Source: Endobacterium cereale (GTDB lineage Bacteria; Pseudomonadota; Alphaproteobacteria; Rhizobiales; Rhizobiaceae). Taken from it: a stretch of 64,000 bases of DNA. Numbering within the stretch: position 1 is the first letter of the stretch; each line of letters starts with the position of its first letter. A program made the position numbers and the translations under genes. The stretch covers positions 372,001-436,000 of the forward strand of contig NZ_WIXI01000051.1 of assembly GCF_009617585.1 (NCBI RefSeq), read 5' to 3'. Under the pieces are notes generated by a model, which did no database searches, was not told the DNA's origin, and saw nothing but the letters and a program-made list of their open reading frames with translations. Below are positions 1 to 64,000 of this stretch, piece by piece.

Positions 1-578
1 TCGCAGGCGTCGTTTCTGTGAAAAACGCCAAGGTCGGCGCCATTGCCGCCGGCAGCGGCGACCCGCTTTTTAACGTCATTCGTGATGGCGCCATCGAACT
101 CGTCGCCGATCTGGCCGAAACCGAGATCGGCAAGATCAAGCGGGACCAGAAGGCAACCATCCGCGTGGCCGGCAACCGCAATGGCATTGAAGGCGTTGTG
201 CGTCTCGTATCCCCGACCGTTGACGCATCTACCCGCCTCGGAGCTGTCCACATCGTTGTCGATGCCACCAGCACCGCACGCGCCGGCATGTATGCAAGCG
301 CCGAGGTGATCGTTGCGCAGAAGGCAGCATTGGCGCTTCCGCAATCGGCGGTCACCAGCGGCCGTGATGGTTCCGTTGCCCGCAAGGTGGAAGGCGATGT
401 CGTCAGGCAGGCTGCCGTAGAGACCGGCATTCAGGATTCCGGTTTTATCGAAATCATCAGCGGCCTGAAGGCCGGCGACAAGGTCGTGGCCAAGGCCGGC
501 GCGTTCGTGCGCGACGGCGACCGCATTGCGCCTGTCGAACCCAAGAATAGCGAAGCGCAGAAACAAGCGTCGAACTGA
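1..578 (+). CDS. RND efflux periplasmic adaptor subunit (membrane fusion protein), 3' part
   Basis: This is the C-terminal part of a periplasmic adaptor that links an inner-membrane RND pump to an outer-membrane channel. The reading frame is open from the window edge (in-frame from base 3), so the N-terminus, lipoyl and hairpin domains lie outside. What remains shows the beta-barrel segment (IELVADLAETEIGKIK, then TIRVAGN) and the membrane-proximal domain ending with GLKAGDKVVAKAGAFVRDGD, typical of AcrA/MexE-like HlyD-family adaptors. The stop is 11 bases before the RND pump start, so the two form an operon. A GTG at 18 is in frame, but there is no reason to treat it as the start because the frame continues upstream. 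The substrate cannot be told from sequence. Confidence 0.9.
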   Translation, partial: AGVVSVKNAKVGAIAAGSGDPLFNVIRDGAIELVADLAETEIGKIKRDQKATIRVAGNRNGIEGVVRLVSPTVDASTRLGAVHIVVDATSTARAGMYASAEVIVAQKAALALPQSAVTSGRDGSVARKVEGDVVRQAAVETGIQDSGFIEIISGLKAGDKVVAKAGAFVRDGDRIAPVEPKNSEAQKQASN

Positions 579-589
579 GGATTGTCTCG

Positions 590-3500
590 ATGAACTTCTC
601 CGCATGGTCGATCCGCAATCCGATCGCGCCGATCCTCGCATTCGCGCTGCTGATGTTTGTCGGCATCCAGTCGTTTTATGCGCTACCGATCACCCGTTTC
701 CCCAATATCGACGTACCGGTCGTCTCGATCACCGTTGTCCAGAATGGTGCAGCACCGGCCGAACTGGAAATGCAGGTGACCAAGGAGGTCGAGGATGCTG
801 TTGCTTCGATCAGCGGCATCGATGAAATCCAATCGACCGTGGTCGATGGCCAGTCGACGACCACCGTTCTGTTCCGCATCGAAAAACCCACGGCCGAAGC
901 CGTTCAGGACACCAAGGACGCCATCGATCGCATCCGCAGCGATCTGCCCGCCGATGTCGAGGAACCGGTCGTTTCCAAGGTGGATGTCGAAGGCCAGGCA
1001 ATCCAGACCTTTGCCGTCTCCTCCCCCAACATGACGCTCGAGGAACTCTCGTGGTTCGTCGATGACACCGTCAAGCGTGCCCTGCAGGGTCAGGCCGGTG
1101 TCGGTCGTATCGACCGTTACGGCGGTTCGGACCGCGAAGTGCAGGTCATGCTCGAACCCGGACGGCTCGACGCCTATGGCATTACCGCTGCCGAGGTGAA
1201 CGAGCAGCTGCGCGGCACCAACGTTGATCTCGGTTCCGGCCGCGGCCAGATCGGCGGCAATGAACAGGCGATCCGCACGCTTGGCGATGCCCGCAATGTC
1301 GCCGAACTCAGCAACACGACGATCACGCTGCCGACCGGCAATTTTGTGAAGTTGTCGCAGCTCGGCAAGGTCACCGACACCTATGCCGAACAAAAATCCT
1401 TCTCGCGCTTCAACGGCAATCCCGCCGTCACCTTTGCCGTGTTCCGTGCCAAGGGCGCCAGCGAAGTCTCCGTTGCCGAAACGGTCGCGGAAAGCCTCGA
1501 TCAGGTGCGATCAGCCCATCCGGACGTCGCCATCCAGATGGTCGATGACTCGGTCTATTTCACATACGGCAATTACGAGGCAGCCCTTCACACGCTGGTG
1601 GAAGGCTCGGTGCTTGCCGTCATCGTCGTCTTCCTTTTCCTGCGCAACTGGCGGGCAACGCTGATCGCCGCCGTCGCCCTGCCACTGTCTGCGGTGCCGA
1701 CCTTCTGGATCATGGACGTGATGGGCTTTTCGCTCAATCTCGTCAGTTTCCTGGCGCTGACGCTTGCGACCGGCATTCTTGTCGATGATGCGATCGTCGA
1801 GATTGAAAACATCGCCCGCCATATCAAGATGGGCGAAACGCCATACCGGGCAGCGCTGGAAGCCGCCGATGAAATCGGCCTCGCCGTCATCGCCACCAGC
1901 TTTACCATCATCGCGGTCTTCGTGCCGGTGTCCTTCATGCCGGGCATTCCGGGCCAGTATTTCATCCAGTTCGGCCTGACCGTCGCATTCTCGGTGTTCT
2001 TCTCGCTGATGGTGGCGCGTCTGATCACGCCGCTCATGGCCGCCTATCTGATGCGATCAGAAGATGCGATGGACGACCACCAGGACAATGATGGCCGCCT
2101 GATGCGCGCCTATTCCAAGGTCGTGTCCGGTACCACTCACAAATGGTACTGGCGTTACGCGACGCTTCTGGGAGCGATTGCCTTCCTCGGCGCTTCGCTT
2201 TTCCTGCTCTCGAAAGTGCCAGGCAGTTTTCTGCCTCCCGAAGATTCCTCGCGTGTCGTGCTTTCGGTGGAACTGCCACCGAATGCGACGCTCGAAGAAA
2301 CCGATGCGACCAGTGCACAAATCTACAATGTGGTGAAAGACCTCGACGGCGTCGAAAGCGTCTTCGTGCTCGGCGGCGCTTCGCCCAAGGGCGATCTCGA
2401 ACTGCGCCGCGCCACCATTCGTGTCATCCTCGGCAACATGGACCATTCGCTCGTCAAGACCATCGTCAACAAGGGTTTTGGCGGCATACCGCTCATCGGC
2501 CCTTACCTTCCGAAAATCGAAGACCACGGCCGTACGCGTCCACAATGGGACATCGAGAAGGAACTTTTTGCAAAAGTTCAATCCATACCGGACGTGCGCA
2601 TTTCCAAGATCAACGACCGGGCAGAACGTGAACTCACCTTCAACTTCCTCTCCGACAACAATGACGAGTTGAATGACGCCGTCGCGCTTCTCGAATCCAA
2701 CCTGCGCGCCTCACCCATTCTTGCCAATGTCTCTCAGGATGGCGCCCTGCCCCGGCCGGAACTGCAGATCCGTCCGCGCAAGGACGAGGCCGCGCGTCTC
2801 GGCGTCACGCCGCAGCAGATCTCGCAGACCGTTCGTGTCGCCACCATCGGCGATATCGATGCGCAGCTGACAAAGATTTCGCTGGATGACCGCCAGATCC
2901 CGATCCGCGTACAGACCTCGCTCGATACCCGCCGCGATCTCGAACGCATCCGATCCTTGAAGATCAAGACCGCCTCGGGAGCGACTGTGCCGCTCTTCAG
3001 CGTAGCCGATATCGACTATTCGGAAGGCCCAAGCTCGATCAAGCGCAATGCCCGCAACCGCGTTGTCGCTATCGGCTCCGACGTGCCGCAGGGCACGGCG
3101 CTGGAAACCTCGACCGCCGAGTTCAAACGCATCGTCGACGAAACCAAGCTGCCGCCGAGCGTCAAACTGGCCGAAAGCGGCGACGCCAAGGTGCAGGGAG
3201 AAATGCTGGCGGGTTTTGCCAATGCCATGCTGCTCGGCCTGCTTCTGGTGCTGGTCGTGCTGATCCTGCTGTTCAAGGATGTCATCCAGCCTTTCACCAT
3301 CCTGTTTTCGCTGCCATTGGCGATCGGCGGTGTCGCGGTGGCGTTGATCATCACCCAGAATGCGCTGTCCATGCCCGTGCTGATCGGCATTCTCATGCTG
3401 ATGGGTATCGTCACCAAGAACGCCATTCTTCTGGTCGATTTTGCCATCGAGATGAAACATGCCGGCATGAGCCGCGTCGATGCCATGGTGGAAGCCGGCC

Positions 3501-3916
3501 GCAAGCGCGCCCGCCCGATCATCATGACCTCGATCGCCATGTCGGCCGGCATGTTGCCGTCTGCGCTCGGCGTCGGTGAAGGCGGTTCCTTCCGCGCACC
3601 GATGGCGATCGCCGTCATCGGCGGCATCATCGTGTCGACCGTGCTCTCCCTGCTGGTCGTGCCCGCATTCTTCCTGATCATGGATGATCTGTCGCGCCTT
3701 CTGGCTCGTCTGTTCGGACGGCTGGTCGGTAAGAAGGACGAGGAAGAACTGCCGATGTCCGAAGAAGCATTGACGAAGGCAACGCGCGAACAGGCTGCCG
3801 GCATCGCGGCACTGGAGGAGCGGATCAGCCGCATGGAACGCGAGAAAAGCGATGACCGCTCACCGGGCAGCCCAGGCAATAATGTCCTGAGATTGCCGCC
3901 ACTCGCGGCCGAATGA
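590..3916 (+). CDS. RND family multidrug efflux permease (HAE-1 type)
   Basis: This is an inner-membrane proton-driven efflux pump, acting as a trimer with the adaptor encoded just upstream. At 1108 residues it is slightly longer than AcrB (about 1050). It has the classic duplicated layout: TM1, a large periplasmic loop, TM2-6, then a repeat. The proton-relay signature LVDDAIVEIENI is near residue 400 and its partner Lys lies in GIVTKNAILLVDFA near residue 940; both are intact. After the last membrane helix there is a charged cytoplasmic tail (KKDEEEL, then TREQAAGIAALEERISRMERE) that looks helical or coiled-coil. No outer-membrane factor gene follows in this window. A Shine-Dalgarno-like GAGG lies upstream of the ATG. 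The substrate is unknown. Confidence 0.95.
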   Translation: MNFSAWSIRNPIAPILAFALLMFVGIQSFYALPITRFPNIDVPVVSITVVQNGAAPAELEMQVTKEVEDAVASISGIDEIQSTVVDGQSTTTVLFRIEKPTAEAVQDTKDAIDRIRSDLPADVEEPVVSKVDVEGQAIQTFAVSSPNMTLEELSWFVDDTVKRALQGQAGVGRIDRYGGSDREVQVMLEPGRLDAYGITAAEVNEQLRGTNVDLGSGRGQIGGNEQAIRTLGDARNVAELSNTTITLPTGNFVKLSQLGKVTDTYAEQKSFSRFNGNPAVTFAVFRAKGASEVSVAETVAESLDQVRSAHPDVAIQMVDDSVYFTYGNYEAALHTLVEGSVLAVIVVFLFLRNWRATLIAAVALPLSAVPTFWIMDVMGFSLNLVSFLALTLATGILVDDAIVEIENIARHIKMGETPYRAALEAADEIGLAVIATSFTIIAVFVPVSFMPGIPGQYFIQFGLTVAFSVFFSLMVARLITPLMAAYLMRSEDAMDDHQDNDGRLMRAYSKVVSGTTHKWYWRYATLLGAIAFLGASLFLLSKVPGSFLPPEDSSRVVLSVELPPNATLEETDATSAQIYNVVKDLDGVESVFVLGGASPKGDLELRRATIRVILGNMDHSLVKTIVNKGFGGIPLIGPYLPKIEDHGRTRPQWDIEKELFAKVQSIPDVRISKINDRAERELTFNFLSDNNDELNDAVALLESNLRASPILANVSQDGALPRPELQIRPRKDEAARLGVTPQQISQTVRVATIGDIDAQLTKISLDDRQIPIRVQTSLDTRRDLERIRSLKIKTASGATVPLFSVADIDYSEGPSSIKRNARNRVVAIGSDVPQGTALETSTAEFKRIVDETKLPPSVKLAESGDAKVQGEMLAGFANAMLLGLLLVLVVLILLFKDVIQPFTILFSLPLAIGGVAVALIITQNALSMPVLIGILMLMGIVTKNAILLVDFAIEMKHAGMSRVDAMVEAGRKRARPIIMTSIAMSAGMLPSALGVGEGGSFRAPMAIAVIGGIIVSTVLSLLVVPAFFLIMDDLSRLLARLFGRLVGKKDEEELPMSEEALTKATREQAAGIAALEERISRMEREKSDDRSPGSPGNNVLRLPPLAAE

Positions 3917-4116
3917 CCGGGTTTTCCTGCACCGCAAAAAGCAAGGAAAAGTAGCGCCGGCGATTGCAACACCCGCAACTGCGGTCAAATGACACAAGCG
4001 CCATTTTCCGACCGGCGGTTTGATGAACATCAAATTGCCGGTCGGACCATCGGCTATCCTCCTCTCATCGAAGAACCGCCGGCCCTTTAGCCCCCGGCAA
4101 AGGAGGAACTGCAACG
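3917..4116. other. Intergenic region between RND pump and Crp/Fnr gene
   Basis: About 200 bases without a gene. It contains the large symmetric FNR-box palindrome and a likely promoter (separate entries). An imperfect TTTTCC/GGAAAA inverted repeat follows the RND stop, around 3922-3951, without a convincing T-tract, so I do not call a terminator. Confidence 0.6.
4008..4045. promoter_or_regulatory. FNR/FixK-type box inside a 38-bp near-perfect palindrome
   Basis: The core TTTGATGAACATCAAA (4019-4034) contains TTGAT-N4-ATCAA, the exact FNR/FixK/Anr consensus. It is flanked symmetrically by CCGACCGGC (4008-4016) and GCCGGTCGG (4037-4045). All arms share the centre 4026.5, and only the two base pairs next to the core fail to match. 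A TATCCT hexamer at 4055-4060 would be a -10 element with transcription starting near 4067-4068. That places the box centre at about -41.5, the class II activator position. The gene served encodes a Crp/Fnr protein with the matching recognition-helix residues, so autoregulation or control by another FixK/FNR is likely. The site is seen directly; its use is inferred. Confidence 0.8.
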
Positions 4117-4800
4117 ATGAACAAACACGCCATCACCGAAAGCGAACGTGGTCAGCTCTTGAAGACAACACTGCTGACCGGGCTTCAGGGACGGTCCCTG
4201 CAGCGCATGCTCGACAGCGCCATCGTGGAAGAACGCGAGGGTCGCTCCTCGGTGTTTCGCCAGGGTGAAAATGCAGACGCCTTCTATTGTGTGCTGAACG
4301 GCTATGTCCGCCTATTTCGGCTGAGCCGCGAAGGCCGCCATGCCGACGTACGGATCTGCCAGCCGGGTGACGTTTTTGCCGAATGCATGATCTATGGCGG
4401 CGGCGACTATACGTTCAATGCACAGACGGCCGACACCGCAACGCTTGCCCGTTTTGACCTTGGCACGGTTCGTCGCCTTGCGGAAGAAGACACCAATATC
4501 GCCCGCGCGGTAATGACCTGCCTCTCCCAGCACCTGATCGACACGATGCATTGCGTCGGCAGCGACCGCCTCAATACCGCGCCGCAGCGTGTTGCCGATT
4601 ATCTTCTTGAACGTTGCCCGATCGACCGTGGCCCGGCCTCCGTTCAGCTTCCCTTCCAGAAAAACCTTCTGGCCGGCATGCTGGGTCTGGCACCGGAAGC
4701 GCTGTCTCGCGCCTTCTCCACGCTTCGCCCGCGCGGTGTCACCGTCCGCGGCCGAATGATCCAGATCGGCGACGTGCAGGCACTTCGCGAAGTCGTCTAA
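4117..4800 (+). CDS. Crp/Fnr family transcriptional regulator
   Basis: A 227-residue one-component regulator with an N-terminal cyclic-nucleotide-binding-like beta-roll (about residues 20-120, with FRQGENADAFYCVLNGYVRL), a dimerisation helix, and a C-terminal winged helix. The recognition helix reads APEALSRAFSTLRPRGV and carries the E-xx-S-R arrangement that in FNR contacts TTGAT half-sites. This agrees with the TTGAT-N4-ATCAA box upstream. There is no N-terminal Cys cluster for a 4Fe-4S centre, so it is more like FixK/DNR/NnrR-type members than FNR itself. Cys residues are scattered without an obvious ligand pattern. AGGAGG precedes the ATG. The signal (NO, redox or a phospho-relay output) cannot be assigned. 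It ends two bases before the stop of the convergent gene. Confidence 0.92.
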   Translation: MNKHAITESERGQLLKTTLLTGLQGRSLQRMLDSAIVEEREGRSSVFRQGENADAFYCVLNGYVRLFRLSREGRHADVRICQPGDVFAECMIYGGGDYTFNAQTADTATLARFDLGTVRRLAEEDTNIARAVMTCLSQHLIDTMHCVGSDRLNTAPQRVADYLLERCPIDRGPASVQLPFQKNLLAGMLGLAPEALSRAFSTLRPRGVTVRGRMIQIGDVQALREVV

Positions 4801-4802
4801 AA

Positions 4803-5462
4803 CTACTCGGCCGGACTGCGCTTGCGCCAAAGGAATGGCGCAACGCGGATGCGCTGGCCGACATCGCCATCCCACTCCGCCTTGAGGCCGTGCTGGCCAA
4901 GCACGGCCATGGCTTCCCGGGCTATGACCGGTGCCATATTATCCGCATCCTCGAAAGCACCGAAGGCGATATGAAGCTCGCCGCCGGAGAGCGCACCGTC
5001 AACATCCTGAGCGTGATAGAACAGCCAGCCGCGAGACGATCGTCCAGCCTCCTTGCGGGCGTGATATTCATCCTCGGCATCGGAGCGACCATCCGATCGC
5101 GTGTTTCCGGCATTGTGAAGGGCGATGATATCGACCTTGCCCAACTGCTCGAATGCCGCCTCCAGACGATCAACATCCGTCTCTTTAGGCCAGGTCTTTT
5201 CTTCGTCACGCTTTTCCTCGAACAGCCCCGCGGTCTCCTTGCGAATCCACTGCCGGTCGGTCGCATTCAGGTCAGCAGGATCGAGATATTCCTCGCTGAT
5301 AATAACCTCGATATCGGCCTGCGTTTCAAAACCGGCCCAGACGAGGTTGCGGATGGCCAGACCGGTGTCATGCCTGTCCATTGGCTCGGCTGCGTGGACG
5401 GCCTGCGCGGTCGATGCCGTAAACAGGCCGGCGAACAGGATTTTCAGAAATTTCATGACCAC
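4803..5462 (-). CDS. Secreted protein of unknown function downstream of ureG
   Basis: 219 residues with a clear Sec signal peptide (MVMKFLKILFAGLFTASTAQAVHA), so probably periplasmic. The mature part is acidic, with the recognisable segments WPKETDVDRLEAAFEQL, RGWLFYHAQDVDGALSGGEL and HIAFGAFEDAD, and a basic C-terminus. The pattern recalls the uncharacterised DUF6891 family, but this is from memory and uncertain. It follows ureG by 11 bases on the same strand and is probably co-transcribed with ureEFG. A urease role is not evident; a periplasmic accessory role is a guess based on position only. Confidence 0.7.
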   Translation of the reverse strand: MVMKFLKILFAGLFTASTAQAVHAAEPMDRHDTGLAIRNLVWAGFETQADIEVIISEEYLDPADLNATDRQWIRKETAGLFEEKRDEEKTWPKETDVDRLEAAFEQLGKVDIIALHNAGNTRSDGRSDAEDEYHARKEAGRSSRGWLFYHAQDVDGALSGGELHIAFGAFEDADNMAPVIAREAMAVLGQHGLKAEWDGDVGQRIRVAPFLWRKRSPAE

Positions 5463-5473
5463 TCCCCGCGACC

Positions 5474-6085
5474 TTACAGACCGCCATGCAGTTCCAGAAA
5501 CCGCACGACATCATCGACGCCTTCTCCGCGCTTCAGGTCGGTGAAAACATGCGGTTTCTGCTCACGCATGCGGGCAGCGTCACGGTCCATCACGTCGATA
5601 TCGACGTCCACGTAAGGTGCAAGATCCTTCTTGTTGATGATCAGCAGGTCTGAGCGAGTGATGCCCGGCCCTCCCTTGCGCGGGATTTCTTCACCCTGAC
5701 AGGTGGAGATCACATAGATGGTGATGTCGGCAAGATCCGGCGAAAAGGTCGCCGCCAGATTGTCGCCGCCGGATTCGATGAACACTACATCGAGATCGGG
5801 AAAACGCTGGTTAAGCCCGGCAATGGCCTGGAGATTGATCGTCGCATCCTCGCGGATGGCGGTGTGCGGACATCCGCCCGTCTCGACACCGACGATACGA
5901 TCCGACGACAGCGCCTGGCACCGCACCAGCGCCTCAGCATCTTCCTTGGTGTAGATGTCGTTGGTGACGACCGCGACCGAATATTTCTCGCGCATCGCCT
6001 TGCAGAGCTTTTCCGTCAGCGCCGTCTTGCCGGAGCCGACCGGTCCGCCGATACCGACCCGCAGAGGACCGTTTGCCGATTTCAT
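5474..6085 (-). CDS. ureG: Urease accessory GTPase UreG
   Basis: A cytoplasmic SIMIBI-class GTPase that drives nickel insertion into urease together with UreD, UreF and UreE. At 203 residues it has normal family length. The P-loop [15 protein letters not shown] is at the N-terminus. The metal-binding motif [13 protein letters not shown], the [20 protein letters not shown] switch region and [12 protein letters not shown] (base specificity) are all intact. The frame stays open upstream to 6208, but family N-termini begin at [14 protein letters not shown], so the internal ATG is chosen. It is third in a ureE-ureF-ureG run on the minus strand. Confidence 0.96.
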
Positions 6086-6158
6086 CAAATGTCCTTTCGA
6101 ATAATTAGCGCGAGAATAGCGCCGGGGCGTGCCGCTGCAATGGGCAAGATACCGGTGT

Positions 6159-6830
6159 TCAGGACCGGAACAGCCGCGAATGCTGAACCTCATGCCTGAG
6201 CGAGGCAATTTCCGCCTGCACGGTCGATGTCCCCAGATCGTCCAGCGTCAGCGCTCCTGCCATTGCCGAAATCTCGCCAATGGCGGCCTCCGTGCCGGCC
6301 AGCACCCGCACGCCATTTGACTGACCACAGACACCGAGCCGGATCGCCGCGGAAATCCACTGCGACACGGCCGCATGCAGATAGGCGGCGAGAGCCTTGT
6401 CAGCCGGTACGCCATGCGCCGCCGCAACTGCACCGACAGCGACCGGAAACGGCAAATCAGCCGGCAAGCGTTCGAACACCGGATGTGGCCAGGCGGCAGC
6501 GCCTGCGAGAAATGCCTTACCGAGCGACAACGTTTCCGCATGGCGTTCCGCCGATCCCGCCAGCGCCAGACCAAGTTCGCTGACAGAAGCCAGAGCCTCG
6601 GCGTTCTCCACCTGTCGCCACGCCAGGCAAAACAGCACCGCATCATTCCACAGCGAACCATGTGCAAGCACAGTGGTGATCCAGTCTGTCAGGTCGGCCG
6701 CATTCGTCACCAACCGGTCATGCACGGTGCGCTCCAGCCCGCCGGACCAGGCAAAACCGCCGACCGGAAAAGCCGGCGACAGCCATGCCATCAGCCGCAG
6801 CAAACCCTGGGTATCGAAAGCGGACGTCAT
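6159..6830 (-). CDS. ureF: Urease accessory protein UreF
   Basis: 223 residues, all-helical, acting as the GTPase-regulating component in the UreD-UreF-UreG complex that activates apo-urease. The N-terminal hallmark [24 protein letters not shown] is clear, as are [20 protein letters not shown] and the ending [14 protein letters not shown]. The start lies 7 bases after the ureE stop, and ureG follows after a 73-base gap. There is no sign of degeneration. Confidence 0.95.
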
Positions 6831-6836
6831 GCCCGG

Positions 6837-7331
6837 TCAGTCGTGATTGCAGTTCGGGCCATGCACATGCCCATGTCCGTGGTCATGAGAGTGCCCTCCA
6901 TGCGCGTGATAGGCGCCGCGCGCTGGCTGGAACGGCTCTTCGACATCATAAACCTTGGCACCGAGGCCTTCGAGCATGGAGCGAATGACATGGTCACGCA
7001 GGATGAGAATGCGGCCTTCCTCGATCTGCGCTGACAGATGCCGGTTGCCGAGATGCCAGGCAAGTTCGATCAGATGCAGCGTATCACGAGCGTTGATCTC
7101 ATACAGCTTTTCAGGGGCGGCCTGAACCTCGATCGTATCGCCGTTGTCGAGGATCAGCCGATCGCCGTGGTGAAACAGCACCGCTTCCTTGAGGTCGAGC
7201 ATCACCATATCGCCGTTCGACAGGTGCAGTAGCTTGCGGCGCAGATGGCGCAGATCGTGCGGCAGGCTGACGGTATCGACCGGCGGATCGGTGACGACGC
7301 CGGCGGGGCGATAATACTGGATATGCTGCAT
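6837..7331 (-). CDS. ureE: Urease nickel metallochaperone UreE
   Basis: 164 residues. The N-terminal peptide-binding domain ([19 protein letters not shown]) is followed by the metal-binding domain ([11 protein letters not shown], near the usual nickel His) and a His-rich tail, [19 protein letters not shown] then PNCNHD. Such tails store or deliver several nickel ions, as in Klebsiella UreE. The frame is open upstream to 7427, but [11 protein letters not shown] is the plausible start because the extra 32 codons run toward a terminator hairpin. The gene is separated from ureDABC by the sugar-transport cassette, so it needs its own promoter in the roughly 80 bases upstream. Confidence 0.95.
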
Positions 7332-7411
7332 GGTTTTCCCACTCGAATTTTTCTCCGCCGCATCATTGCCAACGGCAAGGCCAAGCACAAGCCCGGCGTG
7401 AGAAACATCCG

Positions 7412-7450
7412 CAAAAAGCAGATCCACCCGGGAGGGGCACCGGGTGGATC
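7412..7450 (-). terminator. Rho-independent terminator of the sugar operon
   Basis: Arms GATCCACCCGG (7421-7431) and CCGGGTGGATC (7440-7450) form an 11-bp GC-rich stem with an 8-base loop. Read on the minus strand, the stem is followed by TGCTTTTTGC. It lies 22 bases after the stop of the Gfo/Idh/MocA gene and insulates the sugar operon from ureEFG. Confidence 0.85.
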
Positions 7451-7471
7451 TTGCGCGTCAACACCACTTTG

Positions 7472-8605
7472 TCAGCGCAGCAGCGCCAGTGCCTCGTCTA
7501 TACCGAGCGCCGCCGGCTGAGTGCAGGTCGTGGTGGTCGCGACGAAATTGCCGTCGGCGCCTGACTTCAGAATGGAGGTCATGACATCGACGCCGTGCAG
7601 CGCCCGGTCGATCGAGCAACGCACATCGCGTCCCTCGATCAGTGCCATCGCCATATCGGCAAGACCCGCCGTACGATAATTTGCGCGCGGGCCTTGTGCG
7701 CTTTCCTGATTGGCCTTGCTGAAAGGATGATCCCAATCCTTGAGCGGCTGGATATCCTTGTCCCGGCCGCTCGCCTCGACCACGCCGCCGAAGAAGTTCG
7801 GATCCGGCACATAAATCGAGCCTTCAGTGCCATAGAGTTCCATATTGGCATGGCGATGCGACCAGACATCCCAACTGGCCGAGAGCGTGATCGTTGCGCC
7901 GCCGCCGAACTCCAGCAGTGCATGGATATTGGTCGGTGTTTCGACCGGGATGGTCTGCCCCTTCAGCGGTTCGCTGGTGATCGTGCGGAACGGATTGGCC
8001 ATGGAGGTCAAAGCCGCCACCCGCTTCACCGGGCCGAGGAAGTTGATCAGGTTGGCGATGTAATACGGCCCGAGATCGAGGATCGGGCCGCCACCATTGA
8101 GGAAAAAGAAGCCCGGATTGGGATGCCACATTTCCATGCCGGGGCTCATCACGTGGCATGTGCCGGACGTGATACGCCCGACGCCGCCCTCATCGATGAA
8201 CTGGCGGGCAAGCTGATGCGCACCGCCCAGGAAGGTGTCGGGCGCGCAGCCGACTGCCAAGCCTTTTGCCTTGGCCAGCGCCTGCAGTTCCTTGCCTTCC
8301 TCCAGCGTGACAGTCAGAGGCTTTTCGGAATAGACGTGTTTGCCCGCCTCCAGAATTGCCTTCGACACGGTGAAATGCGCCGCCGGGATTGTGAGGTTGA
8401 CGACCACATCGAGCTCGTCATTGGCGAGAAGCTCCGGGATGGTTTGCGCCTTCACGCCGTATTCTTCCGCCCGAAGTTTTGCCGCTTCGGGGTTGAGATC
8501 CGCGCAGGCAAGGATTTTGAGACCCTTGAACAGCGGTGACAGGGCAAAATAGGTGGTGGAAATGTTGCCGCATCCGATGATGCCGACGCCCAGTTCCTTG
8601 GACAT
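7472..8605 (-). CDS. Gfo/Idh/MocA family sugar oxidoreductase
   Basis: 377 residues, a cytoplasmic NAD(P)-dependent dehydrogenase of the Gfo/Idh/MocA fold. The N-terminal Rossmann motif VGIIGCGNISTTY is followed by the family signature HVYSEKPLTVTLEEG (the catalytic-site EKP near residue 95) and GGGPILDLGPYYIANLINFLGP, the usual D-x-G-x-Y/H catalytic segment. It is the last gene of the sugar ABC operon, downstream of a TIM-barrel isomerase/epimerase. This pairing is common in catabolism of inositol-like or 3-keto sugars. The substrate is not determinable here. Confidence 0.9.
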   Translation of the reverse strand: MSKELGVGIIGCGNISTTYFALSPLFKGLKILACADLNPEAAKLRAEEYGVKAQTIPELLANDELDVVVNLTIPAAHFTVSKAILEAGKHVYSEKPLTVTLEEGKELQALAKAKGLAVGCAPDTFLGGAHQLARQFIDEGGVGRITSGTCHVMSPGMEMWHPNPGFFFLNGGGPILDLGPYYIANLINFLGPVKRVAALTSMANPFRTITSEPLKGQTIPVETPTNIHALLEFGGGATITLSASWDVWSHRHANMELYGTEGSIYVPDPNFFGGVVEASGRDKDIQPLKDWDHPFSKANQESAQGPRANYRTAGLADMAMALIEGRDVRCSIDRALHGVDVMTSILKSGADGNFVATTTTCTQPAALGIDEALALLR

Positions 8606-8631
8606 GGATAAACTCCGCGATCTCTTTGAAA

Positions 8632-9393
8632 TCAGTAGGTGTTGAACGTTGCGATGGAACGCTTGGCAAGCCGCACGACGTCGTTCGGATTGTCATGTTC
8701 CAAGACGAAATGTTTGGCTGGCGTCTTTTTCAGCGCCTCGAGCAGATCCTTCCACGGCACCGTGCCATGGCCAAGGTCGGCCCAGCCATCCTCATCGGTG
8801 TTTTCACCTGCCGGGGCGATATCCTTCACATGCACGGCGGTGATCTTCTTGCCGTAGCTTTCGATCCAGGCGAACGGATCGGCTCCGCCACGGATGACCC
8901 AGGCGATATCGGCTTCCCAGGCGAGGTCGGGACCACCGGCAAAGATCTGCTCCTGCGGTGTCGAGCCATCCGGCAATGCCTTGAATTCGAAATCGTGGTT
9001 GTGCCAACCAAAGGTGTAACCGGCATCCTGATAACGCTTGCCGACTTCAGACAAACGCTTGCCGAAAGCGTACCAGCCTTCCGCGTCACTGGGGCGCTGG
9101 TCGGCTGCGAGATGCGGGCAATAGATGCCGGAAAGGCCAAGCGTTTTGGCGATCAGCAGCGCCTGCGCCGGTTCGTTTTCGAGAAGGTCGAGACCAAAGT
9201 GGCCGGTCGGCATGGTCAGGCCGTTGGCATCAAGTTCGGCACGGAAGGATTTGAGAGCCGCCTCATCCAGCGCGGCATAAAGACCGCCATAACCTTCAAC
9301 TTCCTTGTAGCCCTCACTGGCCACGAGTTTGAGCGTATCGGAAAGCGGCGGAAAATTGCGGGCGCTGTAAAGCTGGAAACCTAAAGTCGTCAT
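8632..9393 (-). CDS. Sugar phosphate isomerase/epimerase family TIM-barrel protein
   Basis: 253 residues of the AP-endonuclease-2-like/xylose isomerase-like TIM barrel (IolE/IolH relatives). Metal-ligand type segments are visible: YTFGWHNHDFEF, AWEADIAWVIRGGADP, VHVKDI and FVLEHDNPNDVVRLAKRSIATF. The ATG is preceded by AAGGAGG, which decides the start although the frame is open to 9474. It sits between the ABC ATPase and the Gfo/Idh/MocA gene, so it most likely isomerises or epimerises the imported sugar or its oxidised product. Confidence 0.85.
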   Translation of the reverse strand: MTTLGFQLYSARNFPPLSDTLKLVASEGYKEVEGYGGLYAALDEAALKSFRAELDANGLTMPTGHFGLDLLENEPAQALLIAKTLGLSGIYCPHLAADQRPSDAEGWYAFGKRLSEVGKRYQDAGYTFGWHNHDFEFKALPDGSTPQEQIFAGGPDLAWEADIAWVIRGGADPFAWIESYGKKITAVHVKDIAPAGENTDEDGWADLGHGTVPWKDLLEALKKTPAKHFVLEHDNPNDVVRLAKRSIATFNTY

Positions 9394-9448
9394 GTCATCC
9401 TCCTTGAAATGAAAATTCTGTCTGATCCGTGTCAGACCGACCGGACCA

Positions 9449-10576
9449 TCAAATCCGCTCCTCCGTGCCGGCATCGAAGAGCGATGCCATGGTCATGTCG
9501 AAACCAAGCCGCACCTGCGCGCCGATCGCGTAACGACGCGCGCCACCGACACGCACCGAGATCGTGTGACCGGCGAGCTTGAGCCAGATCAGGTTATCGG
9601 CACCCATCGGCTCCTCGATATCGACCACCGCCTCATGCGCCTCTTCGCCGGAGAGATCGCCATCGACCTTGATATGTTCCGGGCGGAGACCGAGTACGAC
9701 CTTGCGTCCTGCGGTGAGCGGCTCCGATGCCTCATAGCCATCAAGCCCAAAGCTGACACCATTGGTGGTGAAGACGGTGCGTCCGCCCTCTTCCACCAGT
9801 TCGCCGCGTAAAAAATTCATCGAGGGCGACCCGATAAAACCGGCAACGAACAGATTGTTGGGGCGGTTATATATGGTGACCGGATCGGCCAACTGCTGGA
9901 TGACGCCGGACTTCATGATGGCGATGCGGTCAGCGAGCGTCAGCGCTTCGATCTGGTCATGGGTCACGTAGATCATCGTGTTTTTCAGCTGCTGGTGCAG
10001 CCGTTTGATCTCGACACGCAGTTCCGAGCGCAGTTTTGCATCGAGGTTGGACAGCGGCTCATCAAACAGAAACACGTCGACATCGCGCACCAGCGCCCGC
10101 CCGATCGCCACGCGCTGGCGCTGTCCGCCTGAGAGCGCCGCCGGCTTGCGCTGCAACAGCGGCTCGATCTGTAAAATCTCGGCGGCACGAGCGACACGCT
10201 TGGCGATTTCCTCCTTCGCCATGCCGGCAACTTTCAGGCCAAAGGAGAGATTTCCCTCCACTGTCATCTGCGGATAAAGCGCATAGGACTGGAACACCAT
10301 GCCGATGCCACGATCCTTTGGCTCTTCCCAGGTTACGTTCTTGTCCTTGATGAAGATCTGCCCCTCGGTCGGCTCCAGCAGGCCGGCAATGCAGTTGAGC
10401 AGCGTCGATTTTCCGCAGCCGGACGACCCGAGCAGGACGAGAAACTCGCCATCGTGAATGTCGAGATTGAGGTTTCCAAGAACCGTCAGCGAGCCGAAGG
10501 ACAGTGTCAGGTCCCGCACCGAAACGCTGTGATTGGCCTTGGAAAATTGCATGGGAACTACGTTCATGATGGTCAT
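9449..10576 (-). CDS. Carbohydrate ABC transporter ATP-binding protein (MalK/UgpC type)
   Basis: 375 residues, the cytoplasmic ATPase of a CUT1-type sugar importer. Walker A is LLGSSGCGKSTLLNCIAGL, the signature is LSGGQRQRVAIGRALVRD, and Walker B is VFLFDEPLSNLDAKLR. The H-loop VTHDQIEALTLADRIAIM and a C-terminal TOBE/OB regulatory region (about residues 240-375) follow. The start codon overlaps the stop of the upstream permease gene (ATGA), showing translational coupling. Confidence 0.95.
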   Translation of the reverse strand: MTIMNVVPMQFSKANHSVSVRDLTLSFGSLTVLGNLNLDIHDGEFLVLLGSSGCGKSTLLNCIAGLLEPTEGQIFIKDKNVTWEEPKDRGIGMVFQSYALYPQMTVEGNLSFGLKVAGMAKEEIAKRVARAAEILQIEPLLQRKPAALSGGQRQRVAIGRALVRDVDVFLFDEPLSNLDAKLRSELRVEIKRLHQQLKNTMIYVTHDQIEALTLADRIAIMKSGVIQQLADPVTIYNRPNNLFVAGFIGSPSMNFLRGELVEEGGRTVFTTNGVSFGLDGYEASEPLTAGRKVVLGLRPEHIKVDGDLSGEEAHEAVVDIEEPMGADNLIWLKLAGHTISVRVGGARRYAIGAQVRLGFDMTMASLFDAGTEERI

Positions 10577-11517
10577 CCCTTCACTGCGCCGGCGGCGATG
10601 CCACGGACGAAAAGGCGGCCGGATACGAAATAGACGATGAGTGGAACGGCACCGGTCAACAGGGTCGCGGCCATGTTGACGTTGTATTCCTTCACGCCCT
10701 GCACGGAGTTGACGATGTTGTTGAGCTGCACCGTCATCGGATAGGTGTCAGGCCGGGTGAACACGACGCCGAACAAGAAGTCGTTCCAGATGCCGGTCAC
10801 CTGCAGGATCATCGCCACAACGAAAATCGGTAGCGACATCGGCAACATGATGCGCCCATAAATCTGCCAGAAGCCGGCACCATCGATGCGCGCCGCCTTG
10901 AACAGTTCTTCCGGCAGCGAGGCAAAATAGTTGCGGAACAACAGCGTCAGGATCGGCATGCCAAAAATCGTGTGGACGATGATCAGCCCGGTCAGCGTGC
11001 CGTAGACACCCATTTCCCGAAGGATGATGACGATCGGATAGATCATCACCTGATAGGGAATGAAGGCGCCGATGATCAGGATCGAGAAGAATAGTTCTGA
11101 ACCCTTGAAGCGCCAGTTGGCCAGCGAATAGCCGGAGACCGAGGCGACGAAGATCGACACGATCACGGATGGAACCATGATCTGCACCGAATTCCAGAAA
11201 CCGCGTGAAAGGCCATCGCAGTTGAGGCCGGTACAGGCCTGCGCCCACGCCTTCACCCAGGGTTCGAATGTAATTTCCACTGGCGGTGAGAAGATGTTGC
11301 CGAGGCGGATTTCCGGCATGCCCTTCAGCGAGGTCACCACCATCACATAAAGCGGCAGCAGATAATAAAGCGCGGCCAGCCCGAGAATGCCGTAAAGCAT
11401 GATGTTGCGGCGAGACAGCGCCTTTTTCGGCTTTTTGCCGCGCGGACCTGCGGAGAGCCGGGTTCTGGCCGCATCGGTTGCGACGACGGTCGTGTTGAGA
11501 GTGGAAACGTCAGCCAC
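10573..11517 (-). CDS. Carbohydrate ABC transporter permease (MalG type)
   Basis: 314 residues with six predicted membrane helices and the EAA loop (ELFKAARIDGAGFWQIYGRIMLPMSLP) that docks onto the ATPase. A long N-terminal cytoplasmic stretch, rich in Lys and Arg (GPRGKKPKKALSRR), precedes the first helix. It overlaps the MalF-like gene by 8 bases and the ATPase gene by 4. The family is CUT1 (BPD_transp_1). Confidence 0.94.
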   Translation of the reverse strand: MADVSTLNTTVVATDAARTRLSAGPRGKKPKKALSRRNIMLYGILGLAALYYLLPLYVMVVTSLKGMPEIRLGNIFSPPVEITFEPWVKAWAQACTGLNCDGLSRGFWNSVQIMVPSVIVSIFVASVSGYSLANWRFKGSELFFSILIIGAFIPYQVMIYPIVIILREMGVYGTLTGLIIVHTIFGMPILTLLFRNYFASLPEELFKAARIDGAGFWQIYGRIMLPMSLPIFVVAMILQVTGIWNDFLFGVVFTRPDTYPMTVQLNNIVNSVQGVKEYNVNMAATLLTGAVPLIVYFVSGRLFVRGIAAGAVKG

Positions 11518-12448
11518 GCTTGCGCCCTCCGAATTCGAGATAAGCCCATGGTACGATGATGATGGCGACGGTGAGCAGCATCATTGTCGATGCGGCAAAC
11601 CCCTGCCCCAGGTTCTGCGCCTGGAACATGTAGTCGTAGACATATTTTGCCGGCACTTCGGACGCATTGCCCGGACCGCCGGATGTCTGCGCAACGACGA
11701 GATCGTAAAGCTTGACGATGCCGGCGCCGATGATGACCAGCGTGGTGATGAAGACAGGCCGCATCATCGGGATGACGATAAAAATATAGGTCCGCCACAT
11801 CGGGATGCCATCGACGCGGGCCGCCTTCCAGATATCCTCGTCGATGCCGCGAAGCCCGGCCAGCATCAGGCACATGACAAGACCTGTCCCCTGCCACAAG
11901 CCGGCGATCAGGATGCCATAGATGACGATATCGGCGTCATAGATCGGGTTGAACTCGAACGTCTCCCACCCCATTGAGCGGACGATGGCCTGAATGCCGA
12001 AATCGGGATTGAGGATCCACTGCCAGACAAGGCCGGTGACGATGAAGGACAGCGCGAAGGGATACAGAAAGATCGTGCGAAAGACGTTCTCGAACCGGAT
12101 TTTCTGGTCCATCAGTGCGGCCAGCACAAAACCGACCACCAGCGAAAAGATCAGCGACAGGATGCCGTAGATCGCCAGGTTCTGGATCGAGATGATCCAG
12201 CGGGACGAAGCCCAGAGGCGCTCATACTGGTCGAAACCGACAAAATTCGCGCGCGGCAGGAGCCGCGAATTGGTGAAGGAATAAACGATGGTCCAGATGG
12301 ATCCGCCGAGGAAAATCACCAGCGCGACAAAGATCATCGGAAGGGAGGCAATCTTCGAATTGAGATTGCGGAACAACTGGTTGGGTCGGCCGGATGACCG
12401 CGGGGTCGAACCGGTTGAGCCGACCCGCGACGGCATGGAATTGGGCAT
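11510..12448 (-). CDS. Carbohydrate ABC transporter permease (MalF type)
   Basis: 312 residues with six membrane helices; the EAA loop is seen in EDIWKAARVDGIPMWRTYIFIVIPMMRP. It is the partner of the MalG-like permease. AGGAGGAAAC precedes the ATG. The binding-protein gene lies 95 bases upstream, a gap that could hold an attenuating structure so that the binding protein is made in excess; I saw no strong hairpin there. Confidence 0.94.
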   Translation of the reverse strand: MPNSMPSRVGSTGSTPRSSGRPNQLFRNLNSKIASLPMIFVALVIFLGGSIWTIVYSFTNSRLLPRANFVGFDQYERLWASSRWIISIQNLAIYGILSLIFSLVVGFVLAALMDQKIRFENVFRTIFLYPFALSFIVTGLVWQWILNPDFGIQAIVRSMGWETFEFNPIYDADIVIYGILIAGLWQGTGLVMCLMLAGLRGIDEDIWKAARVDGIPMWRTYIFIVIPMMRPVFITTLVIIGAGIVKLYDLVVAQTSGGPGNASEVPAKYVYDYMFQAQNLGQGFAASTMMLLTVAIIIVPWAYLEFGGRKRG

Positions 12449-12543
12449 GTTTCCTCCTCGATCGGCCGTGCGGATGCGCGGCTTTTCCGTCCGGCCCCGC
12501 CTTTTGAGCGGAGCCGGTCAGGGTGAGCGATGGAAAGCGGTTG

Positions 12544-13776
12544 TCAGTCCGCCGAGCCGATGATTTCGGCAAACCGCTCCTGCGCGGCTTCAGGTGTCAT
12601 CGAAGCATTTGCGAAGAATTCGGCCATGAGATCCTCCTTCTGCTTCATGCTGTCGGTCGAAAGCAGCTGGTCGACGCTCGTGGCGGTGCCGCCCTTGGCG
12701 ATGATGTCGATGCCCTTTTTCATGCAGTCATTGGCGGACGCCATGTCGACGTCGCCGCGGATCGGCACCGAGCCCTTCTTGAGGTTGAAGGCAACCTGGA
12801 CCTTGGGATCAACGATCGTTTCCGCCAACGCATCCTGTGCCTTGGTGGTTTCCTCGTTTTCGATCAGCGGGAAATAGATGGCGTCGCCACCGGTGGTCAG
12901 CACCTGATTGAGGCCCAGACCTGCAAGGCAGCTATATTCCTTGCCGGCCGTCTGTCCGGCCTGCTGGAACTCGCCCTGCGCCCAGTCGCCCATGATCTGG
13001 CCGCCGGCTTTGCCGGTGATGACGAGATTGGTCGCCTGGTTCCAGTCCTGTACGTTATTGCCCTTGGCAAGGTCACGCGCCTGAACTGCCGCAGCAAAAA
13101 TCTTGGCCATTTCCGGCCCTGCCGCCGCTTCTTCATCCTTGTCCTTGTAGACCTTTTCGAACAGCTCCTTGCCGCCAATCGACAGAATGAAGACGTCGAA
13201 CATATTGGCGGCCTGGAAGGCCTGCCCGCCAAGCGCCAGCGGCTGGATGCCGGCCTCCCGCAGTTTCGGGCCGGCAGCGACGAACTCGTTCCAGTCCTTA
13301 GGAGCCGGAATGCCCGCCTTTTCGAAGGCGGCATTGGACACCCACAGCCACTGCCAGGAGTGGATATTGACCGGCGCGCAATAGATCTTGCCTTCAAAGG
13401 TGCAGCTGTCGAGCAGGCTCGCCGGCTTGATCACTTCTTTCCACTTGCCCTTCTCCGCCACCTCGGTCAGGTCGCGCATCAGGCCGGATTGCACCAGTTC
13501 CTCGGCCTGACGGCCGTGGTTGAACTGCGTGGCACCCATCGGATCACCGCCGGTGATACGGCTGATCATGATCGGACGCGCCGTGCTGCCGGACCCGGCA
13601 ATGGCGCCATCCACCCACTTGTTTCCTGTTGCATTGAATGCGTTGGCCAGTTCCTTGACGGCGGCGGCTTCACCACCCGACGTCCACCAATGCGTGACTT
13701 CCAGATCAGCCGCCTGAACGATACAGGGCAGCGCCACTGTGGCAGCCATGACAGCTGCAAAAGCACGAATACGCAT
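12544..13776 (-). CDS. Sugar ABC transporter periplasmic substrate-binding protein
   Basis: 410 residues with a Sec signal peptide (MRIRAFAAVMAATVALPCIVQA). The start of the mature protein, ADLEVTHWWTSGGEAAAVKEL, resembles the glucose/mannose-binding GtsA-like group of family 1 binding proteins (COG1653). HSWQWLWVSNAAFEKAGIPAPKDWNEF and GKAGGQIMGDWAQGEF are further family segments. It is the first gene of the operon. GGGAGGAG precedes the ATG and an operator lies right upstream. Sugar specificity is inferred only broadly as a mono- or disaccharide. Confidence 0.92.
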   Translation of the reverse strand: MRIRAFAAVMAATVALPCIVQAADLEVTHWWTSGGEAAAVKELANAFNATGNKWVDGAIAGSGSTARPIMISRITGGDPMGATQFNHGRQAEELVQSGLMRDLTEVAEKGKWKEVIKPASLLDSCTFEGKIYCAPVNIHSWQWLWVSNAAFEKAGIPAPKDWNEFVAAGPKLREAGIQPLALGGQAFQAANMFDVFILSIGGKELFEKVYKDKDEEAAAGPEMAKIFAAAVQARDLAKGNNVQDWNQATNLVITGKAGGQIMGDWAQGEFQQAGQTAGKEYSCLAGLGLNQVLTTGGDAIYFPLIENEETTKAQDALAETIVDPKVQVAFNLKKGSVPIRGDVDMASANDCMKKGIDIIAKGGTATSVDQLLSTDSMKQKEDLMAEFFANASMTPEAAQERFAEIIGSAD

Positions 13777-13790
13777 GAGTCTCCTCCCTC

Positions 13791-13806
13791 ACTGAAACGT
13801 TGCAGT
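13791..13806. promoter_or_regulatory. LacI-type operator upstream of the binding-protein gene
   Basis: ACTGAAACGTTGCAGT is an imperfect version of the perfect palindrome found in front of the lacI-like gene, with the same AACGTT core. It overlaps the predicted transcription start of the sugar operon and sits just before the Shine-Dalgarno sequence, a position suited to repression. Confidence 0.75.
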
Positions 13807-14054
13807 AAAAAGCTAGGGCAAAGTTTTATAGGTGGCAACCCGTGATAGAGGGAATAATTTCATCGCCGTGATTGATTCAATCTTAGGGAGAGTTCCAAAT
13901 TGAACCGATCACGTTCAACATCACATAAATTCAATACCTTATGAAAGTTTATCAATACGCCGTCTTCGCGGTTGCAAAAAGTTTGTGCGACTGCGTCATA
14001 CCTACGTTGAATTGCAGGTTGTAGACACTACGCGAAATGACCTTCATAAAAATC

Positions 14055-14070
14055 ACTGTAACGTTACAGT
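14055..14070. promoter_or_regulatory. LacI-type operator upstream of the LacI regulator gene
   Basis: ACTGTAACGTTACAGT is a perfect 16-bp palindrome with a central CG, the form typical of LacI/GalR operators. It lies 69 bases before the regulator start and 249 bases from the second operator, so both autoregulation and looping are conceivable. Confidence 0.8.
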
Positions 14071-14138
14071 TTTTTGCCGTAAGACGCCAAAGAACGGTTA
14101 AGCCGCCGATCAGCGGTGCCTCCAGCACGAACGCAGTC

Positions 14139-15185
14139 ATGGACGACGAAGACAGACGATTTTCCCGCGGCACGCCCGCAACAGAGCGCCCGACGCTGAA
14201 AACCATCGCCTATATGACCGGGCTTGGGATCACGACCGTATCGCGTGCCTTGAAGGACGCGCCGGATATCGGCGCGGATACCAAGGAACGTGTACGGCTG
14301 GTGGCACGCCAGCTGGGCTACCAGCCAAACCGCGCCGGCGTGCGCCTGCGCACCGGCAAGACCAATGTGATTGCCCTCGTGCTCGGGATCGAACAGGAAC
14401 TGATGGGTTTTACCAGCCAGATCGTGCAGGGTATTTCCGAGGTTCTTGGCGGCACGCAGTATCACCTCGTGGTGACGCCACATTCCTTCGAGAAGGACCC
14501 GATGGTGCCGATCCGTTACATTCTCGACACCGGCTCGGCTGACGGTGTGATCATCTCCCGCATCGAACCCGACGATCCGCGTGTCAAACTCATGCAGGAA
14601 CGCAACCTGCCCTTCGTCACCCATGGCCGCACCGACATGGGGATTATCCACCCCTATTACGATTTCGACAACGAGGCTTATGTCTACCAGGCCGTCGAAC
14701 GACTGGTGAAACGTGGGCGCAGACGCATCGCGCTTCTGGCGCCGCAAAGCCGGTTTTCCTATCACGCGCACAGCCGTGCCGGTTTCGAGCGCGCATTAAG
14801 CGATTTTCACGCGACCGAGGTATCGATGGGACGGTTGACGACGGAAACGCCGCTCGACGAATTGCGCAGCCATTCCGAGCGCCTCTGCCGCCTTCCCGAG
14901 CCGCCCGACGGCATCGTCTCGCTCAGCGGCTCCTCCACCATCGCGCTCACGGCCGGCATCGAAGCGACGGGCCTGAGACTCGGCACCGATGTCGATATCG
15001 TTGCCAAACAATCAGCCGAGTTCCTGAACTGGATCAGGCCGGAAATCCTCACCGTTACCGAGGATGTGCGCTACGCCGGGCAGGAGCTTGCAAAGGCCGT
15101 GCTTGCGCGCATCGATGGCGTGGCAGCGGACCTGCTGCAGACGATCGGCAACCCGGTCTGGTCCCACATGGGCCCCAAGGACTGA
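14139..15185 (+). CDS. LacI family transcriptional regulator of the sugar operon
   Basis: 348 residues. The N-terminal LacI helix-turn-helix reads [34 protein letters not shown], with the hinge region [18 protein letters not shown] periplasmic-binding-protein-like effector domain follows ([33 protein letters not shown]). The frame is open upstream to 14037, but those extra codons would include the operator; the ATG at the start of [11 protein letters not shown] is preferred. It is divergent from the sugar ABC operon and very likely its repressor, with the imported sugar or a derivative as inducer. Confidence 0.93.
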
Positions 15186-15189
15186 ACGC

Positions 15190-15217
15190 AAAAAGCCCGG
15201 CTTGAACCGGGCCTTTC
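15190..15217. terminator. Bidirectional terminator between the LacI gene and peroxiredoxin
   Basis: GCCCGG (15195-15200) and CCGGGC (15207-15212) form a short GC stem with a CTTGAA loop. It is flanked by AAAAA on the left and CCTTTC on the right. It sits between two convergent genes, 10 bases after the LacI-gene stop, and could serve both strands; the minus-strand T-run is the better one. Confidence 0.7.
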
Positions 15218-15243
15218 GAGACATTGCGATAAAGGCAAAAACC

Positions 15244-15786
15244 TTATTCGGCGGCAACCTTCATGGCACGCAGATTGTCCAGAATGTTCTGCGGCGAAGA
15301 GGCACCATACGGGTCGCTTTCGCAGTTGTCGGAATAACCTTCTTCCTCGAACCACTGCTCGACAACGCCATCGTTGACGATGGCACCGTAACGCCACGAG
15401 CGCATGCCGAAACCGAGATTGTCCTTGGCAACCAGCATGCCCATCTTGCGGGTGAACTCGCCCGAACCGTCCGGAATGACGGTGACGTTGGCGAGGTTCT
15501 GGCTCTTGGCCCATGCGTTCATGACGAATGCGTCATTGACCGACATGCAATAGATGGCGTCGACGCCTTCGGCCTGGAAATCGCCGAAAAGCTTTTCGAA
15601 ATCAGGCAGCTGGAAGGTCGAGCAGGTCGGCGTGAAGGCGCCCGGCAGCGAGAACAGCACAACGCGCTTGCCGGCGAAATAATCGGCCGAGGTCACGTCC
15701 TGCCAACGGTAGGGGTTCGGGCCGCCAACGGCTTCATCGCGGACGCGGGTGCGGAAAGTGACTTGGGGAACGCGTTTGCCCAGCAT
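15244..15786 (-). CDS. Peroxiredoxin (Prx5/AhpE-like atypical family)
   Basis: 180 residues, a cytoplasmic thiol peroxidase reducing H2O2 and alkyl hydroperoxides. The peroxidatic Cys is in LPGAFTPTCSTFQLPDFEKL, the Prx5 hallmark. Further conserved segments are SVNDAFVMNAWAKSQ and GFGMRSWRYGAIVNDGVVE. The frame is open to 15852, but MLGKRVPQVTFRTRV is the usual start. No glutaredoxin domain is fused. It is a single gene facing the LacI gene and not obviously related to its neighbours. Confidence 0.93.
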   Translation of the reverse strand: MLGKRVPQVTFRTRVRDEAVGGPNPYRWQDVTSADYFAGKRVVLFSLPGAFTPTCSTFQLPDFEKLFGDFQAEGVDAIYCMSVNDAFVMNAWAKSQNLANVTVIPDGSGEFTRKMGMLVAKDNLGFGMRSWRYGAIVNDGVVEQWFEEEGYSDNCESDPYGASSPQNILDNLRAMKVAAE

Positions 15787-15940
15787 GACTGTCTCCAGAA
15801 GAATTGAACTTTTGCCCCGTCCCGGAGCAGATGAGAACTTCTCTAAAGACAATTTTCCTGCAGCGCAGCAAACTTCTTAACAAAATCCTGCACTGCACAG
15901 CAGCTATTCACAGGAAGCATTGCTAGAAGACGAACCAGCC

Positions 15941-16624
15941 TCAATTTTGGGCGCGATTATAGAGATCGAGTGAAAGGCCGAGCGTCTGCGGTAGCGGATT
16001 CCACCAACCGGTGTGCAAGCCGGCAGCGCGCAACGCACCTGCCGTCCATGTATTGCAGCCGACCAGCGCATTGAACGATCCATGCGCTTCATAAAACTGG
16101 TCATAGTCACCGTAACCGGCACCGGGAATAAGCGCGACCTTGCCTTGCTCGCGGACAAAACTCGCCTGGATGAAGCCGGAGAGGTTTTGAAAGGCGGCAC
16201 TGGAAAGATCGAAAGCCCGCACGGAGGGGTGCCCCTCATCGATCGGCCCGGCGATATCGACATGCATGACCGAACGATCGATGGTGAGCGCCCGAAAGAC
16301 CGGCACCGGCTTGAGATCGGCCCATGTCGGTGTTTCCAGATAAAACGACCGCCCTCCCCAGCCGATCACCAGCCATTCTGCCCGAGGATCGGCAACGGGA
16401 ATGCCGGTGTCGCCGAGGAAAGCATAGGCAGCTCGCGTCTCGTCATCCAGCGGGATTGCGATATCTGTGTGTATCGGGTTGGAAAGAACGAGGATGCGAC
16501 GCGTTTCACCGCCGCCCGCCGCTTGCTCAGGGGCAAACAGCGGTCGTGGGATGAACGTGCCCGCCGCCGCAGCGATCACGATCAGAAGCACCACCGTCAG
16601 GAACCATCGAGCGAACGTCTTCAT
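15941..16624 (-). CDS. DUF2459 (TIGR02117) family membrane-anchored protein
   Basis: 227 residues with an N-terminal signal anchor (FLTVVLLIVIAAAAGTFI). The periplasmic part has the family features SNPIHTDIAIPLD, GWGGRSFYLETPTWADLKP and the Cys-containing ALVGCNTWTAGALRAAGL. TIGR02117 is called a putative urease-associated protein because it is often found beside urease genes. That fits its position 20 bases after the ureC stop. The function is unknown; the conserved His and Cys could indicate a papain-like or NlpC-like fold, which is only a thought. Confidence 0.88.
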   Translation of the reverse strand: MKTFARWFLTVVLLIVIAAAAGTFIPRPLFAPEQAAGGGETRRILVLSNPIHTDIAIPLDDETRAAYAFLGDTGIPVADPRAEWLVIGWGGRSFYLETPTWADLKPVPVFRALTIDRSVMHVDIAGPIDEGHPSVRAFDLSSAAFQNLSGFIQASFVREQGKVALIPGAGYGDYDQFYEAHGSFNALVGCNTWTAGALRAAGLHTGWWNPLPQTLGLSLDLYNRAQN

Positions 16625-16643
16625 CTATGTATCGCTACGGAGG

Positions 16644-18353
16644 TCAGAACAGAAAATACCGCTGCGCCATCGGCAGAACGGTGGCCGGCTCGCAGGTCAG
16701 CAACTCGCCATCGGCGCGAACCTCATAGGTTTCCGGGTCTACCTCCACATGCGGCGTCGCCGAATTGTGGATCATCGACGCCTTGCCGATACCGCCGCGC
16801 ACATTCTTCACTGCCACCAGCTTCTTGGCGACGCCGAGGCGCTGCGCCAGACCGCCATCGAGCGATGCCTGGGAAACGAAGGTGACTGAAGAATTGGTCC
16901 TGAGCTTGCCGTAGGCGGCAAACATCGGGCGATAATGCATCGGCTGCGGCGTTGGGATCGAGGCATTCGGATCACCCATCGGAGCCGCCGCAATCGAACC
17001 GCCGAGCAGCACCATCTCCGGTTTCACGCCGAAAAAGGCAGGGTTCCAAAGCACCAGATCGGCGCGCTTGCCGACCTCGACCGAACCAAGTTCATGGCTG
17101 ACGCCATGCGCGATTGCCGGGTTGATCGTGTATTTGGCGATATAACGTTTGACGCGAAAATTGTCGTTATCGCCGGTCTCTTCCTTCAATTGACCGCGCT
17201 GGCGTTTCATCTTGTCGGCCGTCTGCCAGGTGCGGATCGCCACCTCGCCAACGCGGCCCATCGCCTGGCTGTCCGACGAAATGATCGAGAAGGCGCCGAT
17301 GTCGTGCAGAATATCTTCGGCCGCGATGGTTTCCTTGCGGATACGGCTTTCGGCAAAAGCAATGTCTTCCGGGATCGACGGCGACAGGTGATGGCAAACC
17401 ATCAGCATGTCGAGATGTTCGGCGAGCGTATTCACCGTATAAGGCCGCGTCGGATTGGTGGAGGATGGGATGACGTTCGGATTGCCGCAAACCTTGATGA
17501 TGTCGGGCGCATGGCCACCGCCCGCCCCTTCCGTGTGGAAGGCATGGATGGTGCGGCCGCGAATGGCAGCAACGGTGTCCTCGACAAAACCCGATTCGTT
17601 CAGCGTATCGGTGTGGATCATCACCTGCACGTCGTATTCGTCAGCAACTGTCAGGCAATTGTCGATGGCCGCCGGTGTCGTGCCCCAGTCCTCATGCAAC
17701 TTCAGCGATGAGGCGCCAGCCAAAATCATTTCTTCAAGCGGAGCCGGCAGCGCCGCATTGCCCTTGCCGGCAAGCGCGAGGTTCATCGGAAAGGCATCAA
17801 AACTTTCGATCATGCGCTCGATATGCCACGCGCCGGTGCAGGTGGTGGCCAGCGTGCCATGTGCCGGCCCGGAACCGCCACCCAGCATGGTGGTAACGCC
17901 CGACATCAGCGCTTCCTCGATCTGCTGCGGGCAGATGAAGTGAATATGCGCATCCATGCCGCCCGCGGTCAAAATCTTGCCTTCGCCGGCAATCGCCTCG
18001 GTCGAAGGGCCAACGATGATCGTCACGCCCGGCTGTGTGTCGGGGTTGCCGGCCTTGCCGATGGCGTGGATGCGGCCGTTCTTCAAACCAACATCCGCTT
18101 TGTAGATGCCGGAGTGATCAACGATCAGCGCATTGGTGATGACCGTATCGACAGCCCCTTGCGCCCGCGTCGCCTGACTCTGGCCCATGCCGTCGCGAAT
18201 GACCTTGCCCCCGCCGAACTTCACCTCCTCGCCATAGGTGGTAAAATCGCGCTCCACCTCGATGAACAGTTCGGTATCGGCCAGCCGAACCTTGTCACCG
18301 GTGGTGGGGCCGAACATCGAGGCATAGGCAGCGCGGGACATCTTGTAGGACAT
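16644..18353 (-). CDS. ureC: Urease alpha subunit UreC
   Basis: 569 residues, the catalytic subunit hydrolysing urea to ammonia and carbamate. All active-site residues are in place: the HIH nickel ligands near residues 136-138, the carbamylated Lys in SLKLHEDWG near 219, His in HTDTLNESG, His in [12 protein letters not shown], the flap Cys and His in MVCHHLSPS, and Asp in SSDSQAMGR near 362. An in-frame ATG four codons in ([13 protein letters not shown]) is an alternative start. It is downstream of ureA and ureB with three small orphan genes interspersed. Confidence 0.98.
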
Positions 18354-18395
18354 GGTTTACCTCTGGAGTTCGGTCAGCTGCGGATCGGCATCAAT

Positions 18396-18830
18396 TCATA
18401 GATTTTCGGCCAACGCTTTGAGGTCCTTCGTCCGCTCGCGCGTTAAATCGGCGGCGCAGTTTGAGACCAGCATTGGCTCCATCGAGCCGCCGCGCGCCTG
18501 ATATCCGCGCAGATCACATTCGGCGTCGCGGTAAACAATCCACGCACGCTGCGCTTTGAGCAGCGCTGCTTCCGCACCCTTCTGATCTTCGCTGACTGCA
18601 TCCGCATCGCGCGATTTCATCACCTTACGGGTCGCCTGGTACTGGACGTTCAACGCGCTATCGGCATCGGCCAAATCCTGCCCGGCGCAGATGGTCATGT
18701 CGGTCTGCGTCTGCGGCGCCTTGCAATCGGGCGCCGGTTCCTGCGCAGGCGCCGGACCATCGACCAGCAACACACAGCCGCACAGAAGCGGCATCATCAC
18801 CAGTTTCAGCATTTTACGGCCCTTTCGCAT
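18396..18830 (-). CDS. Secreted LprI/DUF1311-like protein in the urease operon
   Basis: About 144 residues with a signal peptide (KMLKLVMMPLLCGCVLLVDGPAPAQ). The Cys-containing DUF1311 pattern, as in the lysozyme-inhibitor LprI family, is visible: CKAPQTQTDMTICAGQDLADADSALN and AQRAWIVYRDAECDLRGYQARGGSMEPM. A second ATG six codons downstream, preceded by AAGGG, is also possible. It lies between the GFA gene and ureC in a tightly packed operon. It is probably periplasmic; no link to urease chemistry is known to me. Confidence 0.8.
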   Translation of the reverse strand: MRKGRKMLKLVMMPLLCGCVLLVDGPAPAQEPAPDCKAPQTQTDMTICAGQDLADADSALNVQYQATRKVMKSRDADAVSEDQKGAEAALLKAQRAWIVYRDAECDLRGYQARGGSMEPMLVSNCAADLTRERTKDLKALAENL

Positions 18831-18831
18831 A

Positions 18832-19188
18832 TCACGCCGCCGCCCCATCATGATGGTAGGAGGTCAGTTTGCGCGGATTGACGCCCTCCAGGCAATTGAC
18901 GTTGAGCGCCACCATCTCAGCGCCATCGGGCGCGGTGCCATAAGAGAAGCTCTGGATGCCGCAGGTCTTGCAGAACAGATGCTGCAGCTTTTTCGAGTTG
19001 AAGCGGTATTCGGTGAGGTTTTCCTCGCCCGACTTCAGCGTGAAAGCCGCTTTCGGCGTAAACGTCAGCACCGCACCAAGACGCTGGCAGCGCGAGCAGT
19101 TGCAGGTCACCGTCTTGTCGAGATCGGCATCCGCCTCGAAGGAAACCGCGCCGCACTGGCAGCCGCCGATATAATGTTTCGTGGCCAT
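18832..19188 (-). CDS. GFA/CENP-V family zinc-binding protein
   Basis: 118 residues of the glutathione-dependent formaldehyde-activating enzyme-like fold (Mss4-like beta-tent). The zinc ligands are visible in GGCQCGAVSFEA, CNCSRCQRLGAVL and FCKTCGIQSFSY. The start at MATKHYIGGCQCG leaves only one base between it and the ureB stop, indicating co-translation. GFA proteins are often of unknown substrate; formaldehyde chemistry should not be assumed. Confidence 0.88.
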   Translation of the reverse strand: MATKHYIGGCQCGAVSFEADADLDKTVTCNCSRCQRLGAVLTFTPKAAFTLKSGEENLTEYRFNSKKLQHLFCKTCGIQSFSYGTAPDGAEMVALNVNCLEGVNPRKLTSYHHDGAAA

Positions 19189-19189
19189 T

Positions 19190-19495
19190 TCAGAGTGCTC
19201 CCATGATCTTTTGCTGGAATCCATAAACTTCGCGTTTGCCCGAAAGCGGGATCAGCGTCACCGAACGGGTCTGGCCCGGCTCAAAACGAACGGCGGTACC
19301 GGCCGGAATATCAAGCCTCATGCCCCGCGCCTTGTCGCGCTCGAAGGAGAGGCCGTTATTGGTCTCGAAAAAATGGTAATGGCTGCCCACCTGGACCGGC
19401 CGGTCACCGGTGTTCGACACATCGATCGAGATTGTCGGCGCACCAGCATTCAGTTCGATTTCGCCTTTGGCGGCAATGACTTCACCGGGTATCAT
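19190..19495 (-). CDS. ureB: Urease beta subunit UreB
   Basis: 101 residues, the small non-catalytic beta subunit of the trimeric (alpha-beta-gamma)3 urease. The family features [53 protein letters not shown] and [10 protein letters not shown] are all present. It is preceded by the DUF1272 gene 11 bases upstream. Confidence 0.97.
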
Positions 19496-19506
19496 GAATC
19501 ACTCCC

Positions 19507-19770
19507 TCAGGCGGTTAAAGCAGTTTGTGGCTGGCAGCCTTCGGGCTTCAGCACCCGCACGGTAGACGCCGGATTGTTGACCAGCGCCGCCAACGGGCGC
19601 ACCGGGCGACGCACCAGTTCACCGCTGCAATTGGGGCAGAAACCGCGGAGCCTGTCCGTCGCGCAATCGGCGCAAAACGTGCATTCGAACGTGCAGATCA
19701 TCGCCTCGCGGCTATCGGGCGGCAAATCCTTGTCGCAGCATTCGCAATTGGGTCGCAGGGCCAGTGCCAT
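19507..19770 (-). CDS. DUF1272 Cys-rich small protein in the urease operon
   Basis: 87 residues with a compact Cys array, CECCDKDLPPDSREAMICTF followed by CTFCADCATDRLRGFCPNCSGELVRRPVRP, the DUF1272 pattern and a likely zinc-ribbon or rubredoxin-like metal site. The C-terminal 25 residues are extra. It lies between ureA and ureB, so it is co-expressed in stoichiometric context with the structural subunits. The function is unknown. A metal-handling role is tempting but unsupported beyond position and Cys content. Confidence 0.88.
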   Translation of the reverse strand: MALALRPNCECCDKDLPPDSREAMICTFECTFCADCATDRLRGFCPNCSGELVRRPVRPLAALVNNPASTVRVLKPEGCQPQTALTA

Positions 19771-19780
19771 CGCTTGCTCC

Positions 19781-20083
19781 TCAGCGGATCGGTTCGTGAA
19801 CGGTCACCAGCTTCGTTCCATCCGGGAACGTCGCCTCCACCTGCACGTCATGGATCATTTCCGGAATGCCTTCCATCACCTGATCGCGGGTCACGACATG
19901 GGCACCGGCTTCCATCAGGTCGGCAACCGAGCGGCCATCGCGTGCGCCTTCGACAACGTAGTCGGTAATCAGCGCAATGGCTTCGGGATAGTTCAGCTTC
20001 ACGCCGCGTTCGAGGCGGCGGCGAGCGACGATGGCCGCCATGGAAATCAGCAGCTTGTCTTTTTCGCGTGGGGTCAGGTTCAT
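19781..20083 (-). CDS. ureA: Urease gamma subunit UreA
   Basis: 100 residues, the gamma subunit of urease. [44 protein letters not shown] and [20 protein letters not shown] are diagnostic. It is separated from ureD by 21 bases. A good Shine-Dalgarno (GGGACG) is weak but present upstream. Confidence 0.97.
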
Positions 20084-20104
20084 GGAACGTCCCGGCTTAT
20101 CGGA

Positions 20105-20929
20105 TCAGATATGCCAGACTTTCGGCACTGCCGCGCCATTACGCAATACGGAAATTGCCGGTACCAGGATTTTTCTCAAGGCAAAGCCGTCGATGGCCGT
20201 AATTCGGGCAATCAGTTTGTCATTCCAACAGCTTGCGCCTGCATTTGAGGCACCGAGAATGTTTCTCAGCGGCTCCAGAAGGGCCTCGGCGCGCGGTCCG
20301 GTGTAAAACAACGTGGCAAAAGCCACCTGGCTCGACAGAACAGCGGACTGCGCCGACAATGATTCGACCGCACCGTCCAGACGCAAATCCTCGGCATGGA
20401 TGAGCTTGCCGCCGCGGCGAATACGCCATCGATCGCGGAAAAAGCCGTTCGCGACCGTTTCGCCCATCGCCTTGCGGCCGAGCAAAACTGCCTCGACGGC
20501 TAAAAATTCGGAATTGTCGTGGAGATCGACCTCGAGGCTGCGCGTCAGCGACGATCGGTCGAAAAGGATGGTTTCCTGCGGCAGCCAATGGACAACCGCC
20601 CCCTCACCCACTTCTATTTGGGTGGAAAGCGTCGCGGTATCAGAAGATGCCTTGTAGATTTTTTCGTTGGCCTGGGTCGTGATCGTCGCCGCCGTCCCAC
20701 CGCCGGCGACGATCTTCCACCCCACTCTATCTCCGCCGGTGAGACCACCGGACGTATTGATCAGAACCGCTTCCATTGCAGGAGAAAACGTCTCCGGCAG
20801 GCGGATCTTTGCGCAGCCTTCCTGAAAAAGTTCGGCAAGCCGCGTGCGGCCCTCAAACGCCTTGGTTACAAGGCGCCCTTCGCCCCTTGCCCGCTGCGGC
20901 GCATGTCGGTGGTCTGGCTGATGCTGCAC
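20105..20929 (-). CDS. ureD: Urease accessory protein UreD
   Basis: About 274 residues, the scaffold that binds apo-urease and recruits UreF and UreG. The family segments [48 protein letters not shown] and [16 protein letters not shown] are clear. The start is unsettled. The conserved part begins at about [13 protein letters not shown], and the only in-frame start close by is GTG at 20929, which overlaps the end of the esterase gene by 64 bases. The frame itself runs open to 21052. The GTG is chosen with low certainty. Confidence 0.9.
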
Positions 20930-22098
20930 GTCATGTCCTGGCTGTCGCCGGTCGCCATGCAGTCCTTTGCAGCGACATCCGAAATTTTTGCCTTCGGCTG
21001 CGCAGCGGTTGCCACGACATCGGTGCTGTCGGCCTTGCCGAAGAAGTCCCACATACGATAGGCAGGGTCAATATTGGCGTCGAAAGCCGGCTTCTTGGCA
21101 ACGGCCGAAACCTTGACTACGCCATTGGCGCTGTCGGTAGCAGCCGCAATCACCGTTTCCTTTTCCGTCGGCTTCGGCCAGTCATGCGTGCCGTTGGCAA
21201 ACGAGTAAGAAGCGATGCGCGCGCCGTTCTTGCAGGTGTCGTAAACGCCGTAGGTCACGCCGTTGACGGTCTCGGTGCGGCCATTGCCGGTGCAGCCGTC
21301 CATGTCGGTCCAGCGCTGGATGGCGGTCTTGAAACCATACTGCCAGTAAGCCGACCCACCACCCGCATAAGGGTTCTGCTCGTCCTTCTGGCCCGCAAAC
21401 GCAACGATCGAGACCGGCTTGGCCGGGCTGCAATTGGCCTTTTCCGGAGCCCATTTGCCATCTGCCTCCACGGGGCGGCCGGCGCGCAGCGAATTGACGA
21501 ATCCGGCTGCTGCAAAATCGTCGCCGCCGGCGCAGAGATAGGCCGACAGCATACGGCCACCACCGGAATAACCGGAGGCAAAAATGCGGTTCGGATCGAC
21601 GCAGAAATCATCCTTCACCTCATCGACGGCTTCATCGATGAAGGAAATCTCGTCGAGGCCACCCTGACCTCCCTGCGGGATGATAGCCTTGCTGACTTCA
21701 ACATGCGGCACGTTCCAGGCAAAGGTACCGGGTGTCTTGCCGGAAATGCTGCCCTGCAAAGCCACCGCAATAAAGCCGTTCTTCTCGGCGACCTTGTCCC
21801 AGGAAGACCGATTGAGCTGGCCGCTCGGATTGCTGTTGCTGCCGTGGAAGTCGAAAACGACGGCCACCTTGTCCTTGCCCGTATAGGAGGACGGCACGTA
21901 ATAAACGGCGGAACGCTTGACGCCATCGGCCTCGATCGTCGTGACGTGACGGCCTGGTTTATAGGTCTCGCCACATCCGGCATGGGCCATTCCCAGGCCG
22001 CCGGCCAAGAAAAAAGCTCCTGTCGCAAAAAAAGTGCCAAGAGCTTGGGAACCAGATCGATCTATCATGCGTTCAAATGCCATCAAGCGCCTCATCAT
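20866..22098 (-). CDS. PHB-depolymerase-like secreted esterase (LpqC family)
   Basis: About 410 residues with an N-terminal signal sequence ending in LGMAHA. It belongs to the alpha/beta-hydrolase group of extracellular polyhydroxybutyrate depolymerases and feruloyl-esterase-like proteins: [15 protein letters not shown] (oxyanion region), the nucleophile motif [16 protein letters not shown], and the catalytic His in [11 protein letters not shown]. Several Cys suggest periplasmic disulfides. It sits between urtE and ureD on the same strand, an odd neighbour for urea metabolism. Upstream in-frame starts at 22191 and 22068 are alternatives. Confidence 0.85.
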
Positions 22099-22205
22099 AG
22101 GGTGCGGGGTGGTGTTTGCCTGTCTGAATGGCAGCTGAATAACACTTATTAGAACGGATTTAAATGGGTGCGCCGGGTAGCAGCCATGCAATAAATTGCG
22201 GCCTG

Positions 22206-22224
22206 TGACACAAAATGTGTGTCA
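22206..22224. repeat. Hairpin overlapping the urtE stop codon
   Basis: TGACACA (22206-22212) and TGTGTCA (22218-22224) are perfect 7-bp arms around a 5-base loop, placed over the last codon and stop of urtE. There is no T-tract after it on the minus strand, so it could be an mRNA processing or stabilising structure between the urt and ure parts rather than a terminator. Confidence 0.5.
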
Positions 22225-22917
22225 GACCGTCAAGTGGCGCCTTGCTTCTGCCGTATCCAGCGTTTCAGCGGCCCCTTCATGCACAATCTCGCCACGATCC
22301 ATGATGTAGACGTGGTCGGCAAGCTCCCGGCAAAAATCCAGATATTGCTCCACCAGCAGGATGGCCATGCCCGTGGAATCACGCAAATAGCGGATCGCGC
22401 GGCCGATATCCTTGATGATCGAGGGCTGAATGCCTTCGGTCGGTTCGTCCAGCACGAGGATTTTGGGACGCGTGACCATGGCGCGGCCGATCGCCAGCTG
22501 CTGCTGCTGGCCGCCGGACAGATCACCACCGCGACGCGACAGCATCGATTTCAAAACTGGAAACAGCGTAAAGATATCGTCAGGGATGGTGCGCTCATTG
22601 CGTGCCAATGGTGCAAAACCGGTCTCGAGATTCTCCTTCACCGTCAGCAGCGGAAAAATCTCGCGACCCTGCGGCACGTAACCAATGCCCTGCTTGGCGC
22701 GGACATAGGGCGAAAGCCCGTTCATCGACACGCCATCGAAGGAAATCGTGCCACCGCTCACCGGCTTCTGGCCGGTCACCGCCCGCAGCAGTGAAGACTT
22801 GCCGACACCGTTGCGGCCGAGCACGCAGGTGATCCTGCCCATTTCGGCATGGATGGAGACACCACGCAGCGCTTGGGCGGCACCGTAATGCAGATTGACA
22901 TTGTTGACTGCGAGCAT
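22222..22917 (-). CDS. urtE: Urea ABC transporter ATP-binding subunit UrtE
   Basis: 231 residues, a LivF-like ATPase. Walker A is VLGRNGVGKSSLLRAV, the signature is LSGGQQQQLAIGRAMVTRP, and Walker B is ILVLDEPTEGIQPSIIKDIG. QYLDFCRELADHVYIMDRG follows. The EGIQPSII segment is typical of UrtE rather than LivF. The frame extends to 22986, but MLAVNNVNLHYGAAQAL is the normal N-terminus. Confidence 0.95.
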   Translation of the reverse strand: MLAVNNVNLHYGAAQALRGVSIHAEMGRITCVLGRNGVGKSSLLRAVTGQKPVSGGTISFDGVSMNGLSPYVRAKQGIGYVPQGREIFPLLTVKENLETGFAPLARNERTIPDDIFTLFPVLKSMLSRRGGDLSGGQQQQLAIGRAMVTRPKILVLDEPTEGIQPSIIKDIGRAIRYLRDSTGMAILLVEQYLDFCRELADHVYIMDRGEIVHEGAAETLDTAEARRHLTV

Positions 22918-23012
22918 CCCCGAAACCCTTTTCTTTTGCAGCGCCATGCGCGGCACATGGCACGCGAACGACGCTGCAACATCCAAAACAGAGCCTCGGC
23001 TTTGCCGATGCT

Positions 23013-23531
23013 CTAGCTCATGAGCGTGCGCCTGAGTACCTGGAGCGCCTGCTCCTGTTCATTCGTCCTGTCACCGCCGACTTCGGCGACTTCCTCGGCA
23101 ATGCCGATCAACTGTATCCGCTCGTTCGTATCCAGCGCCTTCATCCACATGTCGCGGAAGCGGCGGATCGGATCCTCCGGATTGATGGTGTTTTTCGAAG
23201 CCCATTCGCAAAACACCATCACTTCATCCATGTCGCCCGGCCGGATGATGCCGGCCATGCGGCTGCGGATGACATCCTTTGCCGCATCCAGATAGATCGG
23301 CTTTTCCTTGGCGATGCAGAAGAAGAAAGCCACCGCCGCAATCGCCGGATCGGCAATCGAAGCGAGAGGCGCAGCCTCCGCCTTCTTGCGAAACTGCCGG
23401 CGCTTGAAGGCGCCGCGCATGCGCTCGATACTGTCGATCACTTCGCTGCCCGCCTCGCGCACCATCTTCAAACGCCAGTACCAGACGGCCGCGCCGCCGA
23501 TCGCCATAACCAGAATGCCAAGCAAAGCCAT
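23013..23531 (-). CDS. Orphan membrane-anchored protein inside the urt operon
   Basis: 172 residues. One N-terminal membrane helix (LLGILVMAIGGAAVWYW) is followed by a soluble helical domain (DPAIAAVAFFFCIAKEKPIYLDAAKDVIRSRM, MDEVMVFCEWASKNTINPEDPIRRFRDMW). The alternation of helices faintly recalls TerB-like domains, which I cannot confirm. It lies between urtD and urtE in the same orientation with gaps of about 90 bases on each side, so it is probably part of the transcript. No function can be named. Confidence 0.75.
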   Translation of the reverse strand: MALLGILVMAIGGAAVWYWRLKMVREAGSEVIDSIERMRGAFKRRQFRKKAEAAPLASIADPAIAAVAFFFCIAKEKPIYLDAAKDVIRSRMAGIIRPGDMDEVMVFCEWASKNTINPEDPIRRFRDMWMKALDTNERIQLIGIAEEVAEVGGDRTNEQEQALQVLRRTLMS

Positions 23532-23623
23532 GATGAAACCTCACAGTAAAAACTGCCGGTTTTAAAGCTCTTTCCTCCATCACCGGCAAGACTTGAAGTT
23601 TTTCATGACCGCGCCAACTTGTG

Positions 23624-24385
23624 TCATCGCCCGAGATAGTTCTCGATCACCTTCGGATCGTTCGAAACGAAGTCGATCGAGCCTTCGGCAAGAACAGAAC
23701 CTTCCGCCAGACAGGTTACCTTGACGCCAAGCTCGCGGATAAACCCCATATCGTGCTCCACCACCACGACCGAGCGGCTTTTGGCGATCTCGCGCAGCAG
23801 CACCGCCGTTTCTGCCGTTTCGGCATCGGTCATGCCCGCCACCGGTTCATCCACCAGCAGCAATTTCGGCTCCTGAGCGAGCAGCATGCCGATCTCCAGC
23901 CACTGTTTTTGGCCATGACTGAGATTGGCGGCCAGTTCGTTGCGCCGATGGGTCATGCGAATGGTGTCGAGGATTTCCTCGATGCGCACGGTATCGTCGG
24001 CAGACAATTTATAAAACAGGGTCGAAAACACCCCGCGCGGCCGGTTCAGCGCCAGTTCCAGATTGTCCCAGACCGTATGGCTTTCGAACACTGTCGGTTT
24101 CTGGAATTTGCGACCGATGCCGAGCTGGGCGATATCCGCCTCGTCCTTTTTCGTCAGATCGATTTCATCCTCGAACAGCACCCGGCCCGTATCCGGCCGC
24201 GTCTTGCCGGTGATGATATCCATCATAGTCGTCTTGCCCGCACCGTTCGGCCCGATGATGGCGCGCAGCTCTCCCGGCTCGACCACAAAGGACAGCGAAT
24301 TGAGCGCCTTGAACCCGTCGAAGGAAACGGAGACGTCCTCAAGGTAAAGCAGGCTTTTCGAGCGTGTTTCGGCAATGGTGTTCAT
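23624..24385 (-). CDS. urtD: Urea ABC transporter ATP-binding subunit UrtD
   Basis: 253 residues, a LivG-like ATPase of the urea importer. Walker A is IIGPNGAGKTTMMDIITGKTRP. The UrtD-typical signature NLSHGQKQWLEIGMLLAQEP is followed by Walker B LLLVDEPVAGMTDAETAET and the H-loop VVEHDMGFIRELG. It follows urtC with a 14-base gap. Confidence 0.96.
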   Translation of the reverse strand: MNTIAETRSKSLLYLEDVSVSFDGFKALNSLSFVVEPGELRAIIGPNGAGKTTMMDIITGKTRPDTGRVLFEDEIDLTKKDEADIAQLGIGRKFQKPTVFESHTVWDNLELALNRPRGVFSTLFYKLSADDTVRIEEILDTIRMTHRRNELAANLSHGQKQWLEIGMLLAQEPKLLLVDEPVAGMTDAETAETAVLLREIAKSRSVVVVEHDMGFIRELGVKVTCLAEGSVLAEGSIDFVSNDPKVIENYLGR

Positions 24386-24399
24386 GATCCCGACCTCTC

Positions 24400-25563
24400 C
24401 TATTCCGCCGCCTGTGCGATCGGTGTCACGTCACCCCGACCCTTTTCGGCATCGCTGGCCACCTTGATCGCCTTTCGGGTGGAAAAACCGCCCTGGATGG
24501 TGCCGACAATGCCTTTGGGCAGGAACAGTGTGACCGCAATGAACAGGCCCCCCAGTGCAAACAGCCAGAGTTCCGGGAAGGCGCCGGTAAAATAGCTTTT
24601 TCCCGCATTGACCAGAACAGCACCGATGATCGGACCGATGAGCGTGCCGCGCCCGCCGACCGCCGTCCACACGACGACTTCGATCGAATTGGCCGGTGCG
24701 AACTCGCCCGGATTGATGATGCCGACCTGCGGCACGAACAGCGCACCGGCAATGCCGGCAAACATGGCCGAGACGACGAAGGTGAAAAGCTTGATGTTTT
24801 CGACACGGAAACCGAGGAAACGAACGCGGCTTTCGGCATCACGCACGCCGACCAGAACCTTGCCGAATTTGGAATTGACGATTGCCGACGCGATCAGCAG
24901 GCAAAGCGCCAGCATCAGCGCCGACATGGCAAACAGAACGGCACGTGTACCACCGGCCTGCACGGAAAAGCCGACGATTTCCTTGTAGTCGGTGAGGCCG
25001 TTATTGCCGCCGAACCCCATGTCGTTGCGGAAGAAGGAGAGCATCAGGGCATAGGTCATCGCTTGGGTGATGATCGACAGATAAACGCCGTTGACGCGGG
25101 AGCGAAACGCGAACCAGCCGAACACGAAGGCGAGAAGCCCCGGCACGAACAGCACCATCAGCATCGCGAACGGAAAGAAATCGAACCCGTACCAGAACCA
25201 CGGCAATTCCTTCCAGTTGAGGAAGACCATGAAATCCGGCAGGTCGGGATTACCATAGACGCCACGGGAACCGATCTGCCGCATCAGGTACATGCCCATG
25301 GCATAACCGCCGAACGCGAAGAAGGCGCCGTGGCCGAGCGAAAGAATGCCGCAATACCCCCAGACCAGATCGAGCGCCAAGGCGAGCAGCGCATAGCAGA
25401 GATATTTGCCCATCAGCGACATCACGTAGGTCGGGATATGCAGGGCATGGTCGGCTGGCAAAAGCAGGTTGGAGGCCGGCACCAGAACGGCGGCTGCGAG
25501 GATGACCACAACGGTCGCCAGAATATGGCTCTTGAGCGCACGAAAAATGAAAGCGGACATCAT
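24400..25563 (-). CDS. urtC: Urea ABC transporter permease UrtC
   Basis: 387 residues with about ten membrane helices, a LivM-like permease. LDLVWGYCGILSLGHGAFFAFGGYAMGMYL near residue 65-95 and VVWTAVGGRGTLIGPIIGAVLVNAGKSYFTGAFPELW near the end are characteristic of UrtC. The ATG overlaps the urtB stop (ATGA); a second ATG follows immediately. The C-terminus ends with a charged cytoplasmic tail. Confidence 0.96.
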   Translation of the reverse strand: MMSAFIFRALKSHILATVVVILAAAVLVPASNLLLPADHALHIPTYVMSLMGKYLCYALLALALDLVWGYCGILSLGHGAFFAFGGYAMGMYLMRQIGSRGVYGNPDLPDFMVFLNWKELPWFWYGFDFFPFAMLMVLFVPGLLAFVFGWFAFRSRVNGVYLSIITQAMTYALMLSFFRNDMGFGGNNGLTDYKEIVGFSVQAGGTRAVLFAMSALMLALCLLIASAIVNSKFGKVLVGVRDAESRVRFLGFRVENIKLFTFVVSAMFAGIAGALFVPQVGIINPGEFAPANSIEVVVWTAVGGRGTLIGPIIGAVLVNAGKSYFTGAFPELWLFALGGLFIAVTLFLPKGIVGTIQGGFSTRKAIKVASDAEKGRGDVTPIAQAAE

Positions 25564-27176
25564 GCTTCGATCGCCCTTCCCTTGAGCGCGAACAGGCCGC
25601 GCGGACGTTTCTGGATGAAGAGGATGATCAGCACGAGCACAAGGATCTTTCCGAGCACGGCCCCGACGGACGGTTCGAGGAACTTGTTGAGGATGCCAAG
25701 CGACAGAGCGCCCACCAACGTACCCCAGAGATTGCCGACACCACCGAACACCACGACCATGAAGCTATCGATGATGTAGCTCTGGCCGAGATTGGGCGAA
25801 ACGTTGTCGATCTGGGAGAGCGCCACGCCGGCAATGCCGGCAATGCCGGAGCCGAGCGCGAAGGTGAACGCATCCACCCACGGCGTCCTGATGCCCATGG
25901 ACGATGCCATGCGACGGTTCTGGGTGACGGCGCGCATCTGCAGTCCGAACGCGGAGCGCTTCATCAGCAACAGCAGGCCAACAAAAATCGACAGCGAGAA
26001 AACGACGATCCACATGCGGTTCCAGGTGATCGTCATGCCGCCGAGCGGAAACGAACCGGACATCCACGATGGATTGCCGACTTCCTGATTGGTCGGCCCG
26101 AAAATCGTCCGGATGCCCTGCTGCAGGATCAGCGAAATACCCCAGGTGGCGAGCAGTGTTTCCAGCGGCCGGCCATAGAGAAAGCGGATGACGCCGCGCT
26201 CTATGACAAGGCCGACAGCTCCAGTGACGAGGAACGCCACCGGCAGCGCTATGGCCAGCGACCAGTCGAACAGGCCGGGCGCATTTTCACGGATCACCTG
26301 CTGCACAACAAATGTGGAATAGGCGCCAAGCATGACCATTTCGCCATGCGCCATGTTGATGATGCCCATGACGCCAAAAGTGATGGCAAGGCCGATGGCG
26401 GCGAGCAGCAGCACGGAGCCGAGCGACAGGCCGTACCAGACGTTTTGCGCCATGTCCCACAGCTGTTGTTCGTTCTGGATCGAGGCAATAGCGGCCTCCA
26501 GATCGGGCTTCAGGCTGGCATCGATGGAAGAGGAAACGGAATTGAGGATGCCGAGCGCATCACGACCACCGAGTTTGCCGATGGTTTCGATGGCGGCGCG
26601 TTTTTCCTCGACGGAACGGTCGGAAGAAAGCAGCGAAACGGCGCGCGCCTCTTGCATGCGGGCCTTCACCGCACGGTCGCTTTCCTTGGCAAGTGCCGCT
26701 TCCACCAGTTCCAGCGCTTCGGCGCTTGGCGAACGCAGGATGGCATCGGCGGCGGCAAGGCGTGCACCACGATCCGGGCTCATCAGCGTCAAGCCACCGA
26801 GAGCGGCGCGAATGGCGCGGCGCAGGTTGTTGTTGACCTTGATCTTGGTGACGGCACCCTTGGCGACCTGACCGGCGCTTTCGCCCGTCACCGGATCGAT
26901 CAGTTCCAGCTGTGAAGCCGCGGCCTTGGCGGCAAACACCGCCTTGTCGGATTTGCGGAAATAGAGATCACCCTCGGCAAAGGCGTTGAGCGCCGGCACG
27001 ACGCGGGTGTCGCCAGTGGCGGCGATCTGCCCGACCAGCTTTTCCGCATCATTGAAATTGGCGTCGGCCAGCTGGTCGAACAGCGGCTTCGGATCGTTGC
27101 CTTGCGCAAAGGTTGGCGCAGCGAAGGCAAACGCCAGGAGCGTGATCAGAATTCGAAAGAAATGTCGTGTCGTCAT
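25560..27176 (-). CDS. urtB: Urea ABC transporter permease UrtB with periplasmic N-terminal domain
   Basis: 538 residues. A signal peptide (FFRILITLLAFAFAAPTFA) is followed by an extra soluble region of about 220 residues that looks alpha-helical and HEAT-like (repeated DAxxALxxLxS patterns). Then comes the LivH-like permease (GLSLGSVLLLAAIGLAITFGVMGIINMAHGEMVMLGAYSTF). The extension is a known feature of UrtB compared with LivH. ATG at 27176 is chosen because GAAGG lies 8 bases upstream; 27191 is an alternative. It is coupled to urtC by an ATGA overlap. Confidence 0.95.
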   Translation of the reverse strand: MTTRHFFRILITLLAFAFAAPTFAQGNDPKPLFDQLADANFNDAEKLVGQIAATGDTRVVPALNAFAEGDLYFRKSDKAVFAAKAAASQLELIDPVTGESAGQVAKGAVTKIKVNNNLRRAIRAALGGLTLMSPDRGARLAAADAILRSPSAEALELVEAALAKESDRAVKARMQEARAVSLLSSDRSVEEKRAAIETIGKLGGRDALGILNSVSSSIDASLKPDLEAAIASIQNEQQLWDMAQNVWYGLSLGSVLLLAAIGLAITFGVMGIINMAHGEMVMLGAYSTFVVQQVIRENAPGLFDWSLAIALPVAFLVTGAVGLVIERGVIRFLYGRPLETLLATWGISLILQQGIRTIFGPTNQEVGNPSWMSGSFPLGGMTITWNRMWIVVFSLSIFVGLLLLMKRSAFGLQMRAVTQNRRMASSMGIRTPWVDAFTFALGSGIAGIAGVALSQIDNVSPNLGQSYIIDSFMVVVFGGVGNLWGTLVGALSLGILNKFLEPSVGAVLGKILVLVLIILFIQKRPRGLFALKGRAIEA

Positions 27177-27235
27177 GGCGTCAGCCTTCATCGCCTATCT
27201 GCCGTCAGAGCTGCTCACCTGCAACTCGATGTTTC

Positions 27236-27320
27236 CGTCATCCTCGGGCTTGTCCCGAGGATCTGACACATCGACAGTATCAGGCAGGCGCAGATCCTCG
27301 GGACAAGCCCGAGGATGACG
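27236..27320. repeat. REP-like 30-bp perfect inverted repeat between urtB and urtA
   Basis: The left arm at 27236-27265 and the right arm at 27291-27320 are exact reverse complements over 30 bases, separated by a 25-base spacer. Each arm contains its own smaller palindrome, CCTCGGGCTTGTCCCGAGG, so it can fold either as two hairpins or as one long stem. Such palindromic intergenic elements are common in Rhizobiaceae and relatives. Located between urtA and urtB, it would dampen transcription downstream of urtA or stabilise the urtA message. Confidence 0.9.
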
Positions 27321-27420
27321 GTGGAGAGGTTCGCAGTCTCTAGAAGCAGTCAGGCTGAGCTTCAGCCAAGCCATAGATTTTGTTGGTGAGGGACAACGCC
27401 CCCACCAACCTATGTTCAAC

Positions 27421-28710
27421 TTAGCTGCCCTTGCCGCCGCACTTGCCGGTGGCAACATTAAAATTGCCGCATTCCATCGGCTTGCGCCAATCAGAGATCA
27501 GGTCCTTCGAATCCGGCAGGTAGTCCGACCATTCGTCGCCGACGACAGCCGGGGTTTCCTGCACGATGTCGAACTGGCCATCGGCCTGGATTTCACCGAT
27601 CAGAACCGGCTTGGTGATGTGGTGGTTCGGCATGACGGTCGAGGTGCCGCCCGACAGGTTCGGCACGGAAACACCGATGATGCTGTCCAGAACCTTGTCT
27701 GTTTCAACAGTGCCGGCAGCCTCGACGGCCTTCACCCAGGCATTGAAGCCGATATAGGCAGCTTCCATCGGGTCGTTGGTAACGCGCTTGTCGTTCTTGG
27801 TATAGGCGTGCCAGCTCTTGATGAATTCGGCATTGACCGGTGCATCGACGGACTGGAAGTAGTTCCACGCGGCGAGATGACCGACCAGCGGCGCCGTATC
27901 GAGACCAGCCAACTCTTCTTCGCCGACAGAGAAGGCGACGACCGGAATGTCTTCCGCCTTGACCCCCTGATTGCCGAGTTCCTTGTAGAACGGCACGTTG
28001 GCATCGCCATTGATGGTGGAAACGACGGCGGTCTTCTTGCCGGCAGAACCGAATTTCTTGATATCGGAGACAATCGTCTGCCAGTCGGAATGACCGAAAG
28101 GCGTGTAGTTGATCATGATGTCCTCTTCCTTGACGCCTTTCGACATCAGGTAGGCCTTCAGGATCTTGTTGGTCGTCTGCGGATAGACATAGTCGGTACC
28201 GGCAAGAACCCAGCGCTCGACGCCTTCGGTGGCAGCCAGATAATCGACAGCCGGAATGGCCTGCTGGTTCGGAGCAGCACCTGTGTAGAAGATGTTGCGC
28301 GAGGATTCCTCACCCTCGTATTGCACCGGATAGAACAGGATCGAGTTCAGTTCCTCGAACACAGGCAGCACGGATTTGCGCGAAGACGAGGTCCAGCAAC
28401 CGAAGACGGCGGCAACCTTGTCCTGAGAAATCAGCTGGCGGGCTTTTTCAGCGAACAGCGGCCAGTCGGAAGCCGGGTCGACGACAACGGCTTCGAGCTT
28501 CTTGCCGAGGACGCCACCCTTCTTGTTCTGCTCTTCGACGAGCATCAGCATGGCGTCTTTCAGCGTCGTTTCCGAAATCGCCATCGTGCCGGAAAGCGAG
28601 TGCAGCACGCCGATCTTGATCGTGTCGTCCGCCGCGAATGCGCCTTGGAAAGCCGTGGTGGACAGTGCGGCGGCCAGCAGCGCGCCTCCCAATCTTGCCT
28701 TGAATGTCAT
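27421..28710 (-). CDS. urtA: Urea ABC transporter substrate-binding protein UrtA
   Basis: 429 residues with a signal peptide (MTFKARLGGALLAAALSTTAFQGAFA). The mature protein begins DDTIKIGVLHSLSGTMAISETTLKDAMLMLVEEQN and has FGCWTSSSRKSVLPVFEELNSILFYPVQYEGEE, diagnostic for UrtA/FmdD-type binders of urea and short-chain amides. SDWPLFAEKARQLI is also typical. It is the first gene of the urt operon, with AAGAGGGG upstream of the ATG and about 200 bases of promoter region. Confidence 0.97.
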   Translation of the reverse strand: MTFKARLGGALLAAALSTTAFQGAFAADDTIKIGVLHSLSGTMAISETTLKDAMLMLVEEQNKKGGVLGKKLEAVVVDPASDWPLFAEKARQLISQDKVAAVFGCWTSSSRKSVLPVFEELNSILFYPVQYEGEESSRNIFYTGAAPNQQAIPAVDYLAATEGVERWVLAGTDYVYPQTTNKILKAYLMSKGVKEEDIMINYTPFGHSDWQTIVSDIKKFGSAGKKTAVVSTINGDANVPFYKELGNQGVKAEDIPVVAFSVGEEELAGLDTAPLVGHLAAWNYFQSVDAPVNAEFIKSWHAYTKNDKRVTNDPMEAAYIGFNAWVKAVEAAGTVETDKVLDSIIGVSVPNLSGGTSTVMPNHHITKPVLIGEIQADGQFDIVQETPAVVGDEWSDYLPDSKDLISDWRKPMECGNFNVATGKCGGKGS

Positions 28711-28808
28711 GGTCGAACCCCTCTTCTTGTTCGTTCAAGCAAGGCGGGCAAAGCCTCTTGTTAACCGTTGCTTGAGAGGACTATCGGCCGCTGCACCGCA
28801 AACCCGAA

Positions 28809-28824
28809 TACGTAAAATGACGTA
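28809..28824. promoter_or_regulatory. TACGT-N6-ACGTA palindrome upstream of urtA
   Basis: TACGTAAAATGACGTA has perfect 5-base arms with a 6-base centre, about 100 bases upstream of the urtA start. The geometry suits a dimeric NarL/LuxR-type response regulator or another two-fold symmetric protein. A NarL-type response regulator is encoded 9 kb away in this window. The role is inferred from position and symmetry. I looked for a sigma-54 type -24/-12 in the same region and did not find one with correct spacing. Confidence 0.5.
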
Positions 28825-28914
28825 GCCGCGGGGGAGAAATGGAGGTTTTGCGCAAGTATTGGTCACGCCGGCCCGGAATGATAACCTGCCGTGATGTTCA
28901 TCAAGGAGAAGAAC

Positions 28915-29328
28915 ATGACAGAGACCAAAAAGCCGGTCCTGCTTTCGGGCGGCAATCCGCAGATTGCCAAGGGTTATGGCGAAGAGCCGGTCAAGGCCTA
29001 TATCGCCGCCATGCCCGGCTGGAAGAGCGACGTTGGGCAGCAAATCGATGACATCGTCACCAGCACCGTTCCGGGAGTGGTCAAGGCGGTGAAATGGAAC
29101 TCACCGTTTTACGGTACCGAAACCGACCTGTGGTTCATGAACCTTCACTGCTTCGACAAATACATCAAGGTTGCCTTCTTTCGCGGCACCTCACTTAAGC
29201 CGATGCCGCCGGAAGCATCAAAACATGCCGAGACCCGTTATTTCCATATTCGCGACGGTGACGATTTCGGCGACAGGCTGACCGAGTGGATCAGACAGGC
29301 GACAAAACTGCCGGGCGAGCGGATGTGA
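28915..29328 (+). CDS. DUF1801 family protein (YdhG-like)
   Basis: 137 residues. The DUF1801 fold (AHA1-unrelated, YdhG/YjhX type) is indicated by QQIDDIVTSTVPGVVKAVKWNSPFYG, LHCFDKYIKVAFFRGTSL and the ending FGDRLTEWIRQATKLPGERM. AAGGAG is 9 bases before the ATG of MTETKKPVLL, which decides the start. It is a single gene divergent from urtA. The function is unknown in the family. Confidence 0.85.
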   Translation: MTETKKPVLLSGGNPQIAKGYGEEPVKAYIAAMPGWKSDVGQQIDDIVTSTVPGVVKAVKWNSPFYGTETDLWFMNLHCFDKYIKVAFFRGTSLKPMPPEASKHAETRYFHIRDGDDFGDRLTEWIRQATKLPGERM

Positions 29329-29460
29329 TTGGAGATAACGCGGCGAAAGCGAATGCGGGGGAGTTTGGGAAGAAGCCTCGCAACGGCGGTGTGAACACCC
29401 GCCGCTGCGCAACATGTTTTTTGTGCTCTTAACAAGAGCAGTGCGCCGTGTTTGCAAGCC

Positions 29461-29589
29461 TTACTTTTTCTTGTCGCCGCTCTCGGCCTGCTTTACCTGC
29501 GAACCCAAAGTCGGTGCCGCCTTTGCAGCAACCTTATCCTTCTTGGGTTTGCGCGTTTCCTTATTGCTGCGTACCTGACCCTTGGCCAT
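29461..29589 (-). CDS. Tiny basic conserved protein (MAKGQ-type)
   Basis: 42 residues, rich in Lys, beginning MAKGQVRSNKETRKPKKDK. I recall this N-terminus from small uncharacterised proteins in many Proteobacteria. It may bind nucleic acid or ribosomes by charge alone, but no motif supports a function. The frame is open to 29646; the internal ATG is preferred because homologues start there. A small 7-bp hairpin (29424-29440) lies just past its stop. Confidence 0.65.
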   Translation of the reverse strand: MAKGQVRSNKETRKPKKDKVAAKAAPTLGSQVKQAESGDKKK

Positions 29590-29699
29590 GGCCTGTCTCC
29601 TCATGTTGACACATAAGGATAACCGCCTATCCGCAGGAAATAGCAAGCGATATTACAGTGGCCGACAACATCGCCGCAATCCGCGGGCTCGGCGGCACC

Positions 29700-30593
29700 T
29701 CACACCCTGTCCTTGCCTTGACCTGCCCGCGCCTCGGCCAGAAACGGCGGCAGCGCCGGATTGAGATTGCCGAGCCTCCAGGCGACGACATGCTGGATGA
29801 CAGGCGCATTTTCGAGCGGACGGAACACCACGTCGGGCAGGCCAAGCCGTTCCATCGATTGCGGCACCAGCGCAATACCGAGCTTTTCCGCGACAAGGCT
29901 GACGATCGTCTGCTGCAATTCCACCTCCAGCCGGAAGGACGGCGCAAAACCGGCGCCGTGGCAATAATTGGTGATCGCCTCGCGCAGAACCGGCGCCACA
30001 TCCATCGGCACACCGATCAGCGGCTCGCCATCCAGCTGTTTCGCCGAGACCAGAGGCTGACCCACCAGCGGATGCCCCACCGGCATTACAAGACACAGTT
30101 CCTCGTGATGGATGATCTCCGTCTCAAGCCCGCGCACGAAACCGGGATTGAACATGATCGCCGCATCGAAACGGCCTTTCAGCACAGCATCGGCAAGCCC
30201 GCCCGGCACCACTTCGCGCAGTTCCAGATGCACGCCCGGATGTGCGTTGATGTAACGCCGCGTCAGCCCGGGCAGCACGGTATAGGCGGCATGCATCATG
30301 AAGCCGATGGAGATTTCGCCCAGATCACCGTGTTCGGCCAGCCTGGCATTGCGGCAGGCCTGATCGAAGTTGGCAATGACGGCGCGGGCATCCTCCAGAA
30401 ACCGGCGGCCGGCATAGGTCAGCACCGCCTGCCGCGAATTCCGCTCCAGCAAGGTCACGCCAAGCTCCGCTTCCAGCGCCGCGATCTGCCGGCTGAGCGG
30501 CGGCTGGCTGATATGCAGCCGCTCCGCCGCCCGTCCGAAATGCAGGGTTTCCGCCAGCGCCACGAAATAACGCATCTGCCTGATGTCGATCAT
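29700..30593 (-). CDS. LysR family transcriptional regulator
   Basis: 297 residues with the LysR N-terminal helix-turn-helix (MRYFVALAETLHFGRAAERLHISQPPLSRQIAALEAELGVTLLER) and the C-terminal type 2 periplasmic-binding-like effector domain. RMR-type starts vary; MIDIRQMRYF is chosen although the frame extends to 30650. The closest remembered group is the CatR/BenM-like branch, with ELREVVPGGLADAVLKGRFDAAI. It is divergent from an AEC transporter gene with about 100 bases between them, so it probably regulates that gene and itself. Confidence 0.93.
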   Translation of the reverse strand: MIDIRQMRYFVALAETLHFGRAAERLHISQPPLSRQIAALEAELGVTLLERNSRQAVLTYAGRRFLEDARAVIANFDQACRNARLAEHGDLGEISIGFMMHAAYTVLPGLTRRYINAHPGVHLELREVVPGGLADAVLKGRFDAAIMFNPGFVRGLETEIIHHEELCLVMPVGHPLVGQPLVSAKQLDGEPLIGVPMDVAPVLREAITNYCHGAGFAPSFRLEVELQQTIVSLVAEKLGIALVPQSMERLGLPDVVFRPLENAPVIQHVVAWRLGNLNPALPPFLAEARAGQGKDRV

Positions 30594-30691
30594 GATACCG
30601 ATCCGGTATGAATTGAAACAAAAATCAGTATTGGATGGAATTGATCGCAAGGACTAGACCGGACACAGATTTTTTGCCTCCGGTCTTCGCC

Positions 30692-31636
30692 ATGCTTGCC
30701 ACGCTTACCGTCGTTCTTCCCATCTTTGCGCTGATCTTTGCCGGCTGGCTCGCCCGCCGCATCGGCGCGCTTGGCCCCAATGCCACCAGCGAACTCAACC
30801 GTTTTGTCGTTTCTCTGGCCCTGCCCGCGCTGCTGCTCGATATCACCGCGCATGCCCGCTGGGTCGATGTCTGGCAGCCCGGCTTCATCGCCGCCTTCAC
30901 GCTCGGCGCCTTCATCGTTTTCGTGCTGACGATCCTTTACCGCCTGCGCCGTCCCCGACATCTGGCGGACGCCACGATCGACGGGCTGAACGCGGCCTAT
31001 GCCAATACCGGTTTCGTTGGTTTTCCGCTGGCGGCCGCAGCGCTCGGGCCGGCGGCCCTTGCCCCGACGTTGATTGCCACCATCATCACCGTCTGCGTGC
31101 TGTTCGCGGCCGCCATCATCCTCATCGAAACCGGATTGCAGACCGAAAAACGGCGCTCGAAACTGTTCATCAAGGTCGGTGGTTCGCTGATCCGCAATCC
31201 ACTGCTGATCGCCCCCGTCATCGGCGCCATCATCCCGATCTGCGGCCTGACCGTGCCCGCTCCTGTCGAAACTTTTCTAAAACTGCTCGGCGGCGCGGCC
31301 TCGCCCTGTGCATTGGTAGCACTTGGCCTGTTTCTGGCGGCAAAACGTGACAGCTCAGAGCGCGACATCAAATCCGCAGCGCTGCTGACCAGCTTCAAAC
31401 TCATCCTGCAGCCGGCCATCACCTGGGTGCTGGCCGCACTGATCTTTGATCTGCCGCCAAATTTGGTTCACGCCGCCGTGCTTCTGGCGGCACTGCCCAC
31501 CGGCACCGGCTCCTTCATGCTGGCGGAATTCTACAAGCGCGAGGCCGGCGTCACCTCCAATGTGATCCTGACATCAACGGTACTCTCGGTGGTGACCGTC
31601 AGCCTCTATCTGGCATTGGTCGGGCCAAGCGGCTGA
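30692..31636 (+). CDS. AEC (auxin efflux carrier-like) family transporter
   Basis: 314 residues with ten membrane helices in two five-helix halves joined by a charged cytoplasmic loop (TGLQTEKRRSKLFIKV). The N-terminal half contains NRFVVSLALPALLLDIT and the crossover-type region YANTGFVGFPLAAAALG. The C-terminal half has PCALVALGLFLAAK and LPTGTGSFMLAEFYKREAGVTSNVILTSTVLSVVT, both family hallmarks. Substrates in bacteria include malonate and other carboxylates. ATG at 30692 is chosen; an upstream start at 30635 would overlap the regulatory region. Confidence 0.9.
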   Translation: MLATLTVVLPIFALIFAGWLARRIGALGPNATSELNRFVVSLALPALLLDITAHARWVDVWQPGFIAAFTLGAFIVFVLTILYRLRRPRHLADATIDGLNAAYANTGFVGFPLAAAALGPAALAPTLIATIITVCVLFAAAIILIETGLQTEKRRSKLFIKVGGSLIRNPLLIAPVIGAIIPICGLTVPAPVETFLKLLGGAASPCALVALGLFLAAKRDSSERDIKSAALLTSFKLILQPAITWVLAALIFDLPPNLVHAAVLLAALPTGTGSFMLAEFYKREAGVTSNVILTSTVLSVVTVSLYLALVGPSG

Positions 31637-31640
31637 AACA

Positions 31641-33293
31641 TCAGGAAGCGGATTTCCACGGCCGCAATCCCTCCAGCAGGATGTCAAAACTGTCGATACG
31701 AACAGCATCGGCAAGCGGGTCCTTGACGATGTCATTGACAAGCAGAAGCGACGGCATCGTTTCACTCTGACGATAATCCAGAAGCAGCGCCTCATTTTTC
31801 CTGTACTGCAGGATCACCAATCGCTCCGCACCCGCATGCTTTTCCCGCAGTGGCAGCTCGTCGTCCGGCCAGGTGATGCGGTCGGAAAGATCGGCAAGCG
31901 TCGTAAAATACTCCATTGGCATCAATTGTTTCGGCAGTTCCGCCTCGGCGTAAGGCTCGCCGGCCTTGCTGGTCTGAAAATGGCGGGCGGCCAGCGCACC
32001 GCCATTGCGGTAACGCCATAACGCCACCAATGCCGACGGCAATGTCACGCCCAGCCGCGTCTGCGTTTCCGCAATCAAGTTGTCATCGGCCTTTTTCTTC
32101 GGCTCGGAGCCATCCTTGCGCGATCCGGCAATATTGGCGAACACATGCGGATCTGAGCCCCAGAATTCCGAGGGCTGCTGCGCTGGCATGTATTCGCCAA
32201 TCGGCTTCTTGCGGTAGGCAAGCAAACGATCGCCGGTCGTGAGCTTTTCCGGATATTCGCGCCTCAACTCGACAAAAAAGCTGTCGAAATCGGGAAACTG
32301 GATATCTTTCGATTGTTTCGGCCCTTCATCGAAATCCACAAGCCAGACGCGTGCTTCCAGCCCATAGCTGTAATCCAGCAGCGTCATATCCTGATAACGC
32401 GCCTGCAGCACAACAAGCTTGTCGGCATTAACCGGCATCTCATCGGGATCGTCGGTAAAGTCCTCATAGAGATCCTTCACCGTGCGCAAGTTTTTCAACG
32501 AATGCAGCTGCGAATAATCGATCGAAAAAGCACCCCGCCAGTCATCGTAAAACGGACCGGGATCAGCCTTCAGCGGCACATACATCCAGCCGACATAACC
32601 GCCATCCATGACCTTGTAGAGATCACGTAGCCCCTCCGGCAGCTTGAAACCCAATCGCGCTTCGGTCGCGGCGATATCATCTTCACTGGCCGCATCCGCC
32701 TTTTTCACCACGGGTTTGCCACGCCCTTCCATCGCATCTTCAAGTGCGTCGGCTTTCCAGTAACCGGGCGAGACATAAAAGCTTTGCAGTGTCAGCGGCG
32801 TCGGATCGATATTGAGTTCGACCTCTTCATCGGCATTTCGCGTCTGCCCTTTGCCGGACAAGACAGCGGCAGGAACGGATACCTGCGCCTCGCCAGCTGA
32901 GCGGGCCTCCAGCACATTGATGAAGCCGGCAAGAGCTACGGAAAACACGAACATGACGGCGGCTGTGACGAGATCTGCCGATGTGAGTACCTGCAAGCCG
33001 GTCGACGCCCCCACCAGCATGCTGGCCCCAAGGCCGAACAGGAAAAACACCGATACGAGAATCAACTGGATCGGCATGGTTACGAGAATGGACAGAAGGA
33101 TCATCTTCAGGCCACCACTCCGCCAGGCCAGTTTCCACCTGTCCCATTTGCCAAGAGCGTAAAGCGCGGTGAAGGCCGGCGTTGCCAAAAGGATCAGCCA
33201 TGCCGACCGGTTCAGGAAACCCGCGATGATCACCGCAAGTACAATCGCTGCGCCCATGAACATGCGTAGGCTGCCCGATAATTTAGTCGTCAT
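31641..33293 (-). CDS. Membrane protein with two SMI1/KNR4-like domains
   Basis: 550 residues. The N-terminal third has several hydrophobic helices (FMGAAIVLAVIIAGFLN, WLILLATPAFTALYAL, LLSILVTMPIQLILVSVFFLFG, LVTAAVMFVFSVALAGFI). Two cytoplasmic SMI1/KNR4-type regions follow, around residues 205-330 (AATEARLGFKLPEGLRDLYKVMDGGYVGW) and 400-540 (AETQTRLGVTLPSALVALWRYRNGG). These domains are frequent in immunity proteins of polymorphic toxin systems and in cell-wall-linked regulators. No toxin gene is adjacent. The start is the ATG after a GTG-led extension. Confidence 0.8.
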   Translation of the reverse strand: MTTKLSGSLRMFMGAAIVLAVIIAGFLNRSAWLILLATPAFTALYALGKWDRWKLAWRSGGLKMILLSILVTMPIQLILVSVFFLFGLGASMLVGASTGLQVLTSADLVTAAVMFVFSVALAGFINVLEARSAGEAQVSVPAAVLSGKGQTRNADEEVELNIDPTPLTLQSFYVSPGYWKADALEDAMEGRGKPVVKKADAASEDDIAATEARLGFKLPEGLRDLYKVMDGGYVGWMYVPLKADPGPFYDDWRGAFSIDYSQLHSLKNLRTVKDLYEDFTDDPDEMPVNADKLVVLQARYQDMTLLDYSYGLEARVWLVDFDEGPKQSKDIQFPDFDSFFVELRREYPEKLTTGDRLLAYRKKPIGEYMPAQQPSEFWGSDPHVFANIAGSRKDGSEPKKKADDNLIAETQTRLGVTLPSALVALWRYRNGGALAARHFQTSKAGEPYAEAELPKQLMPMEYFTTLADLSDRITWPDDELPLREKHAGAERLVILQYRKNEALLLDYRQSETMPSLLLVNDIVKDPLADAVRIDSFDILLEGLRPWKSAS

Positions 33294-33362
33294 CAAATCC
33301 ACAACCCGAAACTTAAAAAATCTCGAGATGATCTTGGTCAGATCGGGCAGAAGGCAAGAGGT

Positions 33363-34184
33363 TTAGTTCGGTCGGTTCCTGAGTGCTTCCGCCTGCGCAT
33401 AAAACTTCTTTTCCCACTCCTTGTGGTTATCCAGCCCCTCGCGGATGAACGGCGTAAAGATTGCCATATGCATCAGCATCCAGTTGACCAGCCGGGCAGG
33501 AAAATTGAGTGGCTTCACGAAGTCTACGAACATCACCACGCGGGTCTTGTCCGTGTGGTTCCACGCTTCATGTTCATAGGCATCGTCGAAGATCAGCACT
33601 TTGCCCTCTTGCCAATGGCAGATCTGGTCTTTGACGCGGATGGCGAGGTCATCTCCCCTATTGTCCGGCACGATCAGGCCGAGATGCAGGCGCAGCACGC
33701 CATTATACGGCCCGCGATGCGCCGGCAGATGTTTGCCCGGCTCGAAGATGGAAAACATCACCGTCGTCAGGCCCGGGATTTTCTGGCAGGCATTCCACGT
33801 GTCGGGGCAGGCTTTTATATTCTGCTCGGAGCGCACGCCAAAACCGAGCAGAAAAAAGGTCTTCCAACCCTGATCGGTGGAGATCGTCTTCACGTCGGTG
33901 GAAATGTCCTGAAAACTCGGCAGCTCGTCCTTGCGCACCAGAATGCGATCAAGCTCGGCACGAATGGCCGGCGCTGCCTTTTCGATCTCGGCCGCCCAGG
34001 GAAAGGTCGCATTGTCATAGACCGGTGGATTGCCGAGCTTGGCATGTTTGAAGTTCAGCTTCTCCGCCCAGGCCACAATGCCCATGAAAAAGCGGGTGAC
34101 GGGGCTGGCACGTTCCATCGGCGCAATGCCGGAAGTGCCGAAATTCTGCGAAGGTTCTGGTGCGTCATCAGATGTGGATGTCAC
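33363..34184 (-). CDS. Aspartyl/asparaginyl beta-hydroxylase (LpxO-like)
   Basis: About 273 residues, a non-haem Fe(II)/2-oxoglutarate dioxygenase. The iron ligands are seen as HLPAHRGPYNGVLRLHLGLIV (first His) and the distal His in FDDAYEHEAWNHTDKTRVVMFVDF, with the Arg for 2-oxoglutarate. The sequence is similar to LpxO, which hydroxylates lipid A acyl chains at the membrane, and to peptide hydroxylases. A hydrophobic C-terminal region (LVNWMLMHMAIFTPF) fits a membrane-associated enzyme. The start is uncertain: GTG at 34184 is chosen from family length, ATG at 34118 is possible, and the frame is open to 34436. Confidence 0.85.
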   Translation of the reverse strand: MTSTSDDAPEPSQNFGTSGIAPMERASPVTRFFMGIVAWAEKLNFKHAKLGNPPVYDNATFPWAAEIEKAAPAIRAELDRILVRKDELPSFQDISTDVKTISTDQGWKTFFLLGFGVRSEQNIKACPDTWNACQKIPGLTTVMFSIFEPGKHLPAHRGPYNGVLRLHLGLIVPDNRGDDLAIRVKDQICHWQEGKVLIFDDAYEHEAWNHTDKTRVVMFVDFVKPLNFPARLVNWMLMHMAIFTPFIREGLDNHKEWEKKFYAQAEALRNRPN

Positions 34185-34483
34185 GGGAAACGCCTGAAGT
34201 GATGGGTTGATCTGGCGCGGCAACAAAACGACACCGACCGCCGCCTTGCCGGTGAGGATACCTGACATTGATCGATCTGACATGGAGCGGCTGCACGGCC
34301 TTGCAAGAACTGCCGTAGAACGCGATGCCAACCCGGCGCGTTGTGATGACCGGCGCAACAATGGCGCGGGAAAATCCGGCGAAACAATGACCACCGCGGT
34401 TGCAGACGGCTTGCCAAACAACGTGCTGCCGGTCAAAACTGCCTAATAATCGACCTCCCCGCAAAAGGCGCTGGATTTTAGGC

Positions 34484-37400
34484 ATGGCCGCACGGCAACG
34501 TATCATTCCTGTCCGGCGCGAATACAATCGCTGGGTGGCCAACCAGACGCTGGAAGACTATGCGCTGCGGTTTACCGCCAAGAGCGCCCGGCGATTTTCC
34601 TCCAGCCGCATTTCGCAGACAGCCATCGGCGCCATCTCGTTTCTGGCGCTGGAAGCGATCGGCGGCACGATCACCCTTTCCTACGGCACTACCAACGCGT
34701 TTTTCGCCATCATCGCCGCCGCCATCGTGATGCTTCTGGTCGGCTTGCCGATCAGCCGTTACGCCATCCGCCACGGCGTCGATATCGATCTTCTGACGCG
34801 CGGCGCGTCCTTCGGCTATATCGGCTCGACCATCACTTCGCTGATTTATGCCAGCTTCACCTTCATGCTGTTTGCGATCGAGGCGTCGATCATGACCGGA
34901 GCGCTGGAACTCGCCTTCGGCATCCCGCCCTGGATCGGCTACATCGTCAGCGCCGTCGTTGTTGTTCCGCTGGTCATCTACGGCGTGCAGATGATCTCGC
35001 GTTTCCAGTTGATCACCCAGCCGTTCTGGATCGTCCTCAACATCCTGCCCTTCATGTTCATCGCGTTTCTGGATTGGGAAAAGTTCGATCTCTGGCGCGC
35101 CTTTGCCGGGATCGGCCATTCCAACGGCGAAATCGGTGGCGCGGCCCCTTTCGATCTGGTCGAATTCGGCGCGGCCTCAGCCGTCATTCTCGCCCTGATG
35201 CCGCAGATCGGCGAACAGGTCGACTTCTTGCGCTTTCTTCCACCGGAATTGCCGACATCCACGGGCCTGCGCAAATGGCGACATCGCATCGCCATATTTC
35301 TGGCCGGCCCTGGCTGGGTCGTTGTGGGGGTGCCGAAACTTCTAGCCGGCTCGTTTCTGGCCGTGCTGACGCTGTCGACCGCCGTGCCGATGCATGAAGC
35401 CGCCGATCCGGCCCACATGTATCTCACAGCCTTCGGCTACATGATTCCCAACCAAACGGCGGCACTTCTGCTGATGGCCGCCTTCGTGGTCGTGTCACAG
35501 CTGAAGATCAACGTCATGAACGCCTATGCCGGTTCGCTGGCATGGTCGAATTTTTTCTCACGCCTGACGCATAGCCATCCCGGCCGCGTCGTCTGGCTGG
35601 TCTTCAATGCCGCCATCGCACTTCTGTTGATGGAACTCGGCATCTATCGCCTGCTGGAGGCAACGCTCGGCATCTTTTCGATCATCGCCATGAGCTGGCT
35701 CTGCACCATCTCGGCCGATCTCTTCATAAACAAGCCGCTTGGCCTTTCCCCCGAAGGCATCGAGTTCAAGCGTGCCCATCTCTACGACATCAACCCGGTT
35801 GGAATAGGCGCCATGTTCGGCTCGGCCACGATCGCGCTTGCAGCCCATTTCGGCCTGTTCGGACCGCTCTGGGCATCGCTTTCGACCTACATCACCTTGA
35901 TCGCGCTTCTGCTCTCACCGGCCATCGCCTTCGCCACCAAAGGCAAATATTACCTCGCCCGCAAACAGCGAAAGAGCTGGGCGACACTGGGTACGATTAC
36001 CTGCTCGATCTGCGAACACCCGTTCGAACACGAGGACATGGCTTGGTGTCCCGCCTATGCCGCGCCGATCTGTTCGCTCTGCTGTTCGCTGGACAGCCGC
36101 TGTCACGACATGTGCAAACCGCATGCGCGGCTGAATACGCAGGTCGGCACTGTAGCACGCACTTTCTTATCCGAAACCGTCATCACCAAACTGACGACAC
36201 GCTTGGGCCGTTACGCCACAACCGCCGTGCTCTCCATTTCAGCCATGGGCGGCATTCTGGCAATGATCGCCTATCAGGCCGGAGAAGCAGCACCCGCCAA
36301 TGCCGAAATCATCTATGGCACGATCTCGATCGTATTTTTCGTCTTCGCCATCATGGCCGGCATCGTTTCATGGTTTTATGTGCTGGCCCATGACAGCCGG
36401 GTGGTGGCGGAAGAGGAATCCTCACGCCAGAACACGCTGCTGCTCAAGGAAATCTCCGCCCACAAGAAAACTGACGCCGCCCTGCAGGAGGCCAAAGAGA
36501 CAGCCGAGGCGGCCAACCGCGCCAAAAGCCGCTATGTGGTTGGTCTTTCCCACGAGTTGCGGACGCCACTGAACGCCGTACTCGGTTACGCCCAAATCCT
36601 CGAGCGCGACGACACCATCCCCGCCCCGCGCCAATCCGCCATCAAGGTGATCAAGCGTTCCGCCGACCATCTGTCGGGCCTGATCGATGGCCTGCTCGAT
36701 ATCTCGAAAATCGAAGCCGGCCGGTTGCAGGTCTATTCCAATGAGATCAACATTCAGGATTTTCTCGACCAGATCGTCGAAATGTTTTCGCTTCAGGCGC
36801 ACGCCAAAGGTCTGACTTTCGCCCACGACCGCGCCAAAACCCTGCCGCAATATGTCCGAACCGACGAAAAACGCCTGCGCCAGATTCTGGTCAACCTGCT
36901 CTCCAACGCCATCAAATTCACCGATCGCGGCACGGTGCGTTTCGACATCGCCTATCGCAGCCAGGTCGCAACCTTCACCATTTCCGACACAGGTCGCGGC
37001 ATTGCCGAAAAAGATCTTGGCCGCATCTACGAACCGTTTCAGCGTGGCGAAGCGGACAATGTCCGCCCGATGCCGGGTCTGGGCCTCGGCCTCACCATCA
37101 CCCAATTGCTGACCAACACGATGGGCGGTGAAATCACCGTCTCGAGCGTCAAGGATGAAGGCTCGACCTTCAAGGTGCGGCTGATGCTGTCAGCCGTGCA
37201 CCGGCCCAGCACAGCACCGGCGCTGGAAAAGAAGATCACCTCCTACACCGGCCCACGTCGTACCATCGTCGTGGTCGATGACAACGAAGATCACCGCGAA
37301 CTGATGCGTGAAGTTCTCACCCCGATGGATTTCGTCGTGCTGACGGCGGCAAGCGGACCGGAATGCCTGACGCTGATCGAAGGTGTGAAACCTGATCTCT

Positions 37401-37882
37401 TTCTGGTCGACATTTCCATGCCCGGCATGAACGGCTGGCAGCTGGTCGCCAGACTGCGCGAACTGGAACAGAAAGCACCGATCGTCATGCTGTCGGCCAA
37501 TATCGGCGATGGCGCCGGCAATCCGGATGGCACCGATGGCCATAACGATGCGATCGCCAAACCAGTCAGTGTCCGCCGCCTTGCCGACAAGCTCGCCGTC
37601 CATCTAGGTCTGACATGGATCTATGAGCAAGACCAACCGGTCGAGCCGCCACCAAAACCTGCCGTGGTCAAAAGCCCCGGCTTCCCGCACCTGCAGGACC
37701 TTCTACAGTTGGGTGAAATCGGCTATGTCCGCGGCATCGAGGCAAAACTTGCCGATCTCGCAAAGTCCGACGAACACCGACCCTTTACCGAGCAAGCCGG
37801 CGCCTATGTGCAGGCTTTCGACATTGCCGGTTACATGGCCTTCCTGAACCGTTTTGACGAGGAACACACCGACCATGCCTGA
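34484..37882 (+). CDS. NCS1 permease-like hybrid sensor histidine kinase with receiver domain
   Basis: 1132 residues. Residues about 20-490 form a 12-helix NCS1 (cytosine/purine/allantoin permease family) region opening with LEDYALRFTAKSARRFS. Residues 506-545 carry eight Cys (CxxC-x11-C-x7-CxxCC-x5-C-x3-C), a likely zinc site. Two more helices and a coiled coil lead to HisKA (phospho-acceptor His690 in SHELRTPLNAVLGY) and HATPase_c (NLLSNAIKFTD; GLGLGLTITQLL). A receiver follows (VVVDDNEDHRE; acceptor Asp976 in FLVDISMPGMNG), then a tail of about 85 residues. The transporter part probably senses a nucleobase or ureide. The gene overlaps the next response regulator by 8 bases. Confidence 0.92.
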   Translation: MAARQRIIPVRREYNRWVANQTLEDYALRFTAKSARRFSSSRISQTAIGAISFLALEAIGGTITLSYGTTNAFFAIIAAAIVMLLVGLPISRYAIRHGVDIDLLTRGASFGYIGSTITSLIYASFTFMLFAIEASIMTGALELAFGIPPWIGYIVSAVVVVPLVIYGVQMISRFQLITQPFWIVLNILPFMFIAFLDWEKFDLWRAFAGIGHSNGEIGGAAPFDLVEFGAASAVILALMPQIGEQVDFLRFLPPELPTSTGLRKWRHRIAIFLAGPGWVVVGVPKLLAGSFLAVLTLSTAVPMHEAADPAHMYLTAFGYMIPNQTAALLLMAAFVVVSQLKINVMNAYAGSLAWSNFFSRLTHSHPGRVVWLVFNAAIALLLMELGIYRLLEATLGIFSIIAMSWLCTISADLFINKPLGLSPEGIEFKRAHLYDINPVGIGAMFGSATIALAAHFGLFGPLWASLSTYITLIALLLSPAIAFATKGKYYLARKQRKSWATLGTITCSICEHPFEHEDMAWCPAYAAPICSLCCSLDSRCHDMCKPHARLNTQVGTVARTFLSETVITKLTTRLGRYATTAVLSISAMGGILAMIAYQAGEAAPANAEIIYGTISIVFFVFAIMAGIVSWFYVLAHDSRVVAEEESSRQNTLLLKEISAHKKTDAALQEAKETAEAANRAKSRYVVGLSHELRTPLNAVLGYAQILERDDTIPAPRQSAIKVIKRSADHLSGLIDGLLDISKIEAGRLQVYSNEINIQDFLDQIVEMFSLQAHAKGLTFAHDRAKTLPQYVRTDEKRLRQILVNLLSNAIKFTDRGTVRFDIAYRSQVATFTISDTGRGIAEKDLGRIYEPFQRGEADNVRPMPGLGLGLTITQLLTNTMGGEITVSSVKDEGSTFKVRLMLSAVHRPSTAPALEKKITSYTGPRRTIVVVDDNEDHRELMREVLTPMDFVVLTAASGPECLTLIEGVKPDLFLVDISMPGMNGWQLVARLRELEQKAPIVMLSANIGDGAGNPDGTDGHNDAIAKPVSVRRLADKLAVHLGLTWIYEQDQPVEPPPKPAVVKSPGFPHLQDLLQLGEIGYVRGIEAKLADLAKSDEHRPFTEQAGAYVQAFDIAGYMAFLNRFDEEHTDHA

Positions 37883-38813
37883 CACGACAACGCCCCGCGA
37901 TATCGTGCTTCTGGTCGATGACAGCCCGGAGGCGCTGGGTTTCCTGACCGACGCACTGGAACAGTCCGGTTTTTCCGTGCTGATCGCCACCTCGGGACAA
38001 GCGGCGCTTTCCATCGTCGAGCGCATCACGCCCGATCTGGTGCTGATGGATGCCGTCATGCCCAACATGGACGGTTTTGAAACCTGCCGCCGCCTGAAAG
38101 CCCATGGCGCGGTGGTGCAGGTGCCGGTTATCTTCATGACCGGCCTCACCGACACCGAACACGTCGTCAACGCGCTGGACAGTGGCGGCGTCGATTACCT
38201 CACCAAGCCGATCAATATCGACGAGCTGCGCGCTCGCATCCGCGTCCATCTCTCCAATGCCCGTTCGGCCCAGAGCGCCCGCGTCGCGCTCGATGCCGCC
38301 GGCCGACATCTGCTCGCAGCCCGTGGCTCCGGTTCGGTTCACTGGTCCACCCCGCAGGCCACGCGGCTGATCAATGCCGCCACCGGCAGCGATGAGGGTC
38401 TGGAAATCGTCGCCACCCGCCTTGCCGGCTGGATGGCCGAGCGCAACAAGCCGGGCTTTTCCCGTGAGGCCAGCTTTTCCCTCCCCTCGCCAACGGCCAA
38501 TGCGGCGGAAGCGGCCAGCCTGCAATTTTCGTTTTTGGGCGCGATCGGTGCCGACGAATTTCTGTTCCGCCTAACCGCCGCCCGCGAACGGTCCGATGAT
38601 GCCGTACTACGGCAGCATTTTCCGCTGACCCAACGCGAATCCGAAGTGCTGCTCTGGATCGCCAAGGGCAAGGCCAATCGCGACATCGCCGACATTCTGG
38701 GGCTTTCGGCGCGCACGGTGAACAAGCATCTCGAACAGATCTATGTGAAGCTCGGCGTGGAAAATCGCGCATCGGCCGCGGTCAAAGCCGCGCATGTGCT
38801 GCACGAGATGTGA
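37875..38813 (+). CDS. Response regulator, receiver plus LuxR/NarL-type output domain
   Basis: 312 residues. The N-terminal receiver has VLLVDDSPEALGF (acidic pocket), phospho-acceptor Asp59 in LVLMDAVMPNMDGFET, Thr in FMTGLTDTE and Lys in YLTKPINIDELRA. A 90-residue middle part of unknown fold precedes the C-terminal LuxR-type helix-turn-helix (LTQRESEVLLWIAKGKANRDIADILGLSARTVNKHLEQIYVKLGVENRASA). It is translationally coupled to the permease-type kinase and is its obvious phosphotransfer partner. It should bind two-fold symmetric DNA; the TACGT-N6-ACGTA site before urtA is a candidate target. Confidence 0.94.
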   Translation: MPDTTTPRDIVLLVDDSPEALGFLTDALEQSGFSVLIATSGQAALSIVERITPDLVLMDAVMPNMDGFETCRRLKAHGAVVQVPVIFMTGLTDTEHVVNALDSGGVDYLTKPINIDELRARIRVHLSNARSAQSARVALDAAGRHLLAARGSGSVHWSTPQATRLINAATGSDEGLEIVATRLAGWMAERNKPGFSREASFSLPSPTANAAEAASLQFSFLGAIGADEFLFRLTAARERSDDAVLRQHFPLTQRESEVLLWIAKGKANRDIADILGLSARTVNKHLEQIYVKLGVENRASAAVKAAHVLHEM

Positions 38814-38886
38814 CGCTCTTTTCTCGATATGCTGGGAACTGATCCGGTGGCTCCCTGTTGTGCCCTGACAAGCCGGAGGTCACACT

Positions 38887-39093
38887 ATGGTATTCAAGAT
38901 CAAACCGCTGGACAGCAATCGTCCGAGTATCGAGACAGAAACGGCGCGGGAAGCGACCGAAGCGATCCATAAAGTTTGGCGCGACGGTCAGGGCACAGCA
39001 AGGGTCGAGATAGAACATGAAAGTTTATCTCCGGACGATATGACCGCGTCGGAACGCGACCTGATACGCCGGCAAAAATCCGATCGCGACTGA
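38887..39093 (+). CDS. Small protein of unknown function
   Basis: 68 residues, charged and soluble, with no motif I recognise. It begins MVFKIKPLDSNRP and is preceded by AGCCGGAGG at 7-8 bases, a good ribosome-binding site, so it is likely real. It lies 73 bases after the response regulator on the same strand and may be part of that transcript. No function is suggested. Confidence 0.6.
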   Translation: MVFKIKPLDSNRPSIETETAREATEAIHKVWRDGQGTARVEIEHESLSPDDMTASERDLIRRQKSDRD

Positions 39094-39105
39094 TATTGTC
39101 GCAAC

Positions 39106-40197
39106 CTATCTGTCAAAACGCTCGGACAAGGCGGCATCCCGGGCATCAAGGAAGACATTGAGCGCGTCATCGACACCACCGGCTTGGTCGTCGAAAGACC
39201 AGACCCAGATATTGGGATTGATGGTGTTGATGCGCTTCTGGATGCGGTAAACCGCCTGCAGGTCGCCAATCCAGTCCATCGCCATCGCATAGCGGTTGAG
39301 AATACTCTGGCTGGTGGGAAAGCGTTCGATCAAATCCTCGAAACCGCGCACCACCAGATCCGGGTCGCATAATGTTTCCGAGACATCATGGCTGCCCACG
39401 CCCGCCTGGATCGAATAGATGAAGCCGTAAGCACCAGCCCCGAAACGATCCTCGGTCACGGACAGAGCACGGCGTGCAAACACCTCCAGATCATTCGGTC
39501 CCCTGCCCACCCATCGCGGCAGAAGAATGATGCCATGATCCGCACAGAGGTTGAGATTATAACGATCCAGCATCCAGACACGTTCAAACGCGGCATCGAC
39601 TGCGTCTCGCGGCCGCTCGACGACATCGATCGCCAGATGATAATCAGCCGTTTGCCAAAGCAACGAACTGCCCGCGACATCGGCACAGGCATCGAGAACC
39701 TGTCGCGCCCGCATGCGATGGTCAGAATAACCACCCCACTGCTCGTCGCTTGTTTCATCGACGACGTCCGCCCCCCGGCTTTCATCGGAGCACCGGATCA
39801 GCGCGTTGGCGAGAAGCCCCGCCATATGGGGTGAATGCCGGGTCTCGAAGGCGGCGAAAAACGGGGCCAAATAGGCGCGTTGTGCCTGAGGTTCCACCGG
39901 CGCGGGATCAAGAATTCGCCGCATCAGCGCCTCGTGCAGCGCGCAGCCGCTCGGCAGCGTCACATCGGCTGCATGAGCAGACAGGAACAGAGGTTCGAAT
40001 TTTTCGAATTCCCCCGAGGCCTTTATGGCTTCGACGGCACGTGCCGTCATTTCATGCTCGCCAAGCTCGTCCCATGAAGACGCGATCCTGAACTGTCGTT
40101 TCGCCATCAGGGCCTGACGCTCCTTACGCTCCTGCCGGTCCTCGAAAAAACCGCGCACCGACCGGATGCCGTCTGAGACAAGACGAATAAGCGGCAT
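39106..40197 (-). CDS. Protein of unknown function, helical
   Basis: 363 residues, soluble and rich in helices, with no signal peptide. Two regions could be TPR-like: AVEAIKASGEFEKFEPLFLSAHAADVTLP and GFEDLIERFPTSQSILNRYAMAMDWIGDLQAVYRIQKRI. HSPHMAGLLANALIRCSDESRG and LDRYNLNLCADHGIILLPRWVGRGPNDLEVFAR are distinctive. The layout recalls DUF4034-like proteins, but I am unsure. It stands alone, convergent with the small gene to its left and 190 bases from livK to its right. Confidence 0.65.
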   Translation of the reverse strand: MPLIRLVSDGIRSVRGFFEDRQERKERQALMAKRQFRIASSWDELGEHEMTARAVEAIKASGEFEKFEPLFLSAHAADVTLPSGCALHEALMRRILDPAPVEPQAQRAYLAPFFAAFETRHSPHMAGLLANALIRCSDESRGADVVDETSDEQWGGYSDHRMRARQVLDACADVAGSSLLWQTADYHLAIDVVERPRDAVDAAFERVWMLDRYNLNLCADHGIILLPRWVGRGPNDLEVFARRALSVTEDRFGAGAYGFIYSIQAGVGSHDVSETLCDPDLVVRGFEDLIERFPTSQSILNRYAMAMDWIGDLQAVYRIQKRINTINPNIWVWSFDDQAGGVDDALNVFLDARDAALSERFDR

Positions 40198-40330
40198 GGG
40201 GATTTCCTTGCAATGTCGACAGGAACGCTTTGGCCGATCCTTTCGATCGGCTTCAGCATAGTTTCAGGTCAGCGATTTAGCGCGCCGTCCCTGTTCTTCA
40301 ATCATCGACCACCGGCACCCTCGCCAAAAG

Positions 40331-40354
40331 AAAAAGCCCGGCATGACGCCGGGC
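40331..40354 (-). terminator. Rho-independent terminator after livK
   Basis: GCCCGGC (40336-40342) and GCCGGGC (40348-40354) pair around a 5-base loop. On the minus strand the stem is followed by a TTTTTCTTTT tract. It lies 34 bases after the livK stop. Confidence 0.9.
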
Positions 40355-40387
40355 TCCCTGAATATTCGATGCTCAAGCCGAAATGGC

Positions 40388-41509
40388 TTAGCTGCCCTGC
40401 TGGAAGTAGCTGAACTTGCCGTCCGGGCCCTTCTTCCATTCGTACATGACGTAACCCGGAAGCTTCGGGTCACCCTTTTCGTCGAAGGAGATGTCGCCGA
40501 GAACGGTCTTGAACGAACCTTCCTTCAGCTTTGCGGCAACGGCTTCCGCATCGTCCGCGCTGCCCGCAGCCTTGATGCCTTCAGCGATCAGCTGAACGGC
40601 GGCGTAGGAGTAGAGCGTGTAGGCTTCCGGGTTGAAGCCGGCGGCCTTGAACTTTTCGACCAGTTCCTTGTTTTCCGGGCGCAGTGTCGGGTCCGGGCCA
40701 AAGGTGTTGAGCGTGCCTTCGACGGCATCGCCGGCGATCGAGGCGAGTTCGTTGGAGACGATACCGTCACCCGAAACGAGCGTTGCCTTGAGGCCCTGAT
40801 CCTTTGCCTGACGGATGATCAGGCCGGCTTCGGTGTGAAGGCCACCCCAGTAGATGATCGAAACGCCGGCTTCCTTCATCTTGGCGATGAGGGCGGAAAA
40901 GTCCTTGTCGCCGGTGTTGACGCCTTCGCGGACGACTTCCTTCTTGCCGGCTGCGTTGTAGGCCTTCTGGGTTTCGTTAGCGAGGCCTTGGCCGTAAGGC
41001 GTCTTGTCGTCGATGATGGCGATCTTGGCATCGGCGAACTTGTCGGCGAGGTATTTGCCGGCAACGCCGCCCTGCTGGTCGTCACGGCCGCAGGTGCGGA
41101 ACGTGTTCCACAGGCCGCGCTCGGTGAAAACCGGGTTGGTCGCAGCCGGTGTCACTTCGAGAATGCCGTTTTCGGCGTAAACTTCAGACGCCGGGATGGA
41201 AACGCCCGAGTTGAAGTGACCGACCACGTATTTGACGCCGTCAGCGACGAACTTGTTGGCGACAGAAACGCCCTGCTTGGCGTCCGAGACGTCGTCACCG
41301 AGTGCGATCGTCAGCTTTTCGCCGTTGATGCCGCCGGCAGCATTGATGTCTGCGATGGCCTGTTCGGCACCCTTCTGGAGCTGTGCACCGAATGCGGCGT
41401 TCGGGCCGGTCAAAGGACCGCCGACGGCGATGACGATGTCAGCCCAGGCGTTGCCGCCAAAGGCAACCATGGCCGTCAGCGCAACAGCGGAAAGAAGAGA
41501 CTTCTTCAT
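40388..41509 (-). CDS. livK: Branched-chain amino acid ABC transporter substrate-binding protein
   Basis: 373 residues with a signal peptide ([23 protein letters not shown]). The Leu/Ile/Val-binding fold is shown by [43 protein letters not shown] and [24 protein letters not shown], with [19 protein letters not shown] near residue 140. GGGAG precedes the ATG. It is the last gene of the liv region, after a 144-base gap, and probably has its own promoter to give excess binding protein. Specificity may extend beyond Leu/Ile/Val. Confidence 0.93.
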
Positions 41510-41653
41510 TGAATAACTCCCAGTTATTTAAAAGGTGAGCGGTTTTTTGGGATCCAGCGCGACACCCACCATCGCCACGCCGGAAAGCTGTTCCACCTTT
41601 TGGTGTGTTATTGTTATTGTTCAAACCGATCTGAATTCAGATTAGACCGGCTG
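41510..41653. other. livK upstream region with ATCTGAATTCAGAT palindrome
   Basis: A 144-base gap, AT-rich in its right half. The perfect 14-bp palindrome ATCTGAATTCAGAT (41629-41642) lies just after the DUF6867 stop, and the stretch 41605-41620 repeats TTATTG. The palindrome may be a short terminator stem for the liv operon or a protein site for livK control; there is no clear T-tract, so I cannot decide. Confidence 0.45.
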
Positions 41654-42007
41654 TCAATCTTTGTTCTTCCACGAAAACGCGGAGGTCGGCTCGTAGAGCC
41701 AGTAATAGTTCTGGACCATCTGTTTGGTGCGGCGAATGCGGAAACCGGCAAGCGCAAAACCAAGCAGAAGAACGAGATCCAGACCGAAATAGAAGGCATT
41801 GATGAACGGCCCCTGGAACAGCGCGTAATGCAGAAACTGCATGGCGCAGGCCAGAAGCACCGCATAGATCACCACTTCGCGATAACCGCTCCAGCCTTCG
41901 GCTGCCGCCTTGCCGGCCCGCCATGCGGTCCAGAAACCGAGCAGCATCACGATGCCGCGAAGAAAGTAGCGAACCGTCGTATCGTTTTCGAAAAACAGGC
42001 CCTGCAT
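41654..42007 (-). CDS. DUF6867 family small membrane protein of the liv operon
   Basis: 117 residues with three hydrophobic stretches (FLRGIVMLLGFWTAW, VVIYAVLLACAMQFLHYALF, YFGLDLVLLLGFALAGF) and the Trp/Tyr-rich end MVQNYYWLYEPTSAFSWKNKD. I recall this DUF6867-type protein only from alphaproteobacterial livHMGF clusters. The start at MQGLFFENDTTVRYF is chosen over an upstream in-frame ATG. It follows livF by 39 bases. It could be an extra membrane component of the importer; the function is untested as far as I know. Confidence 0.8.
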   Translation of the reverse strand: MQGLFFENDTTVRYFLRGIVMLLGFWTAWRAGKAAAEGWSGYREVVIYAVLLACAMQFLHYALFQGPFINAFYFGLDLVLLLGFALAGFRIRRTKQMVQNYYWLYEPTSAFSWKNKD

Positions 42008-42046
42008 GTCAGTTTTCCCCCATGGAGAGGTCAAGAAGAATTGCGC

Positions 42047-42775
42047 TCAATGCCGGCCTCCTTCGAGATAGGCGGCACGAACTTCCGGATTGGCCAGCAA
42101 TTCCTTGCCGGAACCCGACATCGTCACGCGGCCGTTGACCATGACATAAGCCCGGTCCGAAAGCTTCAGTGCCGCAAAGGCGTTCTGTTCGACGAGGAAG
42201 ACGGTCAGCCCCTCTTCCTTGTTGAGCTTCTTGATCGCCTCGAAAATGCCCTTGACGATCAGCGGTGCAAGACCGAGCGAAGGCTCGTCCAGCAGCAACA
42301 GCTTCGGACGCGCCATCAGCGCGCGGCCTATCGACAGCATCTGCTGTTCGCCGCCCGAAAGCGTGCCGCCACGCTGGCTCTGACGTTCCTTCAAGCGCGG
42401 GAACATCGCAAACACCTTTTCGACGTCCTCTTTAAAGAATTTGAGGTTGTCGAGATTGGCGCCCATCTGCAGATTTTCCAGCACGGTCATGCGCGGAAAA
42501 ATGCGGCGGCCTTCCGGCGACTGGGCAATGCGTTTGCGGGCGATCAGGTGTGTCGGCAGCTTGGTGATATCCTCGCCGTCGAAAATGACCTGACCGTTTT
42601 TCGCCTGCGGAGAACCGCAGATGGTCATCATCAGCGTCGACTTGCCGGCACCATTGGCGCCGATCAGGCTGACGATCTCGCCCTGGTTGACGTCGACATC
42701 AACGCCGGAGAGCGCACGGATATTGCCATAGAAGGTTTCGACACCCTGGACTTTCAGAAGGGGTTCACCGGCCAT
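42047..42775 (-). CDS. livF: Branched-chain amino acid ABC transporter ATP-binding protein LivF
   Basis: 242 residues. Walker A is LIGANGAGKSTLMMTICG, the signature is LSGGEQQMLSIGRALMARP, and Walker B is LLLLDEPSLGLAPLIVKGIF, which matches LivF. FLVEQNAFAALKLSDRAYVMVNGRV is the H-loop region. The ATG shares one base with the livG stop (TGATG). Confidence 0.96.
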   Translation of the reverse strand: MAGEPLLKVQGVETFYGNIRALSGVDVDVNQGEIVSLIGANGAGKSTLMMTICGSPQAKNGQVIFDGEDITKLPTHLIARKRIAQSPEGRRIFPRMTVLENLQMGANLDNLKFFKEDVEKVFAMFPRLKERQSQRGGTLSGGEQQMLSIGRALMARPKLLLLDEPSLGLAPLIVKGIFEAIKKLNKEEGLTVFLVEQNAFAALKLSDRAYVMVNGRVTMSGSGKELLANPEVRAAYLEGGRH

Positions 42776-43653
42776 CAGACGGTCCCTCCTTCGACAGTTC
42801 CGTGGTCGAGCTGTTCCTCGATTTGTTCAACTTCTTCATCCTCGACGCCGAGATAGGCTGCGATAACCTTCGGGTCGTTTTTCACATGATCCGGCGTGCC
42901 ATCGGAAATCTTCTGGCCATATTCCAGAACCACGACATGGTCTGAAATCTCCATGACCACAGACATGTCGTGCTCGATCAGGAGCAGCGACGTGCCCTCG
43001 TCGCGAATGCCACGCAGAAGCGCGTTCAGCGTCAGCGATTCCTTCGGGTTGAGGCCAGCGGCCGGTTCGTCCAGGCAGAGCAGTTCCGGCCCCGTGCACA
43101 TGGCGCGGGCGATTTCCAGACGGCGCTGCGCACCGTAGGAAAGATCACCCGCCGGATCGTCGGCGCGATCGATCAGATCGGCCTTTTCCAGCCAGTAGGT
43201 TGCCTTCTCAATCGCTTCCTTGGCAGCGGTCTTGTAGGCCGGCAGCCCCAGAAGGCCGAGGATCGTGTACCCCGAGGCCTTCATCAGCACGTTGTGCTGC
43301 GCAACCAGCAGGTTTTCCAGAACCGTCAGGCCGGAAAACAACCGGATGTTCTGGAATGTACGGGAAACCCCGGCCACCTTGTTGATCTCGAAATCGCGCA
43401 GGCGCTCCAGAAGGAACTCCTTGCCGTTCGAGCGCTTGAGCGTGAGCATGCCCATGGTCGGCTTGTAAAAGCCGGTAATGCAGTTGAACACCGTGGTCTT
43501 GCCGGCACCGTTCGGGCCGATCAGCGCGGTGATTTCGCCGCGCTTGGCTTCGAACGAGAAGTCGTTGATTGCCATCAGGCCACCGAACTTCATCGACAGG
43601 TGTTCGACCTTGAGGATCGTGTCTTTTATCATTGTATTCGTACCCGTCGCCAT
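42775..43653 (-). CDS. livG: Branched-chain amino acid ABC transporter ATP-binding protein LivG
   Basis: 292 residues, longer than the usual 255 because of an insert in the helical region and an acidic tail (GVEDEEVEQIEEQLDHGTVEGG). Walker A is LIGPNGAGKTTVFNCITGFY, the signature is LSYGAQRRLEIARAMCTGP, and Walker B is LLCLDEPAAGLNPKES. An in-frame ATG seven codons downstream (MIKDTILKVEHLSMKFGG) is another possible start. It overlaps livF and livM by one base each. Confidence 0.95.
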   Translation of the reverse strand: MATGTNTMIKDTILKVEHLSMKFGGLMAINDFSFEAKRGEITALIGPNGAGKTTVFNCITGFYKPTMGMLTLKRSNGKEFLLERLRDFEINKVAGVSRTFQNIRLFSGLTVLENLLVAQHNVLMKASGYTILGLLGLPAYKTAAKEAIEKATYWLEKADLIDRADDPAGDLSYGAQRRLEIARAMCTGPELLCLDEPAAGLNPKESLTLNALLRGIRDEGTSLLLIEHDMSVVMEISDHVVVLEYGQKISDGTPDHVKNDPKVIAAYLGVEDEEVEQIEEQLDHGTVEGGTV

Positions 43654-45041
43654 CAGCCGTGGCCTTCCTTGGTGAAGCTGCCAGAGACAGCTTTTCGCGT
43701 CTTCAGGAAGGCCGTCGGTTCACGGGTGCCGACGAAGCCACGCGGCTTGAACAGCATGACGATGACCATCGCCAGACCGAAGAGCAGCATGCGGTAGAGT
43801 TCAGGCGTGAAGTCAGGCCCAAAGATATGCTTCAGGAACTCCATTTCACGCAAAAGCTCGGTCCCACCGACCATGACAACCGCCGCAATAGCGATGCCGG
43901 TGAGCGAACCCATGCCGCCAAGAACGACGATGGCAAGAATGACCGCCGATTCCAGGAAGACGAAGCTTTCCGGAGACACGAAACCCTGACGGGCGGCGAA
44001 GAACGAGCCGGCGAAACCGCCGAACATGGCGCCGGTGGCAAACGCCGTCAGCTTGGTGGTGACGGTATTGATGCCGAGCGAACGGCAGGCGATTTCGTCT
44101 TCGCGCAGCGCTTCCCACGCACGGCCGATCGGCATGCGACGCAGGCGAATGGTGACATACGCCGTCAGCATGCACAGCGCCAGAATGATGTAGAACAGGA
44201 ACATCTTGTAATAGACCGACGAGGACGGAAGCCCCCAAGCCTTGTTGAAGTTGTTCGCGGCACCGACATCGAAAGACCAGATGCCGAAGAACGATGCCTT
44301 GGCGATGCCCGAGACACCGAACGTGCCGCGGGTGACGTCGGTCCAGTTGATCAACACAAGCCGGATGATTTCACCGAAGGCGAGTGTCACGATCGCAAGA
44401 TAATCGCCTCGGAGCCTCAGAACCGGGAAGCCGAGAATGACACCCCAGAGCGCGGCAAGAATGCCGGCCATCGGCAAAAGCAGCCAGAAGGAAAAGCCGA
44501 AATAGGACGACAGCAACGCGTAGGAATAGGCCCCGACCGCATAGAAGGCGACGTACCCCAGATCAAGCAGACCGGCGAGACCTACGACGATGTTAAGGCC
44601 CCAGGCGAGCATCACATAGATGAGGATCTGGATGCCGAAATTGTCGACATATTTCAGCGAGCCCTGACGACCGAAGATCATCATCGCCAGGAAGGGATAG
44701 CAGAGCAGGAAAACCAGCGCGATTTTGAGGAAATGCTTGTGGAAGAAGCTTTTCTCTTCCGAAATTTCCAGAACGCCGGTTTTCGCCTTGGCAAGCTTGC
44801 GCTTGTCGAGATGCGGCTTGATGAAGCCGACGGTAATAAAACGTCCGACGGCGGCAACGATGACGAAGACCGCCAGCAGGCCCCAGCGGGTGCGCCAGAC
44901 CAGCTGATTGTTGATGTCCTGATAGGTTTCGATACCGACGAAGACGAGGAACATCAGGAAGGCAATGATGCCGGCAATGGCACCTTCCTTGACGGCCTTG
45001 GCCATGACGTCCTCTTGAACGTTCACAGATACGTTTGCCAT
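43653..45041 (-). CDS. livM: Branched-chain amino acid ABC transporter permease LivM
   Basis: 462 residues with about ten membrane helices and a long N-terminal region containing two extra helices, typical of alphaproteobacterial Liv[29 protein letters not shown] and [24 protein letters not shown] are diagnostic, as is [34 protein letters not shown]. The start [11 protein letters not shown] leaves one base after the livH stop; an open frame extends to 45071. Confidence 0.94.
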
Positions 45042-45042
45042 T

Positions 45043-45945
45043 TTACACCTTCTCCACTTCCGGCCGGCCAAGGATGCCGGTGGGCTTGAAGATCAGCACG
45101 ATGGCGAGGATGGCAAAGGTTGCGACATCCTTGTAAGCAATCGAGAAATAGGCTGACCACAGGCTTTCGATGAGACCGATCAGCAGGCCGCCGAGAACGG
45201 CGCCCGGCAGCGAGCCGATGCCGCCGAGAACGGCTGCGGTAAATGCCTTCACGCCCGGAATAAAACCGTCGTTGAAGCCGGCGACACCATAATACATCAG
45301 GTACATGGTACCGGCGACGGCCGCGAGTGCCGCACCCATGACGAAGGTGATCGAGATCGTGCGGTCGACATCGACGCCGAGCAGCGCCGCCATCTTGCGG
45401 TCCTGCTCGGTGGCACGCTGGGCGCGACCAAGCGGCGTCTTGTTGACGATGTACCAGAAGGCGAACAGCAGGATCGAGGTGATCACCACGATCAGAATCT
45501 GCTTCAGCGAAATGGTGATATTACCGATGTGGTAGACATCCGTCACCAGCGGCGGGATCGGCTTGTTGCGCGGGCCCTGCGTCACCTGGATGAAGTTCGA
45601 CAGCACGATCGACATGCCGATCGCGGTGATCAGCGGAGCGAGCCGGAACGAACCACGCAGCGGACGATAAGCGATGCGCTCGATCGTCCAGTTCCACAAA
45701 CCCGTCATCAGCATGGCGATGACCAGCATCAGCAGAAGCGCCAATGCAACCGGGATGCCGGCAAAGAACGTGGTGAGAATGAGGAAGGCGATCAAAGCAG
45801 CAAAACCGCCGAGCATGAAGATATCGCCGTGGGCGAAGTTGATCATGCCGATAATGCCGTAAACCATCGTGTAACCAATTGCCACGAGGCCATAGATCGA
45901 TCCGAGAGTCAGCCCGTTGGCGAGCTGCTGGATAAAATATTCCAT
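45043..45945 (-). CDS. livH: Branched-chain amino acid ABC transporter permease LivH
   Basis: 300 residues with eight membrane helices. The N-terminus [46 protein letters not shown] is the LivH pattern, and [32 protein letters not shown] is the conserved C-terminal loop. The frame is open upstream to 46059, but family N-termini support the internal ATG. It is the first gene of the livH-M-G-F-DUF6867 operon, with its promoter in the following 319-base gap. Confidence 0.96.
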
Positions 45946-46264
45946 GTAGTTTCCCCTGGATGCAGTCCTTGGTCGGCCGCATCTCTTCGTGTCAGTGTCC
46001 CTTAAGGGATCTTCAATTTTTTTGATTCCTACCCGTTTCAATAGAAATGTGAAGTGCAAAATAAAGAGGCAGAAAAAATTTAGTGAGCTTTTGCTCAGGA
46101 TGGCGCAATTACGCTCATTGGTGCTAAAAAAACGGCACGAACGTCACAAAATCTGTGCGTAAATTAGATGTAGAGGCACCGGTTAGCGCCTCAATAGTTT
46201 CATTAAATTGCAATTTCAGCGCGTACGGGCCTGACTTCCGTCGATGAATACCGACGTTAGCAGT
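45946..46264. other. Intergenic region between liv operon and sox operon
   Basis: 319 bases without a gene, clearly AT-rich. It should hold the liv promoter (minus strand) and the end of the sox transcript. Visible structure: a 7-bp hairpin GAGGCGC/GTGCCTC when read on the minus strand (46173-46192) and a 5-bp TGAGC-TTTT-GCTCA hairpin (46084-46097). On the minus strand the latter is followed by AAATTTTTT and could be a weak sox terminator. A near-palindrome ACGTCACAAAATCTGTGCGT (46141-46160) is of unknown role. Confidence 0.5.
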
Positions 46265-46831
46265 TTATTCGCCGAATCCGCGCGTCATCGCATATTCGCG
46301 TCCGGCTTCACGCAATTCGTCAAAAACATAACCGGCATAGGAGCGCGGCACGAGAATCTCAAACGTATCAGTACCCGTGCGCGCCAGATTCCCGGCGACA
46401 CGGCAGATCATCATCGGCGCGGATTCTCCTTCGGCAAAGGCGTCCGCATGCAGGTCGACAGCCACACATTTGGCGAGGATTTTGCGCACATCCGGGCCAG
46501 AGACAGCCATCAACACCTGACCATCGCTCTGCTCGGCGAAGGAAAGGCCCGGAACGGCGCCAAGCGACGCCGCAATCGCTCCGGCTTCGGCGTTCTGCGA
46601 CACCAGCAGCCAGTCCGACGGACTGACCGAGCGGACGACGATGTTCTCGACCAGCGACAGCGCCTCCGCAACGGACGCCTCGTGACCGGCATGCGCCAGC
46701 GCCGAAAAAATCACCGGGCGACGTAAAACCGTCAGGTGGTTGGCGTTCGGGCTCGGCTCGTAACCACTCATGCGGTCTTCAAGAATGTGCCGGTGTGTAA
46801 AGGGAATCGACATCGGCGGCACCTCAGACAT
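46265..46831 (-). CDS. soxG: Sarcosine oxidase gamma subunit
   Basis: 188 residues. The smallest-but-one subunit of heterotetrameric sarcosine oxidase, related to the GcvT-like fold (SVAEALSLVENIVVRSVSPSDWLLVS; CVAVDLHADAFAEGESAPMMICRVAGNLARTG; EILVPRSYAGYVFDELREAGREYAMTRGF). It overlaps the soxA 3' end by 8 bases. An in-frame ATG at residue 7 is an alternative start. Confidence 0.92.
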   Translation of the reverse strand: MSEVPPMSIPFTHRHILEDRMSGYEPSPNANHLTVLRRPVIFSALAHAGHEASVAEALSLVENIVVRSVSPSDWLLVSQNAEAGAIAASLGAVPGLSFAEQSDGQVLMAVSGPDVRKILAKCVAVDLHADAFAEGESAPMMICRVAGNLARTGTDTFEILVPRSYAGYVFDELREAGREYAMTRGFGE

Positions 46832-49781
46832 GCAGGTTCAGGTTTTCGGGATCAACGAATACGGGCGCGCAGACTTCTGCCAGGAATTCACTGCTGCGCA
46901 CGGCATCCCAGACAAGGATCTTTTCGCCGATGCGTTCGCGCCCGGATTTCAACATGGCAAGCCCGATCCACTGGCCGACATGCGGCGAGAAGCAGGCGGA
47001 GGAGACGAACCCCTGCCCCGCCGTCATCGACGGCTCGACGCCTTCGCGCAGCAGTGCCGCACCGGCCTTCAAGGGCTTGTCGAGTTCGACAGGTTTCAGG
47101 CCAACCATCTGCAGACGGTCGGCAGCGGTGAGGCCATAGCGGGTGGAGAGACGCTTGCCGATAAAGTCCGGCTTGTTCTTCGACATCATTTTGCTCAAGC
47201 CCACATCGTCTGCGGTGGTGCGGCCATCGAGTTCGGAGTGGGTGACATGGCCCTTTTCGATGCGCAGCACATCCAGCGCCTCGACACCGTAAGCGCAAAT
47301 GCCCTCGCCTCGTCCGGCCTCCATGATCGCATCGGCAACCGCCTCCCCGTAACCGGCTGGCACCGCCAGCTCGTAAGCCAGCTCGCCAGAGAAGGAGATG
47401 CGGAAAAGACGCGCGATCAACCCGCCCTTCAGTTGCACTTCGCGCGCGGCAAGGAAGGGGAAGGAGGCGTCAGAGAGATCGTCCTCCACCAGCTTTTGCA
47501 AGATCGCCCGAGACTTTGGTCCGGCCAGTGACATCTGCGCCCATTGGTCAGATGTGGACACGAAACACACGTCGAGATCCGGCCAGAACGTCTGCGAAGC
47601 AAATTCCAGATGTGCCATCACTTCGGCCGCATAAGCGGTGGTGGTGGTCAAGACGTAATGGTTTTCCGAAAGCCGGCTGGTGGTGCCGTCATCGAAAACG
47701 ATCCCGTCCTCACGCAGCATCAGCCCGTAACGCGCCTTGCCGACCGGCAATTTCAGGAAGGCATTGGAATAGACACGGTTCAAGAATTCCGCCGCATCGC
47801 GACCAAAAATCTCGATCTTGCCCAGCGTGGAGACATCGCAAAGACCGGCATTCTGGCGCACGTTCAGCACTTCGCGATCAACGCTTTCGCGCCAGGTCTT
47901 TTCCTCACCCTGCACGAAATAGGCCGAGCGATACCAGAGCCCGCTTTCAAGGAAGGTCGCGCCGTTCTTTTTGGCCCAGCCATGCAGCGGCGAGGTGCGG
48001 ATCGGCCGTGACTGTTCGGCCCGCGCCGTGCCGGCCAAGGCACCGAAGGAAACCGGCGTATAGAATGGACGATAGGTGGTGGTGCCGACTTCCGCCGGCG
48101 AAACCCCGCGCATGCCGGCAAGCAGCGCCACGGCGTTGACATTGCCGAGCTTGCCCTGATCCGTTGCCATGCCACTGGTGGTGTAACGCTTGGCATGTTC
48201 GACATGGCCGAACCCTTCGCGGGTAGCGAGCGCCAGATCATCGACATGGACGTCGTTCTGGAAATCGACAAACGCCTTTGACCGTGCCCCCGGCACATAC
48301 CAGAGCGGCGCAAACGACGGATCGTATTCGCCCTCCACTTCCGGCGTGTTGACATGCCCGACCAGACGGCCAACGGCTTCCACCGCCGCATGCGCCTTGA
48401 CCGCGCCATCACGAAGGCATTCGGAGACTGTGGCATGGCCCGCAGCAGAACCGGCAGCGGCAAACAACGGCCCGACATCCGGCACCAGAAAAGCCTGCGC
48501 CTCATCCGACCAAACAGGTCTGGCGCCACGCTGGCACATCAGATGAACGATCGGCGACCATCCACCGGACATGGCCAGCGCATCACAATCGATCATCTCG
48601 TCATAACCGAACCGGTTGGTCATGATACCCGACAGGCGTTTACCGCCCTTGGTATCAACGATCGAACCGCTGCGGATGACGCGCACACCATAAGGCGCAA
48701 AATCCGCAGAGGCGGCACGACTATCGATGATCGCAGCAATATTGACACCGCGTGCCGAAAGATCGGCGGCGGTGCGATAACCCGATCCGCCATTGGTGAA
48801 CACGGCGACCTTACGGCCCGTCGCAACACCATAACGATTGAGATAGGTGCGCGTCGCATCGGCCGTCATGATGCCGGGGCGATCATTGCCGCCGAACACC
48901 AGCGGCCGCTCTTCCGCACCTGAAGCCAGAATGGCGCGACCGGCAGCGATACGCCACAGCCGTTCAACCGGCTTGTCGGCGCTCGGTACGGCCAAATGTT
49001 TCTGCACTTTTTCGACAGCGCCAAAAACCATGTCGTCATACCAGCCGAACACGGTGGTGCGCGGCATGATCGTCACGTTTGGCATATCAGCCAGCTCGGC
49101 AATCGTCGCCGCCGCGAAATCAGGCGCCGAAACGCCACCGATCATCGCCGTTTCGGAAAGCAACGAACCGCCCAGGCGAAAATCCTGCTCGGCAAGGATG
49201 ACACGCAGACCAGCGCGGCCAGCGGTCAAGGCAGCCATCAGGCCAGCAGGACCGGAGCCGACCACCAGCAGATCACAATGCGCCCAGCTTTTTTCGTATC
49301 GGTCGGGATCGGCTTCCATCACCGCCTTGCCGAGACCGGCAGCGCGGCGAATGACCGGCTCGTAAACCTTCTCCCAGAAAGCCGCCGGCCACATAAAAGT
49401 CTTGTAGTAGAAACCGGCGCCCAGCATCGGCGACAGCGCGCCGTTGATCGAACCGATATCGAAGTTCAGCGATGGCCAGGCATTCTGGCTGCGCGCCACC
49501 AGACCGCTGTAAAGCTCGGCAACGGTCGCCCGCGTGTTCGGCTCGGTGCGGGCATCCTTGCCGATCGTCACCAGCGCGTTCGGTTCGGATGGTCCCGCCG
49601 TTACCGGCCCACGCGGACGGTGATATTTGAAACTGCGGCCCATCAGCATCTGGTCGTTGGCCAGAAGCGCCGAGGCGAGCGTATCTCCTTCAAAACCCTT
49701 GTAGGTTCGGCCATCGAACGAAAATTTGACGACACGGCTGTGATCGACCAGCCCGACATTAGCGATACGGGAAGAAGTCAT
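46824..49781 (-). CDS. soxA: Sarcosine oxidase alpha subunit
   Basis: 985 residues, the large cytoplasmic subunit. The N-terminal 2Fe-2S-ferredoxin-like (Fer2_4) part has FDGRTYKGFEGDTLASALLANDQMLMGRSFKYHRPRG. The central NAD-binding Rossmann region has LLVVGSGPAGLMAALTAGRAGLRVILAEQD. The C-terminal GcvT-like domain (about residues 610-985) binds tetrahydrofolate and makes methylene-THF from the released formaldehyde. It overlaps soxD by 4 bases (ATGA) and soxG by 8. No truncation is seen. Confidence 0.96.
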   Translation of the reverse strand: MTSSRIANVGLVDHSRVVKFSFDGRTYKGFEGDTLASALLANDQMLMGRSFKYHRPRGPVTAGPSEPNALVTIGKDARTEPNTRATVAELYSGLVARSQNAWPSLNFDIGSINGALSPMLGAGFYYKTFMWPAAFWEKVYEPVIRRAAGLGKAVMEADPDRYEKSWAHCDLLVVGSGPAGLMAALTAGRAGLRVILAEQDFRLGGSLLSETAMIGGVSAPDFAAATIAELADMPNVTIMPRTTVFGWYDDMVFGAVEKVQKHLAVPSADKPVERLWRIAAGRAILASGAEERPLVFGGNDRPGIMTADATRTYLNRYGVATGRKVAVFTNGGSGYRTAADLSARGVNIAAIIDSRAASADFAPYGVRVIRSGSIVDTKGGKRLSGIMTNRFGYDEMIDCDALAMSGGWSPIVHLMCQRGARPVWSDEAQAFLVPDVGPLFAAAGSAAGHATVSECLRDGAVKAHAAVEAVGRLVGHVNTPEVEGEYDPSFAPLWYVPGARSKAFVDFQNDVHVDDLALATREGFGHVEHAKRYTTSGMATDQGKLGNVNAVALLAGMRGVSPAEVGTTTYRPFYTPVSFGALAGTARAEQSRPIRTSPLHGWAKKNGATFLESGLWYRSAYFVQGEEKTWRESVDREVLNVRQNAGLCDVSTLGKIEIFGRDAAEFLNRVYSNAFLKLPVGKARYGLMLREDGIVFDDGTTSRLSENHYVLTTTTAYAAEVMAHLEFASQTFWPDLDVCFVSTSDQWAQMSLAGPKSRAILQKLVEDDLSDASFPFLAAREVQLKGGLIARLFRISFSGELAYELAVPAGYGEAVADAIMEAGRGEGICAYGVEALDVLRIEKGHVTHSELDGRTTADDVGLSKMMSKNKPDFIGKRLSTRYGLTAADRLQMVGLKPVELDKPLKAGAALLREGVEPSMTAGQGFVSSACFSPHVGQWIGLAMLKSGRERIGEKILVWDAVRSSEFLAEVCAPVFVDPENLNLHV

Positions 49782-50056
49782 GCTGCATCTCCCGTCGCCG
49801 CTTCGCGTGCATCGGTCACGGCAAAAACCTCGTGGGTGAGATTATCGCGCTCCACCACCAGCCAGCGGCGGCAGCCAGCCACATGATGCCAATATTCGCG
49901 AATGGCGCCGCGTGGATTTTCACGCAGATACACATAAGCATGCCACGCCTCTTCCGAGGCGGCAGCCTCCGGCCTTTCCGGCACGGCATCGCCGCGGATG
50001 GAAAACTCTTCCTTGGGTCGTCTTCCGCAGTGCGGACAGGTGATCAGGCTTGCCAT
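49778..50056 (-). CDS. soxD: Sarcosine oxidase delta subunit
   Basis: 92 residues, the zinc-binding small subunit: LITCPHCGRRPKEEFSIRGDA with the Cys/His ligands, and WHHVAGCRRWLVVERDNLTHEVFAV near the end. MASLITCPHCG is the usual start; the frame is open upstream to 50182 inside soxB. It lies between soxB and soxA in the standard soxBDAG order. Confidence 0.93.
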   Translation of the reverse strand: MASLITCPHCGRRPKEEFSIRGDAVPERPEAAASEEAWHAYVYLRENPRGAIREYWHHVAGCRRWLVVERDNLTHEVFAVTDAREAATGDAA

Positions 50057-50081
50057 CAGTAAAATCTCGGTCGATGCATCA

Positions 50082-51335
50082 TCAATGAATGTTCGGCTGC
50101 GGGCCCTTGCCCGCCTCGTCCACCGCATAACCGCGTTCGAAACGGTCGAGCCGCAGGGCGCGCGCCACATGGTGCGGCTCATTCTTCGCGATCAGGTGGG
50201 CAAAACAGAAACCGGAGGCTGGTGTCGCCTTGAAACCGCCGTAACACCAGCCGGCGTTGAGATAGAGGTTTTCGATCGGCGTGCGGTCGATGATCGGCGA
50301 GCCATCCATCGACATGTCCATGACGCCACCCCAGCTGCGCAAAACCCTCAGCCGTGAAAGGCCGGGGATCAGCGACACGCCCTCTTCCATCGTCGATTCG
50401 ACGATGGCGAGATTGCCGCGCTGTGCATACGACGAATAATAGTCGATGTCGGCGCCAAACACCAAGCCGCCCTTGTCCGACTGCGATATATAAAAGTGTC
50501 CGCCGCCGTAGACGATGACATTGTCGATCACCGGCTTGATGCCTTCAGACACGAAAGCCTGCAGCACATGCGTCTCGATCGGCAGGCGCAGATCAGCCAT
50601 ACGCGCCGTTTCGGAAGAATGCCCGGCCGTTGCCAGCGCCAGCTTGTTGCAGCCGATAAAACCCTTTGAGGTTTCGACACCCGTCACCCCGCCCTTTTCG
50701 TCGCGGCGGATAGCCGTCACTTCGCAATGCTGGATGATATCGACGCCGTGGCTGTCGGCACCACGCGCATAACCCCAGGCGACCGCATCATGACGCGCCG
50801 TGCCGCCGCGCTTCTGCAACAGGCCGGCCTTGATCGGGAAACGGGCGTGATCGTAGTTGAGGTAAGGCATCATCTTCTGCAGGTCTTCGCGATCCAGCAG
50901 TTCGGCATCGACACCATGCATGCGCATGGCATTGCCGCGCCGCGCAAAGGCGTCGCGCTGGCCGTCGGAATGCGCCAGCATCATCACGCCGCGCTGGCTG
51001 ACCATGGCATTGTAGTTGAGATCGGCCTCCAGCCCTTCCCAGAGTTTTAGCGAAAACTCGTAGAACGGAATATTTCCCTCGAGCAGATAGTTGGAGCGCA
51101 CGATCGTGGTGTTGCGGCCAACATTGCCGGAGCCGATATAGCCCTTTTCCAGGACGGCGATGTTCTTGATGCCGAATTCCTTGGCCAGATAATAGGCCGT
51201 CGAAAGACCATGCCCGCCTCCGCCGACGATAATCACATCATAATGCGGTTTCGGCTGCGGTTCGCGCCAAACCGGTTTCCAGCCACGATTGCCCGACAGT
51301 GCTTGGCCGAGAATGGAAAGGGCGGAATAACGCAT
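50082..51335 (-). CDS. soxB: Sarcosine oxidase beta subunit
   Basis: 417 residues, the catalytic flavoprotein oxidising sarcosine to glycine. The FAD Rossmann motif VIIVGGGGHGLSTAYYLAKEFG lies near residue 35. A His in the family position for covalent FMN is within HSSETARMADLRLPIETH, and NAGWCYGGFKATPASGFCFAHLIA is the C-terminal FAD-contact loop. It is the first gene of soxBDAG; the metabolite context is choline/betaine and creatinine breakdown. Confidence 0.96.
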   Translation of the reverse strand: MRYSALSILGQALSGNRGWKPVWREPQPKPHYDVIIVGGGGHGLSTAYYLAKEFGIKNIAVLEKGYIGSGNVGRNTTIVRSNYLLEGNIPFYEFSLKLWEGLEADLNYNAMVSQRGVMMLAHSDGQRDAFARRGNAMRMHGVDAELLDREDLQKMMPYLNYDHARFPIKAGLLQKRGGTARHDAVAWGYARGADSHGVDIIQHCEVTAIRRDEKGGVTGVETSKGFIGCNKLALATAGHSSETARMADLRLPIETHVLQAFVSEGIKPVIDNVIVYGGGHFYISQSDKGGLVFGADIDYYSSYAQRGNLAIVESTMEEGVSLIPGLSRLRVLRSWGGVMDMSMDGSPIIDRTPIENLYLNAGWCYGGFKATPASGFCFAHLIAKNEPHHVARALRLDRFERGYAVDEAGKGPQPNIH

Positions 51336-51592
51336 GCGAAGGTCCTGTTTTCAAACGCGGCCAACATGCGCATAAGCGCGTCCAAGAACAAGCGCAAACC
51401 CGGTCACAACATTCTGTTTGCGACCATTTTTCACGGCCCACAGCAGAAAGACACGTTTTTCACGCTGCAAAACCCCGTGGACGTTTTCGCGGCCGGTTTC
51501 AACCTTTTCAATCGCTTGAGTCCGAGTTCATCCACGCATTCCCGGTCTCACTTAAAATCCCGTCTGTTCAACCTCGTCAAAGGAGACGACAG

Positions 51593-52618
51593 ATGACAGA
51601 CCGCACGACCAATCTCTCAATGCCCTATATCCTTCCCTCGCAGGCGCAGAAACACGTTACCCATAACGATGCCTTGCAGACGCTTGATGCCGTAATCCAG
51701 TTGGCTGTCGATGGCGATGCAACGGCCCCTCCGCCAGCGCCCGCAGCGGGTGCGCGTTTTCTGGTCGCCGGCGGCGCAACGGATGCCTGGGCCGGTCATG
51801 ACGGCCACATCGCCGTCTGGCAGGATGGCGCGTGGCTGTTTGCAGCTCCGCGGGAGGGTTGGGTCGCCTGGTTCAGGGGCGAGAAGAAACTGAAAATCTT
51901 TCATGACGCCGCGTGGAGCGAGCTTGACCAGGGCAATGCCAGTCCCACCATGATTGGCATCAACACCAGCGCCGATGATTACAATCGTCTTGCCGTGGCC
52001 TCGCAGGCCAGCCTGTTCACCCATGTCGGCCAAGGTCACCAGGCAAAGATAAACAAGGCCACAGCCGGCGATACCGCCACCTTGCTCTTCCAATCCAACT
52101 GGATCGGCCATGCGGAAATGGGACTTGCCGGCGACAACGAATTTTCGATCAAGGTGAGCGACGGTACGGCCTGGCTGACGGCCCTCAAAATTCGACAGAA
52201 CGGCATAGTGGACCTGCCGCAGCGACCGATGGGACGTGCCTACAAAAATGATGGCACCGTCTCTCCCCTTCCAAACAGTGACAGCGGTTTCACTATCCTG
52301 GATCAGGCTCATGGGGGTGTAGCGCTCGGGTCCAAGTTGAACAATGGCGACCGAGCACTGGCAGTCCCTGTCGAAGGACGTTATCAGCTCTCACTCATGG
52401 CCACGTCGATTTCGGCGTCCGGATACGCCATCAGCCTCATGCGCAACAAATCGGAGATTATCTTCAGTCTGTGGTTCCCGACGGCCGCGCCGCTGACGCT
52501 CTCGCACACTCAGGTCGTCACCCTGGCGGCCGGTGACGAGCTTAGCCTCTACCATGCCGGAACGGCGCAGATTTATAACGCGGCAGCCGCGACCCAACTG
52601 ACGCTCGCAATGCTCTGA
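51593..52618 (+). CDS. DUF2793 domain protein, solitary
   Basis: 341 residues. The N-terminal DUF2793 region (TTNLSMPYILPSQAQKHVTHNDALQTLDAVIQLAV; GAWLFAAPREGWVAWFRGEKKLKIFHDAAW) is usually found in alphaproteobacterial phage- or gene-transfer-agent-associated structural proteins. The C-terminal 130 residues look like a beta-sandwich similar to C1q/TNF-like phage receptor-binding tips (NNGDRALAVPVEGRYQLSLMATSI; GDELSLYHAGTAQ). AAAGGAG precedes the ATG; an upstream open frame to 51299 is ignored. No other phage genes surround it, so it may be a remnant or a surface protein. Confidence 0.8.
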   Translation: MTDRTTNLSMPYILPSQAQKHVTHNDALQTLDAVIQLAVDGDATAPPPAPAAGARFLVAGGATDAWAGHDGHIAVWQDGAWLFAAPREGWVAWFRGEKKLKIFHDAAWSELDQGNASPTMIGINTSADDYNRLAVASQASLFTHVGQGHQAKINKATAGDTATLLFQSNWIGHAEMGLAGDNEFSIKVSDGTAWLTALKIRQNGIVDLPQRPMGRAYKNDGTVSPLPNSDSGFTILDQAHGGVALGSKLNNGDRALAVPVEGRYQLSLMATSISASGYAISLMRNKSEIIFSLWFPTAAPLTLSHTQVVTLAAGDELSLYHAGTAQIYNAAAATQLTLAML

Positions 52619-52874
52619 ACGCTTGCCTTCGTTTGGACTCATCGACCCGCCAAAGTGGTAGGAACAACCACAACCCACGGGAAACGTGAGCACAAAAGAC
52701 ATCGCGTAAAATTTGAATCAAGGCTGTCATGAAATTGCTGCAATGCAAAAATATCCCAATGAATTCATGGCAGCCTTAATTGATCACTAATCAAGCGGGT
52801 TGAGCAGTCCTGAGTTTGTGTTATATCGGGACGTAGACAAACGATTGAAAACATAGATAACGCGGGGGAACGTC
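52619..52874. other. Gap before the sugar transferase fragment
   Basis: 256 bases, AT-rich toward the right. It probably contains the promoter of the sugar transferase gene. I see no strong palindrome or terminator. Confidence 0.4.
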
Positions 52875-53654
52875 GTGAGCATATCCGATCTCCACAAAAG
52901 CGCAGACTATGCCACCGTCCGGAGTCGCGAGCCCTTCGCGGTTGCGAAAAGCAACAGTCGCGCCGTTGCATCCTCTAAACCCCGGCTGAAATCCGGCCAC
53001 CTCGTCGCCAAGCGTGTGGTGGATATTTCCGTCTCTCTGATGGCCCTCATCGCGCTGGCACCGCTGCTATTGGCGGTTGCGGTTTTGATCAAGCTCGACA
53101 GCCCCGGCCCGGTTCTTTTCCGGCAGACGCGCTGGGGCAAGGATTGCAGCAAGATCAGGGTCTACAAGTTCCGCTCCATGCGCACCGACCTCGGCGACTC
53201 CACCGGTGTTGCGCAGACGATCAAGAACGATCCGCGCATCACCAAGCTCGGCGCTATCCTGCGCAAGACCAATATCGACGAACTGCCGCAGCTCCTGAAC
53301 GTGCTGAAGGGCGACATGTCGTTCGCGCTCCAATGGGCGCATCTTGCGCTCCGCCGGGTGCATCTGGCGCTCCGGATGGCGGGCGGCATCGAGCGCGCGC
53401 TGGCGGCGACGGATTTCTTCGAGTGGATTGAGCTGTCCGGCCGGCTGCGGTGTTGCCTTCTGCGTCGCCTGCTGTGGAGCTGGCTGCTCGCTGTAACGGC
53501 GCTGTTCACGGCCATCACCCTGACTTTCACCAGCCTGACGTTCGCGTGCCGACGAATGCATCAGCCCTTCGATCCGTGCCTCGAGCCCTTCGATCGTACG
53601 GTTGAGCGCGTCCAGAGAGGACGTCTCGCCGCGACGGGATGGCGTGGGTCGTGA
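52875..53654 (+). pseudogene. Sugar transferase (undecaprenyl-phosphate glycosylphosphotransferase) 5' fragment, truncated
   Basis: A GTG start after GGGGGAACGTC opens a bacterial sugar transferase of the PssA/ExoY/WcaJ-C-terminal type. It has one membrane helix (SLMALIALAPLLLAVAVLIKL), then DSPGPVLFRQTRWGKDCSKIRVYKFRSMRTD and LRKTNIDELPQLLNVLKGDMS. The next residues should be the catalytic-core V-G-P-R-P/C segment. Instead, from about 53,322 the frame runs through antisense PodJ-like sequence for 110 codons to a stop. Roughly the last third of the enzyme is lost, so the product is very unlikely to be active. Confidence 0.85.
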
Positions 53655-53662
53655 TCCGTTCA
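53322..53662 (-). pseudogene. PodJ-like polar localisation protein 5' fragment, truncated
   Basis: Read on the minus strand from ATG at 53663, MNGSRPTPSRRGETSSLDALNRTIEGLEARIEGLM resembles the N-terminus of the rhizobial PodJ polar-organising protein (remembered, not searched). Pro/Gln-rich sequence follows, then LEEIRRRQRALDAARHPERQ. At about residue 115 it runs into sequence antisense to the sugar transferase. A full PodJ-like protein has well over 1000 residues with coiled coil, a membrane helix and a peptidoglycan-binding end, so this is only the tip. The frame is also open upstream to 53741 (MSLNP). Confidence 0.7.
53324..53386. repeat. Degenerate 21-bp tandem repeats at the truncation junction
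   Basis: Three units starting GCGCTCC at 53324, 53345 and 53366 recur every 21 bases (GCGCTCCAATGGGCGCATC..., GCGCTCCGCCGGGTGCATC..., GCGCTCCGGATGGCGGGC...). On the minus strand they encode heptad-like ERQMHPA-ERKMRPL-ERE. They begin within a few bases of the sugar transferase breakpoint. Confidence 0.6.
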
Positions 53663-53741
53663 TGGTCTCGCTCGCTTCGACAGCGCGGATTGCAGGAATC
53701 CGCTGATTGGTATTCGCCGACGATGCCGGGTTGAGCGACAT

Positions 53742-54056
53742 CGCAGGTTACCACTCCTGAAGAGAATGCCGGACAGGACTTTCCTCAACCTTGAGTGGTT
53801 GCGGCTTCCTCATAAGACAACGCGAGACAAAAGAATGAGGTGCGCCACGACTAGTTCAGAGCACACAATCCACCAAACGTGGTAAACAGCCGGTTAATCC
53901 CGGTAGGGTTTTTTAACTTCTGCTGTTTTAAACGGGTTTTCAGGCGCTTTGCTGCCGTTGTCCCGCATCGAGGCAAGATTGTCGCGGTTGCGAAATTGAC
54001 CCGGTTTTTCGGCTGGTGTTACGGTCCGCGCTGCGCGATTTTGAGAAGTGGTGAAC
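53742..54056. other. Gap after the PodJ-like fragment
   Basis: 315 bases holding what would be the upstream region of the PodJ-like gene (minus strand) and of the following membrane-protein gene (plus strand). A GGTTAATCC segment followed by GGGTTTTTTAAC near 53895-53920 is AT-rich. I see no clear hairpin, tRNA or repeat. Confidence 0.4.
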
Positions 54057-55352
54057 ATGACAATGCAATCCGCCCAGCCTGCCCCGACCGTCAGCGGTTT
54101 GCGTATTGCATCTCGGCAGTTGCAATTGACCTTGCGTCTGCTGTTTCGTTTCTGGCCGCAGCTGGCAGCGCTCTGGCTTCTCGGCTTTACCGGCAATCTT
54201 CTTCTCAACGAACTCGCCGCCCTGATCGGCCGCTGGAACTCGCTGGCCGGTCTGTCCATGCTGGCTCTTGTCGTCCTGTTGAAACTGGTGGTCATCGTCG
54301 GCCTGTTTGAAACCGTACGTCCGGGACTGCCGACGCTCGATGCCGCCTCGCGTGCTCCGGCAGCCCAGCCGCAGATGCGGCAAGATGGCCGGACAAATTT
54401 CGTCACCGCGCTTGCCCTGACGCTGGTGCCGTTTTTCGCCTTTTACGCGGCATGGGGGTTTCTCTCCGATACGGTTCGGGATTATTCGCGCCTGTCGCTC
54501 GATCTCTTCATGGCGGGCGAGGCGACCGGTCTGTTGAAAGTCAGTGGTGGCGCCTGGCTGTTCGTGTCGGTTGCCGCAGCGTGGGCGTTAAGGCGTTTCG
54601 CCAAGTTCATGCACAAGCGCTCGAAAACCTCGATCTGGCCGATCGTCATCGTCATCTGCGAGGCGAACTGGGCCTTTGTCGGCCTGTTCGTGGTGTCGGA
54701 GTGGCAAAGCGAAATCCGCGCCTGGTTCAGCCACCTGCCGGACACGATCGGCCATTTCCTTGGCCTGCTGCAGCCGGTCGGTGAAGCCTCTGCCCAGACA
54801 AACGTTGCGACACCCCCGGAGATGACGTCGGCTCCGATCGGCCAGCAGATAAAGGGCGTTTTCCTTTATGCGCTCTATCCCGTGGTCTGGCTGACGCTCG
54901 CCGCACTCATCTACGGTTACGACATCAACGGTGAGCCGCAGATCGGTGAGGGCCGGCTGTCCCGTGCCGTCTCACGCTGGCAGGCTTTGCCCAAGGCGGC
55001 CCGCGATTTCATCGCGCATTTCATCGCCGGTACGATGAAACGGTATCGGGCTCTGGCAGAAGGTGTCGGCCTTGCGCTCGGCTCAGGCATTGGCCTGCTG
55101 CTGTTCGCCATCGTTTTTTACCGCCTGCTCGATTGGGGTGCAGCCTGGGCCTGGTTCGGCCTCACGCAACTCATCGGCCCGCATGAGCTTCAACTCTGGC
55201 AGATTTTTGCCCAAGGCATTTCGGTATTGTTCGGCACGCCCAGTGCGCCGGGTGATGGCCTTTTGATCATGCCGATCAAGGTGTGCCTGCTGGCCGCCAC
55301 GCTGGAGGTCGGTTTCGCGCAGGGGCGCGAATGGCGTCGCCGGGCGTCTTGA
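54057..55352 (+). CDS. Polytopic membrane protein of unknown function
   Basis: 431 residues with about eight hydrophobic helices (LLFRFWPQLAALWLLGF, LSMLALVVLLKLVVIVGLF, FVTALALTLVPFFAFYAAWGFL, GAWLFVSVAAAWALRRF, SIWPIVIVICEANWAFVGLFVV, GVFLYALYPVVWLTLAALIYGY, GSGIGLLLFAIVFYRLLDW). A large loop after helix five contains SHLPDTIGHFLGLLQPVGEAS. I recognise no family. It converges on three genes for single-pass membrane proteins, and the four look like a module. ATG at 54057 is chosen over GTG at 54048. Confidence 0.7.
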   Translation: MTMQSAQPAPTVSGLRIASRQLQLTLRLLFRFWPQLAALWLLGFTGNLLLNELAALIGRWNSLAGLSMLALVVLLKLVVIVGLFETVRPGLPTLDAASRAPAAQPQMRQDGRTNFVTALALTLVPFFAFYAAWGFLSDTVRDYSRLSLDLFMAGEATGLLKVSGGAWLFVSVAAAWALRRFAKFMHKRSKTSIWPIVIVICEANWAFVGLFVVSEWQSEIRAWFSHLPDTIGHFLGLLQPVGEASAQTNVATPPEMTSAPIGQQIKGVFLYALYPVVWLTLAALIYGYDINGEPQIGEGRLSRAVSRWQALPKAARDFIAHFIAGTMKRYRALAEGVGLALGSGIGLLLFAIVFYRLLDWGAAWAWFGLTQLIGPHELQLWQIFAQGISVLFGTPSAPGDGLLIMPIKVCLLAATLEVGFAQGREWRRRAS

Positions 55353-55371
55353 AGTCCCGGGCAGCGTGCAC

Positions 55372-55941
55372 TTAAAGCCCGAGCGGCAGCGAAATCGCTT
55401 TCGGGCGTGATGCGGAAAAGCTCAGTTGTGCGGCGAGTTTTGGTGCCGCATCGGCAGGCACCACGAATTTTTCCTCGATCATGACAGCGCTGCTCTTTTT
55501 CGGCGGCGTCAGCGAGGTTATGCCGCAGCCGTTGACCGGATCGGCTTTCGGCTCGAGATCGCGGCTGATATCGTTGGACAGTGACACCTCCAGCGGCAGC
55601 CAGCGACGGCCGGTGTCGTCGGTCAGGCTCACCTGGCATTGGCCCCAGTTCTTGCCGATATCGTCATGCGCGGTTGCCACCAGCCGCACCACGATCAGCC
55701 GCATCGCACCGGGAAATTTCTGCGCCGTATCACGCCCGTCACCGATCAGCCGCACATTTTCCAGTCGCCAGAGCGCGCCGGCATAATCGAGATTGCCATT
55801 GCCGGTGAGAATCTCGCTTTCGCTAAGGCGAGAATATTCCTCGATATTACGCCAGGCATTGATGCGGAAAGCAACCACCAGCAGCACCGGCAGGCTCGCC
55901 AGCGAAAGCCAGAACCACTTTCTTTCGCGGTTAGATGCCAT
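55372..55941 (-). CDS. Single-pass membrane protein of unknown function (module gene 3)
   Basis: 189 residues. One N-terminal helix (FWLSLASLPVLLVVAF) anchors a likely extracytoplasmic domain with the segments LDYAGALWRLENVRLIGDG, MRLIVVRLVATAHDDIGKNWGQCQVSLTDDTGRRWLPL and MIEEKFVVPADAAPKLAAQLSF. The pattern resembles immunoglobulin-like DUF4352 or telomeric-repeat-factor-like folds, with no confident match. It overlaps the preceding gene by 11 bases, indicating translational coupling. Confidence 0.7.
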   Translation of the reverse strand: MASNRERKWFWLSLASLPVLLVVAFRINAWRNIEEYSRLSESEILTGNGNLDYAGALWRLENVRLIGDGRDTAQKFPGAMRLIVVRLVATAHDDIGKNWGQCQVSLTDDTGRRWLPLEVSLSNDISRDLEPKADPVNGCGITSLTPPKKSSAVMIEEKFVVPADAAPKLAAQLSFSASRPKAISLPLGL

Positions 55942-56491
55942 TCTTGCCGAGCTCCATTTTTTCACGCAAAACGATGCCGTTCTGCTCCAGCGTTATGGCA
56001 AGTTCATCCTCGAGCTGCGGTCCATATTGCCGCGAAAGCAGCAGCGTCATGTCGCGCGTTTCTTCCTTCGGCATTTCGAAAATGTAGATGCCGGTGGTCG
56101 GCAGCCCGGGCTGGACCGTTTTGGCCGAAAGCACATTCGGCGCCGCCTGGGCACGCTGTGACTGGTGATAGAGGCGGCCCGACGTGCCGATGATCGTTGC
56201 ACCCCGCACCGGCATGGTTTCGCGCATCGCCTGCAACTCTGCGGACACGATGACCCATGTGCCGGAACTCTGGCGCTCGACGGCGCGCCCGAACTGGTCC
56301 CAGGCAAGCGTTTTCGCTTTCTGCACCTGCCGGATCTGCGCACTGAACACGGTACCGGACACCGTCTCTCCCTGCCGTCCTTCGGTCCTGATCGGCCCGG
56401 TCAACATTGCGTAAGGTGGTGTCGTTGCCTGCAGCGCGGCCAGCACCGTCATCGACACGGCGATTACGACGATGAGGAAAACAAGGCGCAT
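55931..56491 (-). CDS. Single-pass membrane protein of unknown function (module gene 2)
   Basis: 186 residues with an N-terminal signal anchor (LVFLIVVIAVSMTVLAAL) and an extracytoplasmic beta-rich domain (YAMLTGPIRTEGRQGETVSG, WVIVSAELQAMRETMPVRGATIIG, GIYIFEMPKEETRDMTLLLS). No family is recognised. The ATG shares one base with the stop of the upstream gene (TGATG). It is co-expressed with module genes 1 and 3. Confidence 0.7.
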   Translation of the reverse strand: MRLVFLIVVIAVSMTVLAALQATTPPYAMLTGPIRTEGRQGETVSGTVFSAQIRQVQKAKTLAWDQFGRAVERQSSGTWVIVSAELQAMRETMPVRGATIIGTSGRLYHQSQRAQAAPNVLSAKTVQPGLPTTGIYIFEMPKEETRDMTLLLSRQYGPQLEDELAITLEQNGIVLREKMELGKNGI

Positions 56492-57099
56492 CAGGGTTTT
56501 GCCTCTGCTGCCGGAATGGGTGCAGGGGCGGGCGCCAATGGCAGCGTCACCTGCGCCACGCTGCCGGCCGAAAACCAGCCCGGAGCGGCGTAGAGATTAT
56601 CACGCGGCTTGAACTTTTCACCCTCGACCTTGACCTTCAGTTCTTTCGGCAATGTCAGGTCGGCCGGCACCTGCCAGACGGCTTTCACCGCCTCCGGCAT
56701 CATCGGCTGCATGTCCCACAAAATGTCCTTGTCGCGCATCAGATAAAATTGCGGTTTTGGCGCATTGGGAATGTTCTGAAGCCTGATCAGGTCGCGATAG
56801 ATGTTCGAACTCTCGGCCGAGAGATTTTCCAGTACCATGTCGATGGCTACCACCTGCTTGCCCGGTGCGATATGGGATCCGTTCGGCATCTCGCCGCCAA
56901 TGACGCCGGCACTCAGCGATACTTTCCAGCGCCCGGCATCGACGGGTGTCGCGATCGCCACCTGCGGAATGATCTCCGCCTGCCGTTTTTCATAGAGCGA
57001 ATAACCGAGCGAGATCGCCGCCGCCAGCAGACCGCCAATCCCCGCCAAAAGCTTGGTCAGCATGGCCTTGTTGGTTTTTCGGCTGATCGGCTTGAGCAT
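56491..57099 (-). CDS. Single-pass membrane protein of unknown function (module gene 1)
   Basis: 202 residues. A basic N-terminus (KPISRKTNKAMLTK) and one helix (LLAGIGGLLAAAISLGYSLY) precede an extracytoplasmic domain (GRWKVSLSAGVIGGEMPNG, VAIDMVLENLSAESSNIYRDLIRL, FYLMRDKDILWDMQPMMPEAVKAVWQVPADL) and a Pro/Ala-rich end. The alternation and the AIDMVLENLS strand recall DUF4352-like beta-sandwiches; this is only a suggestion. An upstream ATG at 57153 lacks a ribosome-binding site, so 57099 is used. Confidence 0.7.
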   Translation of the reverse strand: MLKPISRKTNKAMLTKLLAGIGGLLAAAISLGYSLYEKRQAEIIPQVAIATPVDAGRWKVSLSAGVIGGEMPNGSHIAPGKQVVAIDMVLENLSAESSNIYRDLIRLQNIPNAPKPQFYLMRDKDILWDMQPMMPEAVKAVWQVPADLTLPKELKVKVEGEKFKPRDNLYAAPGWFSAGSVAQVTLPLAPAPAPIPAAEAKP

Positions 57100-57271
57100 G
57101 AATATCCAGTCCTCGGGCGAGGCAAGTGTCAGAGCAATGTCCGGCCGAACCATGGTGGCTTTGCAGTGCGAGGACCTGCACTCGAAACCGTGAGAGATTT
57201 AGCATCGCGCCCGTGATTGTCCACCTCTTCGGCTTCTGCTTGACCGCAACGCGATAGAGGCATATTGACAA

Positions 57272-57288
57272 AAGTCATCAGATGACTT
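57272..57288. promoter_or_regulatory. Palindromic operator of the FadR-type regulator
   Basis: AAGTCATC-A-GATGACTT is a perfect 17-bp palindrome lying 15 bases before the regulator ATG. TTGACA at 57265-57270 immediately precedes it, so the operator fills the -35/-10 spacer. GntR/FadR proteins often use TNGTNNNACNA-like sites of this size; autoregulation is inferred. Confidence 0.75.
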
Positions 57289-57302
57289 GATGAAATAGAT
57301 AC

Positions 57303-57980
57303 ATGCAGACACTGAGCAAATCCAGCCTCACAGAGAGTGCCGCGCAAGCGATCCGCAGCGAGATCACCTCCGGCCGCTGGGCAATCGGCGCGAAACTGCC
57401 CAATGAGGCAAGCCTGTCGGCCACGCTCTCGGTCAGTCGCGGTACGGTGCGCGAAGCTGTGCGGGTTCTGGTTGCGCAGGGGTTTCTCGAAACCCGGCAG
57501 GGCTCAGGCACCTATGTACTGTCCAGCACCGACACATCAAAAACATTCGACATGGCCCGCCGCACCAGCCTGCGCGACCAGTTCGAGGCGCGCTGCGCGC
57601 TCGATGTCGAGTCAGCGCGGCTGGCGGCGCTGCGCCATACGCCTCAGGTGATCACCGATCTGCGCCGCCTGCTTGCCGAGCGCGGCAACTACAAAGGCGG
57701 CGACAGACAGGAATTCATCGCTCGCGATCTCGCCTTCCACAAGGCCGTCATCGCCGCATCCGGTAATCGCGCCCTCATGGAAATCTACGATTTCTTCTCG
57801 GCCACCATCTCGGAAACCATCGAGGCTACGATCTCGGCGGAAGTGCCCGAACCCGACATGCAGGCGCATGCCGATATCATCGATGCCATCGAAACCGGCA
57901 ATCCCGATGCGGCTTCAGCAGCCGTGCGCCGGTTCATGGCTCCCGTCTTTTCCGCACTGGATACATTGTTGCAGTCATGA
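57303..57980 (+). CDS. GntR family (FadR subfamily) transcriptional regulator
   Basis: 225 residues. The N-terminal winged helix has IRSEITSGRWAIGAKLPNEASLSATLSVSRGTVREAVRVLVAQGFLETRQGSGTYV. The C-terminal FCD domain (about residues 85-220) has the metal-binding type residues in ARDLAFHKAVIAASGN and HADIIDAIETGNPDAASAAVRRFM. Its ATGA overlap with the CynX-like transporter gene and the palindrome upstream suggest that it controls both genes in response to a small carboxylate or the transported compound. Confidence 0.93.
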   Translation: MQTLSKSSLTESAAQAIRSEITSGRWAIGAKLPNEASLSATLSVSRGTVREAVRVLVAQGFLETRQGSGTYVLSSTDTSKTFDMARRTSLRDQFEARCALDVESARLAALRHTPQVITDLRRLLAERGNYKGGDRQEFIARDLAFHKAVIAASGNRALMEIYDFFSATISETIEATISAEVPEPDMQAHADIIDAIETGNPDAASAAVRRFMAPVFSALDTLLQS

Positions 57981-59368
57981 CAACTTCCTTGCACACCTCC
58001 GTCGCCCAAGCTTCGCAAGAGGGGTCGGCACAAAGCCAGGCTGCCGCACAGCGGATGCCGTATAACCAATCCTCCGCAGGGCCGGCAGAAGAAGCCTCGT
58101 CGCACGAGATGCTCGTCGATCCCGTCGAGGAAACGCTGGTCGATGCCGAAGTCGATACCGTTCCGGTGCCGGCGCCACCGAAACTAGGCACGTTTGGCCG
58201 CGTGGCTCTTGGCGCGAGCCTCGTGCTGATTGCCTTCAACCTGCGCCCGGTCTTTTCCAGCGCCTCGGCGCTATTGCCGGAAATCCGTGCGGAAATGGGC
58301 TTGTCGGCGCTCGGCGCCAGCTTGCTCACCACGCTGCCGGTCGTCTGCCTCGGCGCCTTTTCGCCGCTGGCACCAAAGCTGGCGCAGCGCTTCGGATCAG
58401 AACGCACGCTGCTCGGTGTTCTGGTTCTTTTGGCACTCGGCACGGCATTGCGCGGCCTTGTCTCCGCGCCACTGCTGTTTTTCGGCACGGCGCTTGCCGG
58501 CGCCTGCATCGCTGTCGGTAATGTGCTTTTGCCCGGCCTCGTGAAACGAGATTTTCCGAAACAGGCCGCCCTGATGACCGGGCTTTACACGATGGCGCTC
58601 TGCGCCGGTGCCGCCAGCGCCGCCGGCCTGACCCTGCCGATCGAAAAGGCGCTTGACGGCTCCATGCATGCGGCACTTGCCGTCTGGGCGCTGCCGGCGG
58701 TTGCCGTCGCACTCCTCTGGCTGCCACAGGTGTTTCTGGCCAAGCGCCAGGCGGGCCGCAGCGGTTTTCGTGTCGAAGGCCTCTGGCGGGATCGCCTTGC
58801 CTGGAATGTCACCCTGTTCATGGGCCTGCAATCGGCGCTCGCCTACAGCGTTTTCGGCTGGCTCGTCCCGATCCTGCGCGATCGCGGTCTCGATGGCGTC
58901 ACGGCCGGTGCCATCGTCTCCGCGTCGGTCATGGTGCAGGCGGCCTCCTGCCTCGTTGTCCCGCATATCGCCGTGCGCGGCAAAAACCAGAGCGTCATCA
59001 ACGTCACGCTGTGCGCCTTCGCGGTTACGGCGCTGATTGGCCTTCTGTTCGCGCCGCTTTCCACCGTGTGGATATGGGCGGTTTTGCAGGGCATCGGTCA
59101 GGGCGGTCTTATCGCTGCCGCCATGACCGTGATCGTGCTGCGCTCACGCGATCCGCATGTGGCGGCGCACCTGTCGGGCATGGCGCAATGTGTCGGTTAT
59201 CTGCTCGCCGCCATCGGGCCGCTGATCGTCGGCGTCATACGCGGTGCCACCGGCAGTTTTGCATGGTGCGCGGTGCTGTTCGTCGCGATCGGTTCGGTTG
59301 CCGCCTTCAACGGCTGGCGGGCAGGACGGGCGCTGCATGTGGAGGCGAAAACGGTGGAGACCGCCTGA
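57977..59368 (+). CDS. MFS transporter, CynX/NimT family
   Basis: 463 residues with 12 helices. A hydrophilic N-terminal extension of about 70 residues (rich in Ala, Glu, Pro) precedes the first helix. The CynX/NimT-like features LVLIAFNLRPVFSSASALLPEIRAEMGLS and LPGLVKRDFPKQAALMTGLYTMALCAGAASAAG are clear. The family includes the E. coli cyanate permease CynX and the nitroimidazole transporter NimT, but specificity cannot be assigned. No cyanase gene is in the window. It is coupled to the upstream GntR gene. Confidence 0.9.
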   Translation: MTTSLHTSVAQASQEGSAQSQAAAQRMPYNQSSAGPAEEASSHEMLVDPVEETLVDAEVDTVPVPAPPKLGTFGRVALGASLVLIAFNLRPVFSSASALLPEIRAEMGLSALGASLLTTLPVVCLGAFSPLAPKLAQRFGSERTLLGVLVLLALGTALRGLVSAPLLFFGTALAGACIAVGNVLLPGLVKRDFPKQAALMTGLYTMALCAGAASAAGLTLPIEKALDGSMHAALAVWALPAVAVALLWLPQVFLAKRQAGRSGFRVEGLWRDRLAWNVTLFMGLQSALAYSVFGWLVPILRDRGLDGVTAGAIVSASVMVQAASCLVVPHIAVRGKNQSVINVTLCAFAVTALIGLLFAPLSTVWIWAVLQGIGQGGLIAAAMTVIVLRSRDPHVAAHLSGMAQCVGYLLAAIGPLIVGVIRGATGSFAWCAVLFVAIGSVAAFNGWRAGRALHVEAKTVETA

Positions 59369-59382
59369 GGTCGTCTGTAGGC

Positions 59383-60846
59383 TCAATCGTCGGAACATCG
59401 ATCCAGCTTCGGTGATCGCGTGGTCAGAAGATCGCCGACGCGCGGTCCATGCAAGATCGTGCCATCCTCGCCACGTTTGTACCGCACGCCCACCTGGCAG
59501 GCATGCGGCGCCATGCCCCAGATCCAGCCGATCAGGTGCCTGTCCGTATGTGCGGGTGAATAAAGCGGCATGTTGTGACGCAAACCGTCCTCTTCGCCGA
59601 GATCGAGCGTACACATCACCGTTCCTTCGCCATCGTCCTCTTCATCGAGAACAGGCTCTGCCACATGGGTAATGCGGGGCATGACAGGCTCCACATGCAC
59701 CAGTTCGCGCAGGCTCTGTGGCAGGTCGGTCAAGGGCGGAGCGGCGCGGTCATCGCTGGAATTTTCCGACAATGCCTCCTCTGGCGTCACGCGACGGAAA
59801 TAATATTTGCTGCTGCCGATCGTGCCGCGACCACCGATCGCTGTGGCGATATTCTTCAGTTCGCCGAATTGCAGGAGAAGGGTTTCTCCGCCTGTGGGCA
59901 TGACGAGCAGCTCGTCGTCACGCGCATCGCTTCCCAATGAATCACCGCGCAGCCGAATGTCGAGCACCAGCTTGATATCGCCATTCGCGTTGCGTTCGAT
60001 CTTGTAAGGGCCGGCATAAGAACGCACCTCCGTCCGCTCGAATGTCTGGTAGTGGATACGCCAGAACAACAGCCGGTATTGGCCGCCCGGCTGGAGCGCC
60101 AGAAGGCGGTACCAGTCGCTGTAGGAGGAGAGATAAAGTCCGGTCAGATCATCGCCTGTTGCAGAATCGGCAAACATGTCGCGATAGGCATCCGGAATGG
60201 CTTGCACCAGCGTATTCGGTTCTTCGCCCTTCTTTTTCGGCGGATCCACCGCATCGCGTAAGCGATGGTGCATAGCTGCCGCATCCACCTTTTTGATCTG
60301 CAGCATCTGCATGGTCAGCAGCATCTGGTTGATCTCATAGGCCTCGCCGGTCGCCAGCAAGCCGTTTTCCTCCCGCGCAATCTTTTCCGTGGCGGCCGGG
60401 ATCAGGCTTTCCAGCGCGCGCGTGTCACAGAGAAAACCGTTGAAGAAATCATCCAGCTTCCATGTCAGCACGTCCGTCTCTTTCGAGACGGGATCGAAAT
60501 AGGCCACATCTTCTTCGGTATCCGTCAGGCGCCGGTAATAGAGAAGAATGCCGAATGGTGTCATGGCGATCGGCACGCGCACGGCAGCGCCGGGCGGCGA
60601 GATGATCCAGCGATCCAGTACCGGCTGCCAGATGCTTGGGTCGATGAGCGCCAGCTGCCGGTTGCCGTAAAAGCCGAACCCCTTGCGCTGCCATAGTTCA
60701 AGCAGGCTTGCCGGAAGGATGTCCCGATAACTCTCGATACGTTCTGCCGGTGCCGGCGTGACCTGCCGCGATGGCGGATGTTTTCTGGTGAATTTGTGAA
60801 GAGCCGGGCGGTAAAACAGCGAGCGCAAAAACTTGAACATCTGCAA
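59383..60846 (-). CDS. GAD-like/DUF1851-like protein with long C-terminal extension
   Basis: 487 residues, soluble. The N-terminal part (YRDILPASLLELWQRKGFGFYGNRQLALIDPSIWQPVLDRWI and VPIAMTPFGILLYYRR) resembles GAD-like plus DUF1851 domains, known from type VI secretion immunity protein Tdi1 and from toxin-immunity clusters. The middle part (YKIERNANGDIKLVLDIRLRGDSLG) and the end (VMCTLDLGEEDGLRHNMPLYSPAHTDRHLIGWIWGMAPHACQVGVRYKRGEDG) are unassigned. It is convergent with the MFS gene; no toxin gene is adjacent. Confidence 0.7.
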   Translation of the reverse strand: MQMFKFLRSLFYRPALHKFTRKHPPSRQVTPAPAERIESYRDILPASLLELWQRKGFGFYGNRQLALIDPSIWQPVLDRWIISPPGAAVRVPIAMTPFGILLYYRRLTDTEEDVAYFDPVSKETDVLTWKLDDFFNGFLCDTRALESLIPAATEKIAREENGLLATGEAYEINQMLLTMQMLQIKKVDAAAMHHRLRDAVDPPKKKGEEPNTLVQAIPDAYRDMFADSATGDDLTGLYLSSYSDWYRLLALQPGGQYRLLFWRIHYQTFERTEVRSYAGPYKIERNANGDIKLVLDIRLRGDSLGSDARDDELLVMPTGGETLLLQFGELKNIATAIGGRGTIGSSKYYFRRVTPEEALSENSSDDRAAPPLTDLPQSLRELVHVEPVMPRITHVAEPVLDEEDDGEGTVMCTLDLGEEDGLRHNMPLYSPAHTDRHLIGWIWGMAPHACQVGVRYKRGEDGTILHGPRVGDLLTTRSPKLDRCSDD

Positions 60847-61126
60847 AGGGCTCCAGGACGCGATCCCGCCAATATGGAGCCGTGGCGCCCGATGGCCATG
60901 CCCAGGGTATTTTCCCGCAAGTCAGGTCTAACGTGTTTGCCAAGGCGCCGGCCAGCACACGATCACGGACTTTTGGCTGGCCCCAACCGACCACCCGATG
61001 TTTCTCTCACGCCGTATCGATGAACCGAAAAACTCCCTTGTTACGGGATTGACGTTTACGCAAACGTCAATATTTTAGCGATGGAGTTTGCCGGTTACCA
61101 CCGGCGCGCAGAGGAGGAGTTTGCGC
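60847..61126. other. Promoter region of the acyl-CoA dehydrogenase operon
   Basis: 280 bases without a gene. It contains the 24-bp palindrome at 61048-61071 (separate entry). The left part shows no further strong signal. Confidence 0.5.
61048..61071. promoter_or_regulatory. Palindrome ATTGACGTTT-ACGC-AAACGTCAAT upstream of acyl-CoA dehydrogenase
   Basis: Perfect 10-bp arms with a 4-base centre, ending 56 bases before the start codon. The TTGACGTTTACG core is similar to motifs I recall for MerR-type regulators of branched-chain or fatty-acid oxidation (LiuR-like) in Proteobacteria. The palindrome is seen directly; the regulator is inferred and not encoded in this window. Confidence 0.65.
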
Positions 61127-62920
61127 ATGCCCATCTACAAGGCCCCCGTTGAAGATACGCTGTTCATCCTGAACGACGTGCTCAGTCTCGAACGTTTCGG
61201 CAATCTGCCCGGCTTTGCCGATGCGACGCCGGACATGATCGAGGCGATCCTCGGCGAGGCCTCCAAGGTGGCGGAAGAAGCGCTTTTCCCGCTCAATCTG
61301 TCCGGCGATCAGGAAGGCTGCACCCGCAAGGATGACGGCTCGGTCACCGTACCAAAGGGTTTCAAGGAAGCCTACGACCAGTATTGTCAGGGCGGCTGGA
61401 TCGGGCTTGCCGTGCCGGAGGAGTTTGGCGGGCAGGGGCTTCCCTACACGCTGCACGCCGCCGTTGGCGAATACATGTCGTCTGCCAACATGTCGTTGAT
61501 GATGTATCCGGGCCTCACACAGGGCGCCATTGCCGCCATCCTCGTGCACGGCTCGGATGAGCAGAAGGCCACCTATCTGCCCAACATGGTCGGCGGCACA
61601 TGGTCCGGCACCATGAACCTCACCGAACCCCATTGCGGCACCGATCTCGGCCTGCTGCGCACCAAGGCCGTGCCGCAGGGCGATGGCAGCTATAAGATTT
61701 CCGGCCAGAAGATTTTCATCTCGGCCGGCGAACACGGCATGACGGATAACATCATCCACCTCGTGCTCGCCCGCATCGAAGGCGCGCCTGAAGGCACCAA
61801 GGGCATTTCGCTGTTTATCGTGCCAAAATTCATGGTCGGTGAGAATGGCGCGCTGGGTGATCGCAACGGCGTCACCTGTGGCGCGCTCGAAGAGAAAATG
61901 GGTATCCACGGCAATTCCACCTGCGTCATGAACTATGATGATGCCGTGGGCTATCTCATCGGCGCGGAAAACAAGGGCCTGTCGGCCATGTTCGTGATGA
62001 TGAACGAGGCCCGCCTCGGCGTCGGCCTGCAGGGCCTTTCGATCGCCGAGACCGCCTATCAGAACGCCGTCGCTTACGCCAATGAGCGTATCCAGGGCCG
62101 TTCTCTTTCGGGTGCGAAGGCACCGGATAAGAAGGCCGATCCGATCATCGTCCACCCGGATATCCGCCGTTCGCTGATGACGATCAAATCGTTCAACGAG
62201 GCTGGACGTGCCTTCCTTCTCTGGACTGCACTCAAATCCGACATCGCCCACCGCTCGCCGGATGAGGCCGAACGCCAGAATGCCGACGATCTGCTTGGTC
62301 TCGCCACGCCGATCCTCAAGGGCGTGCTGACCGACAAGGGGTTCGACCACGCCGTGATGGCGCAGCAGGTGTTTGGTGGCCACGGGTATATCGAGGAACA
62401 TGGCATGAGCCAGTATGTCCGCGATGCCCGTATCGCCATGATCTATGAAGGCGCAAACGGCATCCAGGCGCTCGATCTGGTGGGTCGCAAGCTGGCGCTC
62501 AACGGCAGCCGCGCCGTCATGGCCATGTTCAAGGAAATCGGCGATTTCTGCGAGGAAAACCGCACTGACGAAGCGATGGCGCCCTACACCAAGGCATTGA
62601 AAAAAGGTCTCAACGACGCGCAGGCATCGACCATGTGGTTCATGCAAAACGCCATGGCCAAGCCCGATAATGCCGGCGCGGGTTCGACCGATTACATGCA
62701 CCTGTTTGGCCTCGTGACGCTCGGCTACATGTGGGCCAAAATCGCCAAGGCCGCGCAGGAAAAGCTTGGCTCAGGGGATGCTCGCGAGGACTATCTGAAG
62801 AACAAGCTGGTGACGGCACGCTTCTTCATGGAGAAGGTGATGCCCGAAACGGCATTGCGCAAGGTGCGCATCGAGGCAGGTGCGGATAGCGTGATGGAAC
62901 TGGCGGCGGAAGCATTCTGA
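61127..62920 (+). CDS. Acyl-CoA dehydrogenase (DmdC-like)
   Basis: 597 residues, an FAD enzyme introducing the alpha,beta-double bond into acyl-Co[25 protein letters not shown] is the typical N-terminus of the 600-residue acyl-CoA dehydrogenase group that includes 3-methylmercaptopropionyl-CoA dehydrogenase. [21 protein letters not shown] (FAD contact) and [40 protein letters not shown] (catalytic Glu region) are intact. GGAGGAG precedes the ATG. It is followed by a thiolase gene, so it is probably a fatty-acid beta-oxidation operon rather than dedicated DMSP catabolism. Confidence 0.92.
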
Positions 62921-62985
62921 GCCATTTGTAAGGACAAGGCGCGCGCAAGTGCCGACCCGAAAGGGAAAACGGGAGAGATGATACC

Positions 62986-64000
62986 ATGACCGAAGTCTTC
63001 ATTTACGACCACGTGCGCACGCCGCGCGGTCGCGGCAAGAAGGACGGATCGCTGCACGAAGTGCCGTCCGTCCGCCTCGCCGCCAAGACGCTGGAAGCCA
63101 TCCGCGATCGTAACGGCCTGAATACTGAGACTGTCGATGACATCATCATGGGCTGCGTCGATCCGGTAATGGATTCAGGCGCCGTCATCCCCAAGGCTGC
63201 CGCTTTTGAGGCCGGGTATTCGACAAAAGCCCCCGGCATGCAGATTTCCCGTTTCTGCGCCTCCGGCCTCGACGCCATCAATTTTGGCGCCGGCAAGATC
63301 GCGGCAGGTTCGGATGACATCGTCATCGCCGGTGGTGTGGAAAGCATGTCGCGTGTCGGCATGGGCATGTCCGGCGGCGCCTGGTACATGGACCCGTCGG
63401 TCAACTTCCCATCCTATTTCATGCCGCAGGGCGTATCGGCCGATCTGATCGCCACCAAATACGGCTTTTCGCGCGATGACGTCGATGCCTATGCCGTCGA
63501 AAGCCAGAAGCGCGCCGGAAAAGCCTGGGATGCGGGTTATTTCAAGAATTCCGTCATTCCGGTCAAGGACCAGAACGGCATCACCATTCTCGACCGCGAC
63601 GAGCACATGCGCCCGACAACGGACATGCCGGCGCTGGCCTCGCTCAACGCTTCCTTCCAGATGCCCGGTGAAATGGGCGGTTTCGAAGCCGTCGGCATTC
63701 AGGCGCATCCGGAAATCGAAAAGATCAACTATGTCCACCACGCCGGCAATTCGTCCGGTATCGTCGATGGCGCGGCCGCCGTGCTGATCGGCTCGAAGGC
63801 GGGCGGTGAAAGCATGGGCGTAAAGCCCCGTGCCCGTATTCGCGCCTTCGCCAATATCGGCTCCGATCCGGCTTTGATGCTGACCGGCCCGGTCGACGTC
63901 ACCGAAAAGCTGCTGGCTCGCACCGGCATGACGATTGCCGATATCGACCTGTTCGAGCTCAACGAAGCGTTTGCCGCCGTGGTGCTGCGTTACATGCAGG
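62986..64000 (+). CDS. Acetyl-CoA C-acyltransferase (thiolase), 5' part
   Basis: 338 codons from an ATG after GGGAGAGATG to the window edge, so the 3' end is missing. The N-terminus MTEVFIYDHVRTPRGRGKKDG is followed by the nucleophile Cys91 in QISRFCASGLDAINFGAGKI. The loop YVHHAGNSSGIVDGAAAVLIGSKAG has the N-x-S-G-I-x-D-G-A pattern, and LFELNEAFAAVVLRYM runs up to the edge (catalytic NEAF). The C-terminal Cys and His motifs lie outside. It is the partner of the acyl-CoA dehydrogenase in beta-oxidation. Confidence 0.93.
   Translation, partial: MTEVFIYDHVRTPRGRGKKDGSLHEVPSVRLAAKTLEAIRDRNGLNTETVDDIIMGCVDPVMDSGAVIPKAAAFEAGYSTKAPGMQISRFCASGLDAINFGAGKIAAGSDDIVIAGGVESMSRVGMGMSGGAWYMDPSVNFPSYFMPQGVSADLIATKYGFSRDDVDAYAVESQKRAGKAWDAGYFKNSVIPVKDQNGITILDRDEHMRPTTDMPALASLNASFQMPGEMGGFEAVGIQAHPEIEKINYVHHAGNSSGIVDGAAAVLIGSKAGGESMGVKPRARIRAFANIGSDPALMLTGPVDVTEKLLARTGMTIADIDLFELNEAFAAVVLRYMQ

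Follow-up and report, generated by a model that had tools for sequence, protein, structure and literature searches.

The question raised by this locus is what a sensor kinase that begins with a transporter-like membrane domain perceives, and which genes it controls. The kinase and its partner regulator lie in a stretch of 64,000 nucleotides of Endobacterium cereale (hereafter the window), in which urt and ure genes are also present, as the preliminary description had stated. In our reading, the pair is probably a two-component system that responds to urea and short-chain amides, activating urtABCDE in this organism and fmd operons elsewhere. The argument is built on the computed domain layout, the homology to NCS1 transporters, a set of invariant cysteines, the gene neighbourhood, and a palindrome together with its link to the presence of the kinase.

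Domain organisation of the kinase and its regulator

Re-reading of the open reading frames together with Pfam matches confirmed the coordinates, frame and layout assigned earlier to both genes. The kinase reading frame runs from an ATG at 34484 to a stop at 37882 and encodes 1132 aa, in which the NCS1-like membrane domain is followed by an eight-cysteine segment, two likely transmembrane helices, HisKA, HATPase and a receiver.

34484..37882, + strand: NCS1-type hybrid sensor histidine kinase, 1132 aa with ATG start, for which relatives were found
34508..35977, + strand: NCS1-like membrane domain, residues 9-498, from hhalign to NCS1 proteins
36002..36115, + strand: eight-cysteine module, residues 507-544, probably metal-binding
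36200..36394, + strand: linker with two likely transmembrane helices, residues about 573-637, from a low-confidence model and hydrophobic stretches in the sequence
36524..36721, + strand: HisKA with phospho-acceptor His690, residues 681-746 (Pfam)
36860..37189, + strand: HATPase_c, residues 793-902 (Pfam)
37265..37594, + strand: C-terminal receiver of the kinase with Asp976, residues 928-1037 (Pfam Response_reg)
37875..38813, + strand: cognate response regulator with a receiver (Asp59, ATG numbering) and a LuxR/NarL-type HTH (Pfam)

The presence of HisKA with His690, HATPase_c and a C-terminal receiver with Asp976 identifies a hybrid histidine kinase. The regulator is formed by the Pfam domains Response_reg and GerE (LuxR HTH), the latter being kept across 52 aligned regulators. 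Its ATG at 37875 produces an 8-base overlap with the end of the kinase gene, and an alternative TTG start is possible at 37854. Viral contigs were also scanned, and no relative was confirmed among them.

The NCS1-related domain and the cysteine module

The N-terminal domain had been described as looking like an intact cytosine/purine permease; its NCS1 origin held on profile-profile comparison, whereas ordinary profile searches gave no match. The Pfam NCS1 family (PF02133) was found at E<=1 neither in the window domain nor in its homologues (0/58), in searches whose HMMER filters discard most weak matches; 0/58 members reached the Pfam gathering cut-off, and a PF02133 search of the window's whole genome at E<=0.001 returned 0 matches. 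Since NCBIfam was likewise empty for the N-terminal domain, profile-profile comparison was used. With hhalign, the domain profile aligned to 15 PF02133-bearing proteins at 99.1% (E 5e-19, 395 columns), and the comparison with 30 UrtC permeases gave 0.6%. An SLC5 (SSF) identity was rejected at just 0.3% against 9 SSF/SLC5 proteins. The standalone intermediate L189 matches PF02133 at E 4e-9 and is itself matched by the kinase-family HMM at E 1.5e-47. Judged from sequence, the domain is related to NCS1 by common descent along the whole fold, and the relationship is remote.

A PDB search with the kinase-family profile alone gave nothing; with a mixed NCS1 profile it returned CodB and Mhp1, as expected of such a profile, and these matches served only for residue placement. 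An AlphaFold model of residues 1-639, with 61 close sequences as input, was poor (pLDDT 52.6) as a basis for judging the LeuT-type 5+5 inverted-repeat fold with 12 helices that characterises NCS1. On the Mhp1 numbering, Asn318 corresponds to Asn346 here (58/58 homologues) and Gln121 to Glu133, and E133, K341, N343 and N346 are invariant in 58/58. Ser312 and Thr313 of Mhp1, which we take to be residues of its Na2 site, are replaced by Lys in 58/58 and by Ile in 57/58 homologues. This replacement argues against a dual role in which the kinase would import urea or an amide itself and signal the flux. Such a role is conceivable by analogy with CbrA, which reportedly combines transport and kinase activities (PMC7096432), and the nearest standalone relatives are by Pfam NCS1 transporters. 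Moreover, the three nearest standalone proteins also have Lys/Arg at the Na2-site positions, so that transport is compatible with the changed residues. We regard the dual role as rather unlikely.

The cysteine module follows the spacing C507-x2-C510-x11-C522-x7-C530-x2-C533-C534-x5-C540-x3-C544, exactly the pattern noted earlier, and all eight cysteines are invariant in 58/58 aligned homologues. A profile of the module, searched through 200 genomes at E<=0.001, matched only kinases of this NCS1-type family; the combined cysteine and transmembrane module found no informative match in PDB or Pfam, and a Pfam scan of 35 linkers yielded no family common to the members. A role as a metal site, with zinc, is probable for the module. 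The invariance of the cysteines is also consistent with sensing in the cytoplasm through the cluster itself, which would report zinc, redox or nitrogen state, with the NCS1 domain mainly serving as a transporter or an anchor. According to PMC9100948, CbrA probably senses in the cytoplasm and its SLC5 part is not essential for sensing, so that the same may hold here. Against this reading, the NCS1 domain and the kinase core are equally conserved (mean identity per column 0.69 for the NCS1 domain, 0.70 for HisKA and 0.66 for HATPase, with 123/490 columns of the NCS1 domain at or above 95% identity), the four residues named above are kept throughout, and the gene context is one of urea and amides, neither of metals nor of redox. 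Cytoplasmic sensing of this kind appears unlikely.

Gene neighbourhood and a palindrome upstream of urtA

The urt genes of the window and the predicted regulatory site are as follows.

27421..28710, - strand: urtA, urea ABC substrate-binding protein (Pfam Peripla_BP_5, E 1e-160), predicted to be the leading gene of the target operon
25560..27191, - strand: urtB permease
24400..25563, - strand: urtC permease
23624..24385, - strand: urtD ATPase
22222..22986, - strand: urtE ATPase
28808..28825, no strand assigned: predicted binding palindrome ATACGTAAAATGACGTAG, centred 106.5 bp upstream of the urtA start

The connection with urea use, proposed earlier from proximity, goes well beyond it: linked urea/amide genes occur in 26/27 sampled family codes, and the palindrome precedes either urtA or the fmdD-type homologue of that gene. 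The suggested survey of neighbourhoods was made on 57 distant loci. L157, L189 and L191 were excluded, as the NCS1-type kinase family is not represented there, L106 (a fragment, from G326) was unused, and the close matches G417, G475, G611, G623 and G662, as well as G583 and several genomes of the same order (e.g. G479, G506, G521, G560), stand outside the set. Genes for urea/short-amide ABC transporters, urease or formamidase/amidase were present within the 20 kb read at 53/57 loci, and under a stricter filter of at least 35% identity urea/amide-type genes were found at 51/57; control loci around other transporters, each of only ~4 kb, contained urt/fmd-type, urease or amidase genes in 0/61 cases. 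The four loci without such genes nearby are L147, L149 and L151, which belong to one genus, and L152; in that genus the sole match to the palindrome pattern is upstream of the kinase itself.

Apart from the kinase and regulator genes themselves, 17 clusters were recurrent, each in at least 5 of the 57 distant loci. Sixteen of them are urt/fmd ABC, formamidase, amidase-type, zinc-ribbon, porin-like or urease genes, the zinc-ribbon genes of fmd-type loci being presumably of the FmdB type, and the remaining cluster (6 loci) has no Pfam match. UrtA-type proteins are counted at 41 loci, UrtC at 39, the formamidase FmdA at 27 and the zinc ribbon at 21, and urease recurs too. This composition bears on the preliminary proposal that a nucleobase, hydantoin or ureide (e.g. 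allantoin) is sensed and urea use tuned accordingly, which draws on the NCS1 homology of the membrane domain and on the release of urea when ureides are degraded. The 17 recurring clusters, one of which is unnamed, include no gene known to act on purines, hydantoin or allantoin, while formamidase is frequent. The substrate residues point the same way: Trp117 and Trp220 of Mhp1, which we take to sandwich the substrate ring, are replaced by Phe/Leu (49/9 among the 58 homologues) and by Leu (57/58). According to PMC13390362, most substrates of the bacterial NCS1 proteins characterised so far are N-heterocycles; one NCS1 protein, however, takes metformin, a non-cyclic biguanide, so that a ring is not required. 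The ring ligand is left unsupported by these data and we consider it improbable.

The palindrome, with consensus TACGTCA-N2-TGACGTA, was learned de novo from 28 intergenic regions of distant loci. Five regions gave no site (L136, L144, L155, L159 and L190, the last sharing the window's family code), three were duplicates, and 20 sites entered the matrix. The motif scored 341 versus 170-177 in 3 shuffles, a comparison that favours the real data, since the EM search had 40 starts there and 12 per shuffle. The held-out window contains one strong site, which scores 26.5, compared with 16.5 at most across 20 shuffled windows, and this is the only exact palindrome match in the 6.1 Mb genome. In held-out close loci with urtA the palindrome lies 75-117 bp upstream of this gene in 77/77, which, as the loci are mutually related, are not 77 independent cases. 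Sites also occur upstream of fmdA and porin-like genes, with a site-to-gene distance of up to 1.2 kb being allowed. No site at a score of at least 15 was present in the stretch read at 14/57 distant loci, two of which (L349 and L350) have it just beyond that stretch, at urtA.

The palindrome was absent at score 18 from 239 kb of control loci, and at score 15 from all 65 regions upstream of urtA/fmdD-type genes that were taken from 63 kinase-negative genomes, a subset of all such genomes (the region of L332 having just 167 bases). Counted per genome, the exact motif occurs in 16/52 kinase-positive versus 14/344 kinase-negative genomes, and a reversed control pattern in 5/52 versus 47/344; the 52 positives are those with strong matches, the weak or fragmentary G536, G554, G595 and G732 being counted as negative. 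Where a kinase-positive genome carries the kinase elsewhere, the separate true urtA has no site in 13/16 cases (overlaps removed). Another protein could bind the palindrome. Control of the neighbouring liv (branched-chain amino acid) operon by the pair, with the urea link as accidental synteny, is hardly credible: among the 81 close loci, most have liv genes next to the pair, but liv is absent from the recurring clusters of the 57 distant ones, and every palindrome scoring at least 18 in the 1.68 Mb of 80 close loci lies upstream of urtA.

Proposed mechanism and relation to known systems

We propose that the NCS1-derived domain, which has lost its likeness to a sodium symporter of flat-ring substrates, may bind a small amide of the urea, formamide or acetamide type. 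The ensuing conformational change would pass through the eight-cysteine module, probably a zinc site, and the two transmembrane helices to the kinase, leading to phosphorylation of His690 and transfer of the phosphoryl group to the LuxR-type regulator, a step that the receiver within the kinase may gate. Once phosphorylated, the regulator would bind the palindrome about 70-175 bp upstream of urtA here, and elsewhere upstream of fmdD, fmdA or porin-like genes, thus switching on urea/amide uptake and hydrolysis. In this mechanism we infer five elements, namely the binding of the palindrome by the regulator, activation, the ligand, zinc and the signal path.

The SLC5/STAC sensor kinases (CbrA, CrbS, RpuS), in which a STAC domain stands between transporter and kinase, likewise fuse a transporter-like membrane domain to a histidine kinase; their cytosolic HisKA/HATPase core and, in the CrbS branch, a LuxR-type partner are also what Pfam identifies here. 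CrbS is described in PMC5715377 and PMC9100948 as a hybrid kinase whose LuxR-type partner CrbR depends on an imperfect inverted repeat ahead of the genes it controls. Unlike these kinases, the present family has an NCS1 and not an SLC5 domain (99.1% versus 0.3% with hhalign), a linker made of the eight-cysteine module and two likely transmembrane helices, and urea/amide genes as predicted targets; its palindrome is also unlike the examples of the CrbR (ACTU) site that were compared. With the NCS1 transporters Mhp1, CodB and MetT it shares homology over about 395 columns and the Asn318/Asn346 position, but it differs in being fused to a kinase, in lying under Pfam detection and in the changed aromatic pair and Na2 residues.

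Many relatives stand beside formamidase, zinc-ribbon, porin-like and urea/amide ABC genes, as in the fmd cluster of Methylophilus methylotrophus. Formamide and urea are given as inducers of these genes in the review PMC10781810, whose passages on the induction name no sensor and whose main text does not contain the terms 'two-component', 'histidine kinase' or 'sensor'. The link between the fmd cluster and the NCS1-type kinase is proposed here. In S. meliloti the pair presumably carries the locus tags SMb20609/SMb20610; on pSymB of strain ABS7 the homologous pair adjoins a dctA-type symporter and dctD, and from gene order we infer that SMb20609 is the orthologue of the window kinase. In PMC12542648, SMb20609/SMb20610 are a histidine kinase and a regulator on pSymB, the kinase being functionally uncharacterised; PhaR binds the SMb20609 promoter, and module 1, which is raised without PhaR, includes both proteins together with UreA and UreB. 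The urea-induced UilS of Serratia was set aside as unrelated, being reported in PMC11633161 to act through CpxR.

A literature search, with subscription journals mostly outside its coverage, found no paper on an NCS1-kinase fusion, and no experiment on binding, expression or ligand came to light. The urea genes drawn in a genome paper (PMC13296017) include a hybrid kinase and a regulator of the LuxR type, both given by annotation only, and a thesis cited in a review has sensor kinases and NCS1 transporters side by side in its title, as separate subjects. The kinase, its regulator, the DNA site and the predicted targets are now specified and directly testable. Urea and formamide are common nitrogen sources. 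It is possible, and we suggest it tentatively, that the NCS1 'transceptor' kinase represents a hitherto unrecognised class of sensor, in which an NCS1 fold perceives urea and short amides and is coupled by an eight-cysteine metal module whose complete form was seen in this family alone, and that it is the missing inducer switch of urt/fmd operons across Pseudomonadota, including copies on conjugative Klebsiella plasmids. If this is true, NCS1 would stand beside SLC5 among the transporter folds put to use in sensing, here with a linker module for which no common Pfam family was matched.

A transporter-like sensor fused to a hybrid kinase

The kinase and its response regulator are placed in the window among the following genes:

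5474-7427: ureG/F/E, upstream of the kinase
16644-18353: ureC, upstream of the kinase
22222-28710, minus strand: urtABCDE, upstream of the kinase
34484-37882, plus strand: hybrid sensor kinase, open reading frame of 1132 aa
from 37875: response regulator, its ATG lying within the final codons of the kinase gene
downstream of the kinase-regulator pair: liv operon

The urease genes are in two parts, ureE/F/G and ureC, and what separates them is an ABC transporter of sugar type together with a GFO/IDH/MocA oxidoreductase (5474-18353). Genes for an AEC-type transporter, for a protein with a SUKH domain and for a product resembling aspartyl/asparaginyl hydroxylases lie in the interval between urtA and the kinase (30635-34436); the third was found in 21 of 81 close loci, and the other two pass the same filter in none of the 81. 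Pfam identifies HisKA, HATPase_c and receiver domains in the kinase, and a receiver with a LuxR-type HTH in the regulator. Across homologues, mean column identity stands at 0.74 in the Cys stretch, 0.70 in HisKA, 0.69 in the NCS1 domain, 0.66 in HATPase and 0.51 in the receiver.

The preliminary description had likened the membrane domain to an intact NCS1 permease. PF02133 matches neither this domain nor those of 58 homologues at E<=1; however, the family profile aligns with a profile of 15 PF02133-bearing proteins at 99.1% (E 5e-19, 395 columns), so that the assignment stands at the level of profiles and not at that of the Pfam model. The same comparison gave 0.3% with nine proteins of SSF (SLC5), the transporter domain of known fused kinases, and 0.6% with 30 UrtC permeases. 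When alignments are used on either side of the comparison, the domain is clearly, if remotely, NCS1. Standalone transporters are intermediate between the kinase sensor domain and PF02133: one of 497 aa (L189) matches the HMM of the kinase family at E 1.5e-47 and PF02133 at 4e-9.

Residues were placed on Mhp1 through an alignment made with a mixed NCS1 profile and counted in 58 kinases. Asn318 is kept in all of them (N346) and Gln121 is replaced by Glu in all (E133), while Trp117 becomes Phe (49) or Leu (9) and Trp220 becomes Leu in 57. The residues of the Na2 site, Ser312 and Thr313, are replaced by Lys in 58/58 and by Ile in 57/58, respectively. The three nearest standalone proteins likewise carry Glu and Lys/Arg at two of the compared positions; consequently such changes also occur outside the fusion and alone are no proof of lost transport. 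Two near standalone relatives, L189 (8948-10441) and L191 (9239-10594), have Glu at the E133 position and Arg at the K341 position; judged from sequence only, the former neighbours a nitrilase-like gene and the latter genes resembling those of biotin-dependent carboxylases.

The spacing of eight cysteines described earlier for the linker matches the window kinase exactly, and all eight, a putative zinc site, are invariant in 58/58 kinases, which represent the window's class as well as further classes of the same phylum. Searched against 200 genomes, a profile of this Cys/TM module gave 28 matches (E<=0.001) in 26 of them, all 28 lying by coordinates inside kinases of the NCS1-kinase family, and no Pfam family common to the module members was found. 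A plasmid of Streptomyces chartreusis (L257:9863-11584) encodes a standalone protein of 573 aa that shares 41-43% identity with the kinase sensor domain and has part of the Cys module (CxxC, C, CxxC) at its C-terminus; this protein may give a picture of what the fusion was made from.

Gene neighbourhood and distribution

In 77 of the 80 close loci (the best 80 of 554 confirmed stretches in one genome collection) urtA lies upstream of the kinase on the opposite strand. The 57 distant loci, together 1.10 Mb, span 27 family codes, a single family being without any linked member. Genes for urt/fmd-type ABC transporters, urease or amidase are found in 53 of them, and linked urea/amide genes at >=35% identity in 51; the two loci making the difference (L154 and L160) carry urtC and a porin-like gene, adjoining a UrtA-type match. 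None of 61 control loci around other transporters contains such genes, although these loci, at ~4 kb each, are shorter than the kinase loci and provide a rough background only. The recurring clusters among the distant loci comprise ABC components (UrtA-type 41, UrtC 39, UrtD/E 31, UrtB 26 and 9), amide-type enzymes (FmdA formamidase 27, CN_hydrolase 7), urease genes (UreC 9, UreG 8, UreB 7, UreF 7, UreD 6, UreA 5) and others (zinc ribbon 21, porin-like 6, unnamed 6, HupE/UreJ 5). The gene order varies by lineage, the kinase being divergent from fmd, divergent from urt or downstream of ure, and this variation speaks against synteny that was simply inherited.

Two shorter family kinases beside FmdA (L183:8298-10955, 885 aa; L185:8362-11046, 894 aa) contain HisKA and HATPase, with no receiver detected by Pfam; their neighbours are a receiver/kinase protein and an OmpR-type regulator instead of the LuxR-type one, and neither locus has the palindrome described below at a score of 15.

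The kinase was found in 27 of 385 genomes of a class sample, including one fragment (G326) and one weak match (G138), and in 56 of 398 genomes of a phylum sample, 52 of them strong. Among 532 matching plasmid records, 518 cover at least 80% of the query; Klebsiella accounts for 342 of the 532, with Burkholderia (Beta) and Acinetobacter (Gamma) among the other genera. In the one Klebsiella region read (L256:5909-16264), amiF-urtEDCBA is divergent from kinase and regulator, so that formamidase, urtABCDE, kinase and regulator form one unit on a conjugative plasmid typed IncFIB/IncFII.

A palindrome upstream of the urea and amide transport genes

An EM motif search on 28 divergent intergenic regions of distant loci, with none of the 80 close loci and no window sequence, yielded the palindrome aTACGTCA-NN-TGACGTAt, with a total score of 341 against 170-177 in three shuffles run with fewer starts. 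The matrix built from 20 distinct-region sites locates a single strong site in the window, at 28808-28825 (score 26.5; maximum in 20 shuffled windows 16.5), a sequence unused in the matrix. Measured at its centre, this site is 106.5 bp upstream of where urtA starts; it is 5.7 kb from the kinase, and the exact palindrome occurs once in the 6.1-Mb assembly, with one other place at one mismatch. All 77 close loci having urtA carry a site scoring >=18 at 75-117 bp upstream of it, and no other site at this threshold was found in 1.68 Mb of close loci or in 239 kb of control loci. In S. meliloti, where kinase and urtA are 8 kb apart, the palindrome is at urtA and not at the kinase.

Out of 63 loci scored for sites the 57 distant loci were taken, and 43 have a site at >=15, a count that is not independent since most training regions lie within them. 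The site precedes a UrtA/FmdD-type gene in 33, at 69-173 bp in 31 and at ~1 kb in two (L156, L169); the remaining sites stand before the kinase, fmdA or porin-like genes.

As a control, 65 upstream regions of urtA/fmdD-type genes were scored in 63 kinase-negative genomes; none reaches 15, the best scoring 13.6. By whole genome, the exact palindrome is present in 16/52 kinase-positive against 14/344 kinase-negative genomes (odds ratio 10.5, one-sided p 3e-8, kinship of genomes ignored), and a reversed control pattern gave no association (5/52 and 47/344, p 0.51). Coordinate comparison places the palindrome in the kinase/urt/fmd cluster in 13 of the 16; in two of the 14 kinase-negative genomes (G331, G655) the UrtA match lies far away from the site, and the UrtA search gave no match in the remaining 12. 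Where the kinase is sited elsewhere in the genome, 13 of the 16 genomes examined have a separate true urtA without the site, which is a result against a simple rule; G505 and G520, with the kinase beside urease genes, carry the site, and G042 marginally. The palindrome thus seems to mark whichever system is controlled.

Proposed function

A 2025 study of S. meliloti (PMC12542648) describes binding of PhaR to the SMb20609 promoter and places SMb20609, SMb20610, UreA and UreB in a module raised without PhaR, a further hint toward the account given below. On pSymB (L255:13368-19219) the pair adjoins a dctA-type symporter, a sensor kinase and dctD, and from the order kinase-regulator-dctA we infer that SMb20609 is the orthologue of the window kinase.

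Kinases fused to a transporter domain are already known from the SLC5/STAC type, where some have a LuxR-type partner and sites with inverted repeats. The NCS1-kinase family is predicted to work alike but without their defining SLC5 domain; searches of an open-access library listed no paper on an NCS1-kinase fusion. Both kinds of target, urt and fmd, share urea transport, the fmd type additionally covering short amides. In M. methylotrophus, formamide and urea induce the fmd genes (PMC10781810). The simplest account would be a receptor kinase that binds urea or a short amide as its putative ligand and would in turn activate urt or fmd.
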